Notes under the pieces: model-generated
Database searches by the model: none
The model's input: the letters and a program-made list of their open reading frames with translations, nothing else
What the model was told of the DNA's origin: nothing
In this document: positions 1-64,000 of the stretch, one piece after another
How positions within the stretch are numbered: position 1 is the stretch's first letter
Layout: each line of letters starts with the position of its first letter
Position numbers and translations under genes: made by a program
From: Chondrosia reniformis
Taxonomy: Eukaryota > Porifera > Demospongiae > Chondrillida > Chondrillidae
Assembly: GCA_947172415.1 (NCBI GenBank)
Contig: OX359198.1
Span: 3,007,401 to 3,071,400 of the forward strand
Length of the DNA stretch: 64,000 nt
Direction of reading: 5' to 3'

Positions 1-122
1 ATAAGAACCAGCCAAGTAGTTCGAGTTTACTTAGGGGCGTCTGGCGCCCCACAAGTTTTTTAAACTCGAACTTCTTGTCTTCTTATTATTTACTTTAAGG
101 TTTGTGCAACACTCCCAGCCTT
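1..122 (-). mobile_element. Inverted end of the linker element (cut by window edge)
   Basis: This stretch is the near-perfect reverse complement of about 47855-47972, including the non-satellite run holding CTGGGAGTGTTGCAC and the hairpin at the element tip. Satellite begins immediately to the right. Because satellite next to both copies also matches in inverted orientation, this is best read as the same junction duplicated in inverted orientation rather than as an independent insertion. The rest of the element lies outside the window. Confidence 0.75.
18..72. repeat. Nested hairpin at linker/satellite boundary
   Basis: The outer arms AGTTCGAGTTTA (18-29) and TAAACTCGAACT (61-72) are perfect complements, and the inner arms GGGGCG (34-39) and CGCCCC (45-50) close on a 5-nt loop. 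The same two-tier hairpin recurs at 47905-47958 and, with a wobble pair, at 59246-59299, always at a linker-satellite junction. The function is unknown; hairpin tips are known in Helitron-like and foldback elements. Confidence 0.75.
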
Positions 123-3100
123 TGCATGTGCTTGTTTTATGTAGTAGTTGTGTGTACTAGTTGTATCTAATACTTTTATGAACTAGTTATGTGTAATTGT
201 TTATTTACTAACTATATTTACTAGTTGTAGTTACTTGTTGTATGTACTAGTTGTATGTACTAGTTGTATGTACTAGTAACTAGTTGTATGTACAAGTTAT
301 ATGTACTAGTTGTATTTATTAGTTGTATGTGCTAGTTGTATTTTCCAGTTGTATGTACTAGTTGCATGTTCTAATTGTTTGGACTAGTTGTATGAACTAG
401 TTGTATGTACTCGATACTAGTTGTGTGTACTAGTTGTGCGTACTAGTCATATGTACTAGTTTTACTTATTAGTTGTATGTACTAGTTGTATGTTCTAATT
501 GTTTGTACTAGTTATATGTACTAGTTGTATGTACTCAATACTAGTTTGTGTACTAGTTGTTTGTACAAGTTATATTTAGTAGTTTTATGTACTAGTTATA
601 TGTACTAGTTGTATGTACTAGTTGTATGTACTAGTTGCATGTACTATTTGTATGCAATATTTATATGTACTAGTAGTATGTACTAGTTGTTATAACTAGT
701 GGTATGTAGTAGTTGTAGGTACTAGTTGTACGTTCTAGTACTAGTTATACTAAGTACTAGGTAGGTACTAGTTGTGTGAACTAATTGAATGTACTAGTTG
801 TAATAACTAGTTTTATGTACTATTTGTAGGTACTAGTTGTACGTTCTAGTACTAGTTATACTAAGTACTGGGTAGGTACTAGTTGTGTGAACTAGTTGCA
901 TCGACTAGTTGTATTTACTAGTTGAATGTACTAGTTGTTTATAGTGGTTGTATGTACTAGTTCAATGCACTAGTTGTATGTTCTAGTTTATGTTCTAGTT
1001 GCATGTACTAGTTGTAGACACTATTTATATGTACGCATTGTATGTACTAGTAGGATGGACTAGTTGTATGTACTAGTTGTTTGTACTAGTTTTATATACT
1101 CAATACTTGTTGTATGTACTAATTGTAAGTACTAGTTGTAGGTTCTAGTACTACTTGTATTAGGTGCTAAATAGGTTCTAGTTGTAAGTACTAGTTCAAT
1201 GTTCTAGTTGTATGTTCTAGTTTGTGTTCTAGTTGTATATGCTATTTATATGTACTAGTTACCTGTGTATGGACTAGTTTTATGTAGTAGTTGTGGGTAC
1301 TAGTTATATGTGTATGTAATAAGAATATGAACTAGTTGTATGTACTACTAGAATGTACTAGTTGTATGTACTAGTTATATGTACTAGTTGTATGTACTAG
1401 TTGTGTGAACTAGTTGTGTGTACTAGTTATATGTTCTAGTTATATATACTAGTTGTATATTCTAGTTGTAGCACTAGTTTTATGTAATAGTTGTATTGAC
1501 TAGATGTATGTACTAATTGTAAGTACTAGTTCTATGTACTAGTTGTATGAAGTAGTTGTATGTACTAGTAACTCATTGTATGGTCTAGTTGTATGTACTA
1601 GTTGTATGTACTAATTGGAAATAATAGTTCTATAAACTAGCTGAATGTACTAGTTGTAGATACCAGTTGTATGTCCTAGTTGTATGTTCTAGTAACTAGT
1701 TGTAGGGTCTAGTTGTGTGTATAAGCTGTATGTATCAGTTGTATGCACTAGTTTTATTTACTGGTACTAGTTATATTTACTAGTTGTAAGAAATAATTGT
1801 ATGTACTAGTTGTTTGTACTATTTATTCACACTAGTTGTATGTACTAGTTGTATATATACTAGTTTATGTACTAGGTACATATACTAGTTATATATACTA
1901 GTTATGTACTTCCTGTATGTACTAGTTGTGTGTAAAAAAAGTTTGTACTAGTTGTATATACTAGTTGTATGTACTAGTTGTATGTTCTATTTATATGGAC
2001 TAGTTTTGTGTAGTAGTTGGATGAACTAGTAATATGTACTAGTTGTGTGTAATAATTGTATGTACTAGTATTATGTACTAGTTGTGTGTACTAGTTGTAT
2101 GTACTTGTTGTAAATACTAGTCGTATGTACTAGTTGTAAGTAACAGTTATATGTACAAGTTGTACGAAGTTGTTGTATGTACTAGTTGGATGAACTTGTA
2201 AGTACTCAATGCTAGTTTTATGTACTAGTTGTATGTACTAGTTGTATGTACTAGTTATATACACTAGTTTTGTGAACTAGTTGTGTGGACTAGTTCTATG
2301 TCCTAGTTGCATATACTATTTTAATATACTAGTTATATATACTAGTTGTGGGAACTAGTTGTGTGGACTAGTTTTATGTAATAGTTGTAGGTACTAGATG
2401 TATGTACTATTTGTAAGACTAGATTTATGTACTTGTTGTTTGTAGTAGATGTATTTACTAGTTGTAAGTAATCGTTCTATGTACTAGTTTTATGAAGTAG
2501 TTGTATATACTAGTTTTAGGTACAAGTTGTATATATTTGTAGCTAGTTGTATGTACTGGTTGTATGTACTCGTAGCTAGTTATATGTACTAGTTGTATGT
2601 ACTAGTTATATATACTTGTACTAGTTTTATTTACTAGTTGTAGGTAATAGTTGTATGTACTAGTTCTAGGTACTAGTTGAATTTACTAGCTGAATGTAAT
2701 ATTTGTATGTACTAATTGTGTGTACAAGTTGTATGTACTAGATGTGTGTACTAGTTTTGTACTAGTTGTTTTTGTTAGTTACTAGTTGTAAGTACTAATT
2801 GTTTGTGCTAGTTTTATGTTCCAGTTGAATGTACTAGTTATATCTACTAGTTATATGTACTATTTATATGTTCTAGTTATGTGTGTATGTTCTATGTATT
2901 TTTGTTCTAATTGAATGTACTAGTTGTATGTACGTACTAGGTATATGTACTAGATGTGTACCAGTTATATTTACAAGTACTACGAACTAATTGTATGTAA
3001 TGGCTATGTACCTGTTATATGTTCTAGTTGTATGTACTAGTTTTATGTACCTGTTCTATGTACTAGTTCTATGTACTAATTATAGAACTAATTGTATGTG

Positions 3101-6100
3101 CTACTTGTGTGTACTAGGTGTATGTACTAGTTGTATGTTCTAGTACTGGTTGTATTTACTACTTCTAGGTACTCTTTGTATGTACTAGCTGTATGGACTA
3201 GTACTAGTTATATTTACTAGTTGTGTGCACTAGTTGTATGCACTAATTGTAGGTTCTAGTACTAGTTTAACTATGTAATAGGTAGGTCCTTGTTTTATGT
3301 ACTAGTTGTTTGTACTCGTTCTATATACTAATTGTATGGACTAGTTGTATGTACTAGGTGTATGAACCAGTTATATGTAGTAGTTGTGTGTACTAGTTGT
3401 ATGTACTAATTGTAAGTATTAGGTGTATGTACTAGTTTTACGTACCAGTTGTATGTACCAGTTTTATGTGGTAGATTGATGTACACGTTCTCTGAACAAG
3501 CTGTGTGTACTAGTTGTATCTAATACTTCTATGAACTAGTTGTGTGTAATTGTTTATGTACAAGCTATATTTACTAGTTGTAGTTACTAGTTGTATGTAC
3601 TAGTTGTATGTACTAGTAACTAGTTGTATGTACAAGTTATATGTACTAGTTGTATTTATTATTTGAATGTGCTAGTTGTATGTTTCAGTTGTATGTACTA
3701 GTTGGATGTTCTAATTGTGTGTACTAGTTATATGTACTATATAGTTGTATGTACTCGATACTAGTTTGCGTACTAGTTGTTTGTACAAGTTATATTTAGT
3801 AGTTGTTTGTACTAGTTACATGTACTATTTGTATGTACTAATTGTATCTACTTGTTGATTTTACAAGTTGTGTGTACTAGTACTAGCTTTATTTATTAGT
3901 TGTAGGTACAAGTTGTATGTAATAGTTGTATGTAATAGTTTAATGTAATTGTTATATGTACTAGTTGTATGTACTAGTTGTATGTATATATTACTTGTCT
4001 GTACTAGCTGTGTACTAGTTAAATATACTAGTTTTATGTGGTAGTTTTATGTTCACGTTCTATGAACAAGCTGTTATGTACTAATGTCTTGCTGTTCGTA
4101 CTAGTTGTATGTATGAGTTTTGTGTACTCTTTTTATGTACTAGTTTAGTTGCATATACTAGTATCTAGTTGTATGTACTAGTTGTATGCACTGGTTGTGT
4201 GTTCTGGTTATGTATACTACTCGTATGTCCTAGTTGTATGTACTAGGTCTATGTACTATTTATATATACTAGTTATATGTTTATGTACTAGTTGTATATA
4301 CTAGTTGTAGGCTCTAGTTCTAGTTATACTATGTACTAGGTAGATCCTAGTTGCATGTACTATATACAAGTAGATGTACTATTTGTAGCTATATGTGTAT
4401 GTAATAAGTATATGTACTAGTGGTATGTACTAGTTGTATGTACTAGTAGTATGTACTAGTTATCTGTAGTAGTTGTGTGTACTAGGTGTATGTACTATTT
4501 ATATACTAGTTATATGTGTATGAACTAGTTATATGTACTAGTTGTATATACTAGTTGTGGGTTCTAGTTCTAGTTATACTAGGTACTAGGTAGATCCTAG
4601 TTGCATGTACTAGATACAAGTTGATGAACTATTTGTATGTACTAGTTATATGTGTATGTCATAAGAATATGTACTAGTTGTCTGAACTAGTTATATTGTA
4701 CTAGTTTTTTGGACTAGTTGTATGTACTAATTTTATGAACTTGTTCTATGAACTAGTTGTGTGTACTAGTTGTATTTGCTAGTTGTATATACTACTAGTA
4801 ATATATAATAGTTGTGTGTTCTAGTTATATGTACTAGTTGTATGAAGTAGGTGGATGTGCTAGTTTTATGAACTCGTATGTACTCATTGCTAGTTTTATG
4901 TACTAGTTGTATGTACTAGTTGCATGTATTAGTTGTATGTACTAGTTATATGTACTAGTTGTGTGAACTAGTTCTGTGTACTAGTTATATGAACTAGCTG
5001 TATGAAGTAGGTGTATGTACTAGTTTTATGACTCGTATGTACTCATTGCTAGTTTTATGTACTAGTTGTATGTACTATATAGTTGTATGTATTAGTTGTA
5101 TGTACTAGTTATATGTACTAGTTGTGTGAACTAATTCTGTGTACTAGTTATATGTACTAGTTGTATATACTAGTTGTATATACAAGTTGTAGGACTAGTG
5201 TTATGTAATAGTTGTATGTACTAGATGTATGTACTAATTGTAAGTACTTATTCTATGTACTAGTTGTATGAAGTAGTTGTATGTACTAGTAACTAGTTGT
5301 ATGTCCTAGTTGTATGTACTATTAACTAGTGGTATTGTCTAGTTGTATCTATAAGTTGTATGTATCAGTTGTATGTACTGTTTTTATGTACTGGTACCAG
5401 TTATATTTACTTGTAATCAGAAATAGTAGTATGTACTAGTTGTTAGTAATATTTATACATACTAGTTATATGTACTAGTTATATATACTATGTGTATGTA
5501 CTAGGTACATATACTAGGCATATATACTAGTGATGTACTTCTTGTATGTACTAGTTATATGCAATATGTTTATGTACTAGTTGTATGTACTAGTTGTATG
5601 TACTATTTGTAGGACTAGTTTTATGCACGAGTTGTATGTAGTAGATGTATTTGCTAGTTGTAAGTAAACGTTCTATGTACTAGTTTTATGAAGTAGTTGT
5701 ATATACTAGTTTTAGGTACAAGTTGTATGTACTGGTTGTATGTACTGGTAGCTAGTTGCATTTACAAGTTGTATGTACTATTTATATGTACTAGTACTAG
5801 TTTTATTTACTAGTTGTAGGTAATAGTTGTACGTACTGGTTGTAGGTACTAGTTGAATTTACTATCTTAATGTAACATTTGTAGGTACTAATTGTTTGTA
5901 CTCGTTCTATGTACTAGTTTTATGTACTAGTGGTATGTACTCATTCTATGCACTAGTTGTATGGACTAGTTGTATGTACTAGTTTTATAGACTAGTTTTA
6001 TGCAGTAGTTGTGTGTACTAGTTGTATCTAATACTTCTATGTACTAGTGGTGTGTAATTGTTTATGTACTAACTATATTTACTAGTTGTATGTACTAGTA

Positions 6101-7809
6101 ACTAGTTGTATGTACAAGTTAAATATACTAGTTGTATTTATTAGTTGTATGTGCTAGTTGTATGTTACAGTTGTATGTACTAGTTGTATGAACTAGTTGT
6201 ATGTACTCGATACTAGTTGTGTGTACTAGTTGTGCGTACTAGTTATATGTACTAGTTGTACGTATTAGTTGTATGTACTAGTTGTATGTACTAGTTGTAT
6301 GTACTAGTAACTAGTTGTATGTACAAGTTATATGTACTAGTTGTATTTATTAGTTGTATGTACTAGTTGAATGTACTAGTTGTTTGTACTGGTTCTATGT
6401 ACTAGTTGCAAGTACTAGTTCAATGTACTAGTTGCATGTACTAGTGTTATGCATTATTTATATGTACTAGTTGTAAATACTAGTTGTAGGTTCTAGTACT
6501 CGTTGTAACAGGTACTAGGTAGGTTCTATAGTTGTATGTACTAGTTCAATGTACCAGTTGGATGTTCTAGTTTTTGTTCTAGTTACATACACTATTTATA
6601 TGTACTAGTTACCTTTGTATGAATTAGTTTTATGTAGCAGTTGTGATTACTAGATATATGTACTAGTTGTGTGTACTAGTTGTATGTAGTAGTTGTATGT
6701 ACTAGTTGTATGTACTAGTTCAATGTGCAAGTTGTAGGCACTATTTATATGTACGCTTTGTATGTACTGGTTGTAAGTAGTAGCTGTATATACTAGTTGT
6801 AAGTACTAGGTGTAGGTTCTAGTAGTAGTTATACTAGGTACTAGGTTGGTACTATTTGTATATACTAGTTTTATGGACTAGTTGTATGTACTAATTGTTG
6901 TACTTGTTGTATGCACTCATACTTGTTGTATGTACTAGTTGTAAGTACTAGTTTTATGTACTCGATACTTGTTGTGTGAACTAGTTGTAAGTACTAGTTT
7001 TCGGTTCTAGTACTAGTTGTACTTGGTACCAAATAGGTTCTAGTTGTATGTACTAGTTCAATGTACTAGTGGTATGTTCTCGTTTATGTTCTAGTTGTAT
7101 ATACTATTTATATGTACTTGTTACTTGTGTATAGACTAGTTTTATATAGTAGTTGTGTGTACTAGTTATATGTGTATGTTAAAAGTATATGTACTAGTTG
7201 TATGTACTAGGTGTATGTAATAGTTATAGGTTCTAGTACTAGTTATTGTGGTTAATAGGTGGGTACAAGTTGTATGTACTACCTGTTTGTACTATTTGTA
7301 TGTATTAATTGTATGTACTAGTTGATTTTACTTGTTGTGTATACTAGTACAAGTTATATTTACTAGTTGTAGGTACAAGTTGTATGTAGTAGTTGCATGT
7401 GGTGGTTGTATGTACAAATTGCATGTACTAGTTGTATGTAATAGTTGAATGTACTAGTTATGTACCAATTGTATGAACTAGTTGTTTGTATGTATAATAT
7501 GTATGTACTAGCTGTGTACTAGTTGTATATACTAGTTTTAGGTGGTAGTTTTATTTTCACCTTCTATGAACTAGCTGTATGAACTAATGCCTTGTTGTTC
7601 ATCCTAATTGTATGTATGAGTTTTATGTACTCTTTTTATGTACTAGTTGCATGTACTAGTTTCTTGTTGTATGTCCTAGTTGTATGCACTGGTTGTGTGT
7701 ACTAGTTGTATATATTACTTGTTTGTCCTAGTTGTATGTACTAGGTGTATGTACTATTTATATATAGTAGTTAATTGTGTATGGTCTAGTTGTATGTACA
7801 AGTTGTGCG
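123..7809 (+). repeat. 13-bp minisatellite array, plus orientation
   Basis: Degenerate tandem copies of TAGTTGTATGTAC read on the + strand. The monomer holds the palindromes ACTAGT and GTAC. Variant monomers recur in series: the run around TTGTATCTAATACTT appears at 161, 3514 and 6022. Local direct duplications are visible at 715-905 (period about 111), 4321-4800 (period 250) and 4850-5160 (period 159). Apparent reading frames are noise: 3 x 13 nt equals 13 codons, so satellite reads as a pseudo-repetitive peptide with TAG stops. Nothing else is visible here. Confidence 0.95.
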
Positions 7810-9297
7810 TACCAGTAGTGCACACAACTGGAACATACAACTTGAACCTACAACAAGGAAATATTACTAGTACCTACAACTAGCAAACATAACTAGTACT
7901 AGTACTTAAATCTAGTACACACAACTAGTATATACAACAATTGCATGCAACTAGTACATACAACTAGTACATAAGACTAATACATACAACTAGTGTATAC
8001 AATTAGAACCTACAACTAGTAGATACAACTAGTACACACAACCTAAAACTATAGCTAGTACTAGTACATACAAATAGTACATACAAATAGTACAAGCAGT
8101 TAGTACATACAATTAGTACAAACAACTAGGATATACATACAACTAGTACATACAACTAGGTCATACAACTAGAACTACAAATATTATATAAAACTCGTCC
8201 AAAGAATGAGAACATAAAACAAGTACATTCAACTACTAGTACATAGAACGAGTACATACAACAAGTACATACAACTAATACATAAAACTAGTACATAGAA
8301 CTAATACGTACAACTAGTACATACAGCTAGTTACTAGTACAATCAACTAGTACATACAAAGAGTAACTACAACTTGTAAATATAGCTAGTATATACAACA
8401 ATAACACACTACTAGTACATATAACAAGTACGTACGCATATAACTACTACATATAAATATTACATACAAATAGTATATACAACTAGTTCATACAACTAGT
8501 ACATACAATTAGTACATACACTAGTACATACAACAATTACCCACAACTAGTTCTTACACCTAGTACATACAACTAGTATCAATTACATACAACTAGTGCC
8601 TACCTAGTACTTAGAATAACCAGTACTAGAACCTACAACTAGTAAATATAACTAGTACATACAACAATTACACACAACCAATACAATCAACTAGTACATA
8701 CAAATAGTACAAACAACTTGTACATACAACTAGAACCCACCTAGTACCAGGTACAACTAGCACTAGAACCAACAACAATTGCATACAACTAGTACATACT
8801 ACAATTATACATAACTAGTACATACAACTAGTACATACAACTAGAATCTAGTATATCTAGTACTAGAACCTACAACTAGTACATAAAACTAGTACATATA
8901 AATGATGCATACAAGTAGTATATAAAACTAGTAAATACAAATAGTACATACACCTAGTACATACAGATAGTAAATACAACTAGTGCATATAAATAGTACA
9001 GACAACTATATAGTACATACAACGGGTAAAGACAACTAGTGCATACAACTAGTACACACAACTAGTACATACAACTAGTACATACACTTAGTACAAACAG
9101 TATTACATACAACTATTACAAACAACTAGTTAATACACCTAGTATATACAATAATTACACACAACTAGTACATACAAATAGTACATACAACTTGTATCTA
9201 GTCCATGCAACTAGGATCTACAAAGTACCTAGTATAACTAGGACTAGAACCTACAACCAGTACATAAAACTAGTACATATAACTAGTTCATACAGCC
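7810..9297 (-). repeat. 13-bp minisatellite, minus orientation, duplicate of 38124-39799
   Basis: Orientation flips abruptly at 7809/7810: to the left the + strand reads TAGTTGTATGTAC, to the right ACATACAACTAGT. From TACCAGTAGTGCACAC (7810) onward the variant series matches 38124 onward almost base for base, apart from indels including about 110 bp near 38650 and about 180 bp near 39020 present only in the other copy. Homology stops at CAGCC (9297, equal to 39799), where the Naiad-type element begins. Confidence 0.92.
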
Positions 9298-9445
9298 TGG
9301 GTTAACAAGCTCCCCGTCATTAGGTAAAGGTAGGGTGCCTTGTGATGAAAAGTTAGCTAACTCTCCCCCATCTGTAGGTAGAGGGGTGCCTACTGGTGGG
9401 CAAGCTAGCCCCTCACTAGTTAAGAAGTGTAGCAATAAGCGGTGA

Positions 9446-10882
9446 AAAACATGTCCCTCTTTAGTTACTGGCCCTACTTTTAAGAGTTCAGTTACTGGCA
9501 GGACCTATCAAGTCCGTAGCCCTTGTGGTCCCCTAGGATGCCAGAGTAGGAATGTTGTGTATCATATTACTTGTAAACAATGTGATGTACAGTATGTAGG
9601 AGAAACCTCTCAGATGCTTAGGAGTAGAATGAACAACCATAGGACTAGTACCAAAGGTTTTAAGCCACTGTATCTTTACAATCACTTTAATTCTGATAAC
9701 CATAGTTTTGATGATGGCTTGATTATGCCCATAGAACAGATACCTGAGACACCTAATTCTACTAGCCTCAGACTACTGAGAGAAGCGTTCTGGTACAAGG
9801 AACTCTGCTCTATTTACCCATATGGACTGAACGATAACATTAAAGGCGTTGGCAATATTTCAAAACTTAAAAAAGAAATCATCGTATGGAACCTTTTTAA
9901 TCGCTTATCTCATAAAAGACGGCATCGGTGCTCCAATCTAAAATCGACAGGCAGTAGTAATAACACTGCCTACGACCCTGAATGGCTCAAAGAACGACTA
10001 CCACTTTACAAGAACGTGGGCTTTCTAGCCAAACTTAAACGCGATACTTTTGTATTACAAGCTCGACACCTTCATCGTTTGTTAAACTCGGTACAATGTC
10101 TCATCGATACCCTAGAAACACCTTTTCCACTTAGACTTATGCTAATGATTAAAGACGTTATCAAAGCACGCGCTTCAGCCAGCCTTCCCAAACACCCAAC
10201 GAAAACAACAAGTCCAGAAGGGTTTCTTAAAATCGTGTTTCATAATAAAGGTGTAGAAAAAATAGGCCTCTCAGGTATCTTAAACCAAAAGTTAGTGTTA
10301 GAAACTGTCCCACCCTTTATACAAAACAAAGAGCCCCCATGTGTAGTATATAAGTATACCCAACCAATAGGACCTCAAATCTTTAACTTTTCACAAACCT
10401 CTAAGTCAGATGTTTTTAGAAAACCAGAACCATGTGAGTGTCACAAGTCCCCCTTCATTTACAAGCCCCTAGGCCATGTTTTAACAGGTGATCTACGAAT
10501 TGTTAGTAACCCAAAACTTAGAAAACTTCTTAAGAAAGGACCAAAATTTAGAGAACCTAATAACTTTAATTGGGTAACTGCTTTAAAAATGTGTAAGGAA
10601 GGTCTTAGAAAATATAAGATTACCTGGGCCCGTAGAGAAAATGTATCTACTTCTGTATTTAGTGAGTGGGAAAATGCTGTACTTAAGAAAATTAATGATA
10701 GGATCTCTAAGCTGTCTAAATCGCATACCAAATCCTCAGTAGCCAAGAAGACCCTTACTTGCCCTAAAATTAAGAAATTCTTAGCAGACCTACATGATAA
10801 GTATGTTATAGCCCCTGCCGATAAGGCCTCTAATAATTTATATGTAAGTCCTACTATAGACAAATTATTAATGAAGAACTAG
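9446..10882 (+). pseudogene. GIY-YIG endonuclease, CxC linker and RT N-terminal region (copy A)
   Basis: The frame is open from 9446, after a TGA at 9443, to the TAG at 10880. No in-frame ATG precedes the nuclease; an ATG at 9451 is out of frame and a GTG lies at 9557, so the true start is unresolved. The GIY-YIG domain reads VYHITCKQC then QYVGET, followed by R-S-R-M-N-N-H and a second histidine (Cys-Cys-His-His, as in PLE nucleases), then REAFWYKEL and PYGLND for the conserved glutamate and asparagine region. CECHKSPF (CxC at 10433-10441) marks the interdomain linker. The end, DKYVIAPADKASNN, is the start of the RT fold. A missing T in the run near 10837 throws the rest out of frame. The protein would nick DNA and prime reverse transcription. 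Confidence 0.85.
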
Positions 10883-11799
10883 GCAGTACCTCCACTTATG
10901 CTAAATGTACAGTAGAACCCCAACAGTTAATTAGGAAACACATAGATTTCTTAAAACTAGAGAACTTAGAACCTAAACTAGACTGGTGTAACCTTCCCTC
11001 TTTTTACTGGATGCCTAAGCTACATAAGAACCCTTACAACTACAGATTCATAGCCGCCTCTCACAAATGTACTACCAAACCCCTTTCTAGATTTCTAAAT
11101 TCGGCACTCAGACTAATTCTCAAACATTTTAGAGAATACTGCCTAGGTATATATAGGAATACTGGTGTTAATGCCTTTTGGATAGTAGAAAACTCACTAG
11201 AAGTCTTAGATAGTCTTAGGTCTATACCCGCTAGAAAAGCCCAGCTAGCTAGTTTTGATTTTTCTACATTATATACAGCGATCCCCCATAACCTACTTAA
11301 AGATAAGATTACTAACCTAATTTATAGTGCCTATACCTGTAGAAAGTCCCAATATATAGAAGTCTGTCAGGATAAAGCCTTTTGGTCTAACAATGTCTCC
11401 AATAAAGCAGTCACAGCTGTTCATTTAGTAGAGCTCTTTAATTACCTTATTGACAACATTTATGTATGTGTAGACGGTTCTGTATTTAAGCAATGTGTAG
11501 GTATCCCTATGGGTACTGACTGTGCCCCTGTAGTTGCTAATCTTTTTCTGTTTGCCTATGAGTATGAGTTTATGAAAGGACTACTTAAGGATAACATCAC
11601 CCTAGCTATTAAATTTTCCAATACTTATAGGTATATTGATGACCTTTTATGTATTAACAACAAGGATTTTGAACGGTCAATTAGTGATATTTACCCCAAA
11701 GAACTTATTCTTAAAAAGACAAATACCAGCCCTAAAAAATCCCCCTTTTTAGACTTAGATATAACCATTACTAACAATCAATTTAATTCAATCATTTAG
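10837..11799 (+). pseudogene. Reverse transcriptase core of Naiad-type element (copy A)
   Basis: Continues the RT in the next frame from FICKSYYRQ; the frame is open from 10837 and the first ATG is at 11011 (MPKLHKNP). RT motifs in order: MPKLHKNPYNYRFIAAS; motif A SFDFSTLYTAIPH (around 11250-11290) with its aspartate; an insertion-like segment (CRKSQYIEVCQDKAFW); motif B GIPMGTDCAPVVANLFL (around 11503); motif C YRYIDDLL (around 11629) with the catalytic aspartate pair; then SPKKSPFLDLDI. The frame ends at TAG 11797 just after NQFNSII, where the expected segment leading to the thumb is missing, so an internal deletion is inferred. Length is well short of a full PLE RT. Confidence 0.85.
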
Positions 11800-12116
11800 A
11801 TAGTAATATTCCTAATACCCCAGCCTATGGTGTCTTTATTTCACAACTAATTAGGTATTCTAGAATATGTAGTGACTTCTCCAGTTTTCAGGCTAAAAGT
11901 TTTCAGTTATGCAGTAGGCTTATTAAGCAGGGTTACAAATACTTTAAGCTAAAATCAACCTTTAAAACCTTCCTATCCCGGCAGCCTCTAGTTAGAATCA
12001 AGTATAAGCAAAAAGTAGCTAGTATGCTTAAGGACTGTCTTGTGTTACCCCATATTGTGTTACCCCACCTCCAAAGAAATGTTACTACTAGAAGACCTAA
12101 GGGTAGACTTACGTAA
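11796..12116 (+). pseudogene. RT thumb/C-terminal fragment (copy A)
   Basis: A third frame, 107 codons to TAA 12114, reads LDSNIPNTPAYGVFISQLIR, then a CSDFSSF stretch and LIKQGYKYFKLKSTF. This matches the usual C-terminal region of PLE RTs (the AYGVYISQLIRY-type motif). It abuts the RT core frame with a frame change, as expected if a short segment was deleted. No endonuclease follows, which confirms the nuclease-first order. Confidence 0.75.
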
Positions 12117-12290
12117 TATGTCCTACTTGTGTCTATAGTTATGCTGAATCTGTTTTACCTGTAAAAGCAAGATTACTAATAGATTTATAATTAATTCATA
12201 AAAGTTAATTGGACCTACATTCTTTCATAAAATTAAATTTCATCATGTGTCTTAGTTAACACCTTATTTAACTTTTGGCCCAAAATAGTG

Positions 12291-12299
12291 TATATAAGG
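12291..12299 (+). promoter_or_regulatory. TATA-like box in 3' region of Naiad-type copy A
   Basis: TATATAAGG lies in the 3' non-coding part. The two other PLEs here also carry a TATA-like box in their 3' terminal repeat, so this may be the promoter supplied by a pseudo-LTR to a tandem copy. In copy B the matching site is in CTTATATACAC around 13600. Only the motif supports this. Confidence 0.35.
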
Positions 12300-12559
12300 C
12301 CCCTAGATTTAGCAGAGTGGGCCAAGGATTCACAGAAGATCAAGATAAAGAAAAAGATAAAGACTCCCAGGATCACTGATGAAGGGTGGAATTCCCAGAA
12401 ACGGCTGTGTGACCCAGTGGAGAAGAAGATGAAAGAACGGAAAAAGAAGGAAGAAACTCCTGTATATTAATCTAAAGCTCTCTTTAGGTTTAGTTCCCCT
12501 ATAGGCTCTTTTTACAGAATAGATATATAGCATGTAGGAAAATGGTATCTTAGATTTTT

Positions 12560-13339
12560 CTTGTGTGTACTAGTTGTATGTACTAATTTTATGTACTGTA
12601 CTGTGTATATACTAGTTTTCTCTACTAGTTGTATGTACTAGTATTAGTTATATTTAATAGTTGTTGGTATTATTGTATGTAGTAGTTGGATGTAGAAGTT
12701 GCATGTACGAATTTTATGTACTAGTTGTAAGAACTAGTTGCATGTACTAGTTATGTACCCAATGTATGTACTAGTTGTATGTATATACTAGTTTCTAGTT
12801 CTATGCATTAGTTGTATGTACTGGTTGTGTGTACTAGTTGTTTAAAATACTTGTATATCATAGTTGTATTTACTAGGTGTACTTACCATTTATATAAACT
12901 TGTTATATGTGTATGTACTAGTTATATGTTCTAGTTGTGTCTAATTGTTGTATGTACTAACTATATTTACTATTTGTAGTTGCTAGTTGTATGTACTAGT
13001 TGTTGTACCAGTAATTAGTTGTATGTTCTAGTTGTATGTACTAATTGTATGTATTTTATGTATATACCAGTTTTAGGTTCTAATTGTTTGTACTAGTTGT
13101 ATGTAATAGCTATATTTACTAGTTGTAGGCACTAGTTGTATGTATTAGTTGTATGTACTAGTTCTATGTCTAGTTGTTAGTTCTTGTACTAGTTTATACT
13201 AGGTCCTAGGTAGACCTTAGTTGTATATTCTGGATAGAAGTTGTATGTACTAGTTTTATATACCAGATGTGTGTATGTTGTTGTATATACTAGTAGTATG
13301 TCCTAGTTGTATGTCCTAGTTGTATATACTAGTTGCATG
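12560..13339 (+). repeat. Inverted satellite segment between the two Naiad copies
   Basis: The + strand reads TAGTTGTATGTAC here although the flanking arrays read the opposite way. Its reverse complement matches 40043-40818 variant for variant, for example the markers around AGTTTTCTCTA, GTAGTTGGATGTAG and TTCTGGATAGAAG. In that paralog, and in array segments near 59100-59170 and 60060-60110, the sequence is in the normal minus orientation. The segment has therefore been flipped between the inverted elements. Confidence 0.9.
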
Positions 13340-16247
13340 AAAAATCTAAGATACCATTTTCCTACATGCTATATGCCTATTCTGTAAAAAGAGCCTATAG
13401 GGGAACTAAACCTAAAGAGAGCTTTAGATGAAGATACAGTAGTCTTTTCTTCCTTCTTTTCCCTTCTTTCATCTTCTTCTCCACTGGGTCAGACAGCCGT
13501 TTCTGGGAATTCCACCTTTCATCAGTGATCCTGGGAGTCTTTGTCTTTTTCTTTATCTTGATCTTCTGTGAATCCTTGGCTCACTATGCTAAATCTAGGG
13601 GCCTTATATACACTATTTTGGCGCCAAAAGTTAAATAAGGTGTTAACTAAGACACATGATGAAATTTAATTTAGGTCTTCTAGTAACATTTCTTTGGAGG
13701 TGGGGTAACACAATATGGGGTAACACAAGACAGTCCTTAAGCATACTAGCTACTTGTTGCTTTAACTTGATTCTAACTAGAGGCTGCCGGGATAGGAAGG
13801 TTTTAAAGGTTGATTTTAGCTTAAAGTATTTGTAACCCTGCTTAATAAGCCTACTGCATAACTGAAAACTTTTAGCCTGAAAACTGGAGAAGTCACTACA
13901 TATTCTAGAATACCTAATTAGTTGTGAAATAAAGACACCATAGGCTGGGGTATTAGGAATATTACTATCTAAATGATTGAATTAAATTGATTGTTAGTAA
14001 TGGTTATATCTAAGTCTAAAAAGGGGGATTTTTTAGGGCTGGTATTTGTCTTTTTAAGAATAAGTTCTTTGGGGTAAATATCACTAATTGACAGTTCAAA
14101 ATCCTTGTTGTTAATACATAAAAGGTCATCAATATACCTATAAGTATTGGAAAATTTAATAGCTAGGGTGATGTTATCCTTAAGTAGTCCTTTCATAAAC
14201 TCATACTCATAGGCAAACAGAAAAAGATTAGCAACTACAGGGGCACAGTCAGTACCCATAGGGATACCTACACATTGCTTAAATACAGAACCGTCTACAC
14301 ATACATAAATGTTGTCAATAAGGTAATTAAAGAGCTCTACTAAATGAACAGCTGTGACTGCTTTATTGGAGACATTGTTAGACCAAAAGGCTTTATCCTG
14401 ACAGACTTCTATATATTGGGACTTTCTACAGGTATAGGCACTATAAATTAGGTTAGTAATCTTATCTTTAAGTAGGTTATGGGGGATCGCTGTATATAAT
14501 GTAGAAAAATCAAAACTAGCTAGCTGGGTTTTTCTAGCGGGTATAGACCTAAGACTATCTAAGACTTCTAGTGAGTTTTCTACTATCCAAAAGGCATTAA
14601 CACCAGTATTCCTATATATACCTAGGCAGTATTCTCTAAAATGTTTGAGAATTAGTCTGAGTGCCGAATTTAGAAATCTAGAAAGGGGTTTGGTAGTACA
14701 TTTGTGAGAGGCGGCTATGAATCTGTAGTTGTAAGGGTTCTTATGTAGCTTAGGCATCCAGTAAAAAGAGGGAAGGTTACACCAGTCTAGTTTAGGTTCT
14801 AAGTTCTCTAGTTTTAAGAAATCTATGTGTTTCCTAATTAACTGTTGGGGTTCTACTGTACATTTAGCATAAGTGGAGGTACTGCCTAGTTCTTCATTAA
14901 TAATTTGTCTATAGTAGGACTTACATATAAATTATTAGAGGCCTTATCGGCAGGGGCTATAACATACTTATCATGTAGGTCTGCTAAGAATTTCTTAATT
15001 TTAGGGCAAGTAAGGGTCTTCTTGGCTACTGAGGATTTGGTATACGATTTAGACAGCTTAGAGATTCTATCATTAATTTTCTTAAGTACAGCATTTTCCC
15101 ACTCACTAAATACAGAAATATATACATTTTCTCTACAGGCGCAGGTAATCTTATATTTTCTAAGACCTTCCTTACACATTTTTAAAGCAGTTACCCAATT
15201 AGAGTTATTAGGTTCTCTAAATTTTGGTCCTTTCTTAAGAAGTTTTCTAAGTTTTGGGTTACTAACAATACGCAGGTCACCTGTTAAAACATGGCCTAGG
15301 GGCTTGTAAATGAAGGGGGACTTGTGACACTCACATGGTTCTGGTTTTCTAAAGACATCTGACTTAGAGGCTTGTGAAAAGTTAAAGATTTGAGGTCCTA
15401 TTGGTTGGGTATACTTATATACTTCTCATGGGGGCTCTTTGTTTTGTATATGGGTTGGACAGTTTCTAACACTAACTTTTGGTTTAAGATACCTGAGAGG
15501 CCTATTTTTTCTACACCTTTATTATGAAACACGATTTTAAGAAACCCTTCTGGACTTGTTGTTTTCGTTGGGTGTTTGGGAAGGCTGGCTGAAGCGCGTG
15601 CTTTAATAACGTCTTTAATCATTAGCATAAGTCTAAGTGGAAAAGGTGTTTCTAGGGTATCGATGAGACATTGTACCGAGTTTAACAAACGATGAAGGTG
15701 TCGAGCTTGTAATGCAAAAGTATCGCGTTTAAGTTTGGCTAGAAAGCCCACGTTCTTGTAAAGTGGTAGTCGTTCTTTGAGCCATTCAGGGTCGTAGGGA
15801 GCGTTATTACTACTGCCTGTCGATTTTAGATTGGAGCACCGATGCCGTCTTTTATGAGATAAGCGATTAAAAAGGTTCCATACGATGATTTCTTTTTTAA
15901 GTTTTGAAATATTGCCAACGCCTTTAATGTTATCGTTCAGTCCATATGGGTAAATAGAGCAGAGTTCCTTGTACCAGAACGCTTCTCTCAGTAGTCTGAG
16001 GCTAGTAGAATTAGGTGTCTCAGGTATCTGTTCTATGGGCATAATCAAGCCATCATCAAAACTATGGTTATCAGAATTAAAGTGATTGTAAAGATACAGT
16101 GGCTTAAAACCTCGGTAGTAGTCCTATGGTTGTTCATTCTACTCCTAAGCATCTGAGAGGTTTCTCCTACATACTGTACATCACATTGTTTACAAGTATT
16201 AAGATTCACAACATTCCTACTCTGGCATCCTAGTGGACCGCAGGTCT
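13340..16247 (-). mobile_element. Naiad-type Penelope-like element, copy B (inverted, 5'-truncated)
   Basis: Inverted copy of 9525-12559. It shares the 3' end exactly with copy A and is truncated at the 5' end just upstream of the GIY-YIG domain. Its outer flank CCATATAACTAG (16248) continues the satellite series at 40823, next to where the loop homology ends (40818), so the insertion point is known to a few bases. Relative to copy A it lacks about 120 bp corresponding to 12101-12229. Confidence 0.85.
13643..16247 (-). pseudogene. Endonuclease-RT pseudogene of Naiad-type copy B
   Basis: Same domain order as copy A, read on the minus strand: GIY-YIG (CKQCDVQYVGET, below 16247), nuclease body and linker (16048-15398), RT N-terminal part (15179-14886), RT core with GIPMGTDCAPVVANLFL and YRYIDDLL (14931-13969), thumb fragment (13972-13643). 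It shares with copy A the frameshift at the start of the RT core and the deletion before the thumb. It has private one-base deletions near 16113 and 15455. Substitutions relative to A are few (FERSISD against FELSISD), so the copies are recent relatives. Confidence 0.85.
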
Positions 16248-19200
16248 CCATATAACTAGTACATACAACTAGTACATACAACTAGTACATACAACTAGTA
16301 CATACAACTAGTACATAGAACGAGTACATAAAACTAGTACATAAAACTAGTGCATACAACTGGTACATAACTAGTACATACAACTAGTACATAAAACTAG
16401 TACATATAACCAGTACATATAACTATTACATACAAGTTCTACGTATAACTAGTACCTAAAACTAGTAGATATAATTTGTACTAGTATATACAATTAGTAC
16501 AATCAACTAGTACATACAATAAGTACATCCAAATAGTACAAACAGCTAGTACATACAACTTGTATCTATCTAGTACCCACTATAACTAGTACTAGAACCC
16601 ATCACTATTACATACACCTAGTACATACAACTAGTACATATGCTTATTACGTACACATATAATTAGTACACAACTACTACATAAAACTGGTCAATACACA
16701 GGTAACTAGTACATATAAATAGTATATACAGCTAGAACATAAACTAGAACATACCACTAGTACATTGAACTAGTATATACATACAACTAGAACCTATCTA
16801 GTACCTAGTACAATTAGTACTAGAATCTACAACTAGTACTTACAACTAGTACATACAACAAATATCGAGTATATACAACTAGTACATACAACTAGTTCAT
16901 AGAAATAGAAACTAGTACAAACAACTAGTACACACAACTACTACCTGTAACTAGTACAAACAACTAGTACATACAACTAGTACATACAACTAGTACATAG
17001 AAGCAGTACATAAAGGTAGTACATACAACTAGTGTATACAATTGGTACATAACTAGTACATACAACTAGTACATACAACCAGTACCTACAACTAGAGATG
17101 TAACCTGTACTAGTACTTACAATTAGTACAATCAAGTAGTACCTACAATTAGTACATACAAATTGTACATACAGCTAGTACATATACTTATTACATACAC
17201 AAATAACTAGTACATACAAAAAGTTCATCAACTTGTATCTAGTACATGCAACTAGGATCTACCTAGTACCTAGTATAACTAGAACTAGAACCTACAACTA
17301 GTATATACAACTAGTACAAATAACTCGTACATACACCTATAACTAGTATATATAAATAGTACATACACCTAGTACATACAACTAGGACAAACGAGTAATA
17401 TATACAACTAGTCCACACAACCAGTGCATACAACTAGTATATACAACTAGAAACTAGTACATGCAACAAGTACAAAATAAGAGTACATAAAATGCATACA
17501 TACAACTAGTACGAACAACAAGACACTAGTACATACAGACAGTTCATATAACGTGAATTTAAAACTACCACATAAAACTAGTATATACAACTATTACACC
17601 GTTAGTACATACAAGAAATTTATTCATGCAAATAGTACAATGAACTAGTCCATAAAACTAGTTCATAAAACTAGTACGTACATTTCGTATCTTTAACGAG
17701 TAAATATAACTAGAACTAGTTCATACAAGTAGTACATACAACTACATAAAACTAGACCCACAATTAGTACAGACAACTAGTACCGATTACTAGTTCATAC
17801 AAGTAGTACATACAACCAGACCATACAACTAGTACATACAACTAGTAAATAGTACATAAAACTAGTACATATAACTAGTACATACAAGTAGTACCTACAA
17901 CTTGTTAATATTACCAGTACTAGTACCTACAACTAGTGCCTACAACTAGTACACACAACTAATACGTATAACTAGTACATACATTAGAAGGTACAACTAA
18001 AACTTATAACTAGTAACTAGTACATATAACTAGTACATAAAAATAGTACATACAACCAGAACATATAACTATATAGTACATACAACTAGTAAATAGTACA
18101 TACAACTAGTTCATATAACTAGTACATACAAGTAGTACCTACAACTATTTAAAATTACCAGTAATAGTACCTACAACCAGTTCCTACAACTAGTTCATAC
18201 AACTAGTACGTCAAAAGTGCATAAAACTAGTTAAGACAACAAGCACAAACAACTACAACATAACTACTACATGCAACTAGCATGTACAACTAGAACATAC
18301 AATTGGTACATACAACTATTACATCAAACCTGTACATACAGCTTTTACCTACAACTAGTAAATAAACCTAGTACTAGTGCATACAACTATTACATGTAAC
18401 TAGTTCATACAACTAGTAAATATTACTACTATATACAACTAATACAATCAAAATAGTCCATAAAACTAGTTCATACAACTAGTACGTACATGTAGTATCT
18501 TCAACGAGTAAATATACGAGTACTAGTTCATACAACTAGTACATAAAACTAGCAATGTGTACACACGATTACTTACAACTAGTACATAAAATTACTTCAT
18601 ACCACTAGTACATATAACTTATTACTTACATCTAGTACATACGACGAGTATCTACAACTATTACATAAAACTAGATCTAAAATTAATACATACAAGTAGT
18701 ACACACAAGTAGCAACTAGTACATACAACCAGACCATACAACTACTACATACAACCAGACCATACAACTACTACATACAACCAGACCATACAACTACTAC
18801 ATACAACCAGACCATACAACTAGTAAATAGAAATAGCAAATAGTACATACAACTAGTACATATAACTAGTACATACAAGTAGTACCTATAACTAGTTAAT
18901 ATTACTAGTACTAGTACCTATAACTAGTTCCTACTACTAGTACACACGGCTAGTACATATAACCAGTACATATAACTAGTACATACACCTAGTACTTACA
19001 ACTAGTAAATAGTACATACAACTTGTACATATAACTAGTAGATACAAGTAGAACCTACAACTATAGAATATTACCTGTAATAGTGCCTACAACTATTTAA
19101 TATTACCTGTAATAGTATCTACAACTAGTTCATACAACTAGTTCATACAACTAGTACATAAAAGTGCATAAAACTAGTTAAGACAACTAGCACAAACAAC

Positions 19201-19319
19201 TACTACATAATTGGTACATACAACTAGGACATACAATTAGTACATACAATCAGTACAAACAACTATTACATAAACCTGTACATACAATTTGTACCTACAA
19301 CTGGTAAATAATCCTAGTA
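16248..19319 (-). repeat. 13-bp minisatellite array, minus orientation
   Basis: ACATACAACTAGT-type monomers on the + strand. The first part continues the series of 40823 onward. 16610-16900 carries a single copy of the approximately 302-bp unit that is tandemly triplicated at 42521-43426. No gene seen. Confidence 0.95.
18721..18824. repeat. 26-bp dimer repeated four times
   Basis: CCAGACCATACAACTACTAC recurs at 18729, 18755, 18781 and 18807, exactly 26 bp apart, which is two monomers. It is a recent local amplification inside the diverged array. Confidence 0.85.
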
Positions 19320-19662
19320 CAGGAGAACCTCGGTTATCCGAACCTCAATTAACCCGCTGCTCGGATTATCCGGCCTTAGATTCCGTTCCTAATTAACGTC
19401 CATCGTTTAATAGTGTGTAGGAGTTTACGACAACAGCTAGCTGCAGCGATGTCTCCTTAAAAAGGAAGCGTTGTTGTGGTACTTTAAAGACCAAACTAAC
19501 TTATTTGAACTAACCACTCGACGAAATCAACTGAAATACTACTCATTCCTCGCTTGAAAATCTCGATCGAGGTGGCGTTTTCTTTTGCTTCACACATTGG
19601 GTCGTTTCAGTTATTCGGACATAGTCCGGTCCCGTTGGGGCCGGATAAGCGAGGGTCCACTG
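19320..19662. mobile_element. pogo/Tigger-like MITE (343 bp)
   Basis: Terminal inverted repeats CAGGAGAACCTCGGTTATCC at the left and GGATAAGCGAGGGTCCACTG at the right (its complement starts CAGTGGACCCTCGC), flanked by TA on both sides. The TIR pattern CAGTRRAMCCTCG-TTATCC and the TA target are typical of the pogo branch of Tc1/mariner. Paralogous satellite around 27610 and 44575 reads AAACCTAGTACTAGTAC without an insert, confirming a TA duplication. No coding capacity: a non-autonomous element. Confidence 0.85.
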
Positions 19663-22600
19663 TACTAGTACATACAACTAGTCCATACAACTAGTCCATA
19701 CACCTAGTAAATATAACTAGTTCCTGCAACTAAAAAATATAACCAGTACATACAACTAGTACATTCAGCTAGTCCATAAAACTAGTTCATACAACTATAA
19801 CGTACATTTAGGATCTTCAACGTGTTAATGAAACTAGTACTAGTACATACAACTAGTAAATTACTTATATACAATCAGTTCATACAACTAGTTCATGCAA
19901 ATAGTACATACACCTAGTACCTACGGTCTGAACATACAACTAGTTTTGAGTACATACATGTAGAACATACAAGTCGTACAAACAACCAGTAACGAGTACA
20001 TAAAAACTATTCCATTCAACTAATACATACAACTTGCACATTCTAATAGTAGATACAACTAGTACATACATATAGTAGTGACAAATATTAAATATTATAT
20101 TCAACTGATACATAAAACTAGAACATAAAACTAGTACATACAACTAGTACATACAACTAGTACATTCACCTAGTACATACAACTAGTACATTCACCTAGT
20201 ACATACAACTAGTCCAATAACTAGTACATATAATACATACAACAAGTACATATAAGTAGAAAATATATCTTGTGTATGCAACCACTAACTTGTACATATA
20301 CCTGGTACATACAACCAGTACATATAACTAGAAAATACAACTAGTGCATACAACTAGTACCTACCGAGTACTTAGTATAACTAGTACTAGAACGTACTAA
20401 ATAAAACAGAATACATACAAGTACTAAATATAACTTGTCCAAACAACTAGTACACAAACTAGTATCGCGTACATACAACTAGTACATATAACTAGTACAA
20501 ACAATTAGAACATACGACTAGTAAATACAAATAGTACATGTAACTAGTACAAACAACTACTAAATATAACTTGTACAAAAGATGATTTTCTGATACATAA
20601 AACTAGAACATAAAACTAGTACATACAACTAGTACATACAACTAGTACATTCACCTAGTACATACAACTAGTCCAATAACTAGTACATATAATACATACA
20701 ACAAGTACATATAAGTAGAAAATATATATTGTGTATGCAACCACTAACTTGTACATATACCTGGTACATACAACCAGTACATATAACTAGAAAATACAAC
20801 TAGTGCATACAACTAGTACCTACCGAGTACTTAGTATAACTAGTACTAGAACGTACTAAATAAAACAGAGTACATACAAGTACTAAATATAACTTGTCCA
20901 AACAACTAGTACACAAACTAGTATCGCGTACATACAACTAGTACATATAACTAGTACAAACAATTAGAACATACGACTAGTAAATACAAATAGTACATGT
21001 AACTAGTACAAACAACTACTAAATATAACTTGTACAAAAGACTAGTACACAAACTAGTATCGAGTACATACAACTAGTACATATAACTAGTACAAACAAT
21101 TAGAACATACAACTAGTACATACAACTGTACCATACAACTAGTACATACAACTAATACGTACAACTAGTACATATAACTAGTATGCACAACTGGTACACA
21201 CAAATAGTATCGAGTACATACAAAACTAGTACATACAACTAGTACAAACACCTAGTCCATACAACTAGTACACACAGTAGCAAATACAATTAGTTCTATT
21301 ATTAGTACATAGAACTAGTGCATATAACGGATACATAAAACTAGAACATACAACTAGAACATTTAACAGGTACGTAGCCATTACATACAATTACTTCATA
21401 GTACTTGTAAATATAACTGGTACACATCTAGTACATATACCTAGTATGTACAACTAGTACATTCAATTAGAACAAATACATAGAACATACACACATAACT
21501 AGAACATATAAATAGTACATATATCTAGTACATTCAACTAGAACATAAAACTAGCACCAACAATTAGTTCTTACAACTAGTAACTAACAAAAACAACTAG
21601 TACATAACTAGTACACACATCTAGTACATACAACGAGTACACACAATTTCAGCTAGTAAATTCAACTAGTACCTAGAACTAGTACACACAATTATTACCT
21701 ACAACTAGTAAATATAACCAGTACTAGTACATATAACTAGTACACACAACTAGTACATACAACTAGCAGCGAATACATACAACCAGTACATACAACTAGC
21801 TACAAATACATACAACTTGTACCTAAAACTAGTATATACAACTATTTCATAAACAAGTCCATAAACAGTTAACTAGTAAATATAAACAGTATACACATCT
21901 AGAACATAAACTAGAACATGCAATTAGTATATTGAACTAGTACATACAACTAGAACCTATTTAGTGTCTAGTACAACTAGTACTAGAACCCACAACTAGT
22001 ACATACAACAACTATCGAGTACATAAAACTAGTACTTACAACTAGTACATACAACAAGTATCGAGGGCATACAACTAGTACAAACAACTAGTACATACAA
22101 CTAGTCCATACAACTAGTAATACAACTAGTCCATACAACTAGTACATACAACTAGTACCTACCTAGTACCTAGTATATCTGGTACTAGAACGTACAACTA
22201 GTAATTACAACTAGTACATACAGCTAGTACTTACAACCAGTACATTCAGCGCGTATATATAAATAGTGCCTACAACTAGTACATGCAACTAGTACATACA
22301 ACTAGTACATTCAACTAGTACACACAACTAGTACATATTACTAGTAAACACAACTGCTACATAAAACTAATTCATACACAGGTAACTAGTACATATAAAT
22401 AGTGTATGCAACTAGAACATAAACTAGAACATACAACTATATAGTACATTGAACTAGTACATACAACTAGAACCCACATAGTACCTAGTACAATGTGTAC
22501 TAGAACCTACAACTAGTACTTACAACTAGTACATATAAATAGTGTATACAACTAGTACATGCAACTAGGACATACAAGTAATATACACAACTAGTACACA

Positions 22601-25236
22601 CAATCAGTGCATACAACTAGTACATACAACTAGAAACTAGTACATGCAACTAAACTAGTACATAAAAAGAGTTCATAAAACTCCAACATACCACTAGTAC
22701 GAACAACAAGGCATTAGTACAAACAACTAGTACATTCATCTAGTACATACAACTAGTCGATACAACTAGTTCCTACAACTATTTCCTACATAGTACTTAG
22801 TATAACTAGTTCTAGAACGTACAACTAGTACCTACAACTAGTACATACTACTAGGACTTACAACTAGTACATATAAGCGGTTCATACAACTACTAAATAT
22901 AACTCGTACAAACAACTAGTACACAAACTAGTATCGAGTACATATAATTAGTACATATAACTAGTACAAACAATTAGAACAAACAACTAGTACAAACAAT
23001 TGGAACAAAAAACTAGTACATACAACTAGTACATACAACTAAAACGTAAAACTAGTACATATAACTAGTACGCACAACTAGTACACACAACTAGTATAGA
23101 GTACATACAACTAGTCCATACAATTAGTACATACCACCAGTTATTACAACTAGTACATACTACTAGTATGTATAAATAGTGCATACAACTAGTACATGCA
23201 ACTAGTACATACAGCTAGTACATACAACTGGAACATACAACTAGCACATACAACTAAAAAATACAACTAATACATATAACTTGTACATACAACTAGGTAC
23301 TAGTACATACAACTAGTTCATACAACTAGTCCATACAACTAGACCATACAACTAGTACATACAACTAAGACCTACCTATTACATAGTTCAACTAGTACTA
23401 AAACCTACAATTAGTACATAAAACTAGTACATACAACTAGTACATACAACTAATAGATTCAACTGGGACATAAACTGGTACATATAACTAGTGCATACAA
23501 TCAGTGCATATAACTAGTAAATATTACTAGTACTAGTCCATACAACTAGTACACACAAGTAGCACATACAATTAGTTCTATAATTAGTATATAGAAGTAG
23601 TACATAAAACGGGTACATAAAACTAGTACATACAACTAGTACATATAACAGGTATGTAGCCATTACATACAATTAGTTCATAAAACTTGTAAATATAACT
23701 GGTACACATCTAGTACATATACCTAGTATATACAACTAGTACATTCAATTAGTACATTTAAATAGAACATACACATATAACTAGAACATATACATAGAAC
23801 ATAAAACTAGTACATTCAACTAGAACATAAAACTAGCACAAACAACTAGTACTTACAACTAGTAACTAGTAAAAACAACTAGTACATAACTACTAGTTCT
23901 TACAACGATTACACAATTAGTACATACAAATATTACATTCAGCTAGTAAATTCAACTAGTACCTACAACTAGTACGTACAACTATTACCTACAACTAGTA
24001 AATAAAACCAGTACTAGTACATATAACTAGTACATACAACTAGTCCATACAATTAGCTACGAGTACATTCAACCAGTACACACAACTTGCTACCAGTACA
24101 TATAATTTGTACCTAAAACTAGTATATCCAACTACTTCATAAAACTAGTACATAGAAAGATTACTTACAACTAGTAAATACATCTACTACATACAACTAG
24201 TACATAAAACTAGTCCTACAAATAGTACATACAACGAGTGCATACTACTAGTACACAAAACTAGTTCATATAACTAGAACATACAACTAGTACATACAAC
24301 TAGTACATAAAAATATTACATACACCTAGCACATACAAGAAGTACATAACTAGTATATATAACTAGTATATGTACCTAGTACATCCACCTAGTATATATA
24401 ACTAGTACATATAACTAGTATCTATAAATAGTACAAACAACTAATACATACAACTATTTCTTACAACTAGTAAATATAACTAGTACCAGTACATAAAACT
24501 AGTCCAAACAACTGGTACATACACCTTATACATACAACTAGACCATACAACTAGTTACTAGTACATACAACTAGGACATATAGCTAGTATATACAACTGA
24601 TACATATAACTAGTATTACATACAACTAGTACTTAAAACTAGCAATGAGTACATACGTGTTCATACAACTAGTACATACAACTACTTCATACAACTAGTA
24701 CATATAACTGTTACTTACAACTAGTACATACGACTAGTATCTACAACTAGTACACAAAACTAGAACACACAACTAGTACATATTACTAGTATATACAACT
24801 AGTAGATATAACTAGAACATACAACGAGAACATACAACTAGTAAATAGGACATACAACTAGTACATATAACTGGTACATACAAGTAGTGTATACAACTAT
24901 TTAATATTACCTATAATAGTACCTACAACTAGTGCATACAACTAGTACACGCAACTAGTACATAGAACTAGTAAATATAACTAGTACATACATTTAGAAC
25001 ATACAACTAGTACTTACAACTAGTTCATACAACTAGTACATCACTAGTTGATACAACTAGTACATTCAACTAGCACAAACAACTAGTATTAAACTAGTAC
25101 ATACAACTAATACATACAACTAGTACACACAAGTAGTACCTACAACTAGTTAATATTACCAATAATAGTACCTACAACTCATTCATACAACTAGTTCATA
25201 CAACTAGTACAAAAATAGTGCATACAACTAGTACAT
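19663..25236 (-). repeat. 13-bp minisatellite array, minus orientation
   Basis: Continuous degenerate monomers. It includes the tandem duplication at 20123-21040. 23690-24250 is the uninterrupted paralog of 52060-54760, where the TIR element sits. No gene seen. Confidence 0.95.
20123..21040. repeat. Tandem duplication, 459-bp period, two copies
   Basis: Markers such as AGTCCAATAACTAG (20211 and 20670) and TTGTACAAAAGA (20571 and 21030) are 459 bp apart, with near identity between. The left copy has an extra 26 bp (ATTCACCTAG dimer near 20160-20186), so the start markers at 20107 and 20591 are about 485 bp apart: array length changes here by whole dimers. Confidence 0.85.
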
Positions 25237-25249
25237 AAAACTAGAACAT
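25237..25249. repeat. Target-site duplication (left) of the canonical PLE pair
   Basis: AAAACTAGAACAT at 25237-25249 is repeated exactly at 27536-27548. Its length equals the satellite monomer, so part of the match could be array periodicity, but the variant (AAAACTAGAACAT, not the consensus) is identical on both sides. Confidence 0.6.
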
Positions 25250-25350
25250 TTTGAAGATCTCTGTGTGGCTAGGTGTATTCATGCTTCAGAATCTGGAACG
25301 GCACTAGCCAAGGGATTGGGACAGATGTCGCTTGTCAATGATTACCAAAC

Positions 25351-25379
25351 GTTTCAACCCAATCTCGGGTCTTCATCAG
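25351..25379 (-). ncRNA. Hammerhead-ribozyme-like core, left PLE end
   Basis: On the minus strand the 3' non-coding region reads CTGATGA (25373-25379), a short stem-loop closed by ACCC and GGGT, then GAAAC (25351-25355), followed by GTTTGGTA, which can form the tiny two-pair stem III with a GUA cleavage triplet. Canonical PLEs are known to carry hammerhead motifs in their pseudo-LTRs. Stem I pairing was not convincing by eye, so activity is uncertain. Confidence 0.5.
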
Positions 25380-25406
25380 TGGTAGTGAGATTACAGGGCA
25401 TGGTGA

Positions 25407-25415
25407 CTTATATAT
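25407..25415 (-). promoter_or_regulatory. TATA-like box upstream of ribozyme-like core (minus strand)
   Basis: ATATATAAG on the minus strand, 28 bp before the CTGATGA core; the mirror copy is at 27404. Position within the pseudo-LTR suggests a promoter; only the motif supports it. Confidence 0.35.
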
Positions 25416-25595
25416 CGGTAGGGGGAGGGGCAGGTGAGATGGCTGTGGGCGGGAAAATAGTGGGCGAGAAGCTGGGAGTGTGGGTGGTCACGTGAGGTAT
25501 ATTTTATGCAGTAAGATAAAACAAACAGTGCAGTAAGGAAGGAATAAATAGTGAAAGTGTGTGACTGGATGGGTCAAGGGGTGGGTGGGGCTTGA

Positions 25596-26771
25596 CTAGT
25601 CTGAGGATCGAGGCTGGCGGACGAGGAGGTCATAAACCGGGGGGAGGTTGCCTTCATCTCTATTCATTGTGTTCAATTCAGATCGGATGTGCCACGATTC
25701 CAGCAGGCATCTCTGGTGATATTGCTGCTGAACATCCATCATTGTGGCACCCTCCCAGTCAATGTCGTGCGACTCCTGTGCAGCATGCTCTGCCACTGCC
25801 GACTGTGCCAGGTGTCCACTCACTAGAGCCCGTTTGTGTTCCTTCAGCCGTTGGGCCAGTATTCTGCCAGTCTGGCCTACATACACTCTGGGGCAACCGT
25901 TGCAGGGGATCCTGTAGATCACCCCTGCCTTCTGCTGGAGAGGGACCCGGTCCTTCAAATTGACCAGTGCCTGTCTCAGAGTCCGGTGTGGTCTGAAGCA
26001 GGTACGGATCTTCAGCGGGGAGAGGATGCGCCGAATGGATTCTGACAGATGCTTAACGTAAGGGATGACCACCACGGCTTTGGGAGTGTCCAGTTCAAGA
26101 GGGGGAGTGGAGTGGGGTGTCGGGTGCCAGTTCTTCTTCACCAGTGCAGTGGGATAACCATTGCTGTTGAGGGCTTCAGTGATCCGTCTCTTCTCAACAT
26201 CTCTGTCTGGGACACTCTAGCAGATACGATCTGCCCGGGTGAGTAGTGTCCAAGCCACTGCCACTTTGTGCGCTAGAGGATGGTGGGAGTCAAAGTCCAG
26301 GTACCGGTCTGAGTGGGTCTTCTTTCTGAAGACTGTGGTGGTCAGTGAGCCATCACCGTTTCGAGTCACCCTGGTGTCTAGGAATGGGAGTAATCCCTCC
26401 TGTTCCATCTCAATTGTGAACTTGATGGTAGGTTCAATAGAATTGAGGTGGTCATGGAACTGTTGGATCTGCCCTCTGGGTAACACCGTGAAGGTGTCGT
26501 CCACGTAACGTTTCCAGAATGCAGGTGGGGATGCACAGGTGTTGAGTGCCCTTTGTTCCACATCTTCCATAACCAGATTGGCCACAGTGACAGAAACGGG
26601 GGAGCCCATTGCCGTACCATAGACCTGCTGGTACACCTCTCCTCTGTATGCTAGGTATGTGGTATCCAGGCAAAACTTCAGGAGACTGACAACCTCATCA
26701 GGTGATAATGCCGACCGCTCTGGTAGTGATGGGTCCTCAGCGAGGCGTTGACACGCCACCCTGATGGCTAG
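25596..26771 (-). pseudogene. RT (C-terminal half) plus GIY-YIG endonuclease of canonical PLE, left copy
   Basis: Minus-strand frame beginning at the palindrome junction with LAIRVACQRLAEDPSLPE, just downstream of where RT motif A would be, so the RT is 5'-truncated. Motif B is YGTAMGSPVSVTVANL and motif C is KRYVDDTFTV with its aspartate pair; then GLLPFLDTRV. A single in-frame TAG at 26217-26219 (after ADRIC) separates the RT from the endonuclease; the frame is otherwise continuous. The nuclease shows VIYRIPCNGCPRVYVGQTGR, then LAQRLKEHKRA and VAEHAAQESHDIDW, giving Cys-Cys-His-His plus the catalytic tyrosine and arginine. The frame ends at 25596. The open frame continuing to 26858 beyond the junction is antisense of the right copy. 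Confidence 0.87.
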
Positions 26772-27222
26772 GTCAGAATCCATTCGGCGCATCCTCTCCC
26801 CGCTGAAGATCCGTACCTGCTTCAGACCACACCGGACTCTGAGACAGGCACTGGTCAATTTGAAGGACCGGGTCCCTCTCCAGCAGAAGGCAGGGGTGAT
26901 CTACAGGATCCCCTGCAACGGTTGCCCCAGAGTGTATGTAGGCCAGACTGGCAGAACACTGGCCCAACGGCTGAAGGAACACAAACGGGCTCTAGTGAGT
27001 GGACACCTGGCACAGTCGGCAGTGGCAGAGCATGCTGCACAGGAGTCGCACGACATTGACTGGGAGGGTGCCACAATGATGGATGTTCAGCAGCAATATC
27101 ACCAGAGATGCCTGCTGGAATCGTGGCACATCCGATCTGAATTGAACACAATGAATAGAGATGAAGGCAACCTCCCCCCGGTTTATGACCTCCTCGTCCG
27201 CCAGCCTCGATCCTCACACTAG
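26772..27222 (+). pseudogene. GIY-YIG endonuclease fragment, right PLE copy
   Basis: Plus-strand copy of the same nuclease (IPCNGCPRVYVGQTGR, RLKEHKRAL, SHDIDW), starting at SESIRRILSPLKIR and ending with a stop at 27222. Only two residues were seen to differ from the left copy within the domain (T for I in GRTLAQ, H for D at the end). It lacks all of the RT, so it is a dead 5'-truncated insertion. Confidence 0.87.
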
Positions 27223-27403
27223 TCAAGCCCCACCCACCCCTTGACCCATCCAGTCACACACTTTCACTATTTATTCCTTCCTTACTGCACTGTTTGTTTT
27301 ATCTTACTGCATAAAATATACCTCACGTGACCACCCACACTCCCAGCTTCTCGCCCACTATTTTCCCGCCCACAGCCATCTCACCTGCCCCTCCCCCTAC
27401 CGA

Positions 27404-27411
27404 TATATAAG
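27404..27411 (+). promoter_or_regulatory. TATA-like box, right PLE end
   Basis: TATATAAG lies 28 bp before the ribozyme-like CTGATGA, mirroring the left end; a possible pseudo-LTR promoter. Confidence 0.35.
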
Positions 27412-27438
27412 TCACCATGCCCTGTAATCTCACTACCA

Positions 27439-27475
27439 CTGATGAAGACCCGAGATTGGGTTGAAACGTTTGGTA
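27439..27475 (+). ncRNA. Hammerhead-ribozyme-like core, right PLE end
   Basis: CTGATGA at 27439-27445, stem II from ACCC and GGGT, GAAAC at 27463-27467 and GGTA at 27472-27475 give the conserved core and a GUA cleavage triplet with a minimal stem III. It is identical to the minus-strand core at 25351-25379. Stem I is not obvious. Confidence 0.5.
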
Positions 27476-27535
27476 ATCATTGACAAGCGACATCTGTCCC
27501 AATCCCTTGGCTAGTGCAGTTCCAGATTCTGAAGC

Positions 27536-30500
27536 AAAACTAGAACATACAATTACTACATACAACTATTACATTAAACCTTTACATAAAACTTGTACCT
27601 ACAACTAGTATATAAACCTAGTACTAGTACATTCAACTAGTCCATACAACTGGTACATGTAACTAGTTCACACAACCAATAAGTATAACTACTACATACA
27701 ACTAGTACATTCAACTAGTCCATAAAACTACTTCATACAACTAGTACATCCATTTAGTATCTTCAATGAGTAAATATAACTAGTAGTAGTTCATACAACT
27801 AGTACATAAAACTAACAACGAGTACATTCGATTACATGCAACTAGTACATTCAACTACTTCATACAACTAGTACATATAACTATTACTTACAACTAGTAC
27901 ACACGACTAGTATCTACAACTGGTGCATAAATCTGGAACTACAATTAGTACATAGAACTAGTACACACAACTAGTACATATTACGAATTCATACAACTGG
28001 TACATACAACTAGTACATATAGGTAGTACCTACAACTAGTTAATATTACCAGTACTGATACCTACAACTAGTGCCTAAAACTAGTACACACAACTAGTAC
28101 ATATAACTAGTATATACATATATAACATACACCTACAACTTACAACTAGTAACTAGTTGATACAACTAGTTCTTAAAACTAGTACATCCCTAGTTGATAC
28201 CACTAGTACATACAACTAGCACAAACAACTAGTACAAAACTAGTACATATAACTAGTACATACAACTAGTACATACAATTAGTACCTACGACTAGTTAAT
28301 ATTACCGGTAATAGTGCCTACAACTATTTCATAAAACTATTTCATACAATTAGTTCATACAACTAGTTCATAAATAGTGCATACAACTAGTTAATACAAC
28401 TAGCACAAACAACTACTACTTAAATAGTACATACAACTAGTCCATTCAACTAGTACATGTTACTAGTTCATACAACTAGTAAATATAACTACTACATACA
28501 ACTAGTACATTCAACTTGTACATAAAGCTAGCAACGACAACATACAACGAGTACATACAATTAGTATATACAACTATTTCATACAACTAGTACAGATAAC
28601 TATTATTTACAACTAGTACATACAACTAGTATCTACAACTAGTACATAAACCTAGAACTACCACTAGTACCTACAACTAGTACACACAACGAGTACATAT
28701 TACATACAACCAGAACAAACAAGTAGGACATACAACAAGTAAATAGTACATACAACTAGTACATATAACTAGTGCACACCAGTAGTACCTAAAACTAGTT
28801 AATAAAACCAGTAATAGTACCTACAACTAGTTTATACAACTAGTTCATACAATCTTTGCAATAGTATATCCTTCAAGCAACTAGTACATAAATAGTGCAT
28901 ACAACTAGTTAATACAACTAGCAAAAACAACTACATACAACAAAACTAGTTTATACAACTAGTACATACAACTAGTACATACAACTAGAAGAGACAATTA
29001 GTACATACAACTATTACATTAAACCTGTACATACAACTTGTACCTACAGCTAGATAATAAACCTAGTACTAGTACATACAACTAGTACATGTAACTAGTT
29101 CATACAAGTAGTAAATATAACTACTACATCAACTAGTACATTCAAGTAGTCCATAAACTATTTCAAATAATTAGTACGTACATTTAGTCTCTTCAACGAG
29201 TAAATATACCTAGTAATGGTACATACAACTAGTAATTTATATACAATCAGTTCATACAACTAGTACACACAACTGAAACCTACAACAAGTAAATACAACT
29301 AGTACATGCAAATAGTACATACAAATAGCACATACAACTAGTACATATAACTAGTATTTCAACTAGTACATACAAGTAGTACAATACTAGTATAACTTGC
29401 ATATATACCTGTACATATAACTAGTACATATAACTAGTACATACAAGTAGTACCTACAACTCTTTAATATTACCAGTAAGAGTACCTTCAACTAGTTCAT
29501 ACAACTAGTTCATACAACTAGTACATAAAAGTGCATAAAACTAGTGAAGACAACTAGCACAAACAACTAAGACATATTTGGTACATACAACTAGTACATA
29601 CAACTAGTACATACAATCAGTACAAACAACTATTACATAAACTTGTACATACAACTTGTACCTACAACTGGTAAATAAAACTAGTATATACTAGTACAAA
29701 CAACTAGTCCATACACCTAGTAAATATAACTAGTTTGCACAACTAGTAAATATAACTAGTACATACAACCAGTACATTCAGCTAGTCCATAAAATTAGTT
29801 CATACAACTAGCACGTATATTTAGGCTCTTAAACGTAAAAATGTAACTAGTCCTGGTACATACAACAAATAAATTACATAGAATCAGTTATTACAAGTAG
29901 TACATACCGCTAGTACATACAAGTAGTACATACAACTAGTAACAAGTACATACAAGTAGTCCCTAAAACTAGTACATACAACTTTTATATGCAACTAGTA
30001 CTTACAACTAGTACATATGTATAGTACCTACAAATTCTAAATATACCTGGTACCAGTACATACAACTGATACATACAACTAGTACCTATGACTAGTAAGT
30101 AAAACTAGCACTAGTACATGTAACTAGAACATACAATTGGCACATACAGCTAGTAACGAGTACATATAACTAGTAAATACATCTAGTATATAAAACTAGT
30201 ACATACAACTATTAATTACAAGTAATATATACAACTAATAACTAAACCTACTAAATAAAACTAGTAGTAGTACATACAACTAGTATTCACAATTAACACC
30301 TGTGACTAGTAAATATAACAAGTATTAGTGCATACAACAAATACATACAACAAGTACACACAACTAGTAGAGAGAACTAGTACATACAACTAGTACATTC
30401 ACCTAGTACATACAACTAGTCTATTAACTAGTACATATACATAATAAATACAACAAGTACATATAACTAGAAAATATATCTATTATATACAACTAGTAAC

Positions 30501-30560
30501 TAGTACATACAACTGGTATATAAAACTTGAACCAATAACTAGTAAATATAACTAGTACTA
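27536..30560 (-). repeat. 13-bp minisatellite array, minus orientation
   Basis: Starts with the right target duplication AAAACTAGAACAT. 28500-28960 recurs at 55110-55560, including a non-monomer marker (AATCTTTGCAATAG at 28851, AATCTTTGCGATAG at 55446). No gene seen. Confidence 0.95.
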
Positions 30561-31098
30561 GAGAAAAATAAACATTTTCTACAAAAATAGTGAAGATGTA
30601 GGGATGGCACAAAAAGCACATAAACAAGAAAGGGATGTTACACAGTGAAGCATTAGCTATCCATGAATCATTCAACACCCTTGCTTGTAGGATTCATACA
30701 TAAAGCTAATGCTTCACTGTGTAACATCACTTTCTTGTTTATCTGCTTTTTATTTTTCTCTAGTTTCTGTACTCTTTATGGAGCATAAGCTAGGAATTTA
30801 AACCAATTTAGGTTTCGCCCTCTTCGACTGAATATGACGTCATTAAAATGGCAAATTTATCGAGGCCTTGATTCTGGGGCCATGAAAACCGTCATACTCA
30901 ATAATAGCGTTATCGCTTTTGCTTCTACAAAAGAATACAGCTCGGAAAATTTGCAATAGTTTCGTTTAACAATTAGTCCAAAAGCTTATATAGTTTTTTA
31001 GTTATGGTTGACGAAGAAGAAGAAGTGTGTATATTGTATATTTAGCTATATATAGCTTGTTTTGTCGATTTTCGGCCCATTTCGGGATTTTGCTCCTA
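30561..31098. mobile_element. Foldback-tipped element, copy 1 (about 540 bp)
   Basis: The left 200 bp is a long imperfect palindrome with GAGAAAAATAAA tips at 30561 and 30749-30760; the inner arms around GTTACACAGTGAAGCATTAG and its complement are strong. The remaining 340 bp is non-coding, contains a TGACGTCA (30835-30842) and ends at GATTTTGCTCCTATA. The same unit is at 60736-61553. This copy lacks about 130 bp around the GAA tract. Class unknown; no protein visible. Confidence 0.75.
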
Positions 31099-34000
31099 TA
31101 CATACAACAAGAACATACAACTGGTACATTCAACTAGTAACTAGTACATACAACTAATATATACGATTATTGCGTAAACTGGTAAATATAACTTGATCTT
31201 GTACATCCAGCTAGGGCATAAAACTAGCACATGCAACTAGAAAGGAGAAGTTACAAATAGTACATACAATTAACACATAGAACTAGTACATAGAATGAGT
31301 ACATAAAACTAGTATGTACAACTAGTACTTACAACTAGTTCATATAACTAGTTCATACACTTCTAGTACATACAAGCAGAAACTAGTGCATACAACTAGG
31401 ACATACACATAGAAAGTAGATGTAGTACGTACAACTACTACAGAAAACTAGCATATAAAATCAGTACACACAACTAGTACATACAAATATTACATACAAC
31501 TTGTATCTAGTACATGCAACTAGGACCTACCTAGTACCTAGTATAACTAGGACTAGAACCTACAACCAGTACATACAACTAGTACATATAACTAGAACAT
31601 ACAGCTAGTATATAAAACTACTACACACAACTAGTACATATAACTAGTACCCACAATTACTACATTAAACTAGTGCATACACAGAAACCTAGGACATTTA
31701 AATAGTATAAACAACTAAAAAATAAACTAGAACCTACAACTGGTACATAAAACTAGTACATACAACTAGAAGCTACCTAGTACATGGTACAACTGGTACT
31801 AGAACCTACAACTAGTATCTACACCTAGTCATACAACTAGTATTGAGTACATACAACAAGTACAAACAACTAGCACATACAAAGAGTCCATACAGCTAGT
31901 ACATACAACTAGTACCTACTTAGTACCTAGTATAACTAGTCCTAGAACATACAACTAGTACTTACAACTAGTACATACAACTAATACATAGAAATAGTGC
32001 ATACAACTAGTACATACAACTAGTACACACAACTAGAACTTACAATAAGGACATACAACTGGTACATACAACAAGTACATACAACAATAACACACAAGTA
32101 GTACATACAAATAGTATATACAACTTGTGTCTAGTACATTCAACTAAATTCTACCTAGTACATGGTATAACTAGTACTAGAACCTATATCTTGTACATAC
32201 AACTAGTACATATAATTACTACATACACCTAGTATATACATGTAGAACACACAACTACTACATATAACTAGCACATACACATATACCTAGTACATATAAA
32301 TAGTACATACAACTAGTACATACAACTAGTACATATATACAACTAGTACATAAAACTGGAACATACAACTAGTATATAGAACTAATTCAAACTATTATTA
32401 CATACAACTAGTACCTACCTAATACTTTGTTATAACTTGTACTTGAACATACAATTAGTACACACAACCAGTTAATATAACTAGTACACACAATTACTAC
32501 ATTAAACTAGCACATATAAATACTATATACAACTACAACAAAAACTAGAACATAGAATTAGTACATATAACTAGTACATACACATATACCTAGTACATAT
32601 AAATAGTACATACAACTAGTACATACAACTAGTACATATATACAACTAGTACATAAAACTGGAACATACAACTAGTATATAGAACTAATTCAAACTATTA
32701 TTACATACAACTAGTACCTACCTAATACTTTGTTATAACTTGTACTTGAACATACAATTAGTACACACAACCAGTTAATATAACTAGTACACACAATTAC
32801 TACATTAAACTAGCACATATAAATACTATATACAACTACAACAAAAACTAGAACATAGAATTAGTACATATAACTAGTACATACACATATACATAGTACA
32901 TATAAATAGTATATACAACTAGTACATACAACTAGTATATACACAAATTACACATATCTTGTATATAAAACTACTACATACAACTTGTATAAAGTAAATA
33001 TAACTAGGATCTACCTAGGACCCTGTATAACTACTACTAGAACCTATAACTAAAGCATAGAACTAGTACATACAACTAATACATGCAACTAGTACCTACA
33101 ACTAGTAAGTATAACTAGTCCATACAACAATTAAACACAACTAAAACATACAACTAGTACATATAACTCGTACATAAACTAGTACATGCAACTAGTACAA
33201 ACATTTAGAACTTACAACTAGTACATACAACTAATTACTACAAAGAGTATATAGAGTTAGTACATACAATATTTAGACACAACGTGAACATATAACTAGT
33301 ACATGCATATATAACTAGTATATAAAAGAGTACATACACCTAGTACATACAACTAGGACATACAAGTAATATATACAACTAGTACACACAACCAGTGCAT
33401 ACAACTAGTACATACAGCTAGAACTAGTACATGCAACTATTACATAGAAAGAGTACATAAAACGCATGCATACAGCTGATATGAACAACAAGACACTAGT
33501 ACATATAGCTAGTTCATAGAACGTGAACATAAAACTACCACATAAAACTAGTAATTATGCAACTAGTACACAGTAGTACATGCAAGTAATATATAGATAC
33601 AACTAATACATACAATAGGTACATAACTAGTCCATGCAACTAGTACATACAATTTGTATATACAACTACTACATGCAACTACTATATACAACTTGTACCT
33701 ACAACTATTATATATAACTAATACTACTACATAAAACTAGTACATACACCTAGTCCATAAAATTTGTACATTCAACTAGTACACACAAGTACAAGATATA
33801 ACTAGTACACACAACTACTCCATATAACTAGTACATAAAACTAGTATAGACAACTAGTACATATAACTAGTACATCCAACTATTACACACAACTACTACA
33901 TACAACTTGTACCTACAACTGTAAATATAACTTGTACTAGAACATACAACTAGTAAATCAACTAGTACATACAATCAGTACATACAAATAGAACAAACAG

Positions 34001-35789
34001 GTAGTACATACAACTTGTACCCATCTAGTAACCACTATAACTAGTACTAGAACCTATAACTATTCAATACAGCTAGTACATACACTTATTACATCCACAT
34101 ATAACTAGTACACACAACTACTACATAAAACTAGTCCATACACAGATAACTAGTACATATAAATAGTATATACAATTAGAACATAAACTAGAACATACAA
34201 CTAGTACATTGAACTAGTACATACAACGAGTATCAAGTATATTCAACTAGTACATACAACTAGTACAAACAAGTAGTACATACAACTAGTCAATACAACT
34301 AGTACATACAATTAGTACACACAACTAGTACATATAACTAGTAAACACAACTGCAACAAAAAACTATTTCATACACAGGTAACTAGTACATATAAATAGT
34401 GTATGCAACTAGAACATAAACTAGAACATATAATCTGTACATTGAACTAATACATCCAACTAGAACCTACCTAGTACCTAGTACAACGCGTACTAGAACA
34501 TACAACTAGTACTTAAACAAGTACATATAAATAGTGCATACAACTAGTACACACAACTAGTACATACAACAAGTACAAACAACTAGTACATACAACAAGT
34601 ACATACAACTAAAACATACAACTAATACATATAACTCATACATACAAGTAGTACATAAAAATAGTATCGCGTACATACAACTAGTACATACAACTAGTAC
34701 AAACAATTAGAACATACAACCAGTACATATAGCTAGTATGTACAAATAGTGCACACAACTAGTATCGAGTACATACAACTAGTATATACAACTGGTACAA
34801 ACAATTAGAACATACAACTAGTTACTAATACAATCAACTAGTACACACAACTAGTTATGAGTACATACATGTAGTACATAAAATTCGTACAAACAACTAG
34901 TAACGAGTACATAAAAACTAGTACATACAACTAATAAGTACAACTAGTACATTCAAATAGTAGATACAACTAGTACATACAACTACTATATACAACTAGA
35001 ACATCAATCTTGTACGCACAACTAGTACATACATATAGTACCTACAAATTCTAAATATACCTGGTACCAGTACATACAACTGGTATCTACGACTAGTAAA
35101 TAAAACTAGTATTAGTACATACCACTAGAACATACAACTGGCACATACAGCTAGTAATGAGTACATATAACTAGTAAATACATCTAGTATATACAACTAG
35201 TACATACAATTATTAATTACAAGTAATACATTCAACTAATAACTAAACCTAGAAAATATAACTAATAGTAGTACATACAACTAGTATACACAACTTGTAC
35301 CTGCGACTAGTAAATATAACAAGTTTTAGTACATACAACTAGTACATACAAATAGTACATACAACAAGAACACAAAACTAGTAGATACAACTACTAATGA
35401 GTACATAAAAGTAATACACATATCTAGTGCATACAACTAGTACATACAAATAGTACATACAACTAATTCATAAAACTAGTACATAAAACTAGTACACGCA
35501 ATATATAATACATATAACTGGTACATACAACTAGTACATACAACTTTTACATAAAACTAGAACCACTAATAGTACATAAAACTTGTCCTTAAAACGAATA
35601 CATAAAACTAGTACATAAAACTAGTACATACAACTAGTATACATCTAGTATATACATCTACAGTTCATACAACTAGTACATACCACTAGTACATTCACCT
35701 AGTATATACAACTAATCCATTAACTAATAAATATACTTAATACATGCAACAAGTACATATAACTAGAAAATATATCTAATATTTACAAC
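31099..35789 (-). repeat. 13-bp minisatellite array, minus orientation
   Basis: Degenerate monomers with the 303-bp duplication at 32281-32886. 34640-35240 matches 55955-56590. No gene seen. Confidence 0.95.
32281..32886. repeat. Tandem duplication, 303-bp period, two copies
   Basis: ATATACCTAG starts at 32281 and 32584 and the next partial repeat (ATATACATAG) at 32887, each 303 bp on. The two units look almost identical, so the event is recent. The length is close to the separate 302-bp triplication at 42521. Confidence 0.9.
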
Positions 35790-35795
35790 TAGTAA
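35790..35795. repeat. Target-site duplication of third PLE (left)
   Basis: TAGTAA at 35790-35795 and again at 38034-38039. The paralogous uninterrupted satellite near 30495 reads CAACTAGTAACTAGTACATAC with a single copy, supporting a 6-bp duplication. Confidence 0.65.
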
Positions 35796-35931
35796 AAAGT
35801 ATCTTTGTAAAGCTTTATCTTTCAACTTTGGGAGCGTCTAGAGACGCAGTTTTGTTGACTCTTCTTTCTGCCATACGCTTCGACCCTGGGGGTCTTCTTC
35901 AGTGACTGATGTTGGTCTTCAAGGTGTCTTG

Positions 35932-35939
35932 ATTTATAG
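35932..35939 (-). promoter_or_regulatory. TATA-like box in PLE 3' terminal repeat
   Basis: CTATAAAT on the minus strand, with the mirrored CTATAAAT at 37862-37869 on the plus strand. It lies a short distance before the decayed ribozyme-like core, the same arrangement as in the PLE at 25250-27535. Confidence 0.3.
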
Positions 35940-36085
35940 GCATCTTTTCCCGCCATTTTTGATTACCTCATCAGTGATGTCATCGGTTACATCATTTCCG
36001 GAGGAAGGTGAGATGAACGGAGTATTCATAAAAAGAGTTTCCAACCACTTTTTATTACATTTTATTGATCTAAGTTCATTCTCAC

Positions 36086-37768
36086 CTAACATTGTTGGAT
36101 CTTCAGGGCTTCTTTAATCCTCCTTGTGTACCAGTTCTCTTCCCTCTCCACCACTTTGGCTTGGCTCCACTCAATTGGATGGCCAGTTTTTAGGGCATGA
36201 ACAGCTAAGCCATTGTTCACATCCACCATCCTGACAGCACGTTTGTGCTCCGCCATCCTGACTTTCAACGTTCTTCCTGTTTCTCCAGTGTACACTGCAG
36301 GGCAACTAGAACAGGGGATCTGGTAAATGACACCTTTAATACCCATGGTAGGCTGTGGTTGTTTGGGCCTAGAGAGGATACTCCTCAGTGATCTCTGCTT
36401 TTTTAAGATGGTTTCAATGTTCATCTTTCGCCATGTTCTGGAGATCATTTCACTGAGGCCTTGCAGGGGTATCCGTTGGCCTGGAGTACCCTTTTAGGTG
36501 CTCTTCTTCCTTATGGAGGACACTGGATCCAGTACCACAGATCTTCTCCGCTCTGTCCCTGAGGCAGAGGGCAATGCCAGCTTTCACCCTAGGATGGCGA
36601 TGAGATGAGAAGTGAAGGTATCTATCCGTGTGGGTTGGTTTTCTGTACACGGATGTACTCAAACTTCCTTTGTTCTTCTTCACTAGCATGTCAGGGAATG
36701 GGATAGAGCCCTCGGTCTCCTCCTCCATGGTGAACTGGATGTTTCCATGTCTTCCATTAAGGAAAGACAGAAAATCCTCCAGCTGACCTCTACCTTGGCT
36801 CCAGATGACAAAGGTGTCGTCTAAATAACGTAGCCAGAGCCTAGGTTTGGAGCCAGCCTTCTGGAGGGCTTCGTTTTTAAACTCTTCCATGAAGATGTTT
36901 GCCACCACTGGAGAGAGAGAGAAGAGCTCATGGCTGCCCCATCCTTCTGCTCAAAGAACTAGTTACCGTACTGGAAATATGTTGTCCTAAGACAGAGTTC
37001 TGTGAGCGTTGTGATGGTGGGAGGGTCCAGAGTGGTCCGGTCTGATAGGGTGCTGTCTTCCCTCAGCCTCCTATTAATTATCTGTAAGGAGAGATCTATA
37101 GGTACCTTCGTAAACAAGCTCTTCACATCAAAGCTGATTAACTTATCTTCATTCTCTACGTGTAATCCCCTGATTTTCTTCACAAAGTCCTCAGACTTCC
37201 TCACAAAGTGAGGAGTGTTCCCCCACAGGGGTGACAGGATATTCACCAGATATCTGGATAGGTGGTAGGTGGGGGAGTTTATAGAGAAAACAATAGGTCT
37301 CAATGGGCAACTGGCCTTGTGGATCTTTGGGAATGCATATAACTGGGGGGTGGAGCTTTGTTGGTTCTGAACCCTCTTCCTCAGATCATTGGGGAGTTTT
37401 TTCCAATGACTGGAGAACTTCAGTTACCTTCCGTTCTATTTTCAATGTTGGGTTCTTTTTTGATTGGTTGATAGCTTGTATCATCCAAAAGTTCCCTTAC
37501 TTTGCCGTCGTACTCTTCTTTTTTCAGGAGGACTGTGGCATTTCCCATGTCTGCTGGAAGAATGATGGTATCAGAGTCCACCTTGAGCTCCTTGGTGGCT
37601 GCTGTCTGACGTTTGGTCAGATTAGGGCTTGGGACCCCAGCTTTTGACAGGCATCGTTGGACTTCACTCCTGAGTTGTTCTCCCTGGTGACCAGGTAAGT
37701 AACGAGCTAAGGATTCTGTCCCCGCAATGATGTCAACCTGTGGAATGTGACGAGGAGTTGGTATAATT
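36086..37768 (-). pseudogene. RT-endonuclease pseudogene of the third PLE
   Basis: Minus-strand PLE polyprotein in N-to-C order. The N-terminal part (to 37420) has IAGTESLARYLPG and IILPADMGNATVLLKKEEYD. RT: YAFPKIHKASCPLRPIVFSI, motif A SFDVKSLFTKVP, a motif B remnant GAAMSSS then SPVVANIFMEEF, motif C LRYLDDTFVIW (around 36801-36838). GIY-YIG: VIYQIPCSSCPAVYTGETGR, MAEHKRA and LAVHALKTGHPIEW. The frame is broken by shifts near 37425 and 37370, a TAG near 36958, a shift in the CT run near 36915, and a shift and stop between RT and nuclease near 36430-36480. The gene is dead. The domain order is canonical, and the motif style suggests the Penelope/Poseidon group. Confidence 0.87.
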
Positions 37769-38033
37769 TTTAGGAATACTCCCTTCATCTCTCCTTCCTC
37801 TGGAAATGATGTAACCGATGACATCACTGCTGAGGTAATCGAAAATGGCAGGAAAAAATGCCTATAAATGAAGACACCTTGAAGACCAACATCAGTCACA
37901 GAAGAAGACCCCCGGGTCGAAATGTTTGGCAGAAAGAAGAGTTGAAAAATGGCGTCTCTAGATGCTCCCAATGTCGAAAGATGAACCTTTACAAAGATAA
38001 GTTCGACGCAGTTTGAAGAAATCCTTATTCCAT

Positions 38034-41000
38034 TAGTAACTAGTACATACAACTGGTACACAAAACCAGTTCATATAAGTAGAAAACACAACTATATAGT
38101 GCATACAACAAGTTACTCTTAGTTACCAGTAGTGCACACAGCTGGAACATACAACTTGAACCCACAACAAGGAAATATTACTAGTACCTACAACTAGCAA
38201 ACATAACTAGTACTAGTACTTAAATCTAGTACACACAACTAGTATATACAACAATTGCATGCAACTAGTACATACAACTAGTACATAAGACTAATACATA
38301 CAACTAGTGTATACAATTAGAACCTACAACTAGTAGATACAACTAGTACACACAACCTAAAACTATAGCTAGTACTAGTACATACAAATAGTACATACAA
38401 ATAGTACAAGCAGTTAGTACATACAATTAGTACAAACAACTAGGATATACATACAACTAGTACATACAACTAGGTCATACAACTAGAACTACAAATATTA
38501 TATAAAACTGGTCCAAAGAATGAGTCATAAAACTAGTACATTCAACTAATAACTAGTACATAGAACGAGTACATACAACAGGTACATACAACTAATACAT
38601 AAAACTAGTACATAGAACTAGTACGTACAACTAGTACATACAGCTAGAACATACAAATAGTACATGCAACTAGTACATGCAACAATTACATACAACTAGT
38701 ATATACAACGAGTTTATACAACTAGACACATACAACTAGTACATACAACTAGTTACTAGTACATACAACTAGTACATACAAATAGTAACTACAACTTGTA
38801 AATATAGCTAGTATATACAACAATAACACACTACTAGTACATATAACAAGTACTTACACATATAACTACTACATATAAATATTACATACACCTAGTACAT
38901 ACAACAATTTCCCACAACTAGTTCAAACACCTAGTACATACAACTAGTATCAATTACATACAACTAGTGCCTACCTAGTACTTAATAACCAGTACTAGAA
39001 CCTACAACTAGTACATTCAACTAGTACATACATCTAGTACATATAACTAGTACACACAACTACTACATACAATTAGTCCATACACAGTTAACTAGTAAAT
39101 ATGAATAGTATATAAAACAAGAACATAAAACTAGTACACACAACTAGTTACTAGGTCTTACAACTAGTACATACAACTAGAACCTAAAACTAGTAAATAT
39201 AACTAGTACATACAACAATTACACACAACCAATACAATCAACTAGTACATACAAATAGTACAAACAACTAGTACATACAACTAGAACCCACCTAGTACCA
39301 GGTACAACTAGCACTAGAACCAACAACAATTACATACAACTAGTACATACTACAATTATACATAACTAGTACATACAACTAGTACATACAACTAGTATTG
39401 AGAAACTAGAACTGGTACAAACAACTAGTACATATAAGTAGTACATACAACTAGTACATACAACTAGAATCTAGTATATCTAGTACTAGAACCTACAACT
39501 AGTGCATAAAACTAGTACATATAAATGATGCATACAACTAGTATATAAAACTAGTACACACAGCTAGTACATACAACTAGGACATACACTTAGTACAAAC
39601 AGTATTACATACAACTATTACACACAACTAGTTAATACACCTATTATATACAATAATTACACACAACTAGTACATACAAATAGTACATACAACTTGTATC
39701 TAGTCCATGCAACTAGGATCTACCTAGTACCTAGTATAACTAGGACTAGAATCTACAACCAGTACATACAACTAGTACATATAACTAGTTCATACAGCCA
39801 GTATATACACCTAGTACACGCAACTACTACATATAACGTGTACATACACAGATAAGTAGTACATATAAATAGTATATACAACTAGAACATAAACTAGAAC
39901 CTACAACTAGTACATCCAACTAGTACATACAACTAGAAGCTACCTAGTACGTGGTACAACTAGTATTTGAACCGACAACTAGTATCTACACATAGTAATA
40001 CAACTATTATCGAGTACACACAACTAGTACAAACCACTAATACATGCAACTAGTATATACAACTAGGACATACAACTAAGACATACTACTAGTATACACA
40101 ACAAATACACACATCTAGTATATAAAACTAGTACATACAACTTCTATCCAGAACATACAACTAGGATCTACCTAGGACCTAGTCTAACTAGTACAAGAAC
40201 CAACAACTAGAGCATAGAACTAGTGCATACAACTAATACATACAACTAGTGCCTACAACTAGTAAATATAGCTCTTACATACAACTAGTACAAACAATTA
40301 GAACATAAAACTGGTATATACATAAAATACATACAATTAGTACATACAACTAGAACATACAACTAGTTACTGGTGCAACAACTAGTACATACAACTAGTA
40401 ACTACAAATAGTAAATATAGTTAGTACATACAACAATTAGACACAACTAGAACATATAACTAGTACATACACATATAACAAGAGGATATAAATGGTAAGT
40501 ACATCTAGTAAATACAACTAGGATATACAAGTATTTTAAACAACTAATACACACAAGCAGTACATACAACAAGTGCATAGAACTAGAAACTAGTATATAC
40601 ATACAACTAGTACATACATTGGGTACACAACTAGTACATGCAACTAGTTCTTACAACTAGTACATAAAATTCGTACATGCAACTTCTACATCCAACTACT
40701 ACATACAATAATACCAACAACTATTAAATATAACTAATACTAGTACATACAACTAATAGAGAAAACTAGTATATACACCTAGTACATAAAATTAGTACAT
40801 ACAACTAGCACACACAACTACTCCATATAACTAGTACATACAACTGGTACATACAACTAGTACATACAACTAGTACATAGAACGAGTACATAAAACTAGT
40901 ACATAAAACTAGTGCATACAACTGGTACATAACTAGTACATACAAGTAGTACATTAAACTAGTACATATAACTAGTACATATAACTATTACATACAAGTT

Positions 41001-41640
41001 CTACATACAACTAGTACCTAAAACTAGTAGATATAATTTGTACTAGTATATACAATTAGTACAATCAACTAGTACATACAATTAGTATATCCAAATAGTA
41101 CAAACAGCTAGTACATACAACTTGTATCTATCTAGTACCCACTATAACTAGTGCTAGAATCTGTAACTATTACATACAGCTAGTACATACAATTAGTACA
41201 TATAAGTAGTACATTCAACTAGTACACATACTTATTACAAACACATATAACTAGTATATACATAATAGTACAACATCTTGTATCTAGTACATGCAACTAG
41301 GATTTCCTAGTACCTAGTATAACTAGAACGAGAACCTACAACTAGTATATACAAGTAGGACATATAACTAGTACATACACATATAACTAGTATATATAAA
41401 TTGTACATACACCTAGTACATCCAACTAGGATATACAAGTAATACATACAACTAATACACACAACCAGTGCATACAACTAGTACATACAACTAGAAACTA
41501 GTACATGCAACTATTATATAGAAAGAGTACATAAAACTCATACATACAACTAGTACCAACAACAAGACACTACATACAGCTACTTCATAGAAGGTGAACA
41601 TAAAACTACCACATAAAACTAGTATATACAACTAGTACAC
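38034..41640 (-). repeat. 13-bp minisatellite, uninterrupted paralog of 7810-16600
   Basis: 38124-39799 matches 7810-9297; 40043-40818 matches the inverted loop 12560-13339; 40823-41240 matches 16248 onward. 38305-40200 matches 56745-59190, and 40299-41300 matches 59609-60660. It serves as the empty-site reference for the Naiad pair and for the short linker (insertion at 40297/40298). No gene seen. Confidence 0.92.
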
Positions 41641-41870
41641 ATTTTTATCATATAATTTATTCTGACATCACAAATGATTCCCTGTCACCCACACCTATTT
41701 TAGGAAGTGTTTTTTCAGTTGTTTCAGTTTGTTTTTATACCAGTTGAGAAAGGTCCTCGGATCGAAACGTCCTGGAAATTAAAAGAATTGTTCATTGTGT
41801 ATTCCAGTCGCTACGATTACGCTCAATAACTATCTATAACCAGTACTCTCCATGCAGCAATGAGCCTTTA
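41641..41870 (+). mobile_element. 3'-end scrap of another Penelope-like element
   Basis: 230 bp of non-satellite sequence inside the array, with AGTTGAGAAAGG, a stem TCCTCGGA and TCGAAACGTCCTGG. This has the layout of the ribozyme-like core in the other canonical PLE ends but with a degraded first motif. No coding sequence. Paralogous satellite near 45635 (TAGTACACAGCTAGTAC) lacks the insert. Confidence 0.55.
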
Positions 41871-44800
41871 TAGTACAAAACTAATACATACAAGTAATAT
41901 ATACATACAACTAGTACATACAATTGGTACATACCTAGGACATGCAACTACAATATACAACTAGTACAAGCAATTTGTACATACAACTACTATATGCAAA
42001 TACTTAATACAACTTGTACCTACAACTATTAAATATAACTAATACTAGTACATACAACTAGTACATAAAACTAGGATATACAAGTAATATATACAACTAG
42101 TACATACAACTAGAAACTAGTACATGCAACAAGTACATAGTAAGAGTACATAAAACTCATACATACAACTAGGACAAACAGCAAGACACTAGTACATACA
42201 GCTAGTTCATTGAACGTGAACTTAAAACTACCACATAAAACTAGTATAAACAATTAATACACAGTTAGTACATACAAGTAATGTGTACATAGAACTAGTG
42301 CATACAACTAGTACATAAACAATTACATTCAACTATTACATACAACTACTACATTCAACTTGTACCTACAACTAGTAACTATAATTAATACTATTACATA
42401 CAACTAGTAAAATCAACTAGTACAGTCAATTAGTACATACAAATAGTACAAACAGCTAGTACATACAACTGGTACCCACCTAGTAACCACTATAACTAGT
42501 ACTAGAACCCATCACTATTACATACACCTAGTACATACAACTAGAACATATGCTTATTATGTACACATATAACTAGTACACACAACTACTACATAAAACT
42601 AGTCAATACACAGGTAACTAGTACATATAAATAGTATATACAGCTAGAACATGAACTAGAATATACCACTAGTACATTGAACTAGTATATACATACAACT
42701 AGAACCTATCTAGTACCTAGTACAACTAGTACTAGAACCAACAACTAGTACTTACAACTAGTACATACAACAAATATCGAGTATATACAACTAGTACATA
42801 CAATTAGTACATATAACTAGTACATACACCTAGTACATACAACTAGAACATATGCTTATTATGTACACATATAACTAGTACACACAACTACTACATAAAA
42901 CTAGTCAATACACAGGTAACTAGTACATATAAATAGTATATACAGCTAGAACATGAACTAGAATATACCACTAGTACATTGAACTAGTATATACATACAA
43001 CTAGAACCTATCTAGTACCTAGTACAACTAGTACTAGAACCAACAACTAGTACTTACAACTAGTACATACAACAAATATCGAGTATATACAACTAGTACA
43101 TACAATTAGTACATATAACTAGTACATACACCTAGTACATACAACTAGAACATATGCTTATTATGTACACATATAACTAGTACACACAACTACTACATAA
43201 AACTAGTCAATACACAGGTAACTAGTACATATAAATAGTATATACAGCTAGAACATAAACTAGAATATACCACTAGTACATTGAACTAGTATATACATAC
43301 AACTAGAACCTATCTAGTACCTAGTACAACTTGTACTAGAACCAACAACTAGTACTTACAACTAGTACATACAACAAATATCGAGTATATACAACTAGTA
43401 CATACAATTAGTACATATAACTAGTACATACAAATAGTTCATCAACTTGTATCTAGTACATGCAACTAGGATCTACCTAGTACCTAGTATAACCAGAACT
43501 AGAACCTACAACTAGTATATACAACTAGTACAAATAACTGGTACATACACCTATAACTAGTATATATAAATAGTACATACACATAGTACATACAACTAGG
43601 ACAAACAAGTAATATATACAACTAGTCCACACAACCAGTGCATACAACTAGTACATACAACTAGAAACTAGTACATGCAACAAGTACATAGTAAGAGTAC
43701 ATAAAATGCATACATACAACTAGTACGAACATCAAGACACTAGTACATACAGACAGTTCATAGAACATGTACTTAAAACTACCATATAAAACTAGTATAT
43801 ACAACTAGTACACAGTTAGTACATACAAGAAAGTTTTACATACAACTAGTACAATCAACTAGTCCATAAAACTAGTTCATACAACTAGTACGTACATTTC
43901 GTATCTTAAACGAGTAAATATAACAAGAACTAGTTCATACAACTAATACATAAAACTAGACCCACAATTACTACACACAACTAGTACAGACAGCTAGTAC
44001 AGATTACTAGTTCATAAAAGTAGTACATACCAACAGACCATACAACTAGTACATACAACTAATAAATAGTATATAAAACTAGTACATATAACTGGTACAT
44101 ACAAGTAGTACCTACAACTTGTTAATATTACCAGTACTAGTACCTACAACTAGTGCCTACAACTAGTACACACAACTAGTACGTAAAACTAGTACATACA
44201 TTTAGAAGATACAACTACTTATAACTAGTAACTAGTAACTAGTACATATAACTAGTACATAAAAATAGTACATACAACCAGAACATACAACTAGTAAATA
44301 GTACATACAACTAGTTCATATAACTAGTACATACAAGTAGTACCTACAACTATTTAATATTACCAGTAATAGTACCTACAACTAGTTCATACAACTAGGT
44401 CATACAACTAGTACATCAAAAGTGCATAAAACTAGTTAAGACAACTAGCACAAGCAACTACAACATCACTACTACATACAACTAGTATGTACAACTAGAA
44501 CTTACAATTGGTACATACAACTATTACATTAAACCTGTACATACAACTTTTACCTTCAACTAGTAAATAAACCTAGTACTAGTACATACATATATACAAC
44601 TAGTACAATCAAAATAGTCCATAAAACTAGTTCATACAACTAGTACGTACATTTAGTTTCTTCAATGAGTAATATACAACTAGTACATAAAACTAGCAAC
44701 GAGTACAAACGATTACTTACAACTAGTACATATAACTTATTACTTACATCTAGTACATACAACTAGTATCTACAACTAGTACATAAAACTAGACCCACAA

Positions 44801-47800
44801 TTAGTACATACAAGTAGTACACACAAGTAGTACATATTACTGGTTCATACAACTAGTACATACAACCAGACCATACAACTAGTAAATACAACTAATAAAT
44901 AGTACATACAGCTAGTACATATAACTAGTTCATTCAAGTAGTACCTACAACTTGTTAATATTACTAGTACTAGTACCTATAACTAGTGCCTACTACTAGT
45001 ACACACAACTAGTACATATAACTAGTACATATAACTAGTACATATAACTAGTACATACAACCAGAACATACACCAAGTACATACAACTTGTACATATAAT
45101 TGGTACATACAAGTAGTGTGTATAAATAGTACAAACAACTAGTACATACAACTATTTTACAACTAGTAAATATAACTAGTACCAGTACATAAAACTAGTG
45201 CATAACTGGTGCATACAACTTATACATACAACTAGACCCTACAACTAGTTACTAGTACATACAACCAGGACATACAACTGGTATATACAACTAGTACATT
45301 CAGCTAGTTTATAGAACTATGATTTCCAAATAGTACATACAAGTAGTACATACAACTAGACCATACACATATAACTAGTATATATAAATAGTACATACAC
45401 CTAGTACATACAACTAGGACATACAAGTAGTATACACAACTAGTACACACAACCAGTGTATACAACTAGTAATACTACTAGATACTAGTATATGCAACTA
45501 AAGTAGTACATAAAAAGAGTACATAAACCTCATACATACAACTAGTACAAACAACAAGACATTAGTACATACAGCTGTTCATAGAACGTGAACATAAAAG
45601 TACCACATAAAACTAATATATTTAACTAGTACACAGCTAGTACAGACAAGTAATATATACATACAACTAGTACATACAATTAGTACATATAACTATTACA
45701 TTAAACTATTACATACAACTTGTACCTACAACTAATAATATAACTACATTTCTTACATGCAAATTGTACAAACAACTAGTACATACAATTTGTACCCACC
45801 TAGTAACCACTATAACGAGTACTAGAACCTATAACTATTACATACACCTAGTACACACAACTTGTAAGTATATACAATTCGTGCATGCAAATAGTACAAA
45901 CAACTAGTACATACACCTTGTACCCACCTAGTAACCACTATAACTAGTACTAAAACCTATAACTATTACATACACCTAGTACATACAACTAGTACATATA
46001 CTTATTATATACACATATAACTAGTACACACAACTACTACATAAAACTAGTCAATAAACAAGTAACTAGTACATATTAACAGTATACACAACTAGAACAT
46101 AAACTAGAACATACAATTAGTATATTGAAGTAGTACATACAACTAGAACCTATTTAGTGCCTAGTACAACTAGTACTAGAACCCACAACTAATACTTACG
46201 ACTAGTAAATACAACAAGTATCGAGTACATAAAACTAGTAATTACAACTAGTACATACAGCTAGTACTTACAACCAGTACATTCAACGCATATATATAAA
46301 TAGTGCTTACAACCAGTACATGCAACTAGTACATACAACTAGTACATACAACTAGTACATACAGCTAGTACACACAACTAGTACATATACTAGTAAACAC
46401 AACTGCTACATAAAACTAATTAATACACAGGTAACTAGTACATATAAATAGTGTATGCAACTAGAACACAAACTAGAACATACAACTAGTACATTGAACT
46501 AGTACATACAACTAGAACCCACGTAGTACCTAGTACAATGTGTACTAGAACCTACAACTAGTAATTACAACTAGTACATATAAATAGTGTATACAACTAG
46601 AACATGCAACTAGGACATACAAGTAATATATACAACTAGTACACACAACCAGTGCATACAACTAGTACATACAACTAGAATCTAGTACATGGAACTAAAC
46701 TAGTACATAAAAAGAGTTCTTAAAACTCATACATACAACTAGTACGAACAACAAGACATTAGTACAAACAACTAGTACATACACCTAGTACATAACATTA
46801 GTACACACAAGTAATACATATAACTAGTTCATATAACTAGTACATACACATTTAACTAGTATATATAAATAGTTCATACACCTAGTACATACAACTACGA
46901 CATACAAGTAATATATACAACTTTTACACACAACCAGTGCTTACCACTAGTACATACAACTAGAAACTAGTACATGCAACTAGTACATAAAAAGAGTACA
47001 TTAAACTCATACATACAACTAGTACCACCAACAAGGCATTAGTACATACAGCTAGTTCATAGAAAGTGAACATAAAACTCCCACATAAAACTAGTATATA
47101 AAACTAGTACACAGCTAGGACACACAAGTTATATATACATACAACTAGTAAATACAATTGGTACCTAACTAGTACATGCAACTATTACATACAACTAGTA
47201 TATGCAATTTGTACATACAACTACTACATGCAACTACTACATACAACTTGTACCTACAACTATTCAATATAACTAATACTAGCACATACAACTAGTACAT
47301 ACAACCAGTACAAACAACTAGTACATTCAATTAGTTCACACAACTAGTACCTACCTAGTACTTAGAATAACTAGTACTAGAACGTACAACTAGTACCTAC
47401 AACTAGTACATACCACTAGTTATTACAACTAGTACATACTACTAATACATATAAATAGTGCATACAAATAGTACATAAAACTAGTACATACAAATACTAA
47501 ATAAAACTTGTACAAACAACTAGTACACAAACTAGTATTGAGTACACACAACTAGTACATATAACTAGTACAAACAATTAGAACATACAACTAGTACATA
47601 CAACTAATAAGTGAAACTAGTACATATAACTAGTACGCACAACTAGTACACACAACCAGTGTCGAGTACATACAACTAGTTCATACAACTAGTCCAAACA
47701 ATTAGAACATACAACTAGTACATACAACTGGAACATACAAGTAGTACATACAACAAGTAACTACAACTAGTAAATATAGTTAGTGAATAAACAATTACAC

Positions 47801-47854
47801 ACAACTAGTTCATAGAACTAGTACACGCAACTATTACATAAAACAAGCACATTC
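41871..47854 (-). repeat. 13-bp minisatellite array, minus orientation
   Basis: Degenerate array ending at the long linker. A recognizable series around CCAGTGCATACAACTAG, AAACTAGTACATGCAAC, AACAAGACA, TTCATAGAACGTGAAC recurs near 41460, 42110, 43640, 45440 and 46640-46970, so kilobase units are stacked here. 47281-47854 is the inverted partner of about 123-800. No gene seen. Confidence 0.95.
42521..43426. repeat. Tandem triplication, 302-bp period
   Basis: CATACACCTAGTAC begins at 42521, 42823 and 43125, and TGCTTATTATGTACAC at 42551, 42853 and 43155. The three 302-bp copies differ at very few positions, so this is among the youngest amplifications in the array. A diverged single copy lies at 16610-16900. 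Confidence 0.93.
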
Positions 47855-47904
47855 AAAGGCTGGGAGTGTTGCACAAACCTTAAAGTAATAATAAGAAGAC
47901 AAGA

Positions 47905-47958
47905 AGTTCAAGTTTAAAAAACTCGTGGGCGCCAGACGCCCCTAAGTAAACTCGAACT
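47905..47958. repeat. Nested hairpin at left tip of long linker
   Basis: AGTTCAAGTTTA (47905-47916) pairs with TAAACTCGAACT (47947-47958) with one mismatch, enclosing GGGCG and CGCCC arms. It is the inverted counterpart of 18-72. Confidence 0.7.
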
Positions 47959-48196
47959 ACTTGGCTGGTTCTTATATATATCCAGTTACGCGATTTCCGA
48001 TCGCCTCTTGTTGGCCGTCAATTTTTCAAGGCCATATATTGTAGAAAACGTTTGTGCGCAAGCTCTACGTTACATAGTATTAGTAAGGGTGGTTTTTAAG
48101 TCCATTTTGTTTGTTCAATGTTCTACGCTAAGGAAGAGAAAGCTAAGTTTAAGCTGAAAAACGAAAGCTAGCCGCACATCCGCAATTTTTTGACAG

Positions 48197-48213
48197 ATAT
48201 ATATATATATATA
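48197..48213. repeat. TA microsatellite at linker junction
   Basis: Uninterrupted AT/TA run. Equivalent runs at 49157-49173, 50080-50100, 51857-51881 and 59522-59541 mark every joint between linker halves, spacers and palindromes. Confidence 0.9.
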
Positions 48214-48223
48214 CAAGACTACA

Positions 48224-49156
48224 AGTTACAATATACTAAGGTAATCTAAATAAATAAATAAATAATATAATATAATATAATATAATGTAATTAAATAATT
48301 CATATGGTTCCAAGAAAGGATCTAGAAACAAAATGGGCATATCATCATAAAGTATAGGATATAAAACTCGTATTAAATTAAGGAATTTCTTATTTAGGCC
48401 TCCGTTTGTTAGAAAATGGAGGAATAAGTCTGCATATAAAAAGCCATAGAACTAAAGAAAACCTATGGAAAATTTATATTCAAACCATGTGTTATATTAA
48501 TAAAAATTTTCAATTTGTCAGATAACTGTGAAACCAACATATATTTTGGTACATTTGCATAGGAAATGTCTGGCGAAGTTTTGCTTAATTAAAGGAGCAA
48601 AATAATCAAAATAATAATGAAGAATGCAATGTTACGATTGTGCAATCTGATGATGTATTATGATGTTTCTCTTGTATGTCACCAACACCTCGCGTATGTC
48701 GCTCTGTAAACATTTAGTGAATTTTGTGATGTTGCGAAAACGTCACCGCTTCGTTGCTAAAGAAAATCATCCCTTTCCTGAATGGCTATGACAAGTCGAC
48801 GGTCTCCTACGAGAAGGAGCTACGGAATAAGCGAGTTGCAGCGAAGGTTAGATAAAGCGTATTTGTATACGTTCATGTTAAGTTTAAGCCAGAATTGTTG
48901 CTATATGTTGATGTAAAATAATTCCTTTAGACGACCGTAGTAAAACTTTGGTAGTTTAAGCTTCGCCATCCCTTATTTTGTTTTCTGTCAATATTTTTAC
49001 CTATCCATGTGTGTACGTACGTATGCAGGAGTGTAATTGGATACGTAGGGGTGGATTTGGATAAATATGCTTGCGTGCAAACTCATACGGTACATATAGT
49101 CAATCTCTCAGTATATTGCTAGCCCCAGCAAAAGTATACTTACAATAGATAATAAT
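48224..49156. repeat. Spacer of linker unit 1
   Basis: Non-satellite A+T-rich sequence starting CAAGTTACAATATACTAAGG, with AAAT and ATAAT microsatellites near 48250-48290. It is repeated at 50104-50930 about 1880 bp later. No gene is recognized; 48660-48860 corresponds to the short open frame described at 50542 but is frameshifted. Confidence 0.8.
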
Positions 49157-49195
49157 ATATATATATATATATACAATTAATATAATCAAGTACTA

Positions 49196-50078
49196 CACAG
49201 TGCAAGTTACAAATTTATACACGGATGCAAGTGACTCCCAAGATAATCACATTGAGGTATATAATACAATACGGATGCAAATGACTCCCAAAATAATCAC
49301 AATCAGGTATATTAAACGCTACAAGACTTTAGCCACACTGAAATTCTCAACTGCTGCATGCAGAGTAGTAGTCTCTACAGATCATATAAGGTTAAATACA
49401 TGAACTTCCATTTACCTTTAAACACCTAAGTATAGACTGAAGATGATGCATCTGCATGCCAATATAAGCAAAAATTCCAGTCTCATGCAGGGGTCTCAGC
49501 CAATAATCACCGCATATTTGACTTGCCTTGAGTGTGAGCTAGGAGTACCATTGGTTGCTTGCATGCATTCGAATAAACAACAGGGTGAGAGACAATTCGG
49601 TAACTTGCACACAAGGGACATAAAGGCTGGGGCCTTTAATTTATTTCATGAACAATGTCCCTTGTGTGCAAGTTACCAAATTGTCTCTCACCCTGTTGTT
49701 TATGTGAATGCATGAAAGCAAACGGTGGTACTCCTAGCTCACACTCAAGGCAAGTCAAATCTGCGGTGATTATTGGCTGAGACCCCTGCATGAGACTGGA
49801 ATTTTTGCTGATATTGGCATGCAGATGCATCATCTTCAGTCTATACTTAGGTGTGAAAAGGTAATTGGAAGGCCATGCGTTTAACCTTATATGATCTGTA
49901 GAGACTATACTACTCTGTATACAGCAGTTGAGAATTTCATTGTGGCTAAAGTCTTGTATCGTTTAATATACCTGATTGTGATTATTTTGGGAGTCATTTG
50001 CATCCGTATTATATTATATACCTCAGTGTGATTATCTTGAGAGTCACTTGCATCCGTGTATAAATTGGTAACTTGCAC
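49196..50078. repeat. Large palindrome (foldback) 1
   Basis: The left arm 49196-49620 and right arm 49654-50078 are near-perfect reverse complements around a 33-bp loop (49621-49653). The tips read CAGTGCAAGTTAC and GTAACTTGCAC and abut TA tracts. Each arm holds an internal pair of near-direct repeats (CGGATGCAAGTGACTCCC and CGGATGCAAATGACTCCC). The open frames found on both strands are mirror images caused by the palindrome and show no protein character. Confidence 0.9.
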
Positions 50079-50103
50079 TATATATATATATATATATATA
50101 CAG

Positions 50104-50930
50104 TGCAAGTTACAATAAACTAAGGTAATCTAAATAAATAAATAAATAATATAATATAATATAATATAATTAAATAATTGATATGGCTCCAAGAAAGGAT
50201 CTAGAAAAAAATGGGCATATCATCATAAAATGTAGGGTATAAAACTCGTTTTTAAATTAAGGGATTTCTTATTTAGGTCTCCGTGTCTTAGAAAACAGAG
50301 GACAAAGTTTGCATATAAAAGGCCATAGGACTATAGAAAACCTATGGGAAATTTATATGCAAACCATGTGTTATATTGATAAAAAATTTCAGTTTGTCAG
50401 ATAACTGTGAAATCAACATATATTGTGGTACATGTGTATAAGAAATGTCTGGCGAAGTTTTGCTTAATTAAATGAGCAAAATAATCAAGACATAATGAAG
50501 AATCTAAAGTTACGATTGCGCAAGCTGGTGGTGTATTATGATGTTCTTCTATTGCGTCACCAACACCTTCGTATGTTGCTCGGTACACACATTTTGTGAA
50601 TCATGTGACGTTTCGAAAACGTCATCGTCTCGTTGCTAAAGAAGATCATCCTTTCGAGAACGGCTATGACAAGTCGACGCTCTCCTACGAGAAGGAGCTA
50701 CCGAATAAGCGCGTTGTAGTGAAGGTTAGATAAAGCGTATTTGTATACGTTCATGCTAAGTTTAAGCCAAAAGTGTTGCTATATATATTGATGTAAAGAA
50801 ATAAAAGAAATTCGTTTAGACGACCATGGTAAAACTGTGGTACTTTAAGCTCCGTCATCTCTTCTTATGTTTTCTATTACTTATCCATGTGTGTACGTGT
50901 GCAGGAGTGTAATTGGATACGATATATATA
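50104..50930. repeat. Spacer of linker unit 2
   Basis: Direct repeat of the spacer at 48224-49156. It contains a 63-codon open stretch without ATG (50542-50733) reading ENGYDKSTLSYEKELPNKR near its end, of protein-like composition but unrecognized. Confidence 0.75.
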
Positions 50931-51003
50931 TATATAATTGTCCATGTGTAGGAATAAGGAGTGTTATATATTATGCATGTTTAAATACAATCAAGTACTA
51001 CAC

Positions 51004-51838
51004 AGTGCAAGTTACAAATTTATACACGGATGCAAGTGACTCACAAGATAATCACATTGAGGTATATAATATAATATGGATGCAAATGACTCCCAAAATA
51101 ATCACAATCAGGTATATTAAACGCAACAAGACTTTAGCCACACTGAAATTCTCAACTGCCGCATACAGAGTAGTAGTCTCTACAGATCATATAAGGTTAA
51201 ATACATGGCCTTCCATTTACCTTTACACACCTAAGTATAGACTGAAGATGATGCATCTGCATGCCATTATCAGCAAAAATTCCAGTCTCATGCAGGGGGT
51301 CTCAGCCAATAATCACCGCAGATTTGACTTGCCTTGAGTGTGAGCTAGGAGTACCGTTGCTTGCTTTCATGTATTCACATAAACAACAGACATTTTTCAT
51401 GAAATAAATTAAAGGCCCTGGCCTTTATGTCCCTTGTGTGCAAGTTACCAAATTGTCTCTCACCCTGTTGTTTATGTGAATGCATGAAAGCAAGCTACGG
51501 TACTCCTAGCTCTCACTCAAGGCTAGTCAAATATGCGGTGATTATTGGCTGAGACCCCCTGCATGAGACTGGAATTTTTGCTGATAATGGCATGCAGATG
51601 CATCATCTTCAGTCTATACTTAAGTGTGTGAAGGTAAATGGAAGGCCATGTATTTAACCTTATATGATCTGTAGAGACTACTACTCTGCATGCAGCAGTT
51701 GAGAATTTCAGTGTGGCTAAAGTCTTGTAGCGTTTAATATACCTGGGAGTCATTTGCATCCATATTATATTATATACCTCAGTGTGATTATCTTGGGAGT
51801 CACTTGCATCCGTGTATAAATTTGTAACTTGCACTGTG
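51004..51838. repeat. Large palindrome (foldback) 2
   Basis: Second copy of the foldback, with the same CAGTGCAAGTTAC tips. Its left arm has lost the segment equivalent to about 49585-49620, and the centre (AAAGGCCCTGGCCTTT, 51411-51426) is inverted relative to palindrome 1. The two units together form a tandem repeat of palindromes. Confidence 0.88.
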
Positions 51839-51952
51839 TAGTACTTGATTGTATTATATATATATATATATATATATATACAAGACCATGAACAGGAAGC
51901 CATACGTTAACATAATTTCCGAAAACAACATAGGGACGCCTGCGGCACCCCA

Positions 51953-52535
51953 AGTAGTACATAAAACTAGGACCTACCTATTACATAGTTCAACTAGTAC
52001 TAGAACCTACAATTAGTACATACAACTAGTACATACAACTAGTTCATACAACTACATACACCTAGTACATACAACTAGTACATACACCTAGCCCATACAA
52101 CTAGTGCATACAACTAGTACATTCAATTAGTACATTTAAAGAGAACATACACACATAACTAGAACATATAAATAGTACATATAACTAGTACATTCAACTA
52201 GAACATAAAACTAGCACAAACAACTAGTACTTACAACTAGTAAATAGCAAAAACAACTAGTACATAACTAGAACATACAACTAGTACATACAACGAGTAC
52301 ACACAATTAGTACATACAAATATTACATTCAGCTAGTAAATTCAACTAGTACCTACAACTAGTACATACAACTATTATCTCCAACTAGTAAATAAAACCA
52401 GTACTAGTACATATAACTAGTACATACAACTAGTACATACAATTAGCTATGAGTTCATACAACCAGTACATACAACTAGCTATGAGTACATACAACTTGT
52501 ACCTAAAACTAGTATATACAACTACTTCATAAAAC
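51953..52535 (-). repeat. 13-bp minisatellite, minus orientation
   Basis: Matches 23370 and then 23690-24145 in the main array, up to the insertion point of the TIR element. Confidence 0.93.
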
Positions 52536-52663
52536 TACACAGGCGCCATATGACTGATCTGCCTGTTTTTACGTTTTTTTATAAACACTTTTAAGAGCAA
52601 GTTTCGTTCTAACAAAAACGATTTGCTACCTTAAACTGGTATACATCGAAGAGCTTATTTATA

Positions 52664-53445
52664 CAGTGAAACCTCCGAATAACGGACACGCTCGGACCCA
52701 CCATCTTGTCCTTTATTCAGAGGTTGTCCTCTTCTTGGAGGTCGGCCCATAATCACCCTCTAATCAACTAATTGTGTAATAGTAACTAGCTACCAGTTAT
52801 AGTGACACTATATTATGGCTCATGATCAAGATCCAAGAGATGCAATAAATGCACACCAACAAGTTATAGAAAGCTACAAACACTAACATTTTACTAACAT
52901 AACGGTTAACTAACTTAAAGGTTATGCTGGGTACGATCCTCAGAAGCAAGACTTCCTATTAGATGGTTTGGTACGAGTGGTTTTAGGACAGTTAAAATGA
53001 ACAACTACCAAATGAATAAATCATTCGCTTAGGTTTAAGGCCACTTTCATCGACCTGTGAATAGTTGAAAAAATAGGAGCGAAATGAGCTAGCGGGCGGA
53101 ACTGAAATTCACTTGAGACTACGTACGATCCGCTAGACATTTGTAGCTATTTTATGTAGCTAGATACTTATGACTTACGTTAATTTTGTTCACTGTACTA
53201 TTATCGTTTTATCGTATTAGTTTCGTCTCGTCTTTAGTTTAACTGTCCGCTTTCGGAGGTCAGTATGTATTGTCAGAGATCAGTCTGAGGCTTGGTCAGT
53301 GTCCGTTATCCGGAGTTCGGAGGTGCCGCTACTCGGAGGTTCGAAATGTACTAGCTCTATGGGAAAGTCAATCGGGGGCGTATGATTTGTCCGCTGTACA
53401 GAGGTTGTCCGCTTTTCGGAGAGTCCGCTATTAGAGGTTTTACTG
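52664..53445. mobile_element. Nested TA-flanked element, pogo-like TIRs (782 bp)
   Basis: The left end CAGTGAAACCTCCGAATAAC and right end (complement CAGTAAAACCTCTAATAGCG) form inverted repeats, with TA at 52662-52663 and 53446-53447. The right third has several GTCCGCT and CGGAGGT repeats (53250-53440) that echo the TIR. Non-coding, so a non-autonomous element that jumped into the larger transposon. Confidence 0.82.
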
Positions 53446-53613
53446 TATATCAACGAAATCTAAAATTTGAGCGAGATTGAACAACCAATGTCGAAGATAT
53501 AACGTGTTAAAATGGGCCGATTTTAAAACTCTCAGACACTATGCGCTTAGTCTGGGAAAAAGCTAGAACTACGTTCTATACTTCATTGAAAAAGTTACAA
53601 TGTATGCTAACAA

Positions 53614-53749
53614 AATTAAGAAGTCCGTTTCGATTCGCCCATCCGTTGAGAAGAAAACTGTGAAAATACACTTTCAATAGATTAGTAAATGCTATTTAAT
53701 CTTTCATATCTTGGGAAATAAAGCTCAGACGCCAACGGACTTCTTAATT
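53614..53749. repeat. Internal inverted repeat, 16-bp perfect arms
   Basis: AATTAAGAAGTCCGTT (53614-53629) and its exact complement (53734-53749) lie 104 bp apart inside the 2.1-kb TIR element. It could be a subterminal binding site pair or the tips of a small third insertion. Confidence 0.65.
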
Positions 53750-54093
53750 CTTACTAAATGACACTCACTGAATCCATTGAAGCTGACTACACGACTATGA
53801 GGATCTTCTAACTTAAGCACATAGGCAATTTTCCTTCACTTCTGCAATAGATGCCATTTCTCAACATTTAAATCATATTCATTAGCAAATAAGTATATTC
53901 ATGGGATGATTTACACATTTGAAATGCAAATGGTGAAATTTTATAGCCGGATGTTAATATTGCGCAAATCCTAAGTTGTGTAACTGGGTACATGTATACT
54001 ATACGTTGACGCATGTGATCGAGGATCTCCGTAAGGTGTTATTCACATTAAGTATCGCCAAATTTCGAAATTTCGTCTACAATCAAGAAGATT

Positions 54094-54300
54094 ATGCCCC
54101 CCCAAAAAAAGCCAAGAGGGATATCAGTCAATAATCAGATTGCTCTGAAGTTCAACTGTGGCTTTGCAAGAGTTGCTGCATACGAACTATTCGTTAACAA
54201 AAGGTATGTAAAAAATAAGCCGTCCACGATAGCTAGAGAAGTGAATCATGTTATAGCTACTATGCAAAGAGCCCTGAAAAGCCGTTTTCACTTATATTAG
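54094..54300 (+). CDS. Small hypothetical ORF in TIR element
   Basis: 68 codons from ATG after a C-rich run (CCCCCCCC then AAAAAAA). The protein is basic: the N terminus PPQKKPRG resembles a nuclear localization signal, and the middle KRYVKNKPSTIAREVNHVI has a helix-like look. I do not recognize it. It lies in the right arm of the TIR element, so it could be a remnant or first exon of a transposase, or chance. No partner reading frame is seen nearby. Confidence 0.15.
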   Translation: MPPQKKPRGISVNNQIALKFNCGFARVAAYELFVNKRYVKNKPSTIAREVNHVIATMQRALKSRFHLY

Positions 54301-54677
54301 ACATTAATTGTATAATACAATACGTACAAAGTGAGATGATTAAATAAAACATTAATAAGATACGAAATGAGAGGATTATAAGACAAGGATACGAAGCGAG
54401 ACGATTATATACGATACGTAAATCAATTAAGCCAAAGGATGCCTGCTGTTTTAAGTCTATACCCTATAACCAATTTAACAATGGACGATTTTAAATAAAA
54501 TAATAAACAAATAAATAATACAAAAATAGATTTAAATAGATTTGATTTCTTCCGGTGTGTAAACGATAACACTAAATAACGCATTCACTCTAAACGATTC
54601 TTTATTAATTAGCGCTTGTTATGTGTTGATCGCTATAAGGCAGCCTATCCCTAAGGAACAGCCATAAGGTACCAGTG

Positions 54678-57600
54678 TAGTACATAGAACGATTACTTAC
54701 AACTAGTAAAATACATCTACTACATACAACTAGTACATAAAACTAGTCCGACAAATAGTACATACAACTAGTACATACAACTAGTACACAAAAGTAGTCC
54801 ATATAACTAGAACATACAACTAGTTCATACAACTAGTACATACAGGTAGTACCTACAACTAGTTAATATTACCAGTACTAATACCTACAACTAGTGCCTC
54901 CAACTAGTACACACAACTAGTACATATAACTAGTATATACATATAGAACATACAACTAGAACTTACAACTAGTAAGTAGTTCATACAACTAGTTCATACA
55001 ACTAGTACATACAACTAGCACAAACAACTAGTACAAAACTAGTACATACAACCAGTTCAAACAACTAGTAAATATAACTACTACAAACAACTAGTACCTT
55101 CAACTTGTACATAAAACTAGCAACGAGAACATACAACAAATACATACACCTAGTATGAACAACTACTTCATACAACTAGTACATATAACTATTATTTACA
55201 ACTAGTACATACAACTAGTATCTACAACTAGTACATAAAAGTAGAACTACCACTAGTACTTACAACTAGTACACACAACTAGTACAAATTACTGGTACAT
55301 ACAACCAGAACAAACAAGTAGGACATACAACTAGTAAATAGTACATACAACTAGTATATATAACTAGTGCATACAAGTAGTACCTAAAACTAGTTAATAA
55401 AACCAGTAAGAGTACATACAACTAGTTAATTCAACTAGTTCATACAATCTTTGCGATAGTACATCCTTCAAACAACTAGTACATAAATAGTGCATGCAAC
55501 TAGTTAATACAACTAGCACAAACAACTATATACAACAAAACTAACTAGTTCATACAACTAGAACATACAATTAGTACATAAAACTTTTACATTACATCTG
55601 TACATACAACTTGTATTTACAACTAGTAAATCAACCTAGTACTAGTACATACAACTAATCCATACAACTAGTACATGTAACTAGTTCATACAAGTAGTAC
55701 ACATAACTCGTACATACAACAAGTACAAACAACTAGTACATTCAACTAGTACATACAACTACTAAATATAACTAGTACATACAACTGGAACACACATCTA
55801 GTACATACAATTAATAAGTACAACTAGTACATATAAATAGTGCATATATACAACTAGTACATGAAAGTGGTACATACAACTAGTACATTCAACTTCTAAA
55901 TATAACTAGTACATGCAACGATTACACAAACTAGAACATACAACTAGTACATATAACTCGTACATACAAGTAGTACACAAAACTAGTATCGCGTATATAC
56001 AACTAGTACATACAACTGGTACAAACAATTAGAACATACAACCAGTACATATAACTAGGACGTACAACTAGTACACACAACTAGTATCGAGTACAAACAA
56101 CTAGTACATACAACTAGTACAAACAATTAGAACATACAACTAGTACATACAACTGGAACATACAACTAGTATATTCAACTAATACATACAACTAGTTATG
56201 AGTACATACATGTAGTACATACAATTCGTACAAACAACTAGTAACGAGTACATAAAAACTAGTACATACAACTAATAAATACAACTAGTACATTCAAATA
56301 GTAGATACAACTAATACATACACCTACTACATACAACTAGAACATAATTCCTGTACACACAACTAGTACATACATATAGTGCCTACACATTCTAAATATA
56401 CCTAGTACCAGTACATACAACTGGTACATACAACTGGTATCTACGACTAGTGAATAAAACAAGTATTAGTACATACAACTAGAACATACAACTGGCACAT
56501 ACAGCTAGTAATGAGTAAATATAACTAGAAAATACATCTAGTATATACAACTAGTACATACAACTATTAATTACAAGTAATACATTCAAATAATAATTAA
56601 ACCTAGTAATTTTAACTAATAGTAGTACATACAACTAGTACATACAACTACTAATGAGTAAATAGAAGTAGTGCACACATCTAGTGCATGCAACTAGTAC
56701 ATACAACTAGTACATACGACTCATATCTACAACTGATGTATACAATTAGAACCTACAACTAGTAGATACAACTAGTACATACAACTAGTTACTACTACCT
56801 ACAACTAGTATATACAAATAGTAACTACAACTGGTAAATATAGCTATTATATATAGCACACTACTAGTACATATAACAAGTACGTACACATATAACTACT
56901 ACATATAAATATTACATACACCTAGTATATATAATTAGTTCATACAACTAGTAAATACAACTAGTACACACAAGTAGTACATACAACTAGTACATACAAC
57001 TAGTACACTCAAGTAGTACATACAACTAGTACACACAACTAGTACACACAACAATTAAACACAACCAATACAAACAACTAGTACATACAAATAGTACAAA
57101 CAACTATACAACTAGAACCCACCTAGTACCTGGTACAACTAGCACTAGAACCAATAACAATTACATACAACTAATACATACAACTAATATTGAGCACATA
57201 GAACTTGTACAAACAACTAGTACATATAAGTAGTACATAAAACTAGTACATACAACTAGTACCTAGTATAACTAGTACTAGAACCTACAACTAGTACATA
57301 CAACTAGTACATATAAATGATGCATACAACTAGTACATAAAACTAGTACCCACAACTAGAAAATACAACGATGATATACAACTAGTGCATACAACTAGTA
57401 CATACAACAATTACACAAAACTAATACATATATTCATTACATATAGTACATATATATAGTACTTACAACTAGTACATAAGACTAGTACAAACAACTAGTA
57501 CATACAATTAGTACATAGCTAATACATACAACTAGTATATACATACAACTAGTATATACAATTGGTTGATAATGACTACATACACCTAGTTCACACAACC

Positions 57601-59243
57601 AGTACCTACAATTAGTTAATACAACTAGTACTAGTACAAAACACTAGTAGATACAATTAGTATATACACCTACTACATACAACTAGTACATACAACTAGT
57701 ACCCACAACTACTACATAAAACTAGTACATACACATATAATTAGTACATATAAATAGCACTTACAACTACTAAATACAAGAAGTACATACTAGTGATATA
57801 TAGCTAGTACATACAACTAGTACATATAATTAGTGCATACAATTAGTACATAGAAATAATACATGCAATTAGTACATACAAATAGAACAAACAGGTAGTA
57901 CATACAACTTGTACTTACCTAGTACCCACTATAACTAGTACCATAAAGAACCTATAACTATTACATACAGCTAGAACATATATACAACTAGTACATATAA
58001 CTAGTACTTACAACTCGTTCATATAACTAGAGCATACAACTAGTACATACAAATAGTAAGTACATGTAGTACGTACATGTACTTAACACAACTAGTACAT
58101 ACAACTAGTCCACACAACTAGTACTAACAACTAGTACATATAACTAGTACCTACAACCCGTGCATATAACTAGTGCATACAACAATTACCCACAACTAGT
58201 TCATACACCTAGTACATACAACTAGTATCTAGTACATACAACTAGAACCCTCCTAGTACCTGGTACAACTAGCACTAGAACCAACAACAATTACATACCA
58301 CTAGTAAATACTACAATTATACATAACTAGTATATACAACTAGTACATACAACTAGTATTGCGTACATAGAACTAGTACAAACAACTAGAACGTAGTATA
58401 ACTAGTACTAGAACCTACCACTAGTATATACAACTAGTACATATAAATGATGCGTACAACGAGTACATAAAACTAGTACATACAAATAGTACATAAACCT
58501 AGTACATACAGATAGTAAATACAACTAGTGCATATAAATAGTACAGACAACTAGTACATACAACTGGTAAAGACAACTTGTGCATACAACTAGTACACAC
58601 AACTAGTACATACAACTAGGACATACAATTAGTACATGCAGTATTACATACAACTATTACACACAACTAGTTAATACAAATAGTACATACAATAATTACA
58701 CACAACTAGTACATACAAATAGTACATACTACTTGTATCTAGTCCATGCAAATAGGATCTACCTAGTACCTAGTATATATAGGACTAGAACCTACAACCA
58801 GTACATACAACTAGTACATATAACTAGTTCATACAGCTAGTATATACACCTAATACACGCAACTACTACATATAACTAGAATAAACACAGATAACTAGTA
58901 CATATAAATAGTATATACAACTAGAACATAAACTAGAACATACAACTAGTACATACAACAAGTACATACAACTAGAAGCTACCTAGTACGTAGTACAACT
59001 AGTATTAAAACCTACAACTAGTATCTACACTTAGTAATACAACTATTACACACAACTAGTACAAACAACTAGAACAAACAACTAGGACATACAACTAGGA
59101 CACACTACTAGTATATACAACAAATACACACATCCTAGTATATAAAACTAGTACATACAACTTCTATCCAGAACATACAACTAGGATCTACCTAGAGCAT
59201 AGAACTAGTACATACAACTAGTACATACAACTAGTACAAACAA
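54678..59243 (-). repeat. 13-bp minisatellite array, minus orientation
   Basis: A condensed, collinear paralog of the main array: 55110-55560 matches 28500-28960, 55955-56590 matches 34640-35240, and 56745-59190 matches 38305-40200. It lacks the PLEs present in the main array. It breaks off at the short linker. No gene seen. Confidence 0.93.
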
Positions 59244-59608
59244 GGAGTTTGAGTTTAAAAAATTCGTGGGTGCCAGGCGCCCCTTAATAAACTCGAACTA
59301 CTTGGCTAGTTCTTATAGATATCTGGTTAACCGATTTCCGATCGACTCTTGTTGGCCGTCAATTTTTCAAGGCCATATCTCGTAGAAAACGATTTTGCGC
59401 AAGCTTTACGTTGCATAGTATTAGTAAGGGTGGTTTTTAAGTCCATTTTGTTCGTTCAATGTTCTACGCTAAGGAAGAGAAAGCTAATTTTAAGCTAGAA
59501 AACGTCCGCCATTTTTTGACAGATATATATATATATATATACAAGACTAGGAACAGGAAGCCATACGTTAACATAATTTCTGAAAATAATATAGGGGCGA
59601 CCCAAAAA
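59244..59608. mobile_element. Short linker element (365 bp)
   Basis: Left half (59244-59521) matches 47890-48196 and right half (59542-59608) matches 51880-51950, joined by a TA tract. Satellite on the left ends ACAAACAA and resumes TTAAAACATAAAAC; the uninterrupted paralog reads ACAAACAATTAGAACATAAAAC at 40290-40310, so this is a clean insertion at the equivalent of 40297/40298. The hairpin at 59246-59299 forms its left tip. No protein. Confidence 0.8.
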
Positions 59609-60735
59609 TTAAAACATAAAACTAGTACATACATATAATACATACGATTAGTACGTACAACTAGAACATACAACTAGTTACTGGTACAACAACTAGTACA
59701 TACAACTAGTAACTACAAATAGTAAATATTGTGAGAACATACGACAATCAGACACAACTAGAACATATAACTAGGTCACCTAGTACATACAACTAGGATA
59801 TAGAAGTATTATAAACAACTAGTACACACAACCAGTACAACCAGTGCATAGAACAAGAAACTAGTATATACATACAACTAGTACATAGCTAGTACATACA
59901 AGTAATAAATACATACAACTAGTACATACAATTGGTACATAACTAGTACATGCAACTAGTTCTTTAACTAGTACATAAAATTCATGCATGCAACTTCTAC
60001 ATGCAACTACAACATACAACTATCCCAAAAACTATTAAATATAACTAATACCAGTACATACACCTAGTAGAGAAAACTAGTATATACACCTAGTACATAA
60101 AATTAGTACATACAACTAGTACATAGAACAAGTACATAAAACTAGTACATAAAACTAGTGCATACAACTAGTACATATAACTAGTACATATAACTATTAC
60201 ATACAAGGACTACATTCAACTAGTACTTACAACTAGTAGATATAATTTGTATTAGTATATACAATTAGTACAATCAACTAGGACGTACAATTAGTACATA
60301 CAAATAGTACAAACAGCTAGTACATACAACTTGTATCTATCTAGTACCCACTAAAACTAGTGCTAGAATCTGTAACTATTACATACAGCTAGTACATACA
60401 ACTAGTACATATAACTAGTACATTCAACTAGTACATATACTTATTACAAACACATATAACTAGTACATTCAACTAGTACATATACTTATTACAAACACAT
60501 ATAACTAGTACATTCAACTAGTACATATACTTATTACAAACACATATAACTAGTACATTCAACTAGTACATATACTTATTACAAACACATATAACTAGTA
60601 CATACATAATAGTACATCAACTTGTATCTAGTACATGCAACTAGGATCTACCTAGTACCTAGTATAACCAGAACTAGAACCTACAACTAGTATATACAAG
60701 TAGGACATATAACTAGTACATACATATATATAAAG
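59609..60735 (-). repeat. 13-bp minisatellite array, minus orientation
   Basis: Continues the series exactly where 54678-59243 left off (equal to 40298 onward), ending at the second foldback-tipped element. No gene seen. Confidence 0.93.
60421..60600. repeat. 45-bp unit repeated four times
   Basis: CATTCAACTAGTACATATAC begins at 60421, 60466, 60511 and 60556; the four 45-bp copies look identical. 45 is not a multiple of 13 because the unit contains an aberrant monomer (TTATTACAAACACATATAAC). The paralog near 41216 has one copy. Confidence 0.93.
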
Positions 60736-60972
60736 GAAATATTAAAAATTTTCTATAAAAATAGTGAAGATGTAGGGATGGCATAAAAAGTAGAGAAACA
60801 AGAAAGGGATGTTACACAGTGAAGCATTAGCTATACATGAGTCATACAACACCCTTGCTTGTAGGATTCATGTATAGCTAATGCTTAACTGTGTAACATC
60901 CCTTTCTTGTTTCTCTACTTTTTATGCGATTCCTATATCTTCACTATTTTTGTAGAAAATTTTTAATATTTC
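60736..60972. repeat. Near-perfect foldback hairpin
   Basis: The tips GAAATATTAAAAATTTTCT (60736-60754) and their exact complement (60954-60972) bound arms of about 105 bp around a 27-nt loop (near GTCATACAACACCC). The arms are better conserved than the flanks when compared with 30561-30760. An RNA from here would form a long hairpin. Confidence 0.9.
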
Positions 60973-61242
60973 TAGTTTTTGTACTTTTTATGGAGCAAGC
61001 ATGGGCTAGGAATTAGATTCGTACAATTAAAACCATTTTATTTTCGCAATCTTCGACTGAATATGACATCATTAAAATGGCGACTTTATTGAGGCATTGA
61101 CTCTAGGGTCATGAAAAACCGTCGTGCTCAATAATAGCGTTATCGCTCTCGCTTCTACAAAAGAATACAGCTCGGAAAATTTGCAGTAGTTTCGTTTAAC
61201 AATTAGTCCAAAAGCTTATATAATTTTATGGTTATGGCTAAC

Positions 61243-61331
61243 GAAGAAGAAGAAGAAGAAGAAGAAGAAGAAGAAGAAGAAGAAGAAGAAGAAGAATAAG
61301 GAGAAGAAGAAGAAGAAGAATAGGAAGAAGA
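61243..61331. repeat. GAA microsatellite
   Basis: About 90 bp of (GAA)n with a few interruptions. The homologous site in copy 1 (near 31010) has only four repeats. Confidence 0.95.
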
Positions 61332-61523
61332 CGAAAATGGGAATTTTTAAGATCCATTATTTCGCCAGGAGGACATATTCGCTTGCTTTTAAGGTCTATT
61401 CAGAGTATGTATATTGTACATTTAGCTATACATAGCCTTGTTTTGTCGATTTTCAGCCTATTTCGGGATTTCGCTCCTATACCGATGTATGGGGAAAACG
61501 AAAAAAACCTGTCATCCTTACAT

Positions 61524-61545
61524 AGGGAGTACTACCGTACTCCCT
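61524..61545. repeat. Small perfect hairpin near element end
   Basis: AGGGAGTAC and GTACTCCCT around a TACC loop, 8 bp before the resumption of satellite. It may mark the 3' tip of the foldback-tipped element; copy 1 ends before this point. Confidence 0.6.
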
Positions 61546-61553
61546 GATACTAC

Positions 61554-64000
61554 ATACACCAAGTACATACAACTAGGACATAAAAGTAATATATACAACT
61601 AGTACACACAACCAGTGCATACAACTTGTACGAACAACCAAAAACTAGTACATACAGCTAGTTCATAGAATGTGAAACATAAAACTACCACATAAACCTA
61701 GTATATACAACTAGTGCACAGCTAGGACATACAAGTTATATATACATACAACTAGTATATACAATTTGTACATAACTAGTACATGCAACTATTTCATACA
61801 ACTAGTACATGCAAGTTCTACATATAACTTGTACCTACACCTATTAAATATAACTAATACTAGTACATACAACTAGTATATAAAACTAGTATATACACCT
61901 AGTACATAAAATTAGCATATACAACTAGTATACACAACTATTACATATAACTAGTACATACAACTAGTAAATACAACTACTACATACCACTTGTACATAG
62001 AACAAGTACATACACCTAGTACACACAACTAGAACCTATCTAATACCTAGTACAACTAGTACTAGAACCTACAACCAGTACTTACAACTAGTACATACAA
62101 CAAATATCGAGTATATACAACTAGTACTTACAACTAGTACATAGAAATAGAAACTAGTACAAACAACTAGTACATAGAAAGAATACATAAAACTCATCCA
62201 TACAATTAGTACATAGCTCTTATATACAAGTAATATACACAATTGGTACATATCTAGTACAGCAACTAGTACATACAACTAGTACACACAACTACTACAT
62301 ATAACTAGTACACACAACTAGTACATACAACTAGTACAAAGAACGAGTACATAAAGGTAGTACATACAACTAGTACATACAACTAGTGTATACAACTGGT
62401 ACATAACTAGTACATACAACAAGTACATACAACCAGTACATATAACTAGTACATACAACTATTACATACAACTACTACATACAACTAGTGCCTACAACTA
62501 GTAGATATAAATTGTACTAGTACATACCATTAGTACAATCAAGTAGTATATACAATTAGTACACACAAATAGTACAAACAGCTAGTACATACAACTAGTA
62601 CATATAAGTAGTACCCAACTAGTACATATACTTTTTACATACACATTTAACTAGTACATACAAATAGTACATCAACTTGTATTTAGTACTTGCAACTATA
62701 ATCTACCTAGTCCCTAGCATAACTAGAACTAGAACCTACAAATAGTATATACAACTACTACATATAACTAGTACATACAACAAGTACACACAACTAGTAC
62801 ATACAACTAGTAAATAGTACACACAACTAGTAAAAACAATTTGAACATACAACTAGTACATAAAACTAGCAATGAGTACATACGAGTTCATACAATTAGT
62901 ACATAAAACTACTTCATACAACTAGTACATATAACGATTACTTACAACTAGTGCATACGACTAGTATCTACAACTAGTACATACAACTAGTACACACAAC
63001 TAGTATATATTACTAGTACATACAACTAGTACTTACAACAAGTCCATACAACTAGTACATACAACTAGTAAATAATACACACAACTAGTACATACAACTA
63101 GTAAGTAGTACATACAACTAATACATATAACTAGTAGATACAAGTAGTACCTACAACTAGTTAATATTACCAGTAATAGTACCTACAACTATTTTATACA
63201 ACTAGTTCATACAACTAGTACATAAATAGTTCATACAACTAGTTAACATAAATAGCACAAACAATTACAACATAACTAGTACATACAACTAGTATATACA
63301 ACTAGAACATACAATTGGAACATACAACCATTACATTAAACCTGTACATACAACTTTTACCTACAACTAGTAAATAAACCTAGTACTAGTACATACAACT
63401 AGTACATATAATTACTTTATACAACTAGTACAATCAACTAGTCCAAAAAACTAGTTCATACAACTAGTACGTACATTTAGTATCTTCAACGAGTAAATAT
63501 AACTAGTAGTAGTTCATACAACTAGTGCATACAACTAGTACATAACACTAGCAACGAGTACATACGATTACTCGCAACTAGTACATAAAACTACTTCATA
63601 CAACTAGTACATATAACTATAACTTACAACTAGTACATACGACTAGTATCTACAACTAGTACATAAAACTAGACCTAAAATTAGGACATACAACTAGTAC
63701 ACACAAGTAGTACATATTGCTAGTTCATACAAATAGTACATACAACCAGACAATACAACTAGTAAATACAACTAGTAAATAGTACACACAACTAGTAAAT
63801 AGTACATACAACTATTACTTATAACTAGTACATACACGTAGTACCTACAACTTGTTAATAATACTTGTACTAGTACTTATAACTAGTGCCTACTACTAGT
63901 ACACGCAACTAGTACATATAACTAGTACATATAACTAGTACATACAACTAGTACATACAACCAGAACATACAACTACATATAACTAGTACATACAAGTAG
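61554..64000 (-). repeat. 13-bp minisatellite array, minus orientation, runs off window
   Basis: Resumes with the series seen at about 41400 and 46900, then follows 16780-17300 (at 62030-62760) and 18170-18850 (at 63180-63850). No gene seen. The array continues past the window edge. Confidence 0.93.

Follow-up and report, generated by a model that had tools for sequence, protein, structure and literature searches.

The inversion 2z3 of Drosophila buzzatii was made by ectopic recombination between copies of Galileo (PMC2775673), and in the Drosophila virilis group inversions are mediated by DAIBAM (PMC6278893), as described in the available parts of both reports. In Adineta vaga, Penelope sequences form inverted structures of pseudo-LTR and spacer, which the accessible text of that report explains by capture and self-priming (PMC3846280).

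Satellite arrays, too, contain segments that change orientation; what causes this is difficult to trace, since the history is erased by the repeats. We have analyzed a stretch of 64,000 nucleotides from the sponge Chondrosia reniformis (the window), in which a satellite segment lies inverted between two Penelope-like elements (PLE), copies A and B (Table 1). Ectopic crossover with gene conversion between these opposite copies very probably flipped the segment, as for Galileo in Drosophila. One genome shows the empty site, a damaged locus with only the first insertion, and the final exchanged state. The locus is a new and well documented case of a known process and is instructive as an example. 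The literature searched yielded no published work on the satellite and transposable elements of C. reniformis.

Layout of the inverted segment

Table 1. Features of the inverted segment and its uninverted paralogs in the window.
Feature	Coordinates	Strand	Description
Left flank	8625..9297	+	Satellite; homologous to 39176-39799 (blastn: 87.5% overall, 97% over the last 198 bp)
Copy A	9298..12560	+	Naiad-like PLE; GIY-YIG N-terminal, RT after, currently split over two frames
Tract of copy A	10725..12003	+	Element positions 1428-2706; two differences from B; exclusive changes common to A and B
Loop	12561..13339	-	Satellite segment, opposite in orientation to both flanks; reverse complement of 40043-40817
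Copy B	13340..16245	-	Naiad-like PLE, orientation opposite to A
Right flank	16246..16641	+	Satellite; homologous to 40821-41203
Uninverted, uninserted paralog	39176..41203	+	Left flank, 39800-40042 (missing after 9297), loop 40043-40817, right flank
Second uninverted paralog	58363..60412	+	More diverged, 84-93%; additional bases inside loop

The satellite of the array has a repeat unit of 13 bp. A first-pass annotation had recognized the loop as an inverted copy of an array segment, which is borne out with corrected ends: the loop aligns to the minus strand of 40817-40043 with 95.8% identity over 780 columns (blastn), whereas in direct orientation nothing else in the window matches it at more than 74%. 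The annotation had also matched the flanks directly to 39799 and 40823; orientation and the first coordinate stand, but the second does not. The blastn match of the right flank pairs 16254-16641 with 40816-41203 on the plus strand (95.4%), and by direct reading of the junction the flank starts at 16246, equivalent to 40821, with one extra 13-mer. The 243 bp (39800-40042) reported as lost at the left insertion are indeed absent according to the flank matches, and on the right side 3 bp are absent (40818-40820). The uninverted order noted near 59100 and 60060 is real, but these are not two array positions; they belong to the one diverged paralog.

The 5' end of copy B corresponds to about position 227 in the numbering of A, and copy B also lacks 129 bp of copy A near 13671. 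As a control of orientation, 30 random plus-strand segments were compared with the rest of the window: six had their best match in opposite orientation, four of them to a minus-oriented stretch left of 7810 and two to the loop itself. An inverted match is in itself nothing unusual in this array; the remarkable feature is the colinear plus/minus/plus sandwich bounded by two elements.

Naiad-type PLEs carry a GIY-YIG domain N-terminal to the reverse transcriptase. A 973-aa frame of the family (L009) appears to have this order: its N-terminal piece contains GIY-YIG at amino acids 102-135 (E 1.1e-4), and its C-terminal piece contains RVT_1 (E 5.6e-6); both scores lie near the Pfam cut-offs, that of RVT_1 below, and RVT_1 is absent from the scan of the whole 973 aa. 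The RT piece had no match among PDB sequences. Many fetched copies carry up to 768 bp of 3' end upstream within the 1-kb flanks examined, and show in this way the pseudo-LTRs from partial tandem copies that are a trait of Penelope-like elements; these upstream pieces stop about 179 bp short of the point at which A begins.

Paralogous loci and the order of the insertions

We have compared paralogs of the locus, not alleles. Thirteen loop matches at 90% or more were listed, two within the window (one being the loop itself) and five that were fetched; six further loop paralogs at that level were left out. The order left flank, 243 bp, loop is uninverted in all seven paralogous segments examined, followed by the right flank in five and by a stub of the first element (E1) in two. 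The string CTA/CTCCATATAAC, in which the slash marks the point where the right flank starts, is intact in four uninserted paralogs (39k, L050, L052 and L053), so that the A3'-loop and B5'-right-flank junctions represent the two halves of one clean insertion site. The diverged 58k paralog does not have the exact string.

The A3'-loop junction recurs on C4 and C6 beside an uninverted loop and without B. The tails of both stubs carry the same two microindels as copy A, one extra A and the loss of 3 bp, which occur in only 3 of the 60 element 3' ends that could be scored; of the 62 ends found, 2 were too short. These observations place E1 beside the loop before the second element (E2) landed in opposite orientation. 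The two insertions are therefore not contemporaneous, a point that goes beyond the earlier account. The window loop is closest to that of the C4 locus (97.8%), and a tree of loops groups it with those of C4 and C6 with a support of only 63, which we have not taken as proof. By substitutions the C4 tail differs from the A tail at 14 of 271 sites and from the B tail at 12 of 269, so that A is no closer and the link to E1 rests on the junction and the microindels. At element positions 2875 and 3021 the state of A differs from that of the stubs covering them. The provable E1 ancestry in copy A is limited to approximately its last 120-250 bp.

An intact locus with E1 only was not found, the stubs being about 414 bp (C4) and 325 bp (C6) long. 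Their 5' sides are joined to oppositely oriented satellite, which is a further rearrangement. The exact A5' and B5' junction patterns occur in the window only, and the B3' pattern has two other matches, on C3 and C14; at the B 3' junction stands TTTTTCAT, as is usual in the element family. A locus on C13 (L054) with the same CTTG junction was read as an independent insertion, having neither the shared microindels nor a good loop match.

Proposed exchange and conversion between copies A and B

The target halves are exchanged between the two copies: 39799 and 40817 surround A, and 40043 and 40821 surround B. This test uses flank sequence, target duplications being absent, and neither copy is flanked by its own target halves, as the first-pass annotation required. 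Together with the uninverted order in the seven paralogs, it supports the proposal of two opposite Naiad-type insertions followed by crossover. The junctions show that a 5'-truncated Naiad-like Penelope retrotransposon, E1, inserted in minus orientation between the equivalents of 40817 and 40821 in the 13-bp satellite array. E2 would have landed later, in plus orientation and some 0.8 kb further left; its 3' end would have come to lie at 40043, and its 5' end next to 39799, with the loss of 243 bp. Pairing of the inverted copies and a crossover, either intrachromosomal or involving sister chromatids, would then have turned the 779-bp segment around, with long tracts gene-converted alongside. 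Copy A would consist of a young 5' part from E2 and an old 3' end from E1 (the last ~120-250 bp), mosaic between, and copy B of a 5' part from E1 and a 3' part from E2.

Copies A and B were aligned with 36 long copies, excluding pieces in L045 and L046 and the loci L001-L008, which repeat loci already counted; at least 44 element matches exist, and the best 40 of 2021 first-look candidates were scored. A and B have in common 10 exclusive substitutions, four of them in one filler, while none other of the 703 pairs has more than two, and they also have two exclusive indels in common. A scan for the near-identical tract of Table 1 (1.28 kb) gave a best 1278-bp window with three A/B differences, matched by none of 2000 random placements. 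On this alignment the tract can be read as gene conversion, with the crossover probably inside it or between it and ~12440. The idea that a stretch near 2487, absent from A and B, was a spliced intron was dropped: some 56 bp of other copies are replaced by 7 bp in A (net 49), by eye a deletion with filler.

Private substitutions in the 5' and 3' parts number 4 and 10 in A, and 14 and 1 in B (p=0.0005 by sites, p=0.019 by events). The A sites 3150-3156 are alignment shifts from the tail microindels, and some B sites lie beside small gaps; with sites within 20 columns of an indel set aside, the counts are 4 and 7 in A, and 11 and 1 in B (p=0.009 by sites, 0.057 by merged events). In the filtered switch scan, 202 of 10000 shuffles by sites and 2019 of 10000 by events did as well, the merged-event tests not being significant. 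The reciprocal old and young pattern along the copies thus appears only moderate. At the subfamily sites 1117, 1195 and 1353, A is of one type and B of the other; these sites and the tail microindels of A agree with chimeric copies. The change point in B falls at 1942-2022 by subfamily sites and the break at 2715-3018 by private sites, and positions 2707-2932 of B hold three private changes and a deletion. The annotation had called both elements chimeric and had expected a switch of divergence along them: the exchanged halves fit the former, the sequence signal for it is only moderate, and a switch is seen, but not one clean switch point. Gene conversion, which the earlier account did not include, makes A and B mosaics without such a point.

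Alternative explanations and known systems

The inversion could have been coupled to the insertion itself, if target-primed synthesis of E2 caused a DNA break close to E1 whose ends were then rejoined, or repaired on E1, giving insertion, 243-bp loss and inversion in one step. A Penelope protein cleaves and extends both DNA strands in vitro, according to the accessible part of that report (PMC11167929), and the loss at the E2 site is compatible with repair of a broken target. However, for its length the near-identical tract holds fewer private changes than the E2-only parts do (1 in 2558 bp versus 7 in 1758 bp, p=0.0095; filtered, 1 in 2408 bp versus 7 in 1564 bp, p=0.008), so that the last conversion looks later than the insertion, and we consider this one-step origin improbable; that last conversion could represent a second exchange. 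An assembly artefact would give the same pattern if the assembler had jumped from one inverted copy to the other within the near-identical tract of a locus that really has the uninverted order E2-loop-E1, and satellite arrays are hard to assemble. Against it, the window contains no N, and the available text of the genome paper gives 10.31 Gb of HiFi data in 0.80 million reads (~70x, hifiasm, QV 69.8), that is, a mean read of ~12.9 kb by division; typical reads should then span the structure of 6.95 kb, making a mis-join very unlikely.

Two other origins have been rejected. The exclusive changes common to A and B might suggest one element copied by template switching together with the inversion, but the 3' end of B lacks the tail changes and microindels of A and has the family's usual junction, and 229 bp of 5' sequence in A have no counterpart in B, which leaves hardly any weight for such an inverted duplication. 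Still less credible is that A, loop and B form a single insertion with captured host DNA in the style of rotifer Pen1, even though rotifer Penelope elements have captured-DNA spacers of 0.9-1.5 kb and inverted-repeat structures in the part of the report available (PMC3846280): the target misses the loop plus 243 bp plus 3 bp, the right flank starting 3 bp from the loop end, a coincidence that capture would need.

Crossover with conversion between two separate insertions is thus our preferred reading, and it makes a Penelope-like retrotransposon a likely substrate for inversion and gene conversion in a candidate centromeric array of a sponge. In two lineages, that of the window and that of the C4/C6 locus, E1 lies where the array changes orientation. 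It is a long shot that PLE insertions repeatedly drive polarity switches in this satellite, which may mark the centromeres of this sponge; if they did, retrotransposons would contribute to shaping the domains of candidate centromeres.

Among the systems described, and as far as the available parts of the reports go, Adineta vaga resembles the sponge locus in its inverted PLE sequences, with or without captured DNA, but is explained by capture and self-priming instead of two insertions and an exchange (PMC3846280). Ectopic recombination of transposons is the inferred cause of inversion both for DAIBAM and here, although DAIBAM is a MITE whose inversions lie between and within Drosophila species, whereas here a satellite segment is inverted (PMC6278893). 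Galileo 2z3 shares with the sponge locus the two opposite copies at the breakpoints, the exchanged target halves and, less firmly in the sponge, the chimeric copies (PMC2775673), and the ancestral order is also known in the sponge. Galileo is a DNA transposon and 2z3 a large chromosomal inversion, in contrast to a Penelope-like retrotransposon and a segment of 779 bp; the sponge locus differs further in its lack of target duplications, its long shared tracts and its statistically weaker chimerism. Unlike Galileo 2z3, the sponge genome holds a locus in which the first insertion is preserved and the second is absent (PMC2775673).

The element pair and the inverted satellite loop

The window consists mostly of an imperfect 13-bp satellite broken up by Penelope-like elements (PLEs). 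As assembled, the region 9298-16245 holds one element in two copies of opposite orientation, A and B, whose 3' ends point inward. They share 98.6% identity across 2574 aligned columns and 95.2% across the last 335, and between these two stretches there are 129 bp present in A and absent from B. Another copy has a 973-aa open frame with a GIY-YIG match near the N-terminus, the only domain listed by the whole-protein scan; a reverse transcriptase (RT) match after it was seen when the C-terminal piece was scanned alone. This is the domain order of Naiad-type PLEs, and the element is a candidate Naiad-type PLE. Many of the fetched copies carry pseudo-LTRs.

The 779-bp loop between A and B corresponds to 40817-40043 in reverse (95.8%), whereas its best direct-orientation match elsewhere in the window reaches only 74%. 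The flanks match in direct orientation, the left one ending at 39799 and the right one beginning at 40821. This bears out the inversion of the loop relative to its flanks proposed in the first-pass annotation. As a control, 30 random segments of the array were compared with the rest, and 6 of them match best elsewhere in opposite orientation (2 of these 6 to the loop itself). Such a match is therefore not unusual here, and the evidence is the exact +/-/+ sandwich rather than the inversion of the match by itself.

Positions of the features in the window
Feature	Position	Strand	Remarks
Left flank	8625-9297		
Copy A	9298-12560	+	
Loop	12561-13339	-	
Copy B	13340-16245	-	
Right flank	16246-16641		
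Uninverted, uninserted paralog (39k)	39176-41203		
243-bp piece	39800-40042		missing after 9297
Satellite polarity switch	7800-7830	- to +	no transposon seen at junction
Different PLE kind	25250-27537	both	GIY-YIG frame after RT frame; coding parts outward-pointing
Recent higher-order tandem unit	32194-32941		303 bp x 2.5, 95%
Recent higher-order tandem unit	42514-43447		302 bp x 3.1, 98%
Recent higher-order tandem unit	60407-60617		45 bp x 4.7, 98%

The exact 32-base junction pattern of the polarity switch is unique to that site in the genome. At the different PLE kind the satellite is + on either side, and no inversion was seen there. A second site with adjacent opposite-orientation copies of the A/B family, a few bases apart, was found in L045 (C9:3757075-3766165).

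Uninverted paralogs and the order of the insertions

The genome searched comprises 15 contigs (117,379,552 bp); for this assembly, odChoReni1.1, the published account gives a scaffold N50 of 8,459,200 bp and an N90 of 6,903,244 bp (PMC12181767). Loop-satellite matches were listed on at least 12 of the 15 contigs (C2-C4, C6-C14). Among them, the matches fall in one region per contig, at about 30-51% along it where the contig extent was seen, making this a candidate centromeric satellite.

Seven paralogous segments were examined (two in the window, five fetched), leaving out six more listed at ≥90%. In all seven the left flank leads into the 243-bp piece and then into the loop, so that the uninverted order is indeed preserved elsewhere, as had been claimed, and the right flank comes next in five. 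In 39k and three fetched loci (L050, L052, L053) the loop is followed by CTA and then by CTCCATATAAC, precisely at the start of the right flank beside B. Therefore, the A 3'/loop and B 5'/right-flank junctions are two halves of one insertion. This first insertion, E1, was clean and removed 3 bp at its site.

On contigs C4 (L049) and C6 (L051), the right end of the loop adjoins the 3' end of an element of the same family, at the junction base of A. The tails of A, C4 and C6 have in common one extra A and the loss of 3 bp, which occur in only these 3 of the 60 scorable 3' ends (62 found, 2 too short). The junction pattern matches a fourth time on C13, where the microindels are lacking and the flank is different. 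Counting substitutions alone, the tail of A is no closer to that of C4 (14/271) than the tail of B (12/269), and it is the junction, together with the microindels, that ties the A tail to C4/C6. The C4 and C6 flanks are 99.0% identical over 925 bp, and in C6 681 bp of the satellite and a portion of the element stub have been lost relative to C4; judged by sequence, the two loci are copies of one locus. The satellite locus L049/L055 (C4) and L051 (C6) is duplicated between chromosomes, with a polarity flip at the element stub.

Both loci lack B and retain the 243-bp piece, and retrotransposons are not known to excise precisely; thus, E1 predates E2, the second insertion of opposite orientation. 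The other side of the C4/C6 stub abuts opposite-polarity satellite, so this lineage was rearranged again, which speaks against a simple picture.

Probable exchange between the copies and known systems

A crossover between E1 and E2 would make the 5' part of B and the 3' end of A old, and the 5' part of A and the 3' end of B young. Private substitutions were scored against 36 other copies in regions 230-1427 (5') and 2933-3263 (3') in the numbering of A. Part of the private sites are alignment shifts next to indels, and the filtered set has none within 20 columns of an indel. Unfiltered 5'/3' counts were 4/10 for A and 14/1 for B (p=0.0005), or 4/6 and 12/1 as merged events (p=0.019). The divergence switch anticipated along A and B was recovered in part: the filtered sites lean reciprocally (A 4/7, B 11/1; p=0.009), but the filtered events reach only p=0.057 (A 4/5, B 9/1). 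The switch scan gave 202 (sites) and 2019 (events) per 10000 shuffles filtered, and 5 and 430 unfiltered. Filtered private change is higher in E1 parts (18 in 1365 bp) than in E2 parts (7 in 1564 bp; p=0.014), and by subfamily sites 1117, 1195 and 1353 the 5' parts of A and B fall in different subfamilies. A and B are likely chimeric, mainly from the exchanged junctions, the substitution pattern lending only moderate support.

Within 1428-2706 there are two A/B differences, and the best 1278-bp scan window, with 3, was matched by 0 of 2000 random placements. A and B exclusively share 10 substitutions (four inside one filler), a 7-bp deletion and the replacement of ~56 bp by 7 bp; any other pair shares at most 2 exclusive substitutions (703 pairs). 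The tract has less filtered private change (1 in 2408 bp) than the E2-only parts (7 in 1564 bp; p=0.008), suggesting that the last gene conversion was later than the insertion of E2. B changes at 1942-2022 by subfamily sites, the break by private sites lies at 2715-3018, and A is provably E1 only beyond about 3021-3146; thus, no single crossover point can be fixed.

Less probably, insertion and inversion were one event, and the cleavage and extension of both strands described for a Penelope protein in vitro (PMC11167929) are compatible with this. As for ectopic recombination between E1 and E2, the proof given for Galileo inversion 2z3 is that the copies lie in opposite orientation, that target halves are exchanged between them and that the copies are chimeric (PMC2775673). 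The first two features are found here and the third is likely, and the A-loop-B arrangement is, by analogy, a new instance of this known signature, differing from 2z3 in involving a Penelope-class retrotransposon and a satellite segment.
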